Assembly (NCBI GenBank): GCA_009602725.1
Contig: WELB01000016.1
Span: forward strand, 896,242 to 960,241
Origin: Spirogloea muscicola
Taxonomy: Eukaryota > Streptophyta > Zygnematophyceae > Spirogloeales > Spirogloeaceae
Length of the DNA: 64,000 nucleotides
Reading direction: 5' to 3'
How positions within the stretch are numbered: the first letter of the stretch is position 1; every line of letters starts with the position of its first letter. The notes under the pieces were generated by a model, which saw only the letters and a list, made by a program, of their open reading frames with translations, did no database searches and was not told the origin of the DNA. Below, in pieces: positions 1 to 64,000 of this stretch. The translations under genes and the position numbers were made by a program.

Positions 1-332
1 TCCGCAGAGTACCTGACCTGGTACACCCACTTGCAGCTGCAGTCAATCGCCTCTTCGGCAATACTGCTGATTCCTAAGCTCCCACCGCTCCGCAGGGCAC
101 TTGACCTGGTACACCCACTTGCAGCCGCAGCCAATCGCCTCTTCGGCGATACTGCAAATTCCTAAGCTCCCACTGCTCCGCAGAGTACTTGACCTGGTAC
201 ACCCACTTGCAGCCGCAGCCAATCGCCTCTTCGGCGATACTGCAAATTCCTAAGCTCCCACCGCTCCGCAGGGCACCTGACCTGGTACACCCACTTGCAG
301 CCGCAGCCAATCGCCTCTTCGGCGATACTGCT
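1..332. repeat. 88-bp tandem repeat, about 3.8 copies, cut by the left edge
   Basis: The same unit starts at 1, 89, 177 and 265, an exact 88-base period, with a few substitutions between units. The array ends near 332, where the sequence becomes unique. Because 88 is not a multiple of three, no single reading frame runs through all units. On the minus strand one unit reads AIGCGCKWVYQVKY, which resembles the start of a Ty1/copia reverse transcriptase (usual form IGCKWVYKVK). It lies downstream, on the same strand, of the copia-like gag remnant at 417-848. The coding origin is inference; the tandem structure is directly visible. Confidence 0.9.
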
Positions 333-416
333 GTCCTGTGCTCCCAGGGAATTGGTCAATGCCTCGACACATCTAAGTGGACCCTGTCGAGATTACCGAC
401 TCCGGCCGGTCCTGCA

Positions 417-848
417 CTACAGCGCTTCAGCATGGTAGATCGCCAGTGCAGTACTGCCTGACTCCTGCGTCCCTTGTTGCCGCTGCTTCCCTGACCGCTG
501 CACCGCCAAACGCAGAGGACACTGCGCCTTCCGATGCCCAAGCTGTCTACAGCAATGCCAGATGACCTTGTCCTTGGTCACCACACTGTTCTCAGCCTGC
601 TTCTGCAGCACCAGCGTTTTGGGCTGGCTCTCCTGCTCCTGGCCCACCAGCTTCCTCCACTCCTGCGCACCGCTTGCAGTCGGCAAGACTTGCGTCAGGT
701 GGTACTGGTCCAGGTACGCCAAGACCGCAACGTCCCGCTCCTCCCACTCCTGGCGAGCTTTGACGACTGCCTCCGGCCCGGGCATCTCCTCCGAGATGAC
801 GCTCCACAGACGATACGCCCGCAGCGATACGCCCACAGCCGGGGTCAT
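417..848 (-). pseudogene. Ty1/copia-like gag remnant with degenerate zinc knuckle
   Basis: A 143-aa open frame reads EEMPGPEAVVKARQEWEERD, then a short alpha-helical gag-like stretch, then a knuckle-like CCRQLGHRKAQC (CCHC pattern with the first Cys pair spoiled). Short copia Gag proteins have this layout: a helical body followed by C..C....H....C. The protein is truncated at both ends and no protease or integrase follows. The possible copia RT motif amplified at 1-332 lies downstream on the same strand. It could also be a gypsy gag end; I prefer copia on the helical segment and size. Confidence 0.4.
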
Positions 849-1374
849 AAGACACTGGAGGGCAGGCAGCCCTTGGCTCTTCTCAACACCTTCGGGCCCT
901 CCTAGTCCGGTCGCTCCCCAGTCGCCGCCGCCGCTGCCGCCGCCGCCGCTGTCGCAGCCGCTGTCGTCGCCACGTCATGGCAGCCGCTGCATTCTTACAC
1001 ATTGCGGGGGTGGGCCTTGAGATCGGATAAGATCGGACGGCGGAGAGAGGCTCTCTCTCCGCAAGTCCCCCGTAGAGAGCGACCTAGCGCGGCCGCCGCC
1101 GCAGCCGCCGGCAAGGGTTCGGAAGGTTCGGCGCGCGTCCCGAGTAGGCCAGCGCTCCAGGCCAGGGTGGCCAGGGGGCCGAAGCGGGCGGTGAGAGATC
1201 CCCGGGCGCAGGTGACCACGCGGGAGTGAGGGAGACAGTCTTCACTTGCGCCTGATAGTTTAGTGTGTGGTAATGCTTCTTGCCATATCCTTTGCATGTC
1301 TGCCTTCTTGGTAGTGAGGCCATGCAGGGCAGGCTGCTGCTAGCCAAGCAGAGTCCTGGCCTGTAGGCGGAGCT
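849..1374. other. No gene recognised; GC-rich spacer
   Basis: The stretch contains short CCG/GCC triplet runs (915-990 and 1090-1110) and no reading frame that I can relate to a family. It separates the copia-like remnant from the RNase H end of the gypsy element and may be the junction where the integrase of that element was lost. Confidence 0.5.
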
Positions 1375-3203
1375 TCAGGTGTGGCACTTCGACGCGTAGT
1401 GGGCGCTATACAGGCAGGCACGACAGCCGTCGTCGGTGGCCGCTCGGAGCAGGACGGCTCCGAGCTCAGTGTTGCTGGCGTCCGTCTGGAGCGTGAACGG
1501 CCGGCCGAAGTTGGGGTGCCGCAGGAGCGAAGGATGCGCCAGTGCTGCCTGCAGCGTTCGGAAGGCGCGCTCGCAAGCTGGCGACCAGCGGAACGGCGCA
1601 TCCTTGCACAGGAGCGCGCGCAGTGGGGCGGACGTAGTCGCGAATCCTGGGAGGAAGCGGTGCTGGAACGCACACAACCCAAGGAAGCGTTGCACCGCCT
1701 TGGCAACTGCGGGGCACGGAAAGCTTCGCAGCGGGGCTCCCCGCGCCGGGTCGGGTCTGACGCCCTGATGGGAGACGACGTGCCCCAGCACCTTGACCTC
1801 GCGTTGCGCAAAGCGACGCTAGGTCGCCTTCAGACGAAGCCCCGCGTCCCGCAGCCGCTGGCCCACGACGCGGACATGGCTGACGTGGTCGCGAGCAGTC
1901 CTGGAGAGGACGACAATGTCGTCCAGATACACGAGGCAGAAGCCGCCGAAGTCGCCCAGCAGCTCGTCCATGAGGCGCTGGAAGGTGGCCGGGGCGTTGG
2001 TGAGCCCGAACGACATGACCACGAATTGATAGTGGCCCCCCGACGTGCGGAAGGCGGTCTTCTCCGCATCCCCGGCGGCGAGCTTGATCTGCCATAGCCC
2101 GCGGCGAGGTCAATCGTCGTGAAGTGGCGCGCACCGCCCAGTTTGTCGAGCAGGACGTCGATTTGCGGGAGCGTGTACGAGTCCTTTCTGGTGACGTCGT
2201 TCAGCTTCCTGTAGTCAACGTAGAACCGCCAGCTGCCGTCGGGCTTGGGGGCGAGCACCACGTTGGCGCCCCACGGGCTGCAGCTGCGGCGCACGACGCC
2301 CTTCCGAAGCATGTCGTCGACGTGCTGGCGGATGGTGTGGGCCTCCGCCAGGGAGCGTCGTCGCTCCGGTAGTTTCACCGGCAGCGCGTCGCCCGTGTCG
2401 ATGTGGCGGCGCACTTTGGGCGTCCACGTCTGCGGGGCGCCGCCGCTGAGATCGGCGAACAGCGTGGCCAGCGCTTCCTTCACATTGTGTTGGAGGGCGG
2501 CGTCGTCTGCCGGCGCCTCTTCGGGAGCTGCGTTGTCGTCGCCCATGTCCTCCGCGGCGTCTGCCGGGCCTACGCTGACCACTAGCGGGGCCGTGAGTGC
2601 CACGGCCCGGTCCGACGACTGCATGCAGTGGAGACCAGCGCGCGCCCGTTGGCAACCGTCAGAGTCAGCCGCTGCGGAGCGGGACAACCTGATTGGGCCC
2701 TTGGCCTTGCAAGGACTCAAGGGCCGGCGGGTTTTGGCCGCTGGAGATGTGTCCCGGCAGGCCCGGTGGGGCGAGGCGCCCACGGTTATGCGTTTGCTTC
2801 TGGCGTGGCAGAAGACGTCGTGCTCCACCATCCAGTCCATGCCCAGCACCACGTCAAACAGGTGCTGGGGGACCTCTCTGGCCTTGACGAGTCCCAGGAA
2901 TCCGTCCAGGGCCATCTCCAACGTCGCCGTCGATGTTGAGACGGTCGTGTTGTCCTCGTTGTCGAAGACGATGCACAGAGGCGCAGCAGGATCATGCGGC
3001 AGCCGCAACTGTCTAAGACACTGTTGGCGGATCGTGGTGAGGGTGGAGCCCGTTTCTATCAGGACAATCAATGGCCAATTCCCTGATGTGGCGGGCACCA
3101 CGAATGTCCTACTCTGGTCCGCAGAATGAGACGACATTTGCCAAGCTACCGGAATAGGGAAGGGAAGCACCTGCGCTTTGGCCCTCCATCTCTTAATACA
3201 CAC
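1375..3203 (-). pseudogene. Ty3/gypsy pol fragment: protease, reverse transcriptase, RNase H; integrase missing
   Basis: Reading from 3203 downwards: a retropepsin-like segment with VLIETGSTLTTI (the usual DTG/DSG aspartate is Glu here) and VVLGMDWMVEHD; an RT with PWGANVVLAPKPDGSWRF, VDYRKLND and FTTIDLAAGY; a frameshift near 2095; then FGLTNAPATFQRLMDEL and the catalytic LVYLDDIVVLS (1819-2022 in frame); then the thumb and an RNase H domain starting LQTDASNTELGAVL (1375-1791, another frame). At least two frameshifts and the missing integrase make it inactive. It continues gag at 3212-4330 on the same strand. The domain order PR-RT-RH is that of Metaviridae. Confidence 0.85.
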
Positions 3204-3211
3204 TCATTGCG

Positions 3212-4330
3212 CTACTCCCCTCCCGGGCCGTTTTTCCATTGGGGTCCTTCGTCAGCAATTGTGACGTATAGCCTATCTCTATCGCGACGGTTCTTGCTGC
3301 GTCGTGATCTTCTCCTAGGGCAGTACCGTCGGATGTGGCCTAGCCGCCCGCATCCCAGCACTCTGGCCGTCCGTCGCTGGAGCCGCTGCCGTCGGGGTGG
3401 CGTGGGCCGTTGTCCGGCCGTCGGTTGTCGAAGTGGTCGTTGTCGAGCCGGCGCCGGTTGTCGAAGCGCGGGCGCGTCCGCCGCTGTGTGACGCTCAGTT
3501 CCGGGGCCACGGGGGCGGGCTTTGAGGGTGCCAGCGCCGCCAGGGCTTGGAGTGCGTTCAGCGCCTCGTCCAGTGTTGCCGGTCGAGTCGCGACGGCCTG
3601 CTGCGCCAGGGTCGGCTGCAGGCGGGGGCACAGGAGCGCCAGCTTGGTCGACTCACTGAGCTTCGTGTCGGCCCGATGGAGCATGCGCCGGAAGTTGGCG
3701 CCGAAGGTGACGACGTCCTCTCTATAGCATGCAACGATGGCTTGCGGGACGCTAGAATGGCCCAAGCTACCCGCCCGACTACGTCGGCGCGCATCGACAT
3801 GCAGTGCCAGGCGATGGATCAGGGAAGACCACTTCGTTCTGTAGCCGCCGTAGATGTCCATGGCGCATGATAAGAAGTGGTCGCCCCGGGCGTGGTCATC
3901 ATAGTGCCTCTCCTTCTTCCTCTCTGCATGATGTGTCGCCCAACCTGGCACAGTCGGTGTGGGTGCCCCTGGTTGGAATGCGTCGATGAGAACGAGGTCG
4001 AGGAGAAGACGAGGCCCACCACTCCGGGGGGTGGCCACCACATCCAGACGCCTGACGTAAGGCCTGCCACGCTTCTGGAGCACAGATCGCGAAGTGGTCC
4101 AACCAGGCGTGGACGTCGTCCTGGGGACCGCCAGCGAAGGGCATGGGCCTCACGCGGCGGTCCGAGGTCGCAGAGGAGGAGTCATCAACCTCCGGAGCGG
4201 GCAGCGGCTGGGCGCGTCCCAGCAGACTGGCCAGCTGATCGGCGAGTTGCCCGAGTGCCAGGCCGGTCGTCGTAGGGTCAGCTTGGACCAGTTCCGAAGC
4301 GAGTAGGGCGCCCGGCTCCCCAGGATTGGG
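3212..4330 (-). pseudogene. Ty3/gypsy gag, frameshifted and interrupted by a foreign segment
   Basis: The N-terminal part (4130-4160) reads RPMPFAGGPQDDVHAWLDHF, the usual start of a retrotransposon Gag fold. The C-terminal part (3400-3720) reads FGANFRRMLHRADTKLSES and PATLDEALNALQALAAL, followed by an Arg/Asn/Asp-rich stretch and a zinc knuckle split between two frames (PECW in one, GCGRLGHIRRYCP in the next, near 3345), so a small indel has broken it. Between the halves, 3721-4083 is a block also found at 21330-21689 in an unrelated element. Gag directly precedes the pol remnant. Confidence 0.75.
3721..4083 (-). mobile_element. Non-LTR endonuclease-domain segment embedded in gypsy gag
   Basis: This 363-base block is nearly identical to 21330-21689 (+ strand), where it is part of a longer coding region (CCHC finger and endonuclease-like domain). 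It begins at VLQKRGRPYVRRLDVVATP and ends at QAIVACYR. Outside these limits the two loci share nothing. In the gag context the upstream frame is disrupted. This looks like a template-switch or insertion product; I see no clear target-site duplication. Confidence 0.75.
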
Positions 4331-4334
4331 CCCA

Positions 4335-4560
4335 GCGGCCCCCAGAGAAGGGCTCGCCCATTGAGGATAGGGGCTGGAAAAAGCCAGCCCAAAAAAGAAT
4401 GAACAAAGGACGAGAAGGGGCCAGAGGAAGTACAAAGAACAACAAGCACAAAAGAGAAACGAAGCAGCTACGAAGCACTCAGTAACCCCTGCTAAGCAAC
4501 CTCAGGTCAGAGAGACTGGATTCCTGGAAGCGGGTCCCCTGGCCAGAGCCAGAGGGTGGC
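4335..4560 (-). repeat. Retroelement 3' tail plus hairpin, minus orientation
   Basis: Read on the minus strand: the tail coding for SDLRLLSRGY-stop (4478-4530), about 100 bases of pyrimidine-rich 3' sequence, then the hairpin GGGCTGGCTTTTTCCAGCCC with its following CTCAATGGGCGAGCCC block near 4340. The same layout recurs at 22030-22220, 52800-52990 and 54770-54950. Confidence 0.8.
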
Positions 4561-5160
4561 CACCTCCGCTGTGCTCGTCAGCGGGTCGGAATTCTTGCCT
4601 TGCCCTCTAGATCGGAGAGGGCACCCCCAGATCGGGGGCGGCTAGCGGTGCCGCCTCCGGATCGGAGGCGACGAGCAGCGCGCCGGAGGCGCGCGTGGCA
4701 GGGGCCATGGTTCTCAGCTTGTCTCAGCTCTCAGGCTAACCCCCCACCCCGTGCTGCCGGCACGGTTCGGACCCGCGACCTCTCGGGCCCCGTTCTCCAC
4801 CAATGCAACGGGAATCACCCCGCTAGCCTAAAAGCTACGTGCCCACTGTAACACCGCAGAGGATGGCACCATCGTTGGCGCACCACTCTGTTGGGACGAG
4901 GATGGGACCGCGATTGGCACACTACGTTGTTGAGACAAGGGCGGCTCTGCCATTGTGGCAACTCCAAATGCGGCAAGAATAGCAGCGGCGGCGGCGGCTG
5001 CAGCAGCGGCGAGCTGGACCTGGCGGGGATCGCTGGCGTACGCCCTAGTGAGTGCCGAGAGGCCAGTCCCTCCAGCCCCTCAAACCCTGAATCCGGCGGT
5101 TTGCCCTAGCGCTACCAGCCTGGATCTCAAGGGTCGGCGCCAACCCCAACGGTGGTAATC
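4561..5160. other. Repetitive spacer with a possible tRNA-like segment (about 4757-4850)
   Basis: 4610-4700 holds imperfect inverted copies around GATCGGGGGCGG. On the minus strand 4757-4850 ends with GGTCCGAACCGTGCC, which resembles a tRNA B box (GGTTCGANNCC), and starts with a weak A-box-like TAGCTTTTAGGCTAGCGG. The T-arm stem does not pair perfectly, so this is at best a decayed tRNA or tRNA-derived SINE head. The sequence around 5090-5180 is partly repeated at 6520-6595. No gene is supported. Confidence 0.25.
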
Positions 5161-5545
5161 CAATCGATCCACCAACCGCTGAGACCACCGGACTCCCTAG
5201 CTCATGCCCCTCAAACCCTAAACCCACGCAAGGCGGTGAAGCAGGTCAAGCCATTTTGTGCCAAAGGCTCCGTGTACGTCGACGGCGAGTGGGACAAACT
5301 CGTCGCCCAGGGGGTGATTCGAGTATTTCCGTTCCTTTGCGCCCGCCGCTTGGCGGACTGCGTAGCCCGCCTCCTCCGACGAGCGTTTGGCGTTCCTGGA
5401 ATCAAAGAAGCAAGCGCGGCCAGATTGACTGGTGGCTGGGAGAGGCCAGCCCAAAAGAATGGACAAGGTCTGAAGGAGTCGGAGTGCTAAGGACAGAGAC
5501 AGCAGAAAGCGAGCTCTCAGTAACCTCTCGTCAGTAGATGCAAAT
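5161..5545 (-). pseudogene. Non-LTR C-terminal fragment interrupted by a hairpin unit
   Basis: On the minus strand 5230-5400 encodes AKERKYSNHP-like and FVPLAVDVHGAFGTKWLDLL, the signature of the endonuclease-like C-terminal domain found in many copies here (compare 6709-7220). At 5408-5465 the sequence switches to the hairpin unit (GGCTGGGAGAGGCCAGCC), followed on the plus-strand side by a tail remnant ending near 5545. The AAACCCTAAACCC at 5215 is within this repeat and is not a telomere array. Confidence 0.6.
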
Positions 5546-5574
5546 CTGAATAGCTAGCAGGCGGAAAGACGTCG

Positions 5575-6290
5575 GCCCCTGGAATCAAAGAAGAAGTGGC
5601 TCTCCCAATGGGGGCAAGGGCTGTGAGAAGCCAGCCCGAATATATTGACAAGGTTCGAAGGGGCCAAATTACGAGCTAAGCAGCGACTGCAGGGCCTGTA
5701 GAGGCTATGGCAGAACGGGGGAGGATGGACCACTCAGTACTTACGAGTGAGCAGCCTCACATCCGACAGACTAGCTGCCGGAAAACTATCCCCCTGACGA
5801 AAGCCGGAGGCCGCAGCGAGAGCACGGCCAGCACGCAGATGCAAGGCGTGGGCCATGGACCGCTGGAGGGAGACGGACAAGCGCATACGATATTACCTGA
5901 GCCCACGAGCCAGCGGCATTGAAGTCAGCCGGCTCACCACCGCCTGCGGGACACAGCGCGCCGTGCAAGCTTGGGCGACAGGTCGAGCCAGTGGGATCCG
6001 AGAGCCCCGTGCACGTCCACAGCCAGGGGGACGAAATCGTCGGCAGCCGGGTGGTCGGCGTGTGTGGCCGCCTTGCTGCGAGCGGCCTTCGCCGCAGCGT
6101 GGCCAGCCCGCGAGGCAGAAAGCCCCGGGTTGGAGCGGTCGAATCAAAGCAGTCAGTTGTGACGACGTCGGCGATGAGCAGAGGCACCCCGCCGAGCGCG
6201 CTGGCGACAAGATCGGCGCGCCAGGTGTGGAGGCCGCCATCCGCCCCAGCGGTCAGAGGCATGATGCTGGATTTCTCGAGCGCCACATTC
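5575..6290 (-). pseudogene. Non-LTR endonuclease domain and tail fragment
   Basis: The frame from 6286 reads MPLTAGADGGLHTWRADLVA then GGVPLLIADVVTTDCFD, the putative metal-binding core (R-x-D-L-V and A-D-V-V-x-T-D). After frameshifts it continues to FNAAGSWAQV and the tail, ending at the stop near 5735 (CTCAGTAC on the plus strand). The empty-site sequence GCACGCAGATGCAAGGCGTG lies at 5831-5850. A hairpin with ATGGGGGCAAGGGCTG lies at 5596-5640. Confidence 0.6.
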
Positions 6291-6432
6291 CCAAACTGCC
6301 CTCCAGTTTCCCCAACTTAGCTCGTCCGATTTGTTTGTGCTCTCCCGTGGGTACTAATGTCACCTTAGGCACCTTAGTTTAGGTCTCTATATTATGTAGC
6401 CTTGTTTAGTTTGCACTCGCCTCTGCTTGAAC

Positions 6433-6600
6433 TGTGTATTGGCTTGAATTGGCCTCCCTTTTCATTTCATGCGCCCCGCGCGCCTTTCTCCCAGTGACTG
6501 ATGACCCCAGCCCGGCGGCGCGCCCGACGGTCTGGATCTCACGGATCGACCCCAAACCCTACGGTGGAGATCCAACCGATCTACCAACCGCTTGGGATAA
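6433..6600. repeat. Dispersed repeat TGTATTGGCTTGAATTGGCC and downstream block
   Basis: The block around 6433-6490 recurs at 21890-21950, 26585-26640 and 44510-44565, each time just downstream of hairpin units, so it may be part of the element's 3' end. The following 6520-6595 matches 5110-5180. Confidence 0.55.
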
Positions 6601-7230
6601 AGCAAGCGCGGCCAGATTAACTGGTGGCTGGGAGAGGCCAGCCCAAAAGAATGGACAAGGTCTGAAGGAGTCGGAGTGCTAAGGACTGGGACAGCAGTAA
6701 GCGAACTCTCAGTAAACTCTCGTCAGTAGATGCAAATCTGAGTAGCTAGCAGGCGGAAAGACGTCGCCCTGACGGAAGCCGGAGGCCGCCGCCAGAGCGC
6801 GGCCTGCGCGCAAGTGGACCGCAAAAGCTAGGGACCGCTGCAAAGAGACGGCCAGGCGCATCCGGAAAACTTGGGCGAGGGACCCGGCGACATGGAAGCC
6901 AGGCTGCTCGCCCTGCTGCCCGTGGCGGCGGGCCGCTGCTCGCCGCGCAAGGCGGTGAAGTAGGTCCAGCCATTTGGCGCCAAAGGCGCCGTCTACGTCG
7001 ACGGCGAGTGGGATAAACTCGTCGCCTACCGGGTGATCCGAGTACTTGCGCTCCTTTGCGTCGGCCGCTTGGCGGACGGCGTAGCCCGCCTCCTCCGCCG
7101 AGCGTGTTGCGCTCCTGGAATCCAAGGAGTCCGTTGTGACGACGTCGGCAATAAGCCGAGGCCCCCCGCCGAGCGCGCTAGCGACGAGATCGGCGCGCTC
7201 GGCGGTGGGATAAACCCTGAGCCCTCCTAA
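6601..7230 (-). pseudogene. Best-preserved non-LTR endonuclease-like domain with C-terminal tail
   Basis: From about 7220 the minus strand reads TAERADLVASALGGGPRLIA, DVVTTDSLD, AAEEAGYAVRQAADAKERKY-like sequence, FIPLAVDVDGAFGAKWLDLL, SLQRSLAFAVHLRAGRALAA and ends SDLHLLTRVY-stop at 6709. The order D..(x)DVVxTD..KxRKY resembles a PD-(D/E)XK or restriction-like endonuclease core of R2/CRE-type non-LTR elements. That match is inferred from the pattern only. The N-terminal RT is missing here. A hairpin unit (6600-6660) follows the stop. Confidence 0.6.
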
Positions 7231-7269
7231 AACTCGCCTACCACAGACCGTGATGAGCCTCCCAAGGCG

Positions 7270-7865
7270 CTACAACGCAGCTCCACACAGCACAGCTAGA
7301 CTTAGACCATATGAAGCTAGCAGTAGAGATATACATAGTACACTCTTTCCAACAGGATGTTGGACCAGGGCCGCTGTGCTGGCCAGGACACCTGCATCAA
7401 AGGTTGCATAGGCGGTCTGCGCCGCCGGGGAGGGGGGGAGGGCTCGAGCCACGCACAGGGGACGTTGGGCAATGCTGCGGGTCAGCATGGCGAGCGCCAG
7501 CTGCATATCGTGCAGCTCAGGGAGGCGGGCCGCCGGCTTGAGGTGCTCCTGCAGCTTGCCGCGCAGCTGGTCGTCCACGAAGGCAGGTGAGCCCAATGGG
7601 ACCCCGAGGAGTGTGAGGCCCCCGGCTGGTGTCTGACAGGCGGAGGAGGGCTGGCAAGCCCTGAGGGGACCAAGCGCTACACTACGACGCTTGGATGTCC
7701 AGGCCGATCTCCTGCAGTCCATTCCTTTGGGCTGGCCTCTCCCAGCCACCACTTAATCTGGCCGCGCTTGCTGATCTCCTGCAGCTGCTCCTCGAGGGTG
7801 GCGAAGGCAGCCAGGACCTCACCTGGTTGCCCGACTAGAGTTGTGTCGTCCGCATACGTGGGCAT
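7270..7865 (-). pseudogene. Non-LTR reverse transcriptase fragment (YADD)
   Basis: From 7865 the frame reads MPTYADDTTLVGQPGEVLAA, with the RT catalytic YADD, then ATLEEQLQEIS. A 55-base insertion follows (7718-7772). The RT resumes in 7270-7700 with LTLLGVPLGSPAFVDDQL and LHDMQLALAMLTRS, typical of the thumb region of algal and oomycete non-LTR elements. Both ends are missing. It probably belongs to the same family as the endonuclease fragments nearby, since order and strand agree. Confidence 0.75.
7718..7772 (+). mobile_element. 55-bp hairpin element with 12-bp target-site duplication
   Basis: The identical 12-mer GATCTCCTGCAG occurs at 7706-7717 and 7773-7784. The 55 bases between them contain CCATTCCTTTGGGCTGGCCT and a perfect hairpin (GGCTGG CCTCTC CCAGCC) and interrupt the RT reading frame. 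The same unit (through GGCCGCGCTTGCT) is found at 5408-5460 and 6600-6655. Confidence 0.85.
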
Positions 7866-8127
7866 GAGGACGCCCGGGTGAGAAAGCGCACACTGAGGTG
7901 GTACCGCGCGGCTCTATACACAGCACCTAGACCTAGATCATACGAGCTAGCACAAAGAGAGTTCCCGTCAGACTCTCTATACTCAACACCCACACAGGGC
8001 ATGGAATACGCCCGCAGGCTCACCTATGTATAGGCTGTCGGCTGGACCGACGCTTTACATTTACAACTATGTCATGGTTTGTCCTGACTCTTACCGGATA
8101 ATTTTCGTGTATTTGAAACAAACGAAG

Positions 8128-8215
8128 GCCAAATGGTCAAGTACAAAGGCAAGCACATCTTAAGACCTACATAACCTACGGTAGAGTGACCCGCTCAGTA
8201 ACCACGGGTCAAAAC
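8128..8215 (-). repeat. Solo terminal repeat of the TIR element
   Basis: GTACAAAGGCAAGCACAT (8141-8158) and CCCGCTCAGTAACCACG (8190-8206) match, in the same order, the left ends of the elements at 26865 and 51420. Only one end is present. 7866-8127 holds no gene; it has a partial ~45-base direct repeat of 7290-7335 at about 7915-7965. Confidence 0.55.
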
Positions 8216-8377
8216 ATAAAGATTGCTAACCGGAGGGGCGTGCCCGCTACAATAGCCAGTGTGGGAAGCAGCGGCCAGCTCGAGGGGGGGGAGGGGGGGC
8301 GCGCGGAGGCGAATCCAGGGACGATTGGCGTTGACCGCTTGCTACCGTACGGAGGCCGTACGGCGGCCGAACGGCCC

Positions 8378-11300
8378 CCCCGGTCCGGCGGTNCTTGCCT
8401 GGCGGCGGTGCGCGGCCCGGCGACGTTCGCGCAGGCCGACGCCGAGTGCCAGGTCCGGCAGCGAGCTCGGAGTCTCGGCTTTGAGGGCTCGGGCTCGACT
8501 CCTGCCGGCGCCTGTCGAGGCGGCGGCCCGTCTCGGCGCGGCCGTCTCAGAGCTGTGGCCACCTTCCGGGGCTCATAGCTTCCGCCGCAATGCTGCCAAG
8601 GGCGTCGCCGCGCCGTGGCCGCCAATGCCGCCACTGGCGCAGCCGTCTCCGGCGTCGCCGCTGACGGTACGCCCTCGTCTGTGCGGCAGCGCCACGGCGG
8701 CCGCCTGGCGACGCTCCCGGGCCGGGCGGCGCTCGAGGACGCAGCGGCGCTGTGCCGGGCACGGTGACGGTGACGGTGGCGGCGCCGGCGGGTGCCTCCT
8801 GGGCGCCACTCGAGCTTCAGCTCCAGTTGCGCAGCTCTGCGCACCTCCATGGTGTGGCGGCGGCCTGCAGAGCTCGCGCTGTTATCCCAAGCTTGTATTG
8901 CTGAGGACCCACAATGGCTCCTGCTTGAGCCACAGGGCCGCCATGGTTGTGGGCCGAGCGCTGCGCCGCCTTCTCGGCGGACCTGTGGCTGGCTGCGCCG
9001 CCGCCGTCGCCCGCCTTCGCAGCAGCCGGTGAGCTCTCTCTGTCCCCGACCTGTGCCCCACCGGCCACGAGCTGGCCACTCTGTAGCTGGCCTCCACCGA
9101 GTGCTGCTGCCCTGGGCCGAAGTAGTAGTAAAAGTAAGAAGAAGCTGCAGAAATTGCAGCATGATTTCTGTGGTGCAACGGCACCAATAACATTTGTGTG
9201 CGACGGCATACGATTATGTAGTTTTGTGAGGGTGTTTGCCGAAGCCGCCGCTGCTACCGCGAAGGCCAGAATGGTGGTGGCTGACACGCAGCGGTGTCGC
9301 GGAGGTGGTGGCGGCAGGATGAGCTGCGGCTGGCAGCCGCCTCCATGGCAGCAGCAGCAAGCAGCTGCACTCGTGTGGTGCCACGGCCGGCGCGGGCCGC
9401 CCCGGCCTATCTCCAGCGGCATGCGACGCGGCGACGCTTTTCATCTGCTTGCAGGCAGCCTGCAGCGCTGCAGTGCCGACGTCACTCGTCGCCGCTTCTC
9501 AGGGGCTTCCTACAGAGCTGCCCGCCCGTGGCCACGCCCTCCGGGCCAGCCGTGCGAGTAAGCGATGGCAAATGGTGGAGTTCAAGAAGAAGAAGAAGAA
9601 AAAGTCAAGAAGAAGAAGAAGTCGAGCAGCTCAAAGCACGACGGAAGCCCGCAGCACAGCTGCAACCACCACCCCGGTCGTCACCACGTCCGCTGTTCGG
9701 TGAGGGGGCCCAACCTTGCTGCCAACTCCATGCCATGAAGTCACGAGCCCCCGGCCTGGCCAATGTGACCAGCTGCGGTGACTGAAATTGGACAAGATGC
9801 CAGGCACTGACATGGCTTGCCGCTTGGCGTGCTACTCCCAGCCGCTGCGGCCGCCACCGCCATCAAGGAGGCCGCCGTCACCCAAGTTGCGGATGCCGCC
9901 ACCACCAAGGAGGTCACCGCCACCCAAGCGACAGCCGCCGCCCTCACCTCCCCGCCCGTCGCCTCCGCCCAAGCCACGCTCGCCGCCGAAACCACGCTCA
10001 CCTCCGCCACCCAAGACACGCAGCCCCCCGCCGAGGGGGCGACGGCAATCACCGCCGCCGAGGAGGCCGTCCCCCCCTCCACCAAGATGGACCTTCCCTC
10101 CTCCCCTGAAGAAAGCCTCCCCATCCCCTCCATGTATCAGCAAGCAGGCCCAGGCAGCGGGCTCGCTACTGGCCTTCAATGCCGCCGTGCGCGACCCCCG
10201 CGGCTACCTTGCCAACTGGGTTGGCGCCACACCATGCGCCTGCAGCTGGACTGGCGTCTTCTGTAAGGATCAGATGAGTGGCCGCTACAGGTGTCCCAGT
10301 GGAGGCCTTAGCATTTGGGGCCCACACCGGTGGTCAGAGCTGCGGTGGTGCGGACGCAGCTGGTCGTCACTGGCCTGGACCTCAACGGCTTTGGCCTGCG
10401 CGGCTACGTCCCGCGCTTCCTCCGCAATATCATGGTGTGAAATACTGAGAGCTACTTTCCGAGCAAGTGTAGTTCCCGGTCTGCAGAAGCCCCCAAAACC
10501 AATATCATTCGAGTGCTTGGTAGCCCGTCCAGCTATGATGTCTGCCAAAGTGGCCTAAGCTATCAGCACGATACAGCATTTGGAAAGGACAGACAGGAAG
10601 AGTGGAGGGAGGTTGAGGAGCAGGGAGAATTAGAGGCACCAAGCTAGGGGGGATGGGAGCAGAGGAGAGTAACAGAGGCTGGAGGGAGGGGGGAGAGAGA
10701 TAGCTCGGCAGAAGAGGGAGGGAGAAAGACGAGGGAGAGAGGTTGGAGTGAGGCGTTCAAGCAGGGGTTGAGGTCGGAGGACAGGAAAACGGCAAAGTGA
10801 GTAGAGGGAGGGACGGTCCTGGTGATGTCAACCCGTGGTGCATGTTCATGTGACCCTTACGCTGTCCATGCTGGCCGCCATGCGCAGGACTTCATCCATG
10901 CAAGCCAGAACTTCTTCATCGGCACGCTCCCAGACCTGAGCGCGCTCACCTTGCTCACAGAGATCGACTTTTCGCTGAACATCCTCTCGGGTCCGCTGCC
11001 GCTGTGGGTGACCACGCTGCCGGCCCTGCGTTTTTTGGACCTACGATTCAACAGCTTCACTGGCACGCTGCCTCCGTCACTCTTTCGCACAAGCCAAGAA
11101 GTGCTCGCCGTCAATGACAACATCATGACGCAGCGGATCCCAGACAGCCTGTGACTGCTTCCTGTCTTGCTCACGGTCCTGGCCCGCAACATGCTCAGTG
11201 GCCCCATTTCTGCCAGCATCAGGCAACTTGCTCTGACGCTGTCGGAGCTCGTGCTGCTCAACAACGGCCTCGTTGGCGGTCTCCCCCTCCATTGGGCAGC

Positions 11301-12856
11301 TTCGTTTCACTGTGGTACTCAACATCGCTGGTAACCGCTTCGTCGGGAGTCTCCCCCCCAGCATCTCGAACCTCACAAGCCTTGTCCAGGTCAGACCAGT
11401 GGCTGACTGCCTGCAACCCATCTAGTAGTCACCCCCACCATGCACAGGTCTGATAGTAGTTCTGACAATACGTGTGGCGTTGGTTGTGTCTCGCCAGCTG
11501 GATATCTCGGACAACCGTTTTGCTGGCAACATCACCGCCTCAGCAGTATTCTTCCTCCCCAATCTCCAGGTGCTGCTCTTGAATAGTGCAGTAAACCCAA
11601 GAAGTAGGAAGCCATCAGATGTGTGCATCTCACACAATTGCATACTGGCCTGGCCTGCTTCCGCTTAACTAGGGTCAACAAGTTGGGGAGCCTGACCTTT
11701 CTGTCATTGTTGAAGAGATGGGCCTGGTCAGTCGAGGTCAAGTGTAATTGCTGCCTCCTTACAAGTGAAACTCGCGTGTCACGTAGTCAGCCCATATACT
11801 CTAAAAATCTTGCAGCTCTTCAACTACGCAGACAACTTCTTCGTCGGCAAGCCGCCGCCAAATACGACAGTGGATGTCATCATTGGCGAGTATTGCAGCA
11901 GTGGGCGCTTCCAGTCATTTGCCCCGCCGCCTCCTGGTGAGCAGTCTCGATCACAGGTCACAGAAGGTATGTTGGTGTGCAAGTGGCATAGGTGGCATTC
12001 TTGTGCTTGAATATTTCTGGGCGGGATCAGAGAACTTGATAGAGTTTGCTGAGCTGTTGCGTAAACCGCATGCGCCAGAGAATCAGGATGTATGTCGCAC
12101 GGCAAGGAGTACCAGCTACAGCTCACTTTGCTGCCGTTTGGTGCCGCAGCAGGTGCGCTTCCGCCGCCACCGCCACCGTCGCCACCGCCTTCGCTACTGC
12201 CGTCACCGCGCAGTCAGCTCCAATACCATCGCCGCCTCCCACGGAATTGTTGCCGCCGCCAGCCCCAGCTTCACTGTCATCACCTCCTCCTGAATCGCCG
12301 CCGCTCACACTGCTGCCGCCAGGCCTACGTCCACCGCAGCCGCCGCCTACGGCGGTGCCCACGCTCCTGCCGCCTCCCCCTTCGCCTCATTTGCCGGTCA
12401 GCGTCCCCTTGTCTCCACCGTCACTACCAGTCGCGAGCCCTCCGCCACTGCTGCCGCCACCTCCATCGCCTCCACCCGGGGCTCCCGCCTTCCCGCCGCC
12501 GTCGCCACTGCCGCCGCCGCCGCCGCCGCCGCCAATTGTGGTGCCCACGTTGCCACCACCTCCAGTGTCACTGCCACCTCCACCGCCTCCCCTGCTGCCG
12601 CCCTTACCACCGCCACCGCCGCCACCGCTGCCTGTTCTGCCACCACAAGTGCAGCCACCACTGCCACCGCCACCGCCATCGCCACCGCCTCTGCCGCCTT
12701 CACCACCTCCGCCACCACCGCTGCCCACTTACTTATAACTGCCACCGCCGCCACCACCAGCACCATCGCCGCCGCTTCCGTCACCACCGCCGCCCCCATT
12801 GTCCCCGCCGTCTCCTCCACCACCACCGTCGCCCCCACCATCCCCCCCGCCAGCGT
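8378..12856 (+). pseudogene. Copy A of the lectin-LRR family, 5'-truncated and disabled
   Basis: The exon order matches genes B and E: 8378-8452 (partial), 8690-~8826, 8936-9028, 9292-9699, 9842-10434, 10888-11389, 11498-11569, 11816-11936, 12150-12856. Visible domains are a C-type lectin-like domain (RGPATFAQADAECQ, GGRLATLPG, WLWAERCAAFSADLWLA), a Lys run, a Pro-rich stretch, LRRNT+LRR, the GKPPPN cap and a proline array. Disablements: the signal peptide exon is missing upstream of 8378; a +4 indel in a GGTGAC run (8761-8780) puts TGA codons in exon 2; exon 2's donor GT is TT; a frameshift lies near 10275; TGA replaces a Gly codon at 11152-11154; and exon 6 is 8 bases short. It is closest to gene E. 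It ends inside the proline array, where it abuts gene D tail-to-tail. Confidence 0.8.
8393..8393. other. Single undetermined base
   Basis: One N within the first lectin exon remnant of copy A, next to C-runs. It may reflect poor assembly at the left limit of the copy. Confidence 0.95.
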
Positions 12857-15800
12857 CTGGAGGTGGCGGTGAAGGTGGCGGTGAGGGCGGCGGTGGTGAG
12901 GGCGGAGGCGGTGGTGAGGGCGGCGGTGGTGAGGGCGGCGGTGGTGAGGGCGGCGGTGGTGAGGGCGGCGGTGGTGAGGGTGGCGGTGGTGAGGGCGGCG
13001 GCGGTGGTGAGGGCGGCGGCGGTGAGGGCGGCGGTGGTGAGGGCGGCGGTGGTGAGGGCGGCGGTGGTGAGGGCGGCGGCGGTGGTGGCAGCGGCGGTGG
13101 TGGTGGCGGCGGTGGCGGTGATGGCGGCTGCGGTGGAGGCAGCGACGGTGGTGGTGGCGGCGGCGGCGGCAACGGAGGGGAGGGCGGCGGTGGTGAGGGC
13201 GGCGGCGGTGGTGGTGGCGGCGGTGGTGGTGGCGGCGGCGGCGGTGATGGCGGCGGCGGTGGTGGCGGCGGAGGCGGCAACGGAGTGGAAGGAGGTGGTG
13301 GTGACGGTGGAGGGGGTGGCACCAAGAATGGTGGTGGCAACGGCGGCAGAGGAGGAGGCTGTGGTGGTGGCGGTGATGGTGGGGGAGGCGTTGGGGGAGG
13401 AAGCGCCACTGTGGGCGACGGCGGCGGAGGCGGCGATTGGGCCAGCGGGGGCGGGAATGGTGGTGAAAATGACGGAGGTGGCGGCGGCGGGAGCTCAGGC
13501 GGCGGCGGTGGTGGCGCCAATGATGGCAGCAAAGGCGGGCTGAGCTGCAACGGCGACGGCGACGGCGGCGGCGGCAGGAGAGATGGGGGTGGGGATAGCA
13601 GTGGAACTGGGGGTGGCGGTTGCAGAAGTGCACCCACTGTGGCAGCAAAGGACAGCATGTGAGATGTAAACAGGTTGCTCTAGTGGTCAGCCACGCTACG
13701 GCAGATTTGGCACAGTTTGATAATAACAACATATAAGAGCGTGACAGGCTTATCTCGAACCCCTTCAATCATCCGAAGTAACACTCTAGCAGCTCTTGAC
13801 CGCCAATGTGTCATACTGTGGAAGCCATAGAGAGGCCTAGACTGGATGACAATTACCAGGAGGTGGTGGTGGTGGTGGTGGTGGTGGTGGTGGTGGCGGT
13901 GGCGGCAGCAACGGAGGGGAAGACGGCGGAGGTGATGGTGGAGGGGTTGGCACCAAAGATTGAGGTGGCAGTGGTGGCTGCGGGGGAGACTGTTGTGGTG
14001 GTAGTGATTGTGGCGGTGATGGTGGGGGAGGCGTTGGAGGAGGAAGCACGACTGGGGGCGACGGCGGCGGAGGTAACGATTGGGTTGGCGGGGGCGGGAA
14101 TGGTGGCGAGAATGACAACGGTGGCGGCTGCGACAGAAGAGGTGGGGCTGTTGGAGGCGAAGGCGGAGAGGCCGGTGATGCTCCAATAAGAGGCGACGGA
14201 GGTGGAGGTAGGGCTGGTAGTGATGGCAGTGGCAGCAAAAGACAGCATGTGAGAAGTCAACAGGTGGTCCGAGTGGTCAGCCACTCTACTGAAGATTTGG
14301 CACAGATTGCTTAACAACATCTATCAGCGCTTACAGCCTTATTTCATATTTCAAAGCCCTGGAGAAAATTTCGAACAGCTCTTGAACACCAATGTGTACC
14401 TACTGTGAAAGCCATAGAGAGGCCTAGATGACAATTACCAGGAGGTGGTGGTGGCGGCGGCAGTGGTGGTGGTGGTGGTGGCGGCAACGGAGGGAAAGGT
14501 GGCGGTGGTGACGGAGGGGGTGGCACCAAGAATGGTGGTGGCAATGGTAGCTGCAGCGGAGGCTGTTGTGGTGGCGGCGATTGTGGCCCTGATGGTGGGG
14601 GAGGCGTTGGAGGAGGAAGCACCACTGGGGGCGACGGCGGCGGAGGCGACAGTTGGGCTAGCGGGAGCGGGAATGGTGGCGTAAACGATGGTGGTGGCGG
14701 TGGCAGGGGAGGCGCTTGGGGAGGAGACGATGACGGAGGGGCCAGAAGTGGCGGTGAAGTTGATTGCGGCAGCGGGGATGACTGGGGCGGCGAACGGGGT
14801 GGAGAAAGCGACTCCGGAGGCAGCAATTCTGGTGCGGGTGGAGGCGGTGGGAAAGGTAGCACTGGGGGCGACGGCTGGGTCAGTGGTGGAGGGGATGGCG
14901 ATGGACGTGGTGTCGGCGGGAGCTCAGGCGACGGCGGGAATGATGCCAATGGCGGCAGCAAAGGCGGGCTGAGCTCCGGTGATGGCGACGGCGGCGGCGA
15001 CAGTAGAGATGGGGCTGTCGGAGGCAAAGGCGGAGAGACAGGAGATCCTCTACTAAGGGGCGATGGTGGTGGAGGTAGGGCTGGTAGCGGTGGCAGTGGC
15101 GGCGGACTAGACGTAGGCGACAGTGGGGATGATGTTGTTGGCGTCAACAATGGGGATGATGTTGTTGGCGAGGGTAATAGCAATGGCGCTCGTGGAGAGA
15201 ACGATGGAGGTGGAGGTGGCAATAGCAGCGGCACTGGGGGTGGCGGTTGCAGTAGTCCACTCACTGTGGCAGCAAAAGACAGCATGTGAGATGTGGTCGG
15301 CCACTCCACTAAAAACTTGGAACAGACTATATTTACAACAACTTACAGAGCTGACAACCCTATTTGAAACCCCTTCAATCATCCGAAGTAACACTTCGAG
15401 CAGCTCTTGACCATCAACCTGTACCTACTGTGAAAGCAATAGAGAGGCCTAGACTGGATGCCAATTTACCAGGAGGTGGTGGGCCAAACGCCTTGCAGTG
15501 ACCGCTGCTGCAATCCTGGCCAATGATAATGTCAATGGTTGAATTGGGCGGCGGCTTGCCCACAAAAAAGTTGTCCTTATAGTTGAATAGCTGCAAGATA
15601 GAAGATATTTCCTTAAGCTCAGCACGCGACATGAGGAAGGAGCACCAAGTCAGCAGCCGCACTTGGCATGATCTTTGGCCATACCAACCAAGGAACATAA
15701 ATGACCAGCCCTAAGCAGCTCGCCTCATGTTGCTAGGTCTGGGGAGAGATAGTGTTGGTCCATCTGCAAACTTGGAATTCTTGGCAGAAGGCAACATGAG

Positions 15801-18726
15801 TGGTAGCTGTACCTGCAGATTGGGCAAGAAGAACACCTCCGAGGTGCTGATGTTACCTGTAAAGCGGTTGCTCGAAATGTCCAGCTGCAGGCCACGCTGC
15901 GAGTCCCATCAGAGCTGTTCAGGGCAAGAATGATAGCAACAAGTGTCGCAACAAGTCGGCCATTAACCTGGACGAGGCTTGTGAGATTGCCAATGTTGAG
16001 GGGGAGGCCGCCGTTGAGGCGGTTGTCGGCAAAGTTGAGTACAAGCGTGGAGCGGAGCTGGGTGATGGCAGCGGGGAGGCCGCCGATGAGGCCGTTATCA
16101 AGCAGCACAAGCTCCGACAACGTCGGCGCGAGCTGCCCAATGCTGGCGGGAATCAGCCCGCCGAGCGCGTTGTGGGCGAGAACGGCGAGCGAGACCGGGA
16201 GGGACCCCAGATTGTTCGGGATTGGCTCCTTGAGGGCATTGTTGTTCACCGCGAGCACGTCCAGCCTCGTGCTGAATAGCGACGGTGGAAGCACGCCTGT
16301 GAAGCTATTGTGGCGCAGGTCCAGGAAACGCAGGGCAGGCAGTGCCGTGACCCACAGCGGCAGCGGGCCCGACAGGAGGTTGAGCGAGAAGTCAATCTCA
16401 GCAAGCAGACTCAGTCCGCTTAGATCTGGCAGTGCGCCGACGAAGAAGTTCTGGCTTGCATGAATGAAGCCCAGGTCCTGCGCACATTGGTCAACCAGAG
16501 GAGCCATATGAGCCACATGGACATGTCCGGAGATGGACACAGCTGACAATGTCCTTGTCTTGCATGCCCCCACCACTCTCCCCTCCAGCCGTCTTCAGTG
16601 TCTGTCCCTTCCTGCCCTGCCCTTATCCTCCGGTCGTTCTGGTAGCGATTGAGGTCTTGCAAGCCGCCAAGTCACACCAACAAGCTCGAGCTTGCAGGCT
16701 GTCTCAAGGCAAGGCACTGCTCATCCACGCTGCAGCAGAGTTGTGGTTATGCATGCTGAGAGGAGAGCTCCTGGTGCTCACCGGGAGGTTGCGCAGGAAC
16801 TGCGGAACGTAGCCATGAAGGCCAAAGCCGTTGAGGTCCAGGCCAGTGACGACCACCTGAGGCTGCACCGCCACAGCTCTGACTGCCAGTCTGGCCCCAA
16901 ATGCTGAAGCCTCTGCCGGGAGGCTGGCGGCGGCCACAGCCTGGTCCTCACAGAAGACGCCTTTCCAATTTGAGGCGCATGGTGTGGTGCCGATCCAGTT
17001 GGTGAGGTGGTCGTGTGGGTCGCGCATAGCGGCCTTGAACGCCAGTAGCAACACCCCCACCTGGGCCTGCTTACTGATAGAGGGAGGAGGGGGGACGGCC
17101 GTTCTAGGAGGAGGTGTGGAGGCCTTCACTGGCAGAGGACGGAAAGGCTTCTTCGGTGATGGCGGTGGCGCCGTCGGCCTCCAAGGGGGCCTGTGCGTCT
17201 TGGGCCGAGGCGGTTGTAGCTTGAGCAATGGAGGCGAGTGTCGCTTTGGAGGAGGCGAGCGGCGAGGAGGTGGTGGCATTGACAAACGCTTGGGTGAAAG
17301 AGGCCTGCTTGATGGTGGAGGCGACTGCGGCTTCTTCGCCGACGCCATACCTGTAGGGGGTGGCATCTGCGGCGGCTGCAGCGGCACCACAGTATGGAGC
17401 AGTATCAGTGTCGGCAATCTTCTGATATTCATTCCTGCAGCAGGCCCTATCGTGTGCAGGCCCAGACTCTACAGACAAAGCTCAAGTTCCCACAAGCTCC
17501 CGGGGCTGCAACAAGCAGAGCGGGCACCCCTCACCAGGCAGCGGACGTGGTGGTGGCCAGGGTGGTGATTGCAGCTGTGCCGCGGTCTTCCATCGTGCTT
17601 CGTGGCGCTCGGCTTTTTCTTCGACTTCTTCTTGGTTTTCTTGGTCTTTTTTTTTGTCTTTGATGTCTTTGACTCCACTCTCAAGTGCCGCCGCTCACCA
17701 CCACCACCGGTTCCATGGGCGTGGCCAATGCCAAGCGGCACCTTAAATAGGCCCTGAGAGGAGGCACTGACGGCCAATGACAGCGTGGCGCTGCAAGCCG
17801 ACTGCGAGCAGATGAATGGCGCTGTCGAGGCACACGCCACTGGGACCAGGCCGGCGTGGGCCTTACCGGCCTCTGGCACCACATGAGCACAGCGGCCTAC
17901 TGCCTTTGCTGCTGCTGCGGCTGCCTGCTGCAGCTCGTCCTGCCGCCACCATCTCAATGGCCGCACTGCATGCCAAACACCACAGATTTCAGCTGTGGGA
18001 TCGTTCCCCTGCGGCGCAAGCCAAAGCTCGGGAGCGAGTGGGCGCCAGGTTGGGTGCAGAGGAGCTCACCAGTCGCCGAGGGAGAGGCTGCCGACGGCGT
18101 CGTGGTGGCCAGCCACAGGTCCGTGGAGAAGGCCGCGCAGGGCTCCGTCCATTTCCATGGCGTCCCTCCTGCCGAAGGGAAACCGCGGAGGCGTGCGTCT
18201 TGACGCAAGCGGCAGGTACCGGATCGGACGACACTGCAGCACGAGCTGACGGGAGTTGCATACTGGTATGCAGGGAGCTGCGCACCTGGCTCTGGCACAC
18301 GCGTGGCACCCACGAAGCACCCGCCACTCCCACCATCGCCAGTGCCGCTGGGTAGTGCACGGCACAGCTCAACGGCGTCCTCGAGCGCCAAGCGCCCCAG
18401 GAGCGTTGCCAGCCGGCCGCCACGTCGCTGTGCATGCAGACGAGGCAGGGCGTCAACGGTGGCACCAATGGTGGCGACGACGGCAGGGCAAGAGCTCTAG
18501 CGACAGCAGGTCGCGGCGGGAATAGGGAGACCTGGCACTCCGCCTCGGCCTGGCCGAATGACGCCGGGCCGGGCGCCGCCAGCAGGCACGCCCCGGAGCG
18601 GGGCCCCGGCGCGAAGCCCGGCAGGCAGGCGCCATCCCCAGGCGAAGCCGCCTTCCGGGCGCCGTCCGCCATTGCGGCCGACAGAATCAAGAGCACAGCA
18701 GCCGCCGCGGCCACCGTGACCGCCAT
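12729..18726 (-). CDS. Gene D: secreted C-type lectin / Pro-rich / LRR protein with Pro-to-Gly chimeric tail
   Basis: Splice model (all GT-AG): 18532-18726, 18286-18427, 18070-18168, 17535-17965, 16782-17375, 15968-16477, 15813-15884, 15470-15590, 14439-15263, 13857-14213, 12729-13636. The sum is 4,254 bases; every junction is in phase, giving 1,417 aa. Domains in order: signal peptide (MAVTVAAAAAVLLILSAAMA), C-type lectin-like fold (CLPGF, ASFGQAEAECQ, GGRLATL, PWKWTEPC, APFICSQ), KTKKKTKKTKKKSKKK, HHPGHHH, Pro-rich, LRRNT (NWIGTTPCASNWKGVFC), about seven LRRs, the GKPPPN cap, then three successive Pro-rich exons. The last exon changes from SPPPP repeats to DAGGGDGGGDGGGG and ends SYK-stop. 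The second LRR half seen in B and E is absent. Probable wall or matrix protein (inference). Confidence 0.75.
12850..15470 (-). repeat. Three tandem copies of a Pro-rich exon plus its upstream intron
   Basis: Three units follow each other: intron 15264-15469 with exon 14439-15263, intron 14214-14438 with exon 13857-14213, and intron 13637-13856 with exon 12729-13636. The introns share the sequence around GCCATAGAGAGGCCTAGA and the TTTTGCTGCCAC acceptor region. Each exon begins and ends in phase 1, so duplication keeps the frame. Genes B, C and E have one such exon. The middle copy has lost the usual acceptor and would use a CAG about 20 bases further in. Confidence 0.8.
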
Positions 18727-19250
18727 GGCCGCGCGCGCCAAGGAGGCGGCTCTCTCAGTGTCTCGGCCACAGTCTCCCGGAGATGCGCCCGAGCCGGCCA
18801 GCCTGTGTCGCCGGATCTGGCCCATCTACAGTACCGCGATCTCTGAGGGGGCGGCCAGGAGCCGCAGTGACCGTCGAATGTGATCCTCCGGCGCTGCGCG
18901 AAACTCTCACGTTTCTCCGGGTCAACCGAAAGTCCGGCACCCTCTCGCGGGGCAGCTCGCCCGCCTTCCCGCCACCTCGTGCACTTGACGCCACGTGGAA
19001 GCTTGTGGATCAATCAAAAGTCTGGAGGTCCCCAAGCCCGGGCCTCTTCTTCCTTCCGGCTGCTAATCTTTCGGGTATGCGGCTCCTCACTCGTGGTTAC
19101 TAAGTGACCCAGCCTACCCAAGGAGACTGAAACAGAAGAAAGACCCCTCCGGGAAAGGGGCGGTGGCTGGGAGAGGCCAGCCCAGGAAATAAAGTGAATG
19201 CTCTGAGACAGCCCTTTTGGCCTCGTTGCCTCATTTCCCCCCCCCGCGAG
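18727..19250 (-). promoter_or_regulatory. 5' flank of gene D, shared with gene B
   Basis: From the start codon to the C-run near 19240 this flank aligns with 35927-36450 upstream of B, including a retroelement tail (LLTRGY-stop reading on the plus strand, 19085-19103) and a hairpin (19165-19190). The first ~450 bases are also shared, more weakly, with gene C and with the orphan at 25890-26240, so they probably include the ancestral promoter and 5' UTR. I see no clear TATA box. Confidence 0.5.
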
Positions 19251-19354
19251 TCCTCAGCGAGCTCAGGCTCATGCGTTGCATCAGAAAGCTGGTCGAGCCT
19301 TAGCTGGTAGCTCAAAGAGCTTGTCGATTGCCGTCCGGTATTCGGGCATCAGTT

Positions 19355-19490
19355 AGCGACCTCTATGTGCTGACTCGTGGTTACTGAGCGAGTCAGCTTA
19401 GCAGCAGGTAACATACATTTGTCAATGTGCTTGCCTTGTACTTGGCCACACAGGCCCTCCCTTTCTTATTACACACTCCACTGCTGCTGC
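19355..19490 (+). repeat. Solo terminal repeat of the TIR element
   Basis: GTGCTGACTCGTGGTTACTG and GTCAATGTGCTTGCCTTGTA match the right ends of the elements at 26865-27660 and 51420-52430 and the copy at 55316-55420. Confidence 0.65.
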
Positions 19491-19599
19491 CCCATCCGTC
19501 TAGCAGCTCCAGAAGCGGACGCAGGACAGGTCGACAAGGCCCCCATTATTGAGTGGCTCATTCATACCAGTTCTGAGATAGCGCTTTAGGCTCGCAGCA

Positions 19600-20011
19600 A
19601 GGCGGCCAATCACTCTGACCACCCGGCTGGCGACGAGTTCGTACCCCTGGCCGTGGACGTGCACGGGGGTCTCGGGTCCCAGTGGCTTGATCTGCTGGCT
19701 AGGCTTGTGCAGCGCGCTGTGTCCCGCAGGCGTGGTGCGCCGGCTGACTTCAACGCCGCTGGCTCGTGGGCTCAGGTATATCGTATGCGATTGTCCGTCT
19801 CCCTTCAGCGGTCCATGGCCCACGCCTTGTATCTGCGCCATGCGGCTCCTTCAGACCTTGTCCATTCCTTCGGGCTGGCCTCTCACAGCCACCAGTCAAT
19901 TTGCATCTGCGTGCTGGCCGTGCTCTCGCTGCGGCCTTCGGCTACAGTCAGGGGGATAGTTTTCCGGCAGCTAGTCTGTCGAGTTTGAGGCTCCTCACTC
20001 GTAAGTACTGA
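19600..20011 (+). pseudogene. Non-LTR C-terminal fragment with a 63-bp hairpin insertion
   Basis: The plus strand reads MDVHGGLGSQWLDLLARL, FNAAGSWAQVYRMRLSVSLQ and SMAHALYLR, is broken at 19838, and resumes at 19901 in another frame with LHLRAGRALAAAFGYSQG and SLRLLTRKY-stop at 20011. The break is exactly the insertion described in the next entry. The uninterrupted equivalent is on the minus strand at 44799-45164. Confidence 0.7.
19838..19900 (+). mobile_element. 63-bp hairpin element with 11-bp target-site duplication
   Basis: TTGTATCTGCG (19827-19837) and TTGCATCTGCG (19901-19911) flank a 63-base insert carrying CTTGTCCATTCCTTCGGGC and the hairpin GGCTGGCCTCTCACAGCC. Paralogous empty sites with an uninterrupted CTTGCATCTGCGTGCTGGCC are at 44861-44880 (minus) and about 5826-5846 (minus), which identifies both insert and target. 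Confidence 0.9.
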
Positions 20012-20029
20012 GTGGTCCATCCTCCCCCG

Positions 20030-20660
20030 TTCTGACATAGCATCTTCAGGGCCCCTTCGTAGCTGCTTAGCGCTTTAGGCCCCTCCGTCATTTGGCCCCT
20101 TCGAACCTCCGTCAATTCTTTTCGGGCTGGCTTTTCACAGGTCTATGGCCTGCGCGCTGCACCTGCGTGCCGGCAGTGCCTCTGGCTCTGGCCAGGGGAC
20201 CCACTTCCAGGAGCCTAGCTTCTCTGACCTGAGGCTGCTTAGCAGGGGTTACTGAGTAATACGTAGCTGCTTTATTTCTTGTTGTGCTTGTTTTTCTTAG
20301 CGCTTCCCTGGCCCCCTTCTCGTACTTTGTTATTCTTTTTCGGGCTGGCTTTTCCAGCCCCTATCCTCAATGGGCGAGCCCTTTCTTGTTTTCTACAGCC
20401 CTTGCCCCCATTGGGAGGGCCACTTCTTCTTTTAGGCCCCTCCGTTACTTGGCCCCTTCGAAGCTTTGTAAATTCTCTTCGGGCTGGCTTTTCACATCCC
20501 TTGCGCCCATTGGGAGAGCCACTTTTCTGTTGGCCCGCCCTCCCATAATTTGGCCCCTTCAAGCCTCGTCAATTGTTCTCGGGCTGGCTTCTCACAGCCG
20601 TTGGCCCGATTGGGGGTGCCACTTCTGTTTCCCAGCCCGTACCCTCTGTGGTACACTCCC
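20030..20660 (+). repeat. Array of four hairpin units with retroelement tails
   Basis: GGGCTGGC...-type hairpins occur at about 20129, 20342, 20481 and 20581, each preceded by CCCCTTCGAA..TT-like sequence and followed by CCATTGGGAGAGCCAC-like sequence. One unit (20129) runs directly into a tail coding for LHLRAG..SDLRLLSRGY-stop (20150-20254). The array seems built by repeated insertion into earlier copies. Confidence 0.8.
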
Positions 20661-21854
20661 CATAGGCAAGGGTGGCCTTGGCTGCCGCTCTCTGGCTCAC
20701 CTGGCTAGCGCGGCGCACCTGGGGTGTTGGGCCCAAGTGGCCTCCACAGTTTCAACGCGCTTCATCAGGAGAAGTCAGCCAGTACTGGCACCAGCAATAG
20801 CTGGCGTGGCAAATGGGACCCTGCCCTTTCAGACCTCCCTCTCTGACGTTCGCAGAGACCTTCTCCGTTCCTTCCCATCACATGCGGCAGATCAGGTCGA
20901 CTTTGCGGCGTGGGCAAGATGCTCTGACCTGAAGGCTCCAGCTTCTCACGCGCAGCCAATGAGCGAGCCATGAGCCACCTCAAAGCTTTGCTCAAGGAGG
21001 ATGGGCGTGGGCTCTCTCGTCTCCACTCCATCAGCTCTCCAGGGGCGTCGGAGTGGCTCAACGCTTTGCCGATTTATGAATCCCTCCGGCTCTCCGACGA
21101 CCTCTTCCGGACGGCTGTCCACCACCATCTCGGCCTCCCTCCACTTTGTTTGGCTGGCATTCGACAGTGTGAATGTGGCCATCGTTCGGAGGATGAGATA
21201 TCTTTGGCAGCCCACATGCTTCAATGTTTTGAGGGAAGTGAATGTAATGCTCCCACAATCTTCTCAGAGACGCTATGTATGGCTTGGTGCGCGAGGCATG
21301 CGGCCATGGAGGTGCCGGGCATCATGCCGGTGCTCCAGAAGCGTGGCAGGCCTTACGTCAGGCGTCTGGATGTGGTGGCCACCCCCCGGAGTGGTGGGCC
21401 TCGTCTTCTCCTCGACGTCATTCTTATCGACGCATTCCAACCAGGGGCACCCACACCGACTGTGCCAGGTGGGGCGACACATCATGCAGAGAGAAAGGAG
21501 AGGAACTACAATGACCACCCCCGGGGCGACCACCTCTTCCCATGCGCCATGGACATCTACGGCGACTACGGAACGAAGTGGTCTTCCCTCCTCCATCACC
21601 TGGCACTGCATGTCGATGCCCGCCGACGTAGTCGGGCGGGTAGCTTGTGGCATTCTAGCGTCCCGCAAGCCATCGTTGCATGCTATAGAATGCGGCTATC
21701 ATCGAGTCTCCAGCGCTCCCAGGCACTCGCGATACACCAGCGTGCTGGTCGTGCATTAGCCCAGGCTAATGGCTTCCGTGGTGGTGGGTTGGCGCCTCAG
21801 TCTAGCTTGTCAGATATGCATGTGCTCACTCGGGGATATTCGTGTCCCCCTTAG
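20660..21854 (+). pseudogene. Non-LTR element: RT C-terminus, CCHC finger and endonuclease-like domain
   Basis: 20660-20973 reads KGGLGCRSLAHLASAAHLGC, typical of the region after the RT thumb. After a frame change at 20970 (the stop of one frame overlaps the ATG of the next) a 294-aa frame continues: LPPLCLAGIRQCECGHRSED with AAHMLQC (C-x-C..H-x3-C finger), GRPYVRRLDVVATP, GGPRLLLDVILIDAF, ERKERNYNDHPRGD, CAMDIYGDYGTKWSSLLHHL and SLQRSQALAIHQRAGRALAQ, ending just after DMHVLTRGY. A Cys/His finger followed by a D..D..K endonuclease-like core recalls R2/CRE-clade restriction-like endonucleases. It is the longest open piece of this family here; the catalytic RT is missing. Confidence 0.6.
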
Positions 21855-22279
21855 CCAGCTCATTACCCAGTTAACAGGACATTTGTAAGGCTAGAATTGG
21901 CCTCCCTTGCAATTTCATGCGCACCGCGCGCCTTCTCTCCGTGGGCGAGCAAATTTCCGTCCGACCCGCCGCGACCCGCAAGCGACGGCGGGCCCAATAG
22001 GCCGAAAGCGAGCCCGCAGCCAGGGGACCCGCTTCCAGGAACCCAGTCTCTCTGACCTGAGGCTGCTTAGCAGGGGTTACTGAGTGCTTCTTAGCTGCTT
22101 CGCTTCTTTCCTGTGCTTGTTGTTCTTCGTACTTCCCCTGGCCCCTTCTCGTCCTTTGTACATTCTTTTCTGGGCTGGCTTTTTCCAGCCCCTATCCTCA
22201 ATGGGCGAGCCATTTGGCCGCAGCGCCGGCCAGCCGGCCCCCGGCTGCAGCCGCGCGCCGCACGCCACGCCCGGCGCCC
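21855..22279 (+). repeat. 3' tail, hairpin and dispersed repeat block
   Basis: 21890-21950 matches the repeat at 6433; 22030-22083 codes for the SDLRLLSRGY-stop tail; 22160-22220 is the hairpin GGGCTGGCTTTTTCCAGCCC followed by CTCAATGGGCGAGCC. GC-rich sequence then leads into the gap. Confidence 0.75.
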
Positions 22280-22404
22280 NNNNNNNNNNNNNNNNNNNNN
22301 NNNNNNNNNNNNNNNNNNNNNNNNNNNNNNNNNNNNNNNNNNNNNNNNNNNNNNNNNNNNNNNNNNNNNNNNNNNNNNNNNNNNNNNNNNNNNNNNNNNN
22401 NNNN
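22280..22404. other. Assembly gap (125 N)
   Basis: A run of 125 undetermined bases between CGGCGCCC and GTCCGCCGCG. The flanks are very GC-rich. It lies upstream of the glycosyltransferase gene and may hide its first exon. Confidence 0.99.
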
Positions 22405-25400
22405 GTCCGCCGCGCCGGCCCGCTCGGCGCGCCGGTACGCCCGCCAAGCCACTCCACCTCCTCGGCCCCCCCGCCCTGCGCGCCCGGGAGGCAAGCAGCG
22501 GGCGCGGCGCCGGTGCTCTCGATCGCCTCGTCGCCGCGAGCCTGCACCGTGCCCTCGTCTCCGGCGCGCTGCCGCGGGCGATCAGACGTCGGCACTGGCG
22601 ACCGGACCCCCCCCAGCACCTCGCCCAGTTGAGGGCGGGCCCGTCGTGGACGCCTGCGCCCGCCTCCCTAACCCGTGTGCTGAAGCAGCAGCTGCCCTGC
22701 CGCAACCACCCGCCGGCGCCCCGCAGAGCACAGACTCCGCCGCAGACTGCGGCCGAGGAGGCGGAGAATGGGAGACCGCCGGCGCCGGCGGCGGCGATGC
22801 TGTTGGCGGGGAGCTCGGTCAGGGTGATGAGGAGGGGCTGCACAGCAGGCACGCCTTGGCTGGCGTCCAGCGCGTTCCCTTCAGCACGCGCAAGCGCAGC
22901 GGAGGCGCCCTGCAAGTATATGTGCACGTCGGCGCGTACAGGACAGGCCCAGACGAGTTCAATGTCACTGGGAGTCACGCGCCCAGCCTCACAGTGAGTG
23001 GACTGGACCAACTTCCTGGGTTCCAATATGATGTCATGGTCCTGTGGACAGGCAGCCCTGGACCGAAAGCAGATGATGAGCATGCCGTCGGAGGCTAAGA
23101 GTCCAGCTGCGACCTGGCTGCTGCTCGCCGAGCTGGCCGCCGGGGCACCCCCTCTCGCCAGCTCACAGACCTCGGCTCCTGCTTGAGTGACCTCTGCTGG
23201 CTTGGCGGACGCAAGCAGGACGCGTTTGGGGATCCAGCCCACTTCTGCATCTGGGCGCCGTACTTCAGGGAGCCGGTTTGTGTCTAGCGATCCACGTTGC
23301 CTCAGCAAGATGCAGCAAGCAGCGTGTTGCATGTTAGGCAGATACGTAGGCAGCGTGGCTGAGCACACGCCTCATCTCCGACTGAAAGAACTGGCCGATG
23401 CCCGAGAGCGGATGGCTCCTACTTTACTTTCTCATTGAGCCGCGCCAGGCATCTCATCAAGCAGGACCAGCAGGGCATTCATCTTTGTGAATCATCCAAC
23501 GTGCCTCTGCAGGCAGCTCTTGCCATGAAGTGCTACTTGAGCGAGCGCGCTGATGTATTCAGTAACTTCTGCAGGTAGACAAAGTGTACCTGCGCAAGCT
23601 TGGCGTCAGGGGAACTCCGGTCCGTTTGCTGCCAGGCAAGTGGCCAGCTCCTCTCACCGATTGCTGGGTTGCTGAGTGTCATCCAGGCTTGATCCGCTCA
23701 GGCTCAATCTGGCCAAGCGAATGGCAGTGTGCAAGTCAATTCCCGAGGGAACATGCCGTGCCAGCCAATTGCCACCTACTGCAGCCTCTTTGTCGTCCAT
23801 GTTGTACCCTTTCTGTCATTTATTGCATGACACACCTCCAGTGCACAGGCTCGCAGCCGCCCCTCTCACTGTCTTGATGTGGCGCACTCAGCAGGCGATG
23901 GTATGCAAATGCCATATGAGGCGCTGATTATAGGATGCAAGTTCTCAGCGAATAACACTGACGACTCGCAAGGAGGGCAGCTGTACCTCGCACTTCATGA
24001 CCTTAATGTGACCTCCCTGCTCTAGCCCTCGCGGTCGCTGAGGCATGGACATGTGAGCCGGCTTGTGAGCTGACATTACTGCCCAGCAGGTTAAGCAGAG
24101 GCAATTTGCTTGCTCGTACTTCTCATGATGCATCGAAGCTTTTGAGCCCAGTTGACTTTTGCGGAGGACTGGCAGCCGCTGCTCATAGTGAGGCCCTGCA
24201 GTATGAGGCAAATGCATGCTCTGGAATCTGTGTTCCCTGACGCCTGTGCTTGCTTTGCTCCACAGCTACGCGTGAAGGAGGAAAATCAAGAAGTGGAGCA
24301 CATGCTGGTCAAAGCAGAAGAATCTTCTGATGCGTCGCAAACCCCGACAACGGCGGGCACCAGCAGGCACGCTCCGGAGCAATTGCGACCGTGCACATTG
24401 TGGTGGCAGAGGCGGGCACCTCTTTTGCTGTGGATGAGGCCTGCCTAGCAAGAGCTGTAGTCTCACCAGGTTGCTGAGCCCGTCTCTCACCTGTCGCTTG
24501 TGGTCGCAGGGCTCCTCCAGCCTTCAAATACTCATACTGCGGACCTCCCATGACAGACGCCATCCATGCCTCAAGGGTGGCGGACTGGCTTCGGTATCAC
24601 GATCACCTGATGCACAACAGCGTTCACTATATGTTTTACCTGGCAGAGGGCAGCATGACAACAGACCTCCTGAAGTTGTAACAGGCAAGTACCATGCTCT
24701 TGATGATGCCCCACGGAGTAGACACTGGCGTGGATGCAGGAGGCACACAGTATCCATGGCCACCAGTAGCGGCATGTGGTTAGCTGCGGCTAGGCTGACT
24801 TGGTGGCATTCAAGGGTGCCAACTAGCAAATCTGAGGGCCTGGAAGTGCCCTGCGCTCGCACAGTCAGGCTTTGCGTGGTCACCATCGCATCGTGCAAAC
24901 AAGTCAGTTGCCAGCACCGCGGTAAGAGATGGGCTGTGCTGCTCCACAAGTCCAGAGATATGTTGAGGATGGCCGCATGACATTGTTGGATGTGAGGGAG
25001 GAGCGCAAGTATCAGGCATACTATCATGGCCAGCAAGTGTACTTGGATGATTGCATACACAGGACCAGGGGATTGTCGGAGTGGACTCTCTTCTGCGACC
25101 TCGACGAGTACCTCTACCACAGTGCCCCCCACGACTCTTGGCAAGGGCCTCGAACCCCTCCAGGCGGCTTGGCGGCTGCAGACACAATCGTGGAGCAATT
25201 CAAGGACCACAAGTACTTCAGAATGTACGACTACATGTTCAGCGTGCGCCGTTGCCTACCTGAGAATGCCACCTCGCACATAGCCAACCCCATCTCGGCA
25301 CAGCACATACCCTACCGAGCAATCAAGGCGACGGTGGCCGGTGAGAAGTGGATGGCCAGGACTGGGGAGGTGGTGCTGGCAGGGATACATATGGCTGTCG

Positions 25401-25609
25401 AGCTTGCAGGCGGCCTGCGCAAGCGTGCTGTATACATCGATGCCCATGTCAGCCCCGACGTGCTACACATCAAGCATATGCGCGGCCTCATCTCCAGGAA
25501 TGGTACCTGTGACACAATTGTGACAGACCTACGGACAACGGCCCGGTCTGTGCTGGATACTGACATGCTCGTATATACCCAGCTTCCGAGCCCCATTATC
25601 AAAGTGTAA
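22405..25609 (+). CDS. GT92 (DUF23)-like glycosyltransferase, multi-exon, 5' part unresolved
   Basis: The two last exons are clear: 24510-24674 (KYSYCGPPMTDAIHASRVAD, WLRYHDHL, YMFYLAEGSM) and 24958-25609, joined in phase at a Lys codon (LLK-YVEDGRMTLLD). The last exon holds QQVYLDDCIHRTRG and WTLFCDLDEYLY, the acidic DxDE-type motif of GT92 enzymes, and ends PSPIIKV-stop. An earlier exon ends at 22993 (LQVYVHVGAYRTGPDEFNV, donor GTGAGT) and another probably begins at 23575 (VDKVYLRKLGVRG). Exons between 23.6 and 24.5 kb and the N-terminus (near the N gap) are not resolved, so the left limit is nominal. GT92 enzymes add galactose, for example to pectic galactans or N-glycans. Acceptor specificity here is unknown. 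Confidence 0.7.
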
Positions 25610-25889
25610 GGCTAGGAGGGTATCTTTTGCATCTCAAGTCGAGCATGCCCAGTCCTGAATCTTGTAAGGGCTCAAGAGAGGCGGCAGATTGGTTGATGAG
25701 GTCAGCTGGGTGCTTGGTGACCTCTCAGAACGGCATGACGAAGGCCTGCCTGCCAAACAGAAAGCAGTGCCACAGAGCCTGTCAGGTATTTTGGGCTCTT
25801 CAAGATTTTCGAACTCTTCAATGCCAATTAAACATATCTTGTTGTTCTCATTATATCTTTCTCTACGGAATAGAATAGTAGGAGTTTGT
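25610..25889. other. 3' flank of the GT92-like gene; nothing else seen
   Basis: AT-richer than its surroundings, compatible with a 3' UTR and terminator region. No conserved reading frame or repeat recognised. Confidence 0.5.
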
Positions 25890-26240
25890 AAGCCCGTATC
25901 CACCATTGCCGCCGTGAGCGCTCTGGCCGCGCGCGCCGAGGTGGCGGCTCTCGTGTGACTCGGCTACAGTCTCCAGGACGTGGGAGCTGCGCACTAGCCG
26001 GTCAGCCTGCGCCGTCCGACCTGCCGCAGCGACGAGAAGGTCGATCTCCGAGGGCAGCCAGGAGCCGCAGCAACCGTCGGATTTGATTTGTGCGATGATG
26101 CGTGGACCCCTCGGGGTCAACAAAAAGTCTGGGCCCACCTCGCAGGGCAGCCCGCCCGCCTTCGCGCCAAGTCGTGCACTGAACGCCGCGTGGAACTCCC
26201 CGGGTCAACCGAAAGTCTCGAGGTCTCAAGCCCTGGCCTC
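25890..26240 (-). pseudogene. Orphan 5' end of a sixth lectin-LRR copy
   Basis: The block aligns with the 5' flank of gene C (43725-44170): GCGCGCGCCGAG.TGGCGGCTCT, CTACAGTCTCC.GGA, GGAGCCGCAGCAACCGTCGG, and the GGAGGT..AAGCCCTGGCCTC end. The start-codon region has decayed (the position of ATG reads AGA on the minus strand) and the similarity stops there. The coding body of this copy is gone, replaced by the unrelated region leading to the GT92-like gene. Confidence 0.65.
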
Positions 26241-26660
26241 TGCATAATTTTTGAGGGTCCTCAGCGGGTGTTACCCGTCCGTTTCGGTCTCGTTCCAGCG
26301 CTCCCCGGCTCACGCAGACCACTCGAGAGCTGGCCGCGCTATGGCTGCTGCATCTGGGTCGAAGGCCGAGTGCCTCTTTCCCAGCTGCAAGTTACTTGGA
26401 CTTGCTGCTGCTCACTCGTTGGTACTGAGCTTCCGTCTATGTCGTCTTGTGTCTAGCTGTGTTGTTTTCCTTTTGGGCACCTTTCACTTGGCTCTTTGGA
26501 TTCTGTTGTATGTTGGGCTGGCATTTGCCAGCCCTCTTCTCTGTGGGCGAGCACTTCTTTCCTCAGGGCCACCTGCTCCTTGTAAACGCTTGGATTGGCC
26601 ACCCTATCAGTTCATGCGCACCGCTTGCCATCTCTCTTTGAATAGTGCATGGAACTCTCA
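26241..26660 (+). repeat. Retroelement tail, hairpin and repeat block
   Basis: Tail remnant with RAGRAMAAASGS and LLTR-like codons to TACTGAG (26410-26440), hairpin GGGCTGGCATTTGCCAGCCC at 26515-26534 with CTCTGTGGGCGAGCAC after it, then the block GATTGGCCACC...TTCATGCGCACCG (26590-26640) also seen at 6433. Confidence 0.7.
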
Positions 26661-26864
26661 ATTATCACGAGCCGCGTCGCCTGCAGCAGCTGCTGGCTGA
26701 CGCCGGAACACATGCTCCCTTTGCCAGGAGTGGATAGTCGCTGGTCAAGATGGGTACAGGTATGCACACTTCTGAAAAGGCCAACGATGGAAGGAGAGGT
26801 CCAGCATGGCTGAAAGAGAATAAACGAAAAAGCAGGGGAGGCAAAGCGTGTACGCAACGATACA

Positions 26865-27660
26865 GGAGGGCTTAAGTAGCATAGTACACACGCAAGCACC
26901 TTCACAGGTGTACATCACCTGCTGCTAAGCCGACCCGCCCAGACAACACGTAAACCAGTAAAAGTGGCTGATCAATGCCTGAATAAGGGATGGCTATTTC
27001 TAAGTACATCTGCCACCAACCAGAAGCTCGACAAGCTTTCTTGTGCAGAGTCGGATGCTTTGGTCCTGCAAAGAGGCTCCCGTTCGACGGCGCAGCAACG
27101 ACAGATATGCCTACACAAAATCGACCAAGGCACATTGTCCTCCGCCAGCTTTTACATCTACAGCGTCTAGGGAGAAATTTTTGAAGGTGTCTCTGTCTCT
27201 CTCTCTCTGGGCGTCCGTGGTGATTGATATGATGTTGTTCACCTCCAACGTCGTGCGGTAGAAGGCGTCACGCACCAAGCCCACCAAGCCAACCTGGAGG
27301 TCGTTTTGGATGTCGCCCACTTCGTTTTGGTGGGCATTCAAAGGCCAGTGGGCCATTGCCATGTGCGCGGCGAGGTCTCCACCAGCCGTGTGAGGCGACG
27401 AGATTGGCGCGACGCGTGTGAAGACGGCCATTTGCCCCAGGGTTTAGGGGCATGATGCTGAGGTACCCATGGCCACGGTACCCGCCTCCAGTAAGACGCC
27501 ATATATGGCGTTCACGGAGGAGGTCGTGCGTGCCGATCGCTCCCCTCCCCGTGTAGCGACCTCTATGTGCTGACTATTGATTACTGAGCAGGTAAGCTTA
27601 GCAGCAGGTGATGTACATCTGTCAATGTGCTTGCCTTTGTATATGGCCACTTAGGCCCTC
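26865..27660. mobile_element. 0.8-kb element with ~80-bp terminal inverted repeats (copy 1)
   Basis: The left end (26865-26942) and the reverse complement of the right end (27583-27660) align over about 78 bases at roughly 80 percent: GAGGGC.TAAGT.GC, GCAAGCAC, GTACATCACCTGCTGCTAAG, C.GCTCAG. The interior on the minus strand encodes pieces also present at 51.9-52.3 kb and 55.1-55.3 kb (NAIYGVLLEAG, MPLNPGANGRLHTRRANLVA, LNAHQNEVGDI), related to the start of the endonuclease domain at 5786-6286. No transposase is visible. It could be a TIR element or two inverted retroelement tails. Confidence 0.6.
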
Positions 27661-28883
27661 CATCACTCAATACACAGTCCATTTCTTCCGTGTAGGGGAA
27701 TCCTGGGTTGGAAGGGCGGTGGCGTCTTTCAAGATGGGAAGGGTGGCTGGCTCCCATTTGCTGGAGTCTCTTGCATAGATGTGTGGTTTCCTCCCCCTCT
27801 TTAGCGCCTTTCGCCCCTTTGGACCTTGTCCATGTTTTTGGGGCTGGCTATTCACAGCCCTCGCCACCTTTGGAACAGCTCACTTTTCACTTGCCCCCAG
27901 ACATTGCTCTGCAGTAGCGATTGCTATTTTGCTGTTTGCAGCCCCCAACTCAATGCCTCTACCTCTTTATTTCCCAGCCGCTCTTTAAACATAAGCAGCC
28001 GCATCCTTCTATTTATCTTGCTCCGCTGGCAGGCCTGGCTTCGCAAACCGCAGCATTCCTTACACCTTGCATCCGCGTCCTGATTGTGCCTTAGCTACAG
28101 ACTACAGGCAAGCCGACTAATGTTGGCTTCTTATCCACATGCGGCTGACCCTTACTACGGGTTACTGTGCAGCCGTCCTTAGTGGTCTCGTGCTTTCCTG
28201 CTTGGCATATTGTTTCCGGCTTCTTGGACGTTGTTCACTCATTTGTGGGCTGGCCTTTCACAGCCCTCGCTCCCTTTGGAAGGGCCGCTTCCTCAGCCAC
28301 TTGCAGAGATGTGTGGTAAAAATCTCTTCGGCCGTTCGGACCTAGTGAAAACTTTCACAGCCATTTCGCCCTGTTCACAAAGACCTCCTCTCAGTTGGCA
28401 GATCTCTGCCATGCCCAAGCGAAAAGTCCCCAGTAGTGCTTCTCGGCAAAGGGGTAGTGAATGGTCATCTTGAACTGCCGATCGTGCTATGTAATCTGTC
28501 CTTTCTTTCTTCATTTTCCAGTGCGGCTTGCCTGCAAACTTTTGAGATGGCCCTCTGCAGCTAGTGGACTTGTTGAAGAACTCTTCCTCTCATGACCACA
28601 TTATGGTGCAAGTGCCTACAGCCTCTTTAATGACTCTGGTACCACAAGCACTCAGGGTGACCATCCCCCCAAGATGGTTGTATTGGTGGCTTCACATGTG
28701 CATTGAGAGGGGGAAGAAGCAGGCAGGCAAAGGGCCAAACTGGTGACAACAATAGTACATTCACGCAACAGGCAGAGCTTGTCCCGATGCTAGACCAGCT
28801 AGGGATCGTGAGTGGGAGGTCTCTGTTGCAACATTGCATACAGAGCGCTATGCTTGAGTTGCGCAGGTACTGGTAGATTGCAA
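27661..28883. repeat. 3' flank of gene B, duplicated beside gene E and at 52.4-53.4 kb
   Basis: 27690-28884 aligns with 55440-56845 (3' flank of E) through the stop codon, and 27690-28300 also with 52440-53400, where no gene follows. It contains hairpins at about 27842 and 28247 and tail remnants ending near TTACTG (28150-28170). No reading frame of its own is supported. Confidence 0.65.
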
Positions 28884-31800
28884 CTACGCCGGGCCGGGAG
28901 GTGGGGTGTTGAAATAACTGAAGCATTCACTGTACGACCTCTGGTCTGCTGGCATGTTGTCCACCGTCACATTGATGCAGTTGGAATAGATGTAGGCGAC
29001 GCTCCTCGTTCTGGCTCCGGATGGGAAGCTGGTAAAGTAGTTGTTTTCCAGGCCAAGGAAAGTCACGTTGGGCAGAGATGCAAAGCCCAGAGGCACATCA
29101 CCTGTCAGCTCGTTCGCAGCTAGGTCCACAGTCACCAGGCTGATGAGCTGCCCATACGAGGGGGGAATGACGCCCGTCAGGACGTTGCCATCCACTGAGA
29201 TATACTGCAGGAGTGGCAGGGTTGCCCAACCGTCGGGCAGTGATCCTGACAGTTGGTTGTTGGAGAGGTCCAAGACTGTCAAGAGTGTCATATTAGTGAT
29301 CGAGGCTGGCATCGCACCCTCAAGCAGATTGTTGCTCAGAGTGAGGGTGGTGAGGAGAGATAGGCTGCCAATGTCAGCTGGGATGGCCCCGCCAAACTCG
29401 TTGAAGTACAGGTTGAGCCCTCCGAGGGAGGTGAGTGATGTCAAGGACGATGGGAGGGTAGGGAATACGCCCGTTGGAGGCGATCCTACTGAGATGCTGA
29501 GAAACGTGACACGGTCGTGCTTGTCACACAGGACACCAGCCCAACTGCAGGTGCCAGTGAGACAGCCATCACAAGGTGCGGTGGAATTCCAGCTATCCAG
29601 GAGAGTTGGGTTGCCCAGCGTGGCCTTGAGGTCGAGCAGCGGCGTAGCCGAGCTTGCCGGCAGTGTGGCGCGTGCAAAGAATTGTATGCACTCTGCGTAT
29701 GACCGCTGGTTAGACCGATCTGCAAATGCAGTCAAATCTCCCAGGCAATTGTCGTAGATCAAAGGGTACGTCGTGGATATGAGGAGGGGACCAGTCAAGT
29801 AGTTACTGTCGAGATTTATGTAAATGGGGAAGTCCGGGGCTAAGAGGGCGTCTGGAATTTGGCCCGTGAATTCGTTGTCATTCATATAGACATAGGTGTA
29901 ATTGCCAAAGGCGGCAACGAATGCGGGCACCGGCCCACTGAGGACGTTGCTGGCAACACTGAGCGATGACAAGCTGATGCAGCCCGTCAGCGTGGCAGGA
30001 AGGGCCCCGGTAAGCAGGTTGTCACTCACGTCCAGGTTGCTGAGCAAGTCGAGGTTGCCAACGTCTGCCGGGATAGGCCCTGTCAGCTGGTTGCTGTTGA
30101 GATAGAGGCTGGTGAGGAGGAGCAGCGTGGATGTGACAAATGCTGGAATGGGGCCTTGAAGGCTGCTGTCCTCCAGATAGAGCTGCTGCAGGGTCGTGAA
30201 ATTCGCCAACGTCATTGGAAATGGGCGACCACCGGCATTGTATAGAGAGGACAGATCAAGAGTTGTGACGTGCCCAAAGCTGTCACAACCAAGCCCTGTG
30301 AGGATGCAGCCATAGGGGCAGCCAGCGCAGGGGTCAACGGCGTTGCTTGAATACCAATTCAATTGAAATGGATTACCAAGCTCAACCTTGAGTTCGAGGA
30401 GGCTGACTGTGGATGTCGGCGGGAGCGCTGCGAGCTCATAGAAGGCAAAGCAATCTTGCCAATCGCGTTGTCCGGGAATAGACACGCCCTTGCTCACCCC
30501 GAAGCAGTTGTATGTGTCAGGGCTGAATTGAGTGGCTGCACCCGTAAAGTAATTTGAGTAGATATTCAGCTCTCGTAGCCCCGGCTGGAGGACAACAAGG
30601 TCGCCAGAGAAAAGGTTCTCGCTGACGTCGAGCTCAATCAGCGATTGGAGACCGAGGACGACTTGGATGTCGCCAGATAACCAGTTACGGGATAAGTCGA
30701 GGTTGCTAAGGAGCGGCAGTGAGCCCAATGTTGTAGGAATGGGCCCCTGCAGCGGGCCCTCGTATGCCAATGACAGGGTTGTCAGCTCCTTCAAATTCCC
30801 CAGAGACGCTGGGATCTCGCCTGTGAAATCGTTCCATCCCAGGTCCCTAGCCACAGGCAAAGCTTGGCAGGTATCAGCAACTCTGAAGCGGCTTCTAATC
30901 ACAGACAACTGACTTGACATGGCAACCATTTGCACCAATTAAGTATATGCCATGGCCCGTCGACCAATGTCATCCCTTCATGACTCGACTATGGTGAGAG
31001 GAAGTACCGGCCCAAGCCATACCTCGTTGGCTTTTGACTGAATGCCTTAACTGAATCTATGCTGAATCAACATGCAACAATGCTGCCCACAGCCCTAAGC
31101 CTGGGACCCTCCTCACGAACCTGAACACTCAATCCTATGATCAAGCCCTGAGTGCTGAGGTGCGAGGAAGGATCGAAAGATCGGCAATTCCTCAGCCGTA
31201 TGCCCGCCCGTTGACTAAGGTGAGAGCCTCACAAGATTTGCAGATTGGTGAGATTGCCGAGCTCCGAAGGGATGGGGCCAAACAAGCCGATGAAGGGCAG
31301 CGTTAGCTGCTGAAGGCTGGCGAGGCTGCCAAGGCTGGCCGGCATGTTCCCAAGGTAACGATAACCAGTATTCTCAAGGTTGATCCTGATCACAGAGCCT
31401 TGGTCATCGCAAGTCACTCCAGACCATGCACATGATGCCTCCGTGCCAGGAATGCAGCCGTCGCAGGGGTTGGACGTATTCCAGGTGGCGACTTGCTCTG
31501 ACGTACCGATGAGCACCGCCTTGAGCTCCAGAAGGATTGCCAGTTGGTCGAGCAAAGGGCCGGGTGTACTCGGCGGTGGGGGAGGCGCTGGCGGCGGTAA
31601 GACTGGTGGGGATGGCGGCGGCGGTGGTGGTGGTGGCGGGGGCTGTGGTGGCGGCGGCAGCAGCAACGGAGGGGACGGCGGCGGTGGTGACGTTGGAGGG
31701 GGTGGCACCATGAATGGCGGTGGCAATGGTGGCTGCGGAGGAGGCTCTTGTGGTGGCGGTGATAGGGGGGGAGGCGTTGGAGGAGCAAGCATCGCTGGGG

Positions 31801-34800
31801 GCGACGGCGGCGGAGGCGACGACTGGGCTAGCGGGGGTGGGAACGGTGGCGAGATTGACGATGGTGGCGGTGGCGGCAGGGGAGGAGATGGGGGAGGAGG
31901 TGGTGACCGAGGGGCCAAAAGCGAGGTTGGAACTGGGGGCGGTGTTGGGGATAAATGGGGCGGCGGAGAGGGCGGAGAAAGCGACTCTGCAGGCGGCACT
32001 TTTGGTGCCGGTGGAGACGGTGGGAAAGGTATCACTGGGGGCGACGGCTGGTTCAGTGGTGGCGGGGATAGTGGGGAGAGTGGCGGCGGATGTAGCGTCG
32101 GCGGGAGCTCAGGTGGCGGTAGTGGCGGTGCCAATGGCGGCAGCAATGGCGGGCTGAGCTTCAGCGACGGCGACGGCGGCGGCGACAGTTGAGATGGGGC
32201 TGTTGGAGGCAAAGGTGGAGAGGCCGGTGATGCTCCAGTAAGAGGCGGCGGTGGTGGAGGTAGGGCTGGTAGCGATGGCAGTGGCGGCGGACTGGACGGG
32301 GGCGGCAACAGTGGGGATGATGTTGTTGGCGAGGGTGGTATCGATGGCACTTGTGGAGAGAGCAACGGAGGTGGAGGTGGGGATAGCAGCGGAACTGGGG
32401 TTGGCGGTTGCAGAACTGCACCCACTGTGGCAGCAAAATACGCATTTGCGATGTCAACAGGTGGGCCCTAGTGATTAGCCACACTACTGAAGATATGGCA
32501 CAGATTGTTCTGACAATATCTGACAGCGCTGACAGCCCGTACCCCCGTCACTATTTGAAGTAACACTTGAGCAGCTCTTGACCACCAACCTGTGAAGTCA
32601 GCTTACTGTGAAAGCAAGAGAGAGGCCTAGACTGGATGCCAATTACCAGGAGGTGGTGGGCCAAATGCCTGGCAGTGACCGCTGCTGCAATCCTCGCCAA
32701 TGACAATGTCGATTGTTGTATTGGGTGGCGGCTTGCCCACAAAGAAATTGTCTTCATAGCTGAATAGCTGCAAGAGCAGAGCAATTGCCTTGAGCACGCG
32801 ACACGAGGAAGAAGCACCAAGGCAAGAAGCAGCAGCCGCACTGGGCATGCTCTTTGGCATACCAGCCGAGGAACATACACTGATGACTAGCCCCAAGCAG
32901 CTCGCCCCATGTTGCTAGGTCCAAGGAGAGTTAGTGTTGGTCAACCTGCAACTTTGTCTTTCTTGGCAGAAGGGCACATAAGTGGGAGATGTACCTGCAG
33001 ATTGGGTAAGAAGAACACCCCCGAGGTGGTGATGTTGCCTGCGAAGCGGTTGCCCGCAATGTCCAGCTGGAGGCCACGCTGCGAGTCCCCGTCAGCTCTG
33101 TTCAGGGCAGAATAACAGCAACGAGGAAAACAACAAGTTGGCCAGTCACCTGGACGAGGCTTGTGAGATTGCCGATGTTGAGGGGGAGGCCGCCGTTGAG
33201 ACGGTTGTCAGCGAAGTTGAGTACAAGCGTGGAGCGGAGCTGGGTGATGGTTTCGGGGAGGCCACCAATGAGGCCGTTGTCGAGCAGCACAAGCTCCGAC
33301 AACGTTGACGCGAGCTGCCCAATGCTGGCGGGAATCAGCCCGCCGAGCGCGTTGTGGGCGAGAACGGCGAGGGAGACGGGGAGGGAGCCCAGATTCATCG
33401 GAATTGGCTCCTTGAGGGCATTGTTGTTCACTGCAAGCACGTCCAACCGCGTGCTGAATAGCGATGGTGGAAGCACACCTGTGAAGCTGTTGTGGCGCAG
33501 GTCCAGGAAACGCAGGGCAGGCAGTGCTGTGACCCACAGCGGCAGCGGGCCCGACAGGAGGTTGAGCGAGAAGTCAATCTCAGCGAGCAGACTCAGTCCG
33601 CTTAGATCTGGCAGTGCGCCGACGAAGAAGTTCTGGCTTGCATGAATGAAGCCCAGGTCCTGCTCACAATGGTCGACCAGAGGAGCCATAAGACCCACAT
33701 GGACATGTTCAGAGATTGATACAGCTGTCAATGTCCTTTTCTTGCATGCCCTCACCCCTCTCCCCTCCATCCATCTTCACTTTTTGTCCCTTCTGCCCTT
33801 TCTGCGCTGCCCTCATCCTCCGGTCGTTCTGATGGAGGTCTTGCAAGCCGCCAGGTCACACCAACAAGCTCGACCTTGCCAGGCTGTGAAGTCTCTGCAA
33901 GGCACTGCTCATTCACGCAGCAGCAGAGTTGCGGTTTTGCATGCTGAGAGGAGAGCTCCCGGTGCTCACCGGGAGGTTGCGCAGGAACTGCGGAACGTAG
34001 CCATGAAGGCCAAAGCCGTTGAGGTCCAGGCCAGTGACGACCATCTGAGGCTGTGCCGCCACAGCCCTGACTGCCAGTGTGGCCCCAAATGCTGAGGCCT
34101 CTGCTGGGAGGCTGGCGGCGGCCACAGCCTGGTCCTCACAGTAGACGCCATTCCAACTTGAGGCGCATGGTGTGGTGCCAATCCAGTTGGTGAGGTAGCC
34201 GTGGGGGTCGCGCATAGCGGCTTTGAAGGCCAGTAGCGACACCCCCGCCTGGGCCTGCTTACTCACAGAGGGAGGAGGGGGGTTGGCCTTTCTAGGAGGG
34301 GGTGTGGAGGGCTTCAGTGGCAGAGGACGGAAAGGCTTCTTCGGTGATGGCGGTGGCGCCGGCGCCCTCGGTGGGGACCTGTGCGTCTTGGGCGGAGGCG
34401 AGTGTGGCTTGAGCAATGGAGGCGGTTGTAGCTTGAGCCATGGAGGCGAGTGTCGTTTGGGAGGAGGCGAGCGGCGAGGAGGTGGTGGCAATGACTGCCG
34501 CTTGGGTGAAGGAGGCCTGCTTGATGGTGGAGGCGCCTGCGGCTTCTTCGGTGGCGCCCTCCCTGTAGGGGGTGGCATCTGCGGCGGCTGCAGCGGCACC
34601 ACGGGATTGAGCCGTATCAGTGTCGGCAATCTTCTGATATTATTTCCTGCAGCAGGCCCTATTGTGTGCAGGCCCAACTTCTGCAGACAAAGCCCAAGCT
34701 CTCAAAATGCTCGCAGGGCTGCAGCAAGCAGAGCGGGCACCCCTCACCAAGCAGCGGATGTGGTGGTGGCCAGGGTGGTGATTGCAGCTGTGCCGCGGTC

Positions 34801-35926
34801 TGCCATCGTGCTTCGTGCCGCCCAGCTTTTTCTTCGACTTCTTCTTAGTTTTCTTTGTCTTCTTCTTTGTCTTTGTCGTCTTCGCCTCCACTCTCAAGTG
34901 CCGCCGCTCACCGCCACTACTGGCGCCGTGGGCTTGGCCGACGCCAAGCAGCACCTTCAAGAGGCCCTGAGAGGTGGCACTGACGGCGAATGACAGCGTG
35001 GCGCTGCAAGCCGACTGCGAGCAGATGGATGGCGCTGTCGAGGCGCACGCCACTGGGACCAGGCCGGCGTGGGCCTTACCGGCCTCTGGCACCACATGAG
35101 CACAACGTCCCATTGCCTTTGCTGCTGCTGCGGCTGCCTGCTGCAGCTCGTCCTGCTGCCACCATCTCAGTGGCCGCACTGCATGCCAGCCACCACAGTT
35201 TTCAGCAGTGGGATCGTTCCTTTGCGGCGCAAGCCACAGCGCGGGAGCGAGTGGGCGCCAGGTTGGGTGCAGTGGAGCTCACCAGCTGCCGAGGGAGAGG
35301 CTGCCGACGGCGTCGTAGTTGCCAGCCACAGGTCCGTGGAGAAGGCCGCGCAGGGCTCCGTCCACCTCCATGGCGGGCCTGCGCAGGGGGCGCCCGTCTT
35401 GACGAAAGCGGTACATAACCACTTGGGCCTTTCTGCAGCACGAGCTGATGGGAGTTGCTCTGGTATACCGAGAGCTGCGCACCTGGCTCTGGCCCACGGG
35501 TGGCGCCCACAAGGCAGCCGCTGCTGCTCCCACCATCGCCAGCGCCGCCGGGTAACGCTCGACACAGCTCCGCCGCGTCCGCGAGCGCCGAGCGCCCCAG
35601 GAGCGTCGCCAGCCGGCCACCACGTCGCTGTGCATGCAGACGAGGCTGGGCGTCAATGGTGGCACCAATGGTGGCGACGACGGCGAGGCAGGAGCTCGAG
35701 CGACAGCAGGTCGCGGCGGGAATAGGGAGACCTGGCACTCCGCCTCGGCCTGGCCGAATGACGCCGGGCCGGGCGCCGCCAGCAGGCACGCCCCGGAGCG
35801 GGGCCCCGGCGCGAAGCCCGGCAGGCAGGCGCCGCCCCCAGGCGAAGCCGCGTCCCGGGCGCCGTCCGCCATTGCGGCCGACAGAGTCAAGAGCACAGCA
35901 GCCGCCGCCGCCGCCGTGACCGCCAT
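28884..35926 (-). CDS. Gene B: complete secreted C-type lectin / Pro-rich / four-module LRR protein
   Basis: Ten exons, all GT-AG: 35732-35926, 35483-35627, 35283-35378, 34748-35178, 33970-34587, 33150-33659, 32995-33066, 32647-32767, 31233-32424, 28884-30846. They total 5,343 bases in perfect phase, 1,780 aa. Signal peptide ~1-22; C-type lectin-like domain ~34-200 (CLPGFAPGPRSGACLL, AEAECQ, GGRLATL, WRWTEPC, ICSQ); KTKKKTKKTKKKSKKK ~250-270; HHPGHHH; Pro/Ser/Lys-rich ~290-410; LRRNT plus LRRs ~415-690; second Pro-rich block ~735-1010; then three LRRNT+LRR modules to the end (NTPPPGPA). LRRs are the plant extracellular type (LxGxIPxxLGxLxxLxxLxL). Module caps carry NC...QR.(W/Y)..C. No membrane helix is seen after the signal peptide, so it is probably a secreted wall or matrix protein. 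No EPN/WND sugar-site triplet is evident, so carbohydrate binding is unproven. Confidence 0.85.
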
Positions 35927-36450
35927 GGCCGCGCGCGCCCAGGAGGCGGCTCTCTCAGTGTCTCGGCCACAGTCAGTCTCCCCGAGATGCGCCCGAGCGG
36001 GCCAGCCTGTGCCGCCGGATCTGGCCCATCCACAGTACCGCGATCTCTGAGAGGGCGGCCAAGCCGCAGTGACCGTCGGATTTGATCCTACGACGCTGCG
36101 CGAAGCTCCCACTTTTCTCCGGGTCAATCGAAAGTCCGGCACTTTCTCGCGGGGCTAGCTCGCCCGCCTTCCCGCCACCTCGTGCAATTGACGCCACGTG
36201 GAAGCTTGTGGATCGATGAAAAGTCCGGAGGTCCCCAAGCCCGGGCCTCTCCTTTTTTTCCCTTCCGGCTGCTAGTCTTCCGGATGTGCGGCTCCTCACT
36301 CGTGGTTACTAAGTGACCCATCCTACCCAAGGACACTGAGACAGAAGAAAGACGCTTCCAGGAAACGGGCGGTGGCTCGCAGAGGCCAGCCCAGGAAAAA
36401 AAGTAATGCTCTGCGACAGCCCTTTTGGCCTCATTGCCTCATTTCCCCCC
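35927..36450 (-). promoter_or_regulatory. 5' flank of gene B, duplicated with gene D
   Basis: Aligns with 18727-19250 up to a C-run (36447-36453), including the retroelement tail (stop near 36312) and hairpin (36370-36392). The retroelement insertion therefore predates the B/D duplication. Promoter elements are not resolved. Confidence 0.5.
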
Positions 36451-37254
36451 CCACGATCAGCATCAATGCTCCTAAGGGTGGGAGTCAGCACCTCTTGTTC
36501 GGGTGACTTGGTGATCCAACAATCTTTTGTTGATTTCAAGGGTTCACTGGTTGAAAGGATCAGGGGTTGTAAAGGTTCTACAACATACGTTGCTCAAGAA
36601 GTAGGAGGTAGGCATCCACTTGGACTTTAGCTAGGTGCTTGCGCCAGCAAGGCCCGCACTGGTGGGTGTAATCATCAAAGCATCTCATTGCAAAAGCCCT
36701 TAAAATCAAGCGATTGATTGCAATGACGCTTTGCCGTGCGCGTGCAGAAGCAGGCAAGCAAACTTGGAAACCTGCGCTACAGGGGCTACAAACAAGTCAC
36801 GCCAAACTGAGCTGCAAGTACAGTGTCCCTTGCTGCATGTGCGGCAGCACTCCCAGGCAGCTGCACTGAGAACCTCATGGCATGCTCATTGCAAATAACT
36901 CGACAACCTCAATCAGCCCATGTAGTCAAGAACCTGACTACAGATGCAAACAGCAAGTGCAAGCAGAGGAAGCAAGGAATCCAAATGACCTGCATCTCTC
37001 TTATTATCAAATGACTTTGAAAGCATTGCAAGATCGTAAAGCATTGCTGTAGTTAGCTGATTTTGAATGCATATACAGGTACTCACAAATGTCAACAGTA
37101 CCAACAACCTCCATTTAGGGCGCTTTTGACATCATGCATGAGACATGATGCAACAAGGATTGTCTTGAGAGCTGATAGAGCAAGATATGCCACTTAGCAG
37201 ATCACCACACTGATGTGGGCAGCATGCTTGAGGTCCAGAGGTGTTTTAGTTATA
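36451..37254. other. Spacer between genes B and C; no gene seen
   Basis: AT-richer unique sequence. It contains no hairpin unit, unlike every other large spacer in the window, and no conserved frame. Confidence 0.5.
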
Positions 37255-40200
37255 TTATAGCCGGCTAGGAGATGGAGCGACTACATAGCCAGAGCAATCG
37301 CTATACGGTCTTTGATCTGCTGGCATGTTATCCACTGTCACATTGATATAATTGAAGCTGATGTCAACGATTACCGCTGTTGCTACTGCAGGGAAGCTGG
37401 TGAGGAAGTTGTCACTCAATTCCAGGATGTATAATGAGGTCAAGTAGGCAATGACAGCCGGGACAGGCCCGCTCAGCTGGTTGTCATCGAGATAAAGATA
37501 ATTTAAGCTGACGCAGCCCACAAAAGAGTCTGGGAGGGCCCCACTCAGCTGATTGCCGCTGAGGTCCAGGTTGGATAGCCTGTCCAGATTGCCTATGTCC
37601 TTTGGTAGAGGTCCGCTGAGCTGGTTGTCCTTAAGCCGAAGGTCTGAGAGGAAGAGCAATCTGGATGTGACAAATGCTGGGATGGATCCGTAGAGGAAGG
37701 TGCCACTCAAGTCCAGGACGGATAATGAGGTCAAGTTGCCAATGACAGCCGGGACAGGCCCGTTCAGCTGGTTGTCATGGAGGTCAAGATAATTTGAGCT
37801 GATGCAGCCCACAAAAGACTCTGGGAGGGCCCCACTTAGCAGATTGCCACTGAGGTCCAGGTTGGATAGCATGTCCAGATTGCCTATGTCTGTTGGTAGA
37901 GGTCCGCTGAGCTGGTTGTTGCTGAGATCGAGGTCTGTGAGGAGGAGCAATCTGGATGTGACAAATGCTGGGATGGACCCGTAGAGGCCAAGACTCGGAA
38001 GATAAAGCTCTTGTAGGGTTGTCAGACTTGTCAATGTCGTTGGGAATGGGCGACCACCGGCATTGGATAGGAAGCTCAGATCAAGATACGTGACGTGCCC
38101 AAAGTAGTCACAATTGAGCTGGGCAATGTTGCAGTTCTCGGGGCAGCCAGCGCAAGGGTCAACGGCGTTGCTTGAATTCCAATCCAACTCAACTGGATTA
38201 CCAACTCAACTGGATTACCAAGCTCAACCTTGAGAGCGAGGAGGCTGGCTATGGATGTCGGCGGGAGCGCTGCTAGCTCATAGAAGGCAAAGCAATCTTG
38301 CCAATCGCGTTGTCCAGGAATGGACACGCCCTTGCTCACCCCTAAGTAGTTGTCTACGTCGTCATAGCCGAATTGAGTGGTGGCTGCACCCATGAAGTAA
38401 TTTAAGTAGATATTGTAGTTGTAGCCCCGGCTGGAGGCCCACAATGTCGCCAGAGAAATGGTTCGCGCTGACGTCGAGCTCAGTCAGCGATTGGAGACCG
38501 AGGACGACTTGGATGTTGCCAGATAATGTATTTGAAGATAAGTCGAGGTGGTTAAGGAGCGGCAGTGAGCCCAGCGCTGCAGGAATGGGCCCCTGCAGCT
38601 GATTATTTGCCAGATGCAGGGTTGTCAGCATCTCCAAATTCCCCAGAGATGCTGGGATCTCGCCTGTGAGAAGGTTATCCCCCAGGTCCCTAGCCACAGG
38701 CAAAGCTTGGCGAGCATCAGCAACTCTGAAGCGGCATCTATACACAGACTACTGGCTTGACATGGCCAACGTTGGAACCAAAGAAGTATGCCATGGCCCT
38801 TCGACCAATGTCATCACTTCATGACTTGACTCTTGTGAGAGGAAGTACTGGCCCAAGCCATACCTGAATGCCTTAAATGAATCTATGCGGAATTAACATG
38901 CAAGAAATCTGCCCACAATTCCGAGCCTGGGATCCTCCTCAGACCTAAGCCCAAGCCCTGAATGCTGGGGTGAGAGGGAGGTGCAAAGAATGTGCAATTA
39001 CTCATTTCGCACGCACGCCATTGCATATGTTGGAGCCTCACAAGATTTGCATGTTGGCGAGATTGCCAAGCTCCGGTGGGATGGCGCCAGTCAAGCCTTG
39101 GAATGGCAGCGATAGCTGCTGAAGGCTGGCGAGGCTGCCAAGGCTGGCCGGAATGCCGCCGGAGGGGTAATAACCAGTGCCTTCAAGATTGACCCCAATC
39201 ACAGAGGCTTGGTCGTCGCAAGTCACTCCAGACCATGCACATGATGCTTCTGTGCCAGGGACGCAGCCATCGCAGGGGTTGGACGTATTCCAGGTGGCGA
39301 CTTGAACTGACGTATTGATGACCACCACCTTGAGCTCCAAGAGGATTGCCAGTTGGTCGAGCAATGGGCCGGGTGTACTCGGCGGTGGGGGAGGCGCTGG
39401 CGGCGGTAAGACTGGTGGGGATGGCGGCGGCGGCGGTGGTGGTGGCGGCGGCGGCGGTGGTGGCGGCATCGGCGGCAACGGAGGGGACGGCGGCGATGGT
39501 GACGGCGGAGGGGGTGGCACCATGAATGGTGGTGGCAACGGTGGCTGCAGGGGAGGCTGTTGTGGTGGCGGTGATGGTGGGGGAGGTGTTGGAGGAGGAA
39601 GCACCACTGAGGGCGACGGCGGCGGAGGCGACGACTGGGCTAGCGGGGGTGGGAATGGTGGCAAGATGGACAATGGTGGCGGTGGCGGCAGGGGAGGAGA
39701 TGGGGGAGGAGGTGGTGACCGAGGGGCCAAAGGCGACGTTGGAACTGGAGGCGGTGTTGGGGATAAATGGGGCAGCGGGGGGGGCGGAGAAAGCGACTCC
39801 GGAGGCGGCACTTTTGGTGCCGGTGGAAGGGTACCACTCTGGGCGATGGCTGGTTCAGTGGTGGCAGGGATAGTGGGGAGAATGGCGGCGGACGTGGCGT
39901 CGGCGGGAGCTCAGGTGCCGGCAGTGGCGGTGCCAATGGCGGCAGCAACGGCGGGCTGAGCTCCGGCGACGGCGATGGTGGCGGCAACAGTTGAGATGGG
40001 GCTGTTGGGGGCGAAAGTGGAGAGGCCGGTGATGCTCCAGTAAGAGGCGGCGGTGGTGGAGGTAGGGCTGGTAGCGATGGCAGTGGCGGCGGACTGGATG
40101 GGGGCTGCAACAGTGGGGATGATATTGTTGGCGAGGGTGATGTTGATAGCGCTTGTGGAGAGAGCAACGGAGGTGGAGGTGGGGATAGCAGCGGAACTGG

Positions 40201-43200
40201 GGTTGGCGGTTGCAGAACTGCACCCACTGTGGCAGCAAAATACGCATTTGCGATGTCAACAGGTGGCCCTAGTGATTAGCCACACTACTGAAGATATGGC
40301 ACAGATTGTACTAACAATATCTGACAGCGTTGACAGCCCGTACCCCCGTCACTATTCGAAGTAACACTTGAGCAGCTGTTGACCACCAACCTGTGGAGTC
40401 AGCTTACTGTGAAAGCAAGAGAGAGGCCTAGACTGGATGCCAATTACCAGGAGGTGGTGGGCCAAATGCCTGGCAGTGACCGCTGCTGCAATCCTCGCCA
40501 ATGACAATGTCGATTGTTGTATTGGGCGGCGGCTTGCCCACAAAGAAATTGTCTTCATAGTTGAATAGCTGCAAGAGCAGAGCAATGCCTTAAGCTCAGC
40601 ACGCGACACGAGGAAGAAGCACCAAGGCAAGAAGCAGCAGCCGCACTGGGCATGCTCTTTGGCATACCAGCCGAGGAACATACAGAGATGACTAGCCCCA
40701 AGCAGCTCGCCCCATGCTGCTAGGTCCAAGGAGTGTTAGTGTTGGTCAACCTGCAACTTTGGCTTTCTTGGCAAAAGGGCACATAAGTGGGAGATGTACC
40801 TGCAGATTGGGTAAGAAGAACACCCCCGAGGTGGTGATGTTGCCTGCGAAGCGGTTGCCCGCAATGTCCAGCTGGAGGCCACGCTGCGAGTCCCCGTCAG
40901 AGCTGTTCAGGGCAGAATAACAGCAACGAGGAACACAACAAGTTGGCCAGTCACCTGGACGAGGCTTGTGAGATTGCCGATGTTGAGGGGGAGGCCGCCG
41001 TTGAGGCGGTTGTCGGCAAAGTTGAGTACAAGCGTGGAGCGGAGCTGCGTGATGGTTGCGGGGAGGCCACCAATGAGGCCGTTGTCGAGCAGCACAAGCT
41101 CCGACAACGTGGACGCGAGCTGCCCAATGCTGGCGGCCGCCGAGCGCGTTGTGGGCGAGAACGGCGAGCGAGACCGGGAGGGAGCCCAGATTGTTCGGAA
41201 TTGGCTCCTTGAGGGCATTGTTGTTCACTGCGAGCACGTCCAACCGCGTGCTGAATAGCGATGGTGGAAGCACGCCTGTGAAGCTGTTGTGGCGCAGGTC
41301 CAGGAAACGCAGGGCAGGCAGTGCTGTGACCCACAGCGGCAGCGGGCCCGACAGGAGGTTGAGCGAGAAGTCAATCTCGGCGAGCAGACTCAGTCCGCTT
41401 AGATCTGGCAGTGCGCCGACAAAGAAGTTCTGGCTTGCATGAATGAAGCCCAGGTCCTGCGCACAATGGTCAACCAGAGGAGCCATAAGACCCACATGGA
41501 CATGTTCACAGATTGATACAGCTGTCAAAGTCTTTTTTTTGCATGCCCTCACTCTTTCCCCTCCAGCCATCTTCACTTTCTGTCCCTTCTGCCCTTTCTG
41601 CGCTGCCCTTATCCTCCGGTTGTTCTGATGGAGATTGAGGTCTTGCAAGCCGCCAGGTCACACCAACAAGCTCGACCTTGCCAGGCTGTGAAGTCTCTGC
41701 AAGGCACTGCTCATTCACGCAGCAGCAGAGTTGCGGTTTCGCATGCTGAGAGGAGAGCTCCCGGTGCTCACTGGGAGGTTGCGCAGGAACTGCGGAACGT
41801 AGCCATGAAGGCCAAAGCCGTTGAGGTCCAGGCCAGTGACGACCATCTGAGGCTGCGCCGCCACAGCCCTGACTGCCAGTGTGGCCCCAATTGCTGAGGC
41901 CTCTGCTGGGAGGCTGGCGGCGGCCACAGCCTGGTCCTCACAGTAGACGCCATTCCAACTTGAGGCACATGGTGTGGTACCGATCCAGTTGGTGAGGTAG
42001 CCGTGGGGGTCGCGCACAGCGGCCTTGAAGGCCAGTAGCGACACCCCCGCCTGGGCCTGCTTACTCACAGAGGGAGGAGGGGGGTTGGCCTTTCTAGGAG
42101 GGGGTGTGGAGGGCTTCAGTGGCAGAGGACGGAAAGGCTTCTTCGGTGATGGCGGTGGCGCCGGCGCCCTCGGTGGGGACCTGTGCGTCTTGGGCGGAGG
42201 CGAGTGTGGCAGTGGAGGCGGTTGTAGCTTTAGCAATGGAGGCGAGTGCCGCTTGGGAGGAGGCGAGCGGCGAGGAGGTGGTGGCAATGACTGCCGCTTG
42301 GGTGAAGGAGGCCTGCTTGATGGTGGAGGCGACTGCGGCTTCTTCGGTGGCGCCCTCCCTGTAGGGGGTGGCATCTGCGGCGGCTACAGCGGCACCACAG
42401 TACCGAGCCGTATCAGTGTCGGCAATCTTCTGATACTATTTCCTGCAGCAGGCCCTATTGGGTGCAGGCCCAACTTCTGCAGACAAAGCCCAAGCTCTCA
42501 TAATGCTCGCAGGGCTGCAGCAAGCAGAGCGGGCATCCCTCACAAAGCAGCGGATGTGGTGGTGGCCAGGGTGGTGATTGCAGCTGTGCCGCGGTCTGCC
42601 ATCGTGCTTCGTGCCGCCCGGCGTGTTCTTCGACTTCGTCTTAGTCTTCTTTGTCTTCTTCTTTGTCTTTGACGTCTTCGCCTCCACACTCAAGTGTCGC
42701 CGCTCACCGCCACTACCAGCGCCGTGGGCTTGGCCGACGCCAAGCAGCACCTTGAAGAGGCCCTGGGAGGTGGCACTGCCGGTGAATGACAGCGTGGCAC
42801 TGCAAGCCGACTGCGAGCAGATGGATGGCGCTGTCGAGGCGCACGCCACTGGGACCAGGCCGGCGTGGGCCTTACCGGCCTCTGGCACCACATGAGCACA
42901 GCGGCCCATTGCCTTTGCTGCTGCTGCGGCTGCCTGCTGCAGCTCGTCCTGCTGCCACCATCTCAGTGGCCGCACTGCATGCCAACCACCACAGTCTTCA
43001 GCAGTGGGATCGTTCCTTTGCGGCGCAAGCCACAGGGCGGGAGCGAGTGAGCGCCAAGTTGGGTGCAGTGGAGCTCACCAGCTGCCGTTGGAGAGGCTGC
43101 TGACGGCGTCGTAGTGGCCAGCCACAGGTCCGTGGAGAAGGCCGCGCAGGGCTCCGTCCACCTCCATGGCGGGCCTGCGCAGGGGGCGCCCGTCTTGACG

Positions 43201-43724
43201 AAAGCGGTACATAACCACTTGGGCCTTTCTGCAGCACGAGCTGATGGGAGTTGCATACTGGTATACCGAGAGCTGCGCACCTGGCTCTGGCCCACGGGTG
43301 GCGCCCACGAGGCAGCCGCTGCTGCTCCCACCATCGCCAGCGCCGCCGGGTAACGCTCGACACAGCTCCGCCGCGTCCTCGAGCGTCGAGCGCCCCAGGA
43401 GCGTCGTTAGCCGGCCACCACGTCGCTGTGCATGCAGACGAGGTAGGGCGTCAATGGTGGCACCAATGGGGCCGACGACGGCGGGGCAAGAGCTCTAGCG
43501 ACAGCAGGTCGCGGCGGGAATAAAGAGACCTGGCACTCCGCCTCGGCCTGCTCGAAGGAGGCCGGGCCCCGTGCCACCAGCAGGCACGCCCCAGAGCGCG
43601 GCCCCGGCGCGAAGCCCGGCAGGCAGGCGCCGCCGCCAGGCGAAGTTGCCGTCCGGGCGCCATCCGCCATTGCGGCCGACAGAGTCAAGAGCACCGCCGT
43701 CGCCGCCGCCGCCGTGACAGTCAT
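37255..43724 (-). pseudogene. Copy C of the lectin-LRR family, several frameshifts
   Basis: Exons by alignment to B: 43530-43724, 43281-43425, 43079-43174, 42544-42974, 41772-42383, 40955-41456, 40800-40871, 40448-40568, 39042-40226, 37255-38689. The first half is intact (signal peptide MTVTAAAATAVLLTLSAAMA, full lectin domain, Pro-rich, LRRNT). Damage: an 8-base deletion in the first LRR exon at 41131-41140 (502 instead of 510 bases), an indel near 39830 in the Pro-rich exon, and frame changes near 38430 and at 38180-38222, where AACTCAACTGGATTACC is duplicated (17 bases). The terminal LRR piece (37255-38187) is open but shorter than in B and ends differently (VVAPSPSRL). A truncated lectin plus Pro-rich product could still be made. 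Confidence 0.8.
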
Positions 43725-44170
43725 GGCCGCGCGCGCCGAGGAGGCGGCTCTCCAGTGGTCTCAGCTACAGTCTCCGGGATGCGGGAGAAGAGCACGAGCT
43801 GGCCAGTCTGTGCCGTCGGATCTGCCCCACCGACGAGAAAGTCGATCTCCGCGGGCGGCCAGGAGCCGCAGCAACCGTCGGATTTATGATCGCACGATGT
43901 TGCAGAGCTCCTCAGAAAGTCAATAGGAAGTACGGGGCTCAATTCGCAGGAAAGAAAGTGCTCGCCCATAGAGAAGAGGGGCTGGCAAAGCCCCTCGTCG
44001 CAGGGTGCACCGGAATTCTTTTCGGGCTGGCTTTTCACAGCCCTTGCCCCCATTGGGCGAGCCACTTCTTCTCCTCGCAGGGCAGCCCGCCCGCCTTCCA
44101 GCCTCGTGCACTTGACGCTGCGTGGAATCTGGTTCAACACTAACTCCGGAGGTCACAAGCCCGGGCCTCT
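43725..44170 (-). promoter_or_regulatory. 5' flank of gene C
   Basis: Shares the ancestral 5' flank with D, B and the orphan at 25890-26240, ending at AAGCCCGGGCCTCTGC. A hairpin unit (43960-44075) has inserted within it relative to D and B. Confidence 0.5.
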
Positions 44171-44569
44171 GCGGTACTCGATGTTTTTTGGGTTACTGAG
44201 TGCTTCGTAGCTGCTTAGTTTCTGCTTTTGCTTGTTTTTCTTAGTGCTTTCCCTGGCCCCTTCTCGTCCTTTCTTCATTCTTTTGCTTGGGCTGGCCTTT
44301 CCCAGCCCCTATCTTCAATAGGCGAGCCCTTCTTCTTCTCCTGCTCCGGCTCAGCAGATGTCACGGAGTGTTTCGTAACTAATTGATTCCCTGTGTGCTG
44401 TAGCGCTTTCCCTGGCCCCTTCGAACTTTGTTACTTCTTTTTCCTGGGCTGGCCTCTCACAGCCACCGCACTCTCCTGGAAGCGTCCTTCTCTCCTGCTT
44501 GTTTGAACTTTGTATTGGCTTAATTTCTCACTCTTTCATTACATGCGCACGATGCGCCTTCCAGTAAAG
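44171..44569 (+). repeat. Two hairpin units and dispersed repeat block
   Basis: GGGTTACTGAGTGCTTCGTA at 44190, hairpins at about 44288 (GGGCTGGCCTTTCCCAGCCC) and 44455 (GGGCTGGCCTCTCACAGCC), then the block TTTGTATTGGCTTAATT..CATGCGCAC (44510-44565). Confidence 0.75.
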
Positions 44570-45165
44570 AATGGGGATCGACAGAGGCTGGATCCGAAGC
44601 ACTCATTGGGTCAAAGAGAAGTGGCACTCCCAATGGGGGCAAGGGTTGTGAAAAGCCAGCCCGAAAAGATTTGACAGAGGTCCGAAGGGGCCAAATGACG
44701 GAGGAGCCTAAAAAGCGCTAAGCAGCTACGAAGGGGCCTGAAGATGCCATGTCAGAACGGGGGAGGATGGACCACTCAGTAGCTACGAGTGAGGAGCCTC
44801 AAATCCGACAAACTAGCTGCCGGAAACTTATTCCCCTGCTGAAAGCCGCAGCAAGAGCACGGCCAGCACGCAGATGCAAGGCGTGGGCCATGGACCGCTG
44901 AAGGGAGACTGACAATTGCATGCGGTATACCTGGGCCCACGAGCCAGCGGCATTGAAGTCAGCCGGCTCACCGCGCCTGCGGGACACAGCGCGCCGCGCA
45001 AGCCTGGCCAGCAGGTCGAGCCACTGGGACCCGAGAGCCCCGTGCAAAGAGAGGAACAAGCCAACGGTTGAAAGTGCCAAGAGTTCAAAATTGGGGTCAG
45101 GGGTCCCAATCAGCCTGCTTCTCCCTACTGTGTTGTCCATCCTCCCCCGGTCCTGATATAGCATC
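44570..45165 (-). pseudogene. Non-LTR C-terminal fragment, uninterrupted empty-site copy
   Basis: From 45164 the minus strand reads LHGALGSQWLDLLARLARRA, FNAAGSWAQVYRMQLSVSLQ, SMAHALHLRAGRALAAAF and ends near 44799. The LHLRAGR codons are continuous at 44861-44880, exactly where the copy at 19600-20011 carries its 63-bp insert. A tail (stop near 44772) and a hairpin (44640-44690) follow on the minus strand. Confidence 0.7.
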
Positions 45166-45330
45166 TTCAGGCCCCTTCGTAGCTGCTAAGCGTTTTTGGC
45201 CCCTCCGTCATTTGGCCCCTCCGAACCTTTGTCAATTTATCCCAGGCTGGCTTCTTCTTCTTTTCACAGCCCTTGCCCCCCTTGAGAGAGCCACTACTTC
45301 TTCTTCTGCTTCTCCCCCCTAATGAGTATC
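45166..45330 (+). repeat. Hairpin unit with enlarged loop
   Basis: CAGGCTGGCTTCTTCTTC..CACAGCCCTTGCCCC at about 45242-45285. The loop has gained TTCTTC repeats compared with other units. Confidence 0.6.
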
Positions 45331-45808
45331 CATCGAGGTGTCGCGGTCCTGCCTCCCGCCTCATGGCGTCCGGCCACTCGCCACAGGCCCTCACAGAATG
45401 TGCACCCGACGCCGCCGCCTCCGCCGCTGGAGTCGCCGCCGATCGCGGGGACCGGTTCCTAATCAAGGGAGATTCGGGCACCCAGAGAAATTGCTTGAGA
45501 AGGAACCCCCCACGGCCTACCACTAGTCAATCACCACAAAAGGTCTACTACTGATGGAGTCATTATTCTGAGTCGTGCTTTCGTCGCCGTAGCGCGCGTT
45601 CCCGTTTCTCTTCATCACGCGCCGTAGTTCAGGTTTGCGCTTTGTCCAATGTCGCGCGTCGTCCTTCGCCCGACTGGTGATGCGGTTAGCCTCCCCAGTA
45701 CCCTCCAGCTATCATTCCCATGGTATTGATGTTTCAGCCGCATTACCTCGTTATACAGCTCTCCCCTAAAAGGCGTTGCGTACTCGCACGCCCATTTTCC
45801 CCTTGGCC
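45331..45808. other. No gene recognised
   Basis: 45615-45815 is open on the minus strand (ATPFRGELYNEVMRLKHQYH) next to the chromodomain end of the chromovirus, possibly part of its 3' region. No long terminal repeat matching the other side was found by eye. Confidence 0.4.
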
Positions 45809-46330
45809 TTAGCAACGGTAAGCGTTTACTAAATGCTTGGCGTTCTCGAGATTTTTGGCTGGTTCCCAGGAGTCATTGCTTTCATCAAAGCCTGTCCACC
45901 GAACAAGGAATGTCCATGTCCCATTTGTCGAAGTTTTGCCATCTATAACCTCGTATTCCTCGTTGCCACTAGGCCCAATCATGGGTGGTTTCGTAGCTTG
46001 CCTTCCGGGAAAGGTCGCTTTGCCGGACTTCACGAAGTTGCTATACATGAATTTTATCATGTAATTGCCAATCACCAGGCAACTTCATCCAGTCTTTTGG
46101 AGAGACATCTTTGACGACTTTGAGACGGTCCGGTGTGACAGGTAACAGCTTAGTCGAATAAGCGCCTTGTATCGGATATTACTGGTTGCCAACAGTACCG
46201 AGTCCCCGACGATTTTGGCTAGCTGTGCATGGCGGATGTGGTGTTTTGCTTTCCCCATATTATCCTTCAATGTCGGTAAGAACGCCTGACCAACAGGCTT
46301 AAGAGAAGGTTTGCCGGTCAGTGTTGACAA
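45809..46330 (-). pseudogene. Chromovirus integrase C-terminus with chromodomain
   Basis: 46330-46085 encodes GQAFLPTLKDNMGKAKHHIR and GDSVLLATSNI, the GD.VLLST.NI region of integrase. 46075-45809 encodes EEYEVIDGK, WTFLVRWTGFDESNDSWEPA and NLENAKHLV, a clear chromodomain with the aromatic cage positions (Y, W, W). The two pieces are in different frames. In active elements this domain guides integration to modified histones. Confidence 0.85.
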
Positions 46331-46369
46331 AGCTCAGAGGGTCCTTCAGATTCTTTTCAAAGTTAAGGA

Positions 46370-46880
46370 AAAATGTAATGAAGCAGCCGTTTGATTAAAC
46401 CACGTGGCTCTGTTGGCATTACATGACCGGCCCACATGAGGCAAGTGGCCCGCCAGGAGGCGGGCCCCGCCCGTCCTAAAATACCCCTCGCCAGCATCAC
46501 CCCTTTCAATGGAGGATCTTTGGCCCGCCTTGCGGCGGGCCATGGGGCGGCCGCTCACACCCCTGGAGGGGGGGTGGCACGGGGGGATGCACAGAAGAGT
46601 CTGAGGGGCTGAGGCTCGACAGGACTGCAAGCCGGGGAAGCCCGAGAGCAGCTTTGCCGCTGCTCGCCGCCGCAGCCGCTGCCGCAGCCTGCTGCGGGGC
46701 TCGTTGCGGGGAGTCCGTGGCTGCGCCCAGTCAAGGGCCAGTTGCTGGCTCGCGCCCAGGAGGTGGAGTAGCCGCCGGACAGCGGCGCCACAGGGCTCAT
46801 CTTCCGCCGCGCTGATGCGCTAGTGCTGTGCCTGTGTAGTGGGTTGGTCCATAAACCCCTCACAGCCGAAGTCAACAAGG
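46370..46880. other. GC-rich insertion in the integrase with paired perfect hairpins
   Basis: The integrase core stops being recognisable below 46900 and resumes at 46330. The intervening sequence has a different, GC-rich composition and carries two perfect hairpins with the same 8-bp stem GGCCCGCC/GGCGGGCC and different loops (AGGA at 46447-46466; TTGC at 46522-46541). No coding potential recognised. Confidence 0.5.
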
Positions 46881-46885
46881 ACTAC

Positions 46886-47761
46886 TCACCCTAACTGCAA
46901 TTGTAAGGCGAGGTTCCTTACAAAGAATGGCGTGAAGCTCTTCGATGCGCCGATCGAGTTGTTGCAAGCGAACTCCACTGCTGGGAGGAGATTGTCCCAG
47001 TCATTACTGCCTTTTGCTGCCGACCTTAGCATTTCTTCAAGTGTTCTGTTGGCCCTTTCAGTCTGGCCATCCGTTTGGGTATACAATCTCGTTGACATAG
47101 CCAACTTGGTTCCCAAAGCCTCTGAAATCTCGATATCAAAGTCCAAAACCGGCTGGTAAAGCGTGGGCCTCTCTCCGACAAAAATATTTGGAAGACCAAC
47201 GATTCTGAACTCCAGACTGAGGACTACTTCGGCTAGGTCGACCGCAGAAATGGCAGATATGATCGCTTCAACTTTTACCAACTTACTTAAAACATCAGCC
47301 ACAAAAAACATCGCATCATTCCCTGCACTTGTCCTTGCTAACACCGTGACCAAATACATGGTTTCGACTTCCAAGGTATATTTCGGTACTGGGAGAGGTT
47401 GGAGGATGCCTTAAGCCGCTTGATTTACGTGTTTGTTAGCTTGGCATGCCTCACATGTTGAGAGCGATTCTTTGACCGTCTTGTCCATATATAGCCAATA
47501 GAATGACCTGTTCACTTCTTCAATTGTCTTAGCCTCGCCCATGTGTCCCAAGATTGCCATGTCATGACATTCTCTCATAATCTGAGTTTTCAAATATTTG
47601 TGATCGGGCGCACAGAGTCTTCGCCTTCCTTTGTCTGCGAGATACCACCAGGAACCTCCGTGGACATATTTTTCGGGTCTCTCTCCGTCAAAGCGAGTGC
47701 CTGCCAGATAATGACTTAATAATTTTAGGAGGAAGGCCGGATTTGGCCCGATCGCGTTCAT
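46886..47761 (-). pseudogene. Chromovirus integrase zinc-binding and core domains
   Basis: 47761-47411: LRECHDMAILGHMGEAKTIE-like sequence with CEACQANKH (HHCC zinc domain). 47374-46886: AMFFVADVLSKLVKV (first Asp), a region where SDRD should lie reads NIFVGERPTLYQP (second Asp lost), and TQTDGQTERANRTLEEML (Glu retained). The core is inactive by sequence. Confidence 0.8.
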
Positions 47762-48049
47762 GACATTGAGTTCTCTTTAAAGGCCTTTGGGAGAGGGCGT
47801 CAGCCAACATATTGTCTTTGCCTTGTAGGTTATTGATCTCAGAGTCATACTCCTGCAGGGATTCCACCCATCTGTCTTGCCTTCGGATCAGTTGGGGTTG
47901 CGTTTAAAGGTGTTTCAAGGAGTGATGTTTGGACTTTAATTCTGTCCTTTGACCTTGTACGTAACACCTCCAAATCTTCAAGGCATGTACTATGGCCAGC
48001 GCTTCCTTCTCATAGGTTGGGTAAACGACTTCATTAAGCTTTAGCTTCC

Positions 48050-48420
48050 TGCTTTAAAAGGAATTTGGTTGTGGACTATTCCCTTGCTTTTGTGACAGTA
48101 CCGCCCCAATGCCATAATCTGAGGCGTCTGTGGTGACCTCAATGGGTAACTTTGGGTCTGGATGTGCCAGAATTGGTGCATGAGTCAGTACATTTTCTTT
48201 CTACTCAAAGGCTTCCTCCTGAGCCAAGCCCCATCCACTAGCAATCCCCTTCTGCAGTAGGTCCGCCATGGGCTTGCATACACTAGCCATGTTTTTCACG
48301 AACTTTCGGTAGTAGTTGGCCAGATCGAGGAACGATCGCAGCTCCTTGACATTGGTGGGTTGGGGCCATTGTTCTACGGCCTCAACCTTAGAAGTCTCAA
48401 CCTCTATTTCGCTTTCAGAC
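48050..48420 (-). pseudogene. Chromovirus RNase H region
   Basis: Conceptual minus-strand reading gives LRSFLDLANYYRKFVKNMA, then [18 protein letters not shown], the start of the RNase H fold. A stop codon lies near 48205 and the frame is broken near 48055. Confidence 0.75.
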
Positions 48421-48517
48421 AGGACGCGGCCTGGGATTTCGGACTTTCCTTTCAGGAAGTCGCAATTGGAAAATGTAGTATACAGGTGATGCTCTTGAAG
48501 AGTTCCAGCGTGTTTCT

Positions 48518-49198
48518 TTAGGATGAAAAAAATTGTTCGCCTATCGAGGGCATGGGCTGAGAAAGGCCAGCGTCTTTCTGTAGGTGTTCCCGATATTCTT
48601 CCAAAGTTGTGGAACAGGTGAGGATGTCATCAAGGATCGCCACCACATGTTCATCCAAGTATGGCTTGAAAAGCTCGTTTACAAGGCCTTGAAAGGTAGC
48701 TGGAGCATTTGTGAGGCCGAATGGAAGCACGAGAAGTGCCCATTGTGCCCATACCGCGTTCGAAAGGGGGTCTTGAGGCTGTCCTTGTCTGCAATGCGGA
48801 TCTGGTTGTAGCTGCCCCGGAGATCAACTTTGCTGAATGCCGGGCCCCACGAGATTGGTCCAGCACTTCGTCTATTCAGGGCAACAAGTATTTCATTTTC
48901 ACCTTCTAATTGTTCAACGCCCGATAGTCCACACAAATGCGCAGCGACCTGTTTCTCCACAAATAAGACAAGAGCTCCATTTGGAGGATGAGACGGTTGG
49001 ATGAAACCCTTGTCCAAGAGGTCCCCCCAAGAGGTCCTCAGGTTGGCGCTTCAATTGCTTGAGTTCCTCAAATGACGCTTTATAGCAGCTGCGGTATGCT
49101 GGATGGCTCCCATCTTCCAGATCGATCTCGCCATCCACCGCCCTCTGGGGCGGAAGGCCTTTTGGGAGGTCGTCGGGGAAGACGTCCTTAAAGTCCAA
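48518..49198 (-). pseudogene. Chromovirus reverse transcriptase, frameshifted
   Basis: Pieces in three frames: FKDVFPDDLPKGLPPQRAVD (49198), KGFIQPSHPPNGALVLFVEK and FSKVDLRGSYNQIRIADKDS (49017-48760), then FGLTNAPATFQGLVNELF and VVAILDDILTCSTTLEEY (48730-48600). The catalytic YLDD is ILDD here. After EYREHLQ the frame runs into a hairpin unit (48530-48580) and resumes beyond it with SNCDFLKGKSEIPG. Confidence 0.85.
48530..48580 (-). mobile_element. Hairpin unit inserted in the chromovirus RT
   Basis: On the minus strand the RT sequence is interrupted by GCTGGCCTTTCTCAGCCCAT followed by GCCCTCGATAGGCGA, which matches the hairpin and the GGGCGAGC block of the dispersed units. The flanks AAAGACGCTGG and AAACACGCTGG may be a degenerate target duplication, but part of that string belongs to the hairpin, so I am not certain. 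Confidence 0.65.
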
Positions 49199-49332
49199 GA
49201 TTCATTCTCTGATCTCCGGCGCTATATGGCCGAACTTCTCCTTAGGAGGAGTAACATCCTTCGTGCTCCTCCTTACTAGTGCCAGAAAGAGTGGATCCCT
49301 CTTTACGCAAGCCTTCCTGAGCTGAATGGCCG

Positions 49333-49888
49333 TCAAACGTTGTCCCTCTCAGCTGTGGAGTCGTGTGTAGGTAAGACCATCGACTGGCCACCCTTAGTCA
49401 CCAAGGTAACTCGGTCCTTTGACAAAGCTAGTTTGGGGCTGGATTTGGCTAGCCACGGCTTGCCCAAAACGACGTCATAGGTCGCCAATCTCGTCACGTC
49501 CAGCGAGACGTTCTCCTTGTGGCGGCCTCTTATGAGCTTCACTGGCGGCGTTGCAAGGGAGTTGTCGTGGTGGGATCCATCCGCAAGAACCACTACGTGA
49601 TCCCTCCTTGACCTCCGTACATAGTCCTTTGTCTTCCACAAAGGCTTCCGAAACGAAGATGCCAGATGATCCATTATCCACCAATGCCGCTATAGGCTCT
49701 CCCACTAATAATCTCTTGAGCCTTATGGGGTTTTCCCTTCCACAATCAGCCCTTTGCACGAAGCTTAACTCCACAGCGGGAGTCGACTGCTGCTCATCAC
49801 CAGCTGTCTTCGGAGATGCGCTTCTCAGTGCAGCCACGATGGCTCTTCCTTGCACCGTCGAGGAATTTCGTACGTCCTGTGACTCCAC
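49333..49888 (-). pseudogene. Chromovirus protease region
   Basis: 49888-49475 encodes PIAALVDNGSSGIFVSEAFV, a retropepsin active site with D-N-G in place of D-S/T-G. In the other frame, 49674-49333 has TRLATYDVVLGKPWLAKSSP, the conserved YDVVLGxPWL segment. A frameshift separates the two. Confidence 0.75.
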
Positions 49889-49987
49889 GCAGGGGGCCGT
49901 CTTGTTAAAGGATAGTCTAGGTCCTCCAACACCAACGCCAACAGGGGCCCCGCCGCCTAGTGACGTGGTCCAATTGCCATTCCGCTC

Positions 49988-50332
49988 TCACGGACTCTTG
50001 CCCCTGGGGTAAACTCTAGCGAGGCGTCCTACCTTGGGGTAGGACGCCTGCCTAGCCATTCCCTGTAATTTCTTGTAGCCTTGCTTGATCCAAGGCGGCT
50101 TAGGTATACTTCCCACAGTCTCTGCCGAGCGCTTCTGGAAGTAAAGGGCATCCACCCGAACAGCCATACGCACCACCTCGTCGAACGTCTCCGTTGCCCT
50201 GATTTCCATCTCCTTCTTGATGCTGCATTTGAGGCCCCGCACAAAGCGGTCCTTTCTTTCAACTTCGCTGACATCAGGAATTTCCAATACCAAAGCCTTG
50301 GATCTCCTGGACATACTCCTGTACTGTTCCAA
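49988..50332 (-). pseudogene. Chromovirus gag fragment
   Basis: An open frame of 114 aa with VLEIPDVSEVERKDRFVRGL and TFDEVVRMAVRVDALYFQKR, the C-terminal part of the retrotransposon gag fold (Y...M..L...I.D.SE.ER...F..GL). No zinc knuckle is seen after it; 49890-49987 is short and degenerate. Confidence 0.75.
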
Positions 50333-50419
50333 ATTGCCAAAGCACAGCCAGCTTGTCCCTGGCGATGCGGATTGTCATGATTCGACCCCTGTAGACAGGC
50401 AATAAGGCGGTCAAGTCCT

Positions 50420-51175
50420 CATTGGGCGCGGACGTAGGGATTTAGGAGCAAACCCCTACACCGAGAAGCCCCTCGCTCCTCAGCGCACAGCGGAAGTCTT
50501 GCCCTGTGGTGCCGCCGTCAGGCGGCGTCTCCACCTCCCGGGCACCAGCCCGCAGCTAGCCCGCCAAGGGCCGGCCACGGACGCCTTGCAGCGAGCCGGC
50601 AGCGTCCTGCCGGCGACGGGCTGCAGCAACAGGCGCAGCAGCAGGGCTGCGCTGCTCTGGGGGCTTCACTGATCCGAACTGCTGTCCGTGTCTCTGCCCC
50701 CAGACTCCTAGTGCTCCCGGTGCCGCCCGCCCTCCAGGGGCGCATGGATCGCTCCATGGCCCACCCCGCGGAGCGGGCCGCATGCGGCCCGCCCCGAGGG
50801 CCAGGCTTGTCGATGGGAAGGCCCCGCTGTCGGGGCCGACTTGTCGAAGCGCCGGGGTGGACACCGCGCCACCGCGGCCCCCGTGCGCGGGGCGCCAGGG
50901 TGGACACCGTGCCACCGAGGCCGCGTGCGCTGGGCGCCAGGGTGGACGCCGTGCCACCGCGGCCCCGTGCGCCGGGCGCCAGGGTGGACACCGTGCCACC
51001 GCGGCCTCGTAGGCCGGGCGCCGGGCCAGGCCAGGTCGGTCGGGGCGGGGCGCCAGGTTGGACAACGCGCCACCGAGGCCCCCGTGCGGGACCGCCAGGC
51101 CAGGCCAGGTCGGCCACGTGCCAACTCGGTAAGCGTAGCCACCACGGTTAACGCTCACAGTGAGTGGGAACGTTA
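50420..51175. repeat. GC-rich region with 42-bp tandem repeats and a perfect palindrome
   Basis: About four units of 42 bases (GGGCGCCAGGGTGGACACCG...) run from about 50852 to 51020; 42 is a multiple of three, so several long frames cross it. CGGGCCGCATGCGGCCCG at 50774-50791 is a perfect 18-base palindrome. I recognise no protein. Confidence 0.7.
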
Positions 51176-51229
51176 CACACCGCGTGCCTTCCCTACATAA
51201 AGATTGCAAGGAAACCCCCGAATATTAGA

Positions 51230-51419
51230 AGCTTCGACGCCTGCAGCTGCTGGCAGACGCCGGCTGATGCCCCCTTTGCCAGGGCTGGATGGTCGCTGGT
51301 CACTCTGGGTACAGGTGAATGCGAAATTTTAGAGGGCCCACGACAAAAGTAGAGATCCAGAATGGCTCAAGAAAACAAACGAAGAAGCACGGGAGGCAAA
51401 GCGTGTACACAACGGTACA
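51230..51419. repeat. Flank of TIR element copy 2, homologous to 26680-26864
   Basis: CGCCTGCAGCTGCTGGCAGACGCCGG and CTTTGCCAGGGCTGGAT.GTCGCTGGTCA match 26680-26760, so the duplicated block is larger than the TIR element. Confidence 0.6.
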
Positions 51420-52430
51420 GGAGGGCCTGAGTAGCCAAGTACAAACGAAAGCACATTCATAGATGTACATCACCTGCTGCTGAGGCGACCCGCTCAGTAA
51501 CATCGCGTAAGCCAGTAGGAGTGGCTGATTGATGCCTGATAAGGGATGGCTATTTCTGAGTACATTAGCCAGCAACCAGAGGCTTGACCAGCTTTCCTGT
51601 GCCGATCCGGAGGCTTAGCTCCTGCAAAGAGGCTCCCATTCGACGGCGGAACAACAACAGATGTGCGCCAGTAAGCTCATCTCAGACGACACAGCACAAT
51701 CGTCATGTCGTGCATGTTGTAGGGTAGCATATCCTCGAGTAGGGATTCGAAAGGAGGACCTGCATGTACATAGATGCGGCTGGTAGGAGGTGATTGCAGG
51801 GCGGATAGACGGATAAGTGTGAATATCTGTTTGCTCTATACCTACTCTGTAGAAATGTAGGTCGACGCTGAAGCTTTAAACGCTTTCATAACATCGACCA
51901 AGGCACATTATCCTCCGCCAGCTTTTACATCCACAGTGTCTAGGGTGCAACTTGTGAAGGCGTCTCTGGGCGTCCGTGGTGCTTGGCATGATGTTGTTCA
52001 CCTCCAAAGTTTTGCAGTAGAAAGCGTCACGGCACCAAGCCTGCCAAGGCAACCCGGAGGTCGTTGTGGATGTTGACCACTTCGTTTTGGTGGGCATTCA
52101 GAGGCCAATGGGCCATTGCCACATGTGCGTGGCGAGGTCTCCAACATCCGTGCGAGGCGACGAGGTTGGCGGCACGCGTGTGGAGACGGCCATCCGTCCC
52201 AGGTTTCAGGGGCATGATGCTGGGTTCTCCATGGCCACGATGTGACCTGCCTCCAGGAAGACGCCATACATGGCATTCCGGAGGAGGTTGTGCGTGGCGA
52301 TCCGCTCTACTCGCCGTGTAGCGACCGCTTCGTGCTGACTCTTGGTTACTGAGCAGGTAGGCTTAGCAGCAGATGATGTACATCTGTCAATGTGCTTGCC
52401 TTTGTACTTGCCACTCAGGCCCCCCAGCAC
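51420..52430. mobile_element. 1.0-kb element with ~80-bp terminal inverted repeats (copy 2)
   Basis: The left end (51420-51500) and the reverse complement of the right end (52343-52425) share GGCCTGAGT.GC, AAGTACAAA, AAGCACATT, AGATGTACATCA.CTGCTGC and C.GCTCAGTAAC. The interior encodes, on the minus strand, LRNAMYGVFLEAGHIVAMEN, MPLKPGTDGRLHTRAANLVA and LNAHQNEVVNIHND, parallel to copy 1. 51600-51870 is extra relative to copy 1. No transposase recognised. Confidence 0.6.
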
Positions 52431-53400
52431 TCATAACGTACTCCAAATCTCCCCTGTAGGAATGCGGGATGGGAAGGGTGGTGACGTCTTCCGGGATGTG
52501 AAGGGTGGTTAGCTCCCATTTGCTGTAGTCTCGTGCATAGCTGTGTGATTTTCTCCCCCTCTTGAGCCCCTTTCGCCCCTTGGACCCTGTCCATGTTGTC
52601 TGGGTTGGCGTTTCCCTTGGCCACTTCGACCTTTGTTCACTCCTTTTCCTGGGCTGGCCTCTCCTAGCCACCGCCCTCTCCTCCTTTGTCCATTCCTTTG
52701 GGCTGGCCTCTCACAGCCAACAGTCAATATGACGCGCTTTCTTCTCCTGGAAGCGTCTGTCCTCCTTTTCACAGCCCCTGCCCCCTCTGGCCAGGGGACC
52801 CGCTTCCAGGAACTCAGTCTCTCTGACCTGAGGCTGCTCAGCAGGGGTTACTGAGTGCTTCATTGCTGCTTCGTTTCTTTTTTTGTGCTTGTTGTTCTTC
52901 GTACTTCCCCTGGCCCCTTCTCGTCCTTCATTCATTCTTTTTTGGGCTGGCTTTTTCCAGCCCCTATCCTCAATAGGCGAGCCCTTCATTTGGAAGAGCT
53001 CCTTTCCTACCATCGGACCCCTGGACCTTTGCCCCGTCAGTAGCGCTTGCTCTTCCACTGTTGCAGGCCCATTCCAATGCCTCACCTCTTTTCTTGCCCC
53101 GGGCAGCCCGGGCTAGGCAATCCGCAGCATCCGCTACACCTTGCATCTGCGTGCTGGTCGCGCCCTCGCCTAGGAGTACAGGCAGTGGCGACTCATTTTG
53201 GCTTCTTACCTTCCACATGCGGCTGACCCTTACTAGGAATAATTGAGCAGCCACCTTAGTGGCATCTTGCTTTCCTGCTTGGTATACCGTTGTCGGCTTT
53301 TTAGGACGTTGTTCACTCAATTGTGGGCTGGCTTTTCACAGCCCTCGCCCCATTTGGAAAGGCCGCTTCTTCAGCCACTTGTCATGCCACACTGTGTCGA
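52431..53400 (+). repeat. Gene-less copy of the B/E 3' flank with hairpins and tails
   Basis: Aligns with 27690-28300 and 55440-56050. Hairpins at about 52646, 52690, 52942 and 53325; tails ending in LLSRGY-stop at 52854 and a degenerate one near 53245. The LRR gene expected beyond 53400 by analogy is missing. Confidence 0.65.
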
Positions 53401-54559
53401 CTGCCAGGTAACGGCAATAGAGCATATTTGTATAGAACTCAGGTGACACGTCAGAGTGTACGTGGCCGGCAAAGCATTGGGAATAGAAGTGAAGACCGAG
53501 AAATTTAGGAACATGCACGAACAGATAGTAACGGCATAATTGTGATGGATGATTTTGGATTACAACTTAGTAGGTTGGGAGACAAGTCACACGCTTTGAA
53601 CCGCAGTCCGGAATAAGAAGAAATGACGAACACAAAGGTGCTGAAGCAGTACTTCGCAACAGGCTCTGAGCAGCTCGAGACGATGTTCGAAGCCTGCACT
53701 TCGAATATACAAAAGGTCTCGATCTTCGTGGCTTACCAAGTGCGAACCGGTCTAATGCAAGCGGACGCGGAGCCCGGACTCTCCAGCGACTGCCGGTCTG
53801 ACGCGACCGGAGGCGGAGCTACCCGGATTAGGCTCTTTAGCGGAAGTTGCGTCGCGTTCCTATGCCCACGCCTTCTTGGCGTGGCCCTGGACGCGCGCGC
53901 TACGCCTACTGAGGCAACAGCGGCGGCGGCGACGGCAGCGGCGGCGGCAAAGGTTGGCAACATCCAAAGGAAGAGACTGGGCCGAGTAAGCTACTCGGCT
54001 CTTAACCCTCCGCACCCCTTATGCTTGGTCAGAGAAAGAAAGGAAATACGTTGTTTGTTGGGGTGGGCCATCTGGCCCATCTGGTCCCCAAGGTCTCAAG
54101 GCCAGTCTGGCCTAGACTTGCATCTACCATTACCTACCACTTCCCCACCACTGCCTAGCCGATTCCTCACGGCTCATCGAGGCAAATCACACCTTCGACG
54201 GCTTCATGAGCTCTCTCGGTCTATGATTGAGGTGCTTTGTGTGGTCTGGGTGGCAAGATGGCACTGCTCATTGGTGTCAGTAGTTGACATGGGCGGCATG
54301 ATACCTGCACGCCGTGACCAGGCTGTCACGACTAGTCGAGAGGGTTGGGCTCCCCGCGTCCGGCAGGATGGGGCGACTGCCTGGGTTTTGCGCCCGCGTC
54401 AGACGGAACGTGAGCAGCGATTGGGCGATGCGCCCCAGTCCGGCGGGACGTGAGCAGCGATTGGGTGATGCCCCCGCATCAGACAGGATTTGGGCGGCAA
54501 TTGAACTCGAACGTCGCCAAGTGGTACTTCGGCGACAACTTGAGCACCACTTTCTGACT
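53401..54559. other. Low-repeat region; one unassigned open frame (53623-54453, +)
   Basis: The 276-aa plus-strand frame has an Ala-rich stretch (ATPTEATAAAATAAAAAK) and no motif I recognise. It is open partly because of the GC-rich composition. A 30-base imperfect duplication (GTGAGCAGCGATTGGG.GATG) sits at 54411-54470. I do not claim a gene. Confidence 0.3.
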
Positions 54560-55019
54560 TCGTCTCTATGTTCTGCAGTGTCTTGCAGTGTAGTCCTTTT
54601 TCCGGCTCCTTTTTCTTTGGCTTTGAACATTGTCCATTCTTTTTTGGGCTTGCTTTGCCAGCCCCTCCTCCTCCGCTTGGCCGTCTCGCTGCAGAGGTCT
54701 ATGGCCCGCGCGCTGCACCTGCGTGCAGGCAGAGCCCTCGCTGCTGCCTCTGGCTCTGGCCAGGGGACCCGCTTCCAGGAACCCAGTCTCTCTGACCTGA
54801 GGCTGCTTACTGAGTGCTTCGTAGCTGCTTCGCTTCTTTTCTGTGCTTGTTGTTCTTCGTACTTCCCCTGGCCCCTTCTCGTCCTTCATTCATTCTTTTC
54901 TGGGCTGGCTTTTTCCAGCCCCTATCCTCAATGGGCGAGCCCTTCTCCTTCTTTATGGGCGCGCACTTCTCTAACCAAGCGGGTGGAAGGCCCCGCGCTC
55001 GCGACCCCATCTTCACACC
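54560..55019 (+). repeat. Retroelement 3' end: tails and two hairpin units
   Basis: 54575-54680 carries the variant upstream block (TGCAGTGTAGTCCTTTTTCC) and a hairpin (GGGCTTGCTTTGCCAGCCCC). 54680-54815 encodes RLAVSLQRSMARALHLRAGR and SDLRLLTE, with the usual stop lost. A second hairpin is at 54900-54920, followed by CTCAATGGGCGAGCCC. Confidence 0.75.
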
Positions 55020-55420
55020 AGATTGATGAATGACGCGCCCTCAAATAGCCACATGAGCAGCCACCTCCGCATCCTTGTCAGCACCGACGCAAATGAGCCA
55101 CCGACGTGGACATCGCACGACATCTCCACCATTCGTGCGAGGCGACGAGATCGGCGCGCGATGCGGGTGGAGACGGCCATCTGCCCCAGCTTTCAGGGGC
55201 ATGATGCTGGAGTTCTCCATGGCCACGGTGTAGCCTGCCTCCAGGAAGACGCCAGACATGGCCTTCCCGAGGAGTACGTACATGCCGGTCCACTCCCCTC
55301 CCCGTGTAGCGACCCCTACGTGCTGACTCGTGGTTACTGAGCGGGTCAGCATAGCAGCACGAGATGTACATCTGTCAATGTGCTTGCCTTAGCACTTGGC
55401 CATTCAGGCCCTCCATCGCT
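55020..55420 (+). repeat. Endonuclease-domain remnant (minus) and TIR-element right end
   Basis: On the minus strand AMSGVFLEAGYTVAMENSSI and MPLKAGADGRLHPHRAPISS parallel the interiors of both TIR elements. 55316-55420 is the right-end repeat (GTGCTGACTCGTGGTTACTG). No left end is present, so this is a solo or truncated copy. Confidence 0.6.
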
Positions 55421-56844
55421 CAAAACACACTCAATGTCTCCCGTGTAGGGGGTATCCTGGATTGGATGGGTGGTGACGTCTTCCAAGATGGGAAGGGTGG
55501 ATCATTCCCCTTCGCCGTGGTATCTTGCATACCTGTGTGGTTTTCTCCCCCTCATTAGGGCCTGTCGCTCCTTCCTTGTCCATTACTGTGGAGCTGACTT
55601 TTCACACCCTTTGCCCCCTTTGGGTGAGCTCCTACGTCACCGGCCCTCGGACTCCGGAACCCCTGGACTTGGCCCCTGCAAGAACTGTTGCTATTTTGCT
55701 GTTGCAGTTCCGTCCCAATGCTTCCCCTCTTCTCTTGCTCCGCCCGCAGCCCGGGCTTGGCGATCCGCAGCATCCGTCATACCTTGCATCTGCATGCTGA
55801 TCGTGCCTTGGCTACAGCCTCAGGATACTAGGCGGGGTGACTCCTTCCTTATCTACTTGCTGCTGCTCACTGGAGGTTACTGAGCAGCCATCCTTAGTTG
55901 TCTGTTGCTTTCCAGCTTGGTGTACAGTTTCGACTTCAACTTCGGCGTGGTTCACTCTTTTGTGGGCTGGCTTTCACAGACCTCCGCCCCACAGGAAGGG
56001 CCGCTTCTTCAGCCACTTGCATAGCTGTGTGACTTACCACTTTCCGGCCCTTCAGACCTTGTATATAATTTTCACAGCCGTTGTCCCCTGTTGGTAGAAC
56101 TTTCTTTTCAGTTGGCAGGACTCTGCGATGTACTGCTAAAAGTTTCAAATTGTGGTTGTTGGCCAAGAAGTAGTGAGTGGCTACCTAAAACAGCCGCTGA
56201 TCGTGCTGTGTGATCTATCCTTTCGTGTTGGGGCTTGCCTGTAGATCCCTTGTTCGTTTTGTTGAGCTGCCCCTCTGCAGCTAGTGAACTTATCATAGAC
56301 CTCTTTCTCTCATGACCACAGCTTGGTGCATGTGCCTACAGCCTCTTCAATGACTATGGTACCACAAGCACTCAGGGTGACCACCCCCCAAGATGGTTGT
56401 TTTGGTGGCTTTACATGCGTGTTGTGAGGAAGAAGTGCTCGCCCATAGAGAAGAGGGCTGGCAAAGCCAGCCCTAAAAAGCATGGACAATGGCCAAAGCC
56501 AAAGAAAGAGGAGCCGGAGAAAGGACTACACTACAAAACACTGCAAAACACAGACGATGCAGAGGGAAGCTCAGTACCCACGAGTGAGCAACATCAGGTC
56601 TGAGTAGCTCGCTGCAGAGAGAGAGGCACTCCGCCGAGACCCAGAGGCGGCAGGATGAGGGGGTGTGAGGGGGAAGAAGCAGGCAGGCGAATTGCCGAAT
56701 TGGTGACAAAATTAGTACATTCACGCAAACAGGCAGAGCTTGTCCCAATGCTAGACCAGCTAAGGATCGTGAGTGGGAGGTCTCTGTTGCAACATTGCAT
56801 GCAGAGCGCTATGCTTGAGTTGCGCAGGTACTGGTAGATTGCAA
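55421..56844. repeat. 3' flank of gene E, homologous to that of gene B
   Basis: Aligns with 27690-28883 throughout, including CTCTCATGACCACA and GCCTACAGCCTCTT near 56310-56350, and carries hairpins at about 55593 and 55965. It is interrupted at 56436-56663 by an insertion absent from the B flank. Confidence 0.7.
56436..56663 (-). mobile_element. ~228-bp tail-plus-hairpin insertion with direct repeats and an empty site
   Basis: Flanked by TGTGAGGAAGAAG (56423-56435) and TGTGAGGGGGAAGAAG (56664-56679). In the homologous flank of gene B the site is single (TGAGAGGGGGAAGAAG, 28704-28719). On the minus strand the insert reads tail (MLLTRGY-like, stop at TACTGAG), the TGCAGTGT..AGTCCTTTCTCCGG block, then GGGCTGGCTTTGCCAGCCCT and GGGCGAGCACTTCTT as its 3' end. 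Confidence 0.8.
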
Positions 56845-59800
56845 CTACGGCGGGCCGGGAGGTGGGGTGTTGAAGTAACTGAAGCAATCACTGTACGACC
56901 TCTGGTCAGCTGGCATGTTGTCCACCGTCACATTGATGCAGTTAGAATAGATGTAGGCGACGCTCGCCGTTCTGGCTCCGGATGGGAAGCTGGTAAAGTA
57001 GTTGTCTGCCAGGTCAAGGAAAGTCACGTTGGGCAGAGATGCAAAGCCCAGAGGCACATCACCTGTCAGCTCGTTCACAGCCAGGTCCACAGTCACCAGG
57101 CTGATGAGCTGCCCATACGAGGGGGGAATGACGCCCGTCAGGACGTTGCCATCCACTGAGAAATACTGCAGGAGTGGCAGGGATGCCCAACCGTCGGGCA
57201 GTGATCCTGACAGTTGGTTGTTGGAGAGGTCCAAGAATGTCAAGAGTGTCATGTTAGAGATCGAGGCTGGCATCGCACCCTCAAGCAGATTACTGCTCAG
57301 AGTGAGGGTGGTGAGGAGTGATAGGCTGCCAATGTCGGCTGGGATGGCCCCGCCAAACTCGTTGAAGAACAGGTCAAGCCCTCCGAGGGAGGTGAGTGAT
57401 GTCAAGGACGATGGGAGGGTAGGGACTACGCCCGTTGGAGGCGATCCCACTGTGATGCTGAGAAACGTGACATGGTCGTGCTTGTCACACTGGACACCAG
57501 CCCAACTGCAGGTGCCAGTGAGACAGCCATCACAAGGTGTTGTGGAATTCCAGCTATCCAGCAGAGTTGGGTTGCCCAGCGTGGCCTTGAGGTCGAGCAA
57601 CGGCGTAGCCGAGCTTGCCGGCAGTGTGGCACGTGCAAAGAATTGTATGCACTCTGTGTAAGGCCGCTGGTTAGGCCGATCTGCAAAAGCAGTCAATTCT
57701 CCCAGGCAATTGTAGTCGATCACAGGATTGACGGTGGACGGGAGGAGAGGACCAGTCAAGTAGTTGTTGTCAAGATGTATGAAAACGAGGAGGTCCGGGG
57801 ATAAGATGGCGTCTGGAATTTGGCCCGTGAATTCGTTGTCATACATGTAGACATAGGTGTAGTTGGCAAAGGCGGCAATGAATGCGGGCACTGGCCCACT
57901 GAGGACGTTGCTGGCAACACTGAGCGATGACAAGCTGATGCAGCCCGTCAGCGTGGCAGGAAGGGCCCCGGTAAGTAGGTTGTCACTCACGTCCAGGATG
58001 CTGAGCAAGTCGAGGTTGCCAATGTCTGCCGGAATAGGCCCTGTCAGCTGGTTTCCATAGAGATAGAGGCTTGTGAGGAGGAGCAGCGTGGACGTGACAA
58101 ATGCTGGAATGGGGCCTTGAAGGCTGCTGTACTCGAGATAGAGCAGCTGCAGACTTGGAATCTTGGCCAGCGTGGCTGGGATGACACGGCCAGGGGTGTA
58201 GGACAGGCTGCTCAGGTCGAGATATGTGACATGCCCAAAGTTGTCACAGCCCAACCGGTTCAGGACGCAGTTGCCTGGGCAGCCAGCGCAGGGCACAGCG
58301 GCGCTGATCTCATCCCAGAGCAATTCGGGAGGGTCACCCAGCTCGGCCTTGATTGCAAGTAGGTCTGCTGTGGCTGTTGGCGGGAGTGCGGCCAGCCCGT
58401 AGAAGGCGGCGCATGCCTGCCAGGTGCGCTGCCCATCCACGGTTGTCCCCTTGCTCACTCCAAAGCAGTTGTAGCCAAAGTATGAAAAATAATATGGGTC
58501 GGTAAGGGACGGTGCAGGACCAGAGAAGTAGTTGCCATACAGTCGCAGACTCTGTAGAGTCGGCTGGATGCTGGCTTGGGGGATGTCTCCAGAGAGCAGG
58601 TTGTCGTCGACATCGAGCACGGTGAGCGATGGGAGGCCAAGGACAGCTGCTGGGACCCCACCAGATAGCTGGTTCGATGAGAGGTCGAGGTATGAAAGGA
58701 GCGGCAGCGAGCCCAGCACTGCTGGGATGGGCCCCTGCAAATTGTTGATCGACAGGGACAGCGTTACCAGCGCCTTCAGATTTTCCAGGGACGCCGGGAT
58801 CTCGCCTGTCAGCTGGTTGTACACCAGATTCCTGGCCACAGGTGAAAGCATCCTCAACAAGTCAACTTAAGGCTGAGCAGCTCCTATCCTCCACTCAAGG
58901 GTCACAAACGCCACAAGCACAAGGCTGTCCTGCTGGTCCAGTCGAGGGGTCTCTACTTGGAACCCAGGTCTCAACCAATTCTCAATATCTGAAGAGATGA
59001 TAGAATGCTGGCCCACAACAGTACCCAGCTCTTTAGTAAAAGCCCTCAACTAGAACTCGCACTGGTTTTGGCCTTGATTGTCGATCTTGAGCCCAAGTCA
59101 CAATGTTGCTCACAGCAGCAGACCTCAGACATCCATAATGCATCCAGACCATCTACCGAGCTCAAGCTTCAAGCGACTATTCTCAGAGTTGGAGGTAGAC
59201 GTGGAAAGCATGCATGTCCTCTGGTTGTGGGCCTGCCAGTGGGCATGGAGTGGAGCCTTACAGGTACTGGAGATTGATGAGGTTGCCGAGCTCTGGTGGA
59301 ATGGAGCCACTTAGACCAGCGAATGGCAACGACAGCTGCTGGAGGCCAGTGAGGTTCCCAAGGCTGGGGGGGATGCTGCCCGTCGAGAAGGAAACAACGT
59401 TAAGGTTGATCCCAATAACATAACCTTGGTCGTCGCAGGTCAAACCAGACCACGCGCAAGTGCCATCTACTCCTGGAGTGCAGTCATCGCAGGGGTTGGA
59501 CGTGTTCCACGTGGCCACCTGCACCGACTGGTTGAACAATGCCTTGAGCTCCAGGAGCGGGGTCCGCTGGTCGGGTGCTGGGAACGGCAAAGGCGGAGGA
59601 GGGGCTGCAGTGCTTGGCGGCGGAGGAGGCGCTGGCGGGGGGAATGGTGGGGGCGGCGTCGGTGGCGGAGGAGACGGCAGGAACGGTGGGGGCGGCGATG
59701 GTGGGGAGAGTGGAGGTGGCGGCGGTGGTGAGGGAGGCGGCGGCGATGGTGGCGGCGACGGTGGCGGCGGCGATGGTGAGAAGTCATTGGGCAGCGGTGG

Positions 59801-59968
59801 TGGCGGAGGCGGCGAAGGAGGCGGTGGCGGTGGCGGTGGCGGTGGCGGCTGCACTTGGGGTGGCAGAACAGGCACCGGTGGTGGCGGTGGCGGTGGTAAG
59901 GGCGGCAGCAAGGGAGATGGTGGGGGTGGCAATGACACTGACGGTGGTGGCAAAGCGGGCACCACAGT

Positions 59969-60002
<34 letters not shown>

Positions 60003-63000
60003 AGTGGCAACGGCGGCGGGAAGGAGGGAGCCCCGGGTGGAGGTGATGGAGGCGGCGGCAGCAGTGGTGGTGGGCTCACGACTGGTAGTGGTGGTGGAGA
60101 CAAGGGGACGCCGACTGGCAGAGGGGGCGAGGGGGGAGGTGGCAGGAGCGTTGGCACCACCGTAGGCGGTGGCGGCGGTGGACGTAGGCCTGGCGGCAGC
60201 AGTGTGAGCGGCGCCGATCCGGGAGGAGGTGATGACAGAGACGGCGGGGCTGGCGGCGGCGGCGACTCCGTGGGAGGCGGCGATGGTGGTGGAGTTGACT
60301 GCGACGGTGACGGCGGCAGCAGTGGCGGCGGCGGCGGTGGCGGCAGCGGCGGCGGAAGCGCACCTGCTACGGCAGCAGACGGTAGCGGAGTGAGCTGCAG
60401 CTAGTGATTCTTGCAGTGAGGCGTACATCCTGATGCTCTAGCACATGCAATCTAAGCAACAGCTTAGCAAAGTCCATCAACTTCTCTGACGCCGCGCAGA
60501 ATCATCCAGATACGAGGGTATCCATCTTTGCCACTTGCACACCAACATGTACCTTCTGTGACCTGTGATCAAGTTTTCTCACCAGGTGGCGGCGGGGCAA
60601 ATGACTGGCACCGACCACTGCTGCAGTCCTCGCCAATGATGACATCGACGGTCGTATTCGGCGGCGGCTTGCCAACGAAGAAGTTGTCTGCGTAGTTGAA
60701 GAGCTGCAAGCGACAAAGAGGACATGGGCTGACTACGTGACATGCGAGTTTCACTTATCAGGAGGCAGCAAACACACTTGGCCTCGATTGACCAGGCTCT
60801 TCTGTGCAACAATGGGAGAAAGGTCAGGCTCCCAGATTTGTTGACCCTAGTTGAGCCAAAAGCAGGTCAGGCAAGCATGCAGTCGTGTGAGATGCACCCA
60901 TCTAACAGCTTCCTGCTTCTTGGGTGCACTATCAAAGAGCAGCACCTGGAGATTGGGGAGGAAGAACACTGCTGAGGTGGTGATATTGCCAGCGAAACGG
61001 TTGCCCGAGATATCCAGCTGGCAAGACACAATCAGCGCCGCAAGTGTCGTCAAGACTGTGCATGGTGGGGGTGGCTGCTACTAGATGGGTTGCAGGCAGT
61101 CAGCTACTGGTCTTACCCGGACAAGGCTTGTCAGGTTGGAGATGCTGGGGGGGAGACTCCCATCGAGGCGGTTACCAGCGATGTTGATTACCACAGTGAA
61201 ACTAAGCTGCCCAATGGATGCGGGGAGGCTGCCAACGAGGCCGTTGTTGAGCAGCAGGAGTTCCGACAGCGTCGGAGCGAGTTGCCCGATGCTGGCAGGA
61301 ATGGGGCCACTGAGCGTATTGCGGGCCAGGACCGCGAGCGAAACAGGAAGCAGTCCCAGGCTGTCTGGGATCCGTTGCGTTAAGCTGTTGTCATTGACGG
61401 CGAGCACGTCTAGGCTTGTGCGGAAGAGTGACGGAGGCAGTGTGCCAGTGAAGCTGTTGAAGCGGAGGTCCAGAAACCGCAGGGCCGGGAGCGTGGTGAC
61501 CCACAGCGGCAGCGGACCTGACAGGAGGTTCAGCGAAAAGTCGATCTCTGTGAGCAAGGTGAGCGCGCTCAGGTCTGGGAGCGTGCCGATGAAGAGGTTC
61601 TGGCTTGCATGGATGAACCCCAAGTCCTGCGCACAGTGGCCAGCAGGAGCAGGGTCAGAGCCACACGAACATGCACCACGCAGGTCGACATTACAAGGAC
61701 TGTCCCTCCCTCTACTCACCCTCCCTCCAGCCTCTGCTACTCTCCGCTGCTCCCTTCCCTCTAGCCGGCCTGGTGCCTCTCACTCTCCCTGCTCCTCAAC
61801 CTCCCACCACTCTTCCTATCTGTCCTTGCCAACTGGTCCATCGTGCTGATGATTGAGGCCGCGCTGGCAGACATAATACCCGGACACTACCAGGTTACTA
61901 AGCACTCAGACGACAGTTTTTCTGTGGGCTTCTGCAGACCGGCAACCACGCTTGCTCGGGAAATAGCTCCTAGTGTTTCTCACCACGAGATTGCGCAGAA
62001 AGCGCGGGACGTAGCCGCGCAGGCCGAAGCCGTTGAGGTCCAGGCCAGTGACGACCAGCTGTGTCCGCGCCGCCGCAGCTTTGACCGCCAGTGTGGCCCC
62101 AAATGCTGACGCCTCCGCTGGAACACCCATGGCGGCCACCGTCTGGTCCTCACAGAAGACGCCAGTCCAGCTGGAGGCGCATGGTGTGGCACCAACCCAG
62201 TTGGTGAGGTAGCCGCGGGGGTCGCGCACGGCGGCCTTGAATGCCAGCAGCGAGGCCGCTGCTTGGGCCTGCTTGCTGATAGATGGAGGGGGTGGGGAGG
62301 CTTTCTTTGGGGGAGAAGGGAAGGTCCGCCTTGGAGGAGGGGGGGACGGCCTCCTCAGCGGCGGTGATGGACGTCGGCCACTCGGCGGGGAGGTCTTGGG
62401 TGGCGGAGGTGAGCCTGGCTTTGGCGGCGAGCGTGGCTTGGGTGGAGGCGACCGGCGGGGAGGTGAGGGTGGCGGCTGTCGCTTGGGTGGCGGTGACCTC
62501 CTTGGTGGTGGCGGCATACGCGACTTGGGTGGCGGCGGCCTCCTTGGTGGCGGTAGCGGCCGCAGCGGCTGGGAGTAGCACGCCAGCAGCAAGCCACGTC
62601 AGTGCCTGCCACCTTTCCCACTATCAGTCACCGATGCTGGCCACACTGGCCAGGCTTGGGGTTCGTGACTCCGTAGCTTGGAGATGGCAGCAAGGTGGAG
62701 GGCCCTTACCGGACAGCGGACATGGTGGCGACCGGGGTGGTGGTTGCAGCTGTGCCGCGGGCTTCCGTCGTGCTTTGAGCTCCTCGACTTCTTCTTCTTC
62801 TTCTTTGACTTCTTCTTCTTCTTCTTGGACTCCGCCATATGCCGTCGCTTGCTCGCACCGCTGGCCCTAAGGGCGCGGCCTCTGGCTGGCAGCGCCATAG
62901 GGAGCCCCTGAGGAGCGGCGACGAGTGACGCCGGCACTGCAGCGCTGCAGGCTGCCTGCGAGCAGATGAAAGGCGCTGCCCCGGCACACGCCGCTGGAGA

Positions 63001-64000
63001 TAGGCCAGGGCGGCCCGCACCGGCAGCTGGCACCACACGAGCGCAGCTGCTTGCTGCCGCCGCCATGGAGGCGGCCACCAGCCGCAGCTCGTCCTGCCTC
63101 CACCACATCCGCGGCACCGCTGCGTGCCAGCCACCACCACTCATAGCCTTAGCGGCGGCGGCAGCGGCGGCAAACACCCTTGCATATCTTCAACAGTAAG
63201 TGCCGTCGCCCACAGTTGTTGCAGAAATGTTCTGCAATTTCTGCAGCTTCTTCTTACCATTACTACGTTTCCGGCGACAGGCAGCAGCACTCTGTGACGG
63301 CCAGCCACAGAGTGTCCAGCTCGCGGCCAGTCGGGCACAGGTCGGGGACAGAGAGAGCTCACCGATCGCTGTGAAGGCGGGCGACGGCTGCGGCGCAGCC
63401 AGCCACAGGTCCGCCGAGAAGGCGGCGCAGCGCTCAGCCCACAGCCATGGCGGCCCTGTGGCTCAAGCAGGAGCCATTGTGGGTCCTCAGCAATACAAGC
63501 TTGGGCAGCGCGAGCTGTGGGCAGCCGCGCTATGGGGGTGTCACAGCACCTGGAGCTGAAGCTCGAGTTGCGCCCACGAGGCACCCGCCGGCGCCGCCGC
63601 CGTCGGAAAGAGCCCGGCACAGCGCCGCCGCGTCCTCCAGCGCCGCCCTGCCAAGGAGCGTCGCCAGGCGGCCGCCGCGGCGCTGCCACACACACGCAGA
63701 CGAGGGCGTACCGTCAGCGGCGACGCCGGAGACGGCCGCGCCAGTGGCGGCAATGGCGGCCACGGCGCGGCAGCGCCATTGGCAGCATCGCAGTGGAAGC
63801 CATGAGCTTCAGAAGGCTGCCAACGCGCCGAGACGGCAGCCGCCTCGAGATGCGCTGGCAGGACTCAAACCCGAGCCCTCAAAGCCGGGCCCCGAGCTCG
63901 CTGCCGGACCTGGCACTCGGCGTCGGCCTGCGCGAACGTCGCCGGGCCGCGCGCCGCCGCCAGGCAGGCCCCAGACCGCGGCCCCCGAGCGAAGCCCGCC
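56845..64000 (-). CDS. Gene E: secreted C-type lectin / Pro-rich / four-module LRR protein, 5' end outside window
   Basis: Exons: 63910-64000 (partial), 63550-63682, 63363-63455, 62710-63119, 61984-62568, 61117-61626, 60946-61017, 60583-60703, 59262-60366, 56845-58831. All internal junctions are GT-AG and in phase, with no stop. The signal peptide exon start lies beyond 64000. Lectin domain: RGPRSGACLAAARGPATF, AQADAECQ, RRGGRLATLLG, WLWAERCAAFSADLWLA, APFICSQAACS; then SKKKKKKSKKKKKKS and HHPGRHH; Pro-rich; LRRNT (NWVGATPCASSWTGVFC) and LRRs; a large proline array (60366 to about 59600); LRRNT (NTSNPCDDC..GTCAWSGLTC) and two further modules in the 662-codon last exon, ending NTPPPGPP. Cys caps YNCFG, YNCLG and SNCIN precede QR.(W/Y)..C. 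It is the closest relative of pseudogene A. Confidence 0.85.

What the first reader, a model, noticed from the sequence alone, without database searches (positions are those of the whole stretch)
28884..35926. Secreted protein family joining an animal-type C-type lectin domain, Hyp-rich segments and four plant-type LRR modules
Gene B closes as ten in-phase exons, 1,780 aa. The order signal peptide, C-type lectin fold, Lys/His linker, extensin-like Pro block, LRRNT+LRR, Pro block, three LRRNT+LRR is repeated in copies A, C, D (first half) and E. C-type lectin domains are rare in the green lineage (reported in Chlamydomonas together with SRCR domains). I know of no described family with this combination. 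Two recognition modules on a wall-type rod suggest an extracellular recognition or adhesion system, which is inference.
Basis: partly seen in the sequence, partly recalled or inferred. Interest (0 to 1): 0.87.

Follow-up and report, generated by a model that had tools for sequence, protein, structure and literature searches.

The report
Secreted algal lectin-fold LRR proteins

Summary
The architecture is real. Copy B closes as ten GT-AG exons (1,811 aa): signal peptide, C-type-lectin-like domain, Lys/His segment, Pro block, LRR module, Pro block, three LRR modules. The exon order recurs on other contigs of the genome, and public protein P0003 has the same plan in one gene. The window is scaffold 16 of, almost certainly, Spirogloea muscicola, a streptophyte, not a chlorophyte. 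Three protein searches found no relative outside it, within their limits. The lectin call is probable, not proven: Pfam stays below cut-off and two structure predictions failed, but the best PDB match is C-type-lectin-like (E=0.0095) and the six-cysteine spacing fits. Calcium/sugar motifs are absent. In the window only B and E have four LRR modules; C has three and is frame-broken; A and D are half copies. New here: LRR module 1 is nearly invariant, while in modules 2-4 exposed xxLxLxx residues are hypervariable (26 of 70 against 65 of 492 other sites), and B is a recombinant of two subfamilies. Best reading: a matrix-anchored recognition family with constant and variable halves; ligand and role are inferred.

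The parts
35732..35926 (-). Copy B exon 1: start codon, signal peptide, first part of the C-type-lectin-like domain (C0, C0', C1)
35483..35627 (-). Copy B exon 2: lectin-like domain
   Evidence: B-E dN/dS 0.20
35283..35378 (-). Copy B exon 3: lectin-like domain (WxW segment)
   Evidence: same joint in public protein P0003
34748..35178 (-). Copy B exon 4: end of lectin-like domain (C2, C3, C4), then Lys-rich and Cys/His segment
33970..34680 (-). Copy B exon 5: Pro block 1 and LRRNT of LRR module 1
   Evidence: LRRNT_2 41.5 bits
33150..33659 (-). Copy B exon 6: LRRs of module 1, nearly invariant between copies
32995..33066 (-). Copy B exon 7: end of LRR module 1
32647..32767 (-). Copy B exon 8: cap of LRR module 1, leads into Pro block 2
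31233..32424 (-). Copy B exon 9: Pro block 2 and LRRNT of LRR module 2
   Evidence: LRRNT_2 28.9 bits
28884..30846 (-). Copy B exon 10: rest of LRR module 2, modules 3 and 4, stop
30060..30259 (.). Switch point: B is B-type above it and E-type below it
   Evidence: 100-base identity steps
37258..43724 (-). Copy C: same plan with three LRR modules; 8-base deletion in exon 6, 10-base gap in Pro block 2
56848..63996 (-). Copy E: second subfamily, matches to all ten exons, four LRR modules; exon 1 cut at the window end
15468..18726 (-). Copy D: exons 1-8 only, then further Pro-rich stretches
8378..11938 (+). Copy A: exons 1-8 of the E-type, frame-broken, opposite strand

Best explanation
A family of secreted Hyp-rich matrix proteins with a constant and a variable half. 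Shown by computation: the gene structure and domain order, at least 13 copies in two subfamilies, an almost invariant LRR module 1, LRR modules 2-4 whose solvent-exposed xxLxLxx residues vary while the scaffold is held, and exchange of LRR sequence between the subfamilies. Inferred: the signal peptide sends the protein to wall or mucilage; the Pro blocks become glycosylated polyproline rods; the basic Lys/His segment binds acidic polysaccharide; the lectin-like domain and LRR module 1 dock to a fixed matrix or receptor partner; the variable LRR faces bind changing extracellular ligands, most likely proteins of microbes (an apoplastic defence like PGIPs), less likely self or mating partners.
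For: Exon order recurs on other contigs (C137, C345, C223) with conserved splice sites; P0003 is one such gene. Signal peptide and no other strongly hydrophobic stretch. Exon 10 of E, C137 and C223c: 26 of 70 exposed sites vary against 2 of 98 core and 65 of 492 other sites, Fisher exposed against other 5e-6, pN/pS 0.92, 0.08 and 0.35. Exon 6 of the same copies: 1 of 25 exposed sites (Fisher against exon 10 0.0014). The five highest pN values along the repeat fall on the five x positions. B switches subfamily near 30,160, with B-E dS 1.19 in exon 6 and 0.32 in exon 10. Exon 10 matches plant LRR receptor ectodomains best, FLS2 6e-96.
Against: Pooled exposed pN/pS does not exceed 1 and 8 of 10 pairwise ratios are below 1, so relaxed constraint is possible. 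The main test uses three copies; a smaller B-type set agrees (10 of 15 exposed, 49 of 161 other). No transcript, localisation or ligand data. Several copies are broken or partial. The public model of B reads Pro block 1 and part of Pro block 2 in other frames (P0002).
Confidence: 0.5

Rival explanations
1. Structural matrix glycoproteins: the protein mainly builds wall or mucilage, and the variation in LRR modules 2-4 reflects relaxed constraint and birth-and-death of copies, without recognition.
For: Two long Pro blocks; exposed pN/pS near 1 and not above it in pooled data; partial and broken copies.
Against: Relaxed constraint alone does not explain why variation sits on the x positions while LRR core sites of the same exon stay at 2 of 98 and exposed sites of module 1 at 1 of 25.
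Confidence: 0.3
2. Two or more separate genes: a lectin/LRR-1 gene (exons 1-8) and an LRR gene (exons 9-10), or the opposite error, one fused C+B gene as in the public annotation.
For: SM000016S01964 fuses C and B into 3,113 aa. D, A and C8 show the first half only. Splice sites beyond exon 8 are less well supported in other copies.
Against: SM000345S12840 (P0003) is annotated as one gene with the full plan. Exons 1-10 lie in order on C137, C345 and C223. B has its own conserved start codon and signal peptide, and C ends in its own stop.
Confidence: 0.12
3. The N-terminal domain is not a C-type-lectin-like fold but another cysteine-rich module.
For: Below the Pfam cut-off; Lectin_C reaches only E=0.086 in one of five members. 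Two AlphaFold2 models at pLDDT 38. hhalign aligns only 30 columns with 11% probability. EPN/QPD and WND absent.
Against: First hits in the PDB are C-type-lectin-like: ovocleidin-17 0.0095, codakine 0.097, C1q receptor 0.26. hhalign score 23.4 against a maximum of 20.7 in 100 column shuffles. Long-form cysteine spacing.
Confidence: 0.2

Closest known systems
Leucine-rich repeat extensins (LRX/PEX)
   Same: Secreted LRR domain joined to a Ser-Pro-rich rod; LRX2 and PEX1 ectodomains are among the solved structures that exon 10 matches
   Different: LRX: one N-terminal LRR domain then a C-terminal extensin tail, and absent from the four algae of one survey (PMC4769139, passages). Here: lectin-like domain, two Pro blocks, four LRR modules, no Tyr in the Pro blocks
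Chlamydomonas MST3 and other CTL/SRCR proteins
   Same: Signal peptide, poly-Pro and C-type lectin domains in an extracellular algal protein (PMC11015965, passages; PMC8226300, passage)
   Different: MST3 has five C-type lectin domains, Ig-like domains and a PKD2-like membrane part; none was seen here, and MST3 is not described with LRRs
Polygalacturonase-inhibiting proteins (PGIP)
   Same: Secreted plant-type LRRs; PGIP structures are matched; paralogue variation in the xxLxLxx region (PMC4115169, passages)
   Different: PGIPs are single LRR domains without lectin-like or Pro parts (recalled)
Plant resistance-gene clusters and LRR receptor ectodomains
   Same: FLS2-like LRRs, hypervariable exposed LRR residues and sequence exchange among clustered copies, as in a coffee R-gene cluster (PMC3113787, abstract and passages)
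   Different: No kinase, NB domain or transmembrane segment found; secreted; Ka/Ks above 1 not established
Polycystin-1
   Same: LRR and C-type lectin domain in one extracellular protein (recalled)
   Different: Animal membrane protein with PKD, REJ and transmembrane parts (recalled); here plant-type LRRs and a secreted Pro-rich rod

Membership tests
C-type lectin-like domain superfamily | Match to Pfam Lectin_C above cut-off | tested here: not met
   1 of 5 members at E=0.086, none above cut-off; the lectin query used a provisional splice and counts for nothing
C-type lectin-like domain superfamily | Long-form disulfide cysteines in order and spacing | tested here: met
   B: x12, x16, then x18, x7 against x10, x16, x16, x7 in ovocleidin-17; the [WFY]xxAxxxC...C-C-C signature arises in 61-94 of 200,000 shuffles. 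The six-cysteine pattern itself arises in 316-829 of 200,000. E lacks C0 because its exon 1 is cut; the stricter WxW pattern fits B but not C345 or E
C-type lectin-like domain superfamily | Sequence similarity to solved members | tested here: inconclusive
   First hits are members, at E 0.0095, 0.097 and 0.26; hhalign beats 100 of 100 shuffles with a short alignment
C-type lectin-like domain superfamily | Predicted fold | tested here: inconclusive
   pLDDT 38.0 and 38.2
C-type lectin-like domain superfamily | Ca2+/sugar motifs EPN or QPD and WND (needed for classical lectin activity, not for the fold) | tested here: not met
   Absent by eye from the lectin-like domain of B and the aligned copies
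LRX (leucine-rich repeat extensin) | Signal peptide, N-terminal LRR domain, C-terminal extensin domain in that order | tested here: not met
   Order differs; LRR modules at the C-terminus
LRX (leucine-rich repeat extensin) | Ser-Pro3-5 repeats | tested here: met
   SP3+ motifs: 2 in Pro block 1, 9 in Pro block 2; no Tyr in either
Plant-type LRR with LRRNT_2 caps | LRRNT_2 and LRR above Pfam cut-off | tested here: met
   LRRNT_2 above cut-off in modules 1, 2 and 4, not 3; LRR_1 and LRR_8 in exon 10, LRR_1 in exon 6
R-gene-like diversifying LRR families | Exposed xxLxLxx residues more variable than other sites | tested here: met
   26 of 70 against 65 of 492, Fisher 5e-6, in exon 10; not in exon 6
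R-gene-like diversifying LRR families | Ka/Ks above 1 at exposed residues | tested here: inconclusive
   Pooled 0.92; 2 of 10 pairs above 1, no significance test
R-gene-like diversifying LRR families | Sequence exchange among clustered paralogues | tested here: met
   Mosaic B, dS contrast

The most novel reading that the evidence does not exclude
This alga carries a soluble, wall-anchored recognition repertoire: each protein has a constant half (lectin-like docking domain plus an invariant LRR module) and a variable half of LRR modules, diversified by change at binding residues and by swapping LRR segments between paralogues. It would be an extracellular counterpart of resistance-gene clusters in the algal sister group of land plants.
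Probability: 0.35. Interest if true: 0.82.

Novelty: new variant of a known kind. Interest (0 to 1): 0.64.

Why it matters
[quoted passage not shown] It also adds plant-type LRR modules to the partners of C-type-lectin-like domains in green organisms. The public gene model fuses copies B and C and so hides the family's plan at this locus.

Tried and rejected
A Lectin_C family search of the own genome found nothing and rang in no control genome, so it was uninformative. Three protein searches found only proteins with this genome's gene names. Searches scored only about 8,000 candidates, and low-complexity words may have crowded out relatives; one search scored its 1,297 candidates at E up to 1; each search sees only proteins of 0.55-1.75 times the query length. 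So absence elsewhere is not shown. A chlorophyte origin was rejected on scaffold coordinates: s16:925125-939965 of P0002 equals window 28884-43724. The fused C+B model was rejected (see rivals). Substitution pattern in the Pro blocks is only weak support for the frame: Pro block 2, B against C, 24 synonymous and 32 non-synonymous single-change codons in the reported frame, 7/46 and 17/31 in the others; in Pro block 1 the frames are hardly separated. My first splice script was off by one at exons 3 and 8, corrected. Searches were scripts of mine that failed, repeated. Whole-genome triplication as the source of the copies is recalled only; the word did not occur in the one paper in which I looked (PMC11096116). 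The genome held here has 153.1 Mb against 174 listed for S. muscicola there.
Full report
What was checked. The finding describes one gene (copy B) on the minus strand, window 35926-28884, and several copies. I rebuilt B as ten exons: 35926-35732, 35627-35483, 35378-35283, 35178-34748, 34680-33970, 33659-33150, 33066-32995, 32767-32647, 32424-31233 and 30846-28884. All borders are GT-AG, phases fit, and one 1,811-aa frame results. Exons 1-4 and 5-8 were aligned as DNA across copies A to E. For exon 3 I took the frame in which the aligned copies share PPWxW..C...S..LWLA; public protein P0003 reads it the same way. In both Pro blocks of B the reported frame is the only one without stops.

Origin. 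A homologue search with the first 288 residues returned one protein, EukProt SM000223S07323 at s223:115734-116843, which falls on the own-genome match at C223:116475. A second search returned SM000016S01964 at s16:925125-939965. With the window at C16:896242-960241 this is window 28884-43724, the stop of B and the start of C. The gene-name style is that of Spirogloea muscicola, which I recognised from memory; no call names the species. That species belongs to Zygnematophyceae, Streptophyta. The finding's chlorophyte frame is therefore almost certainly wrong.

Family. A search of the own genome with the exon 4 peptide of E gave 18 rows. I read them as 13 distinct places, 4 repeats of the same places in other frames, and one weak place on C113. 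B-type copies are B, C, D, one at C16:877 kb, C345, C8 and two on C223; E-type copies are A, E, C137 and two on C223. Exons lie in the order of B on C137, C345 and at two places of C223, as in the window; not every exon was detected at each place. In ten copies 71 of 72 testable donors of exons 1-8 are GT and 65 of 65 testable acceptors of exons 2-8 are AG; the exception is exon 8 of one C223 copy (my count). For exons 9 and 10 the figures are 4 of 5 donors, 2 of 3 and 4 of 7 acceptors; some of the failures are in copies without those exons. P0003 (SM000345S12840, 1,880 aa) shows the whole plan in one gene. Within the window only B and E have four LRR modules. C has three and is frame-broken, and D and A stop after exon 8. 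The public model P0002 fuses C and B, leaves out exon 1 of B and reads Pro block 1 in another frame.

The lectin-like domain. Of five correctly spliced members, one reaches Lectin_C at E=0.086, below cut-off, and no other Pfam family appears at E<=10. A single-sequence search of the PDB puts ovocleidin-17 first at E=0.0095; the next hits, an arginine hydroxylase at 0.31 and 0.34, are unrelated. The profile search puts codakine (0.097) and the C1q receptor (0.26) first and second. hhalign against nine C-type lectin domains scores 23.4, above all 100 column shuffles (maximum 20.7), but aligns 30 columns with 11% probability. Cysteine spacing matches the long form: C0-x12-C0'-x16-C1, then C2-x18-C3-x7-C4, against x10, x16, x16 and x7 in ovocleidin-17. 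A signature with [WFY]xxAxxxC and the last three cysteines arises in 61-94 of 200,000 shuffles; I chose it after seeing the sequence. EPN/QPD and WND are missing by eye. Two AlphaFold2 attempts decide nothing. I put the C-type-lectin-like fold at about 0.8.

Rods and LRRs. Pro block 1 has 114 aa (43% Pro, 10% Lys); Pro block 2 has 295 aa (54% Pro, nine SP3+ motifs); neither has Tyr. LRRNT_2 passes the cut-off in modules 1, 2 and 4, not 3. Exon 10 matches plant LRR receptor ectodomains best, FLS2 at 6e-96; PGIP and LRX structures follow at 1e-28 to 1e-25. Apart from the signal peptide no 19-residue stretch has mean hydropathy above 1.6, and the protein ends in PPPGPA without a hydrophobic tail, so a secreted protein is the simplest reading.

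Constant and variable halves. For E-type copies E, C137 and C223c, exon 10 varies at 26 of 70 exposed xxLxLxx sites, 2 of 98 core sites and 65 of 492 other sites; pN/pS is 0.92, 0.08 and 0.35 (Fisher exposed against other 5e-6). Core positions were chosen by a pattern that requires hydrophobic residues in E, which favours low counts there; the contrast with 'other' sites is free of that. Exon 6 of the same copies varies at 1 of 25 exposed sites (ratio 0.07), and exon 6 of six B-type copies at 3 of 30 (0.06). Synonymous divergence of the two exons is similar in these copies (0.10-0.13 and 0.13-0.15), so age does not explain it. A smaller B-type set for the 5' part of exon 10 agrees: 10 of 15 exposed, 49 of 161 other. 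Between subfamilies, exon 6 varies at 8 of 30 exposed and 32 of 98 other sites, no excess. Over five sequences the five highest pN values along the repeat are at positions 3, 5, 8, 2 and 7, the x residues, at 0.90-1.82 times the LRR-wide pS. Against a strong claim: pooled ratios do not exceed 1, and 8 of 10 pairwise ratios are below 1.

Recombination. B-E synonymous divergence is 0.91 in exon 2, 0.77 in exon 4 and 1.19 in exon 6 but 0.32 in exon 10. In 100-base steps B is 45-71% identical to E above about 30,160 and 79-98% below; against C345 it goes from 65-90% to 47-75%. B is a mosaic, and a second C137 locus has the same pattern.

Comparison. The order of LRX and its absence from four surveyed algae are from PMC4769139 (passages). 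C-type lectin domains with poly-Pro are known from Chlamydomonas MST3 (PMC11015965, passages), and CTL/SRCR gene expansion from PMC8226300 (passage). [quoted passage not shown] Exposed-residue selection with gene conversion is reported for a coffee resistance-gene cluster (PMC3113787, abstract and passages) and xxLxLxx variation for PGIPs (PMC4115169, passages). Searches for Spirogloea with C-type lectin, and with extensin and leucine-rich repeat, each listed one paper, the same review of receptor kinases, which I did not open. C-type lectin with leucine-rich repeat and algal terms listed three papers each. I found no description of this family in that open-access library.

Judgement. The family is a new variant of chimeric Hyp-rich LRR proteins. 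The architecture and the two-speed LRR evolution are computed results; recognition is the best-supported function; ligand, location and the role of the lectin-like domain are inferred.

Noticed in passing
window 28884-43724: The public gene model SM000016S01964 spans copies C and B as one 3,113-aa protein and leaves out exon 1 of B.
   Followed up: yes
window 34748-34834 and the other copies: The segment KHDGxPRHSCNHHPGxHHxRC after the Lys-rich run is one of the best conserved stretches between subfamilies; it looks like a metal- or polyanion-binding motif and has no Pfam match.
   Followed up: partly
window about 12400-15400: After exon 8 of copy D come several Pro-rich blocks in the place of LRR exons.
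   Followed up: no
window about 1300-3200 and 46900-49900: Open stretches that look like reverse transcriptase and integrase of LTR retroelements lie between the copies (by eye only).
   Followed up: no
window about 24900-25600, + strand: An open stretch with a CDLDEYLY segment looks like part of a glycosyltransferase (by eye only).
   Followed up: no
G000:C137:30533-34622: A second locus beside the C137 copy shows exons 8-10 with the same mosaic as B; its upstream exons were not looked for.
   Followed up: partly
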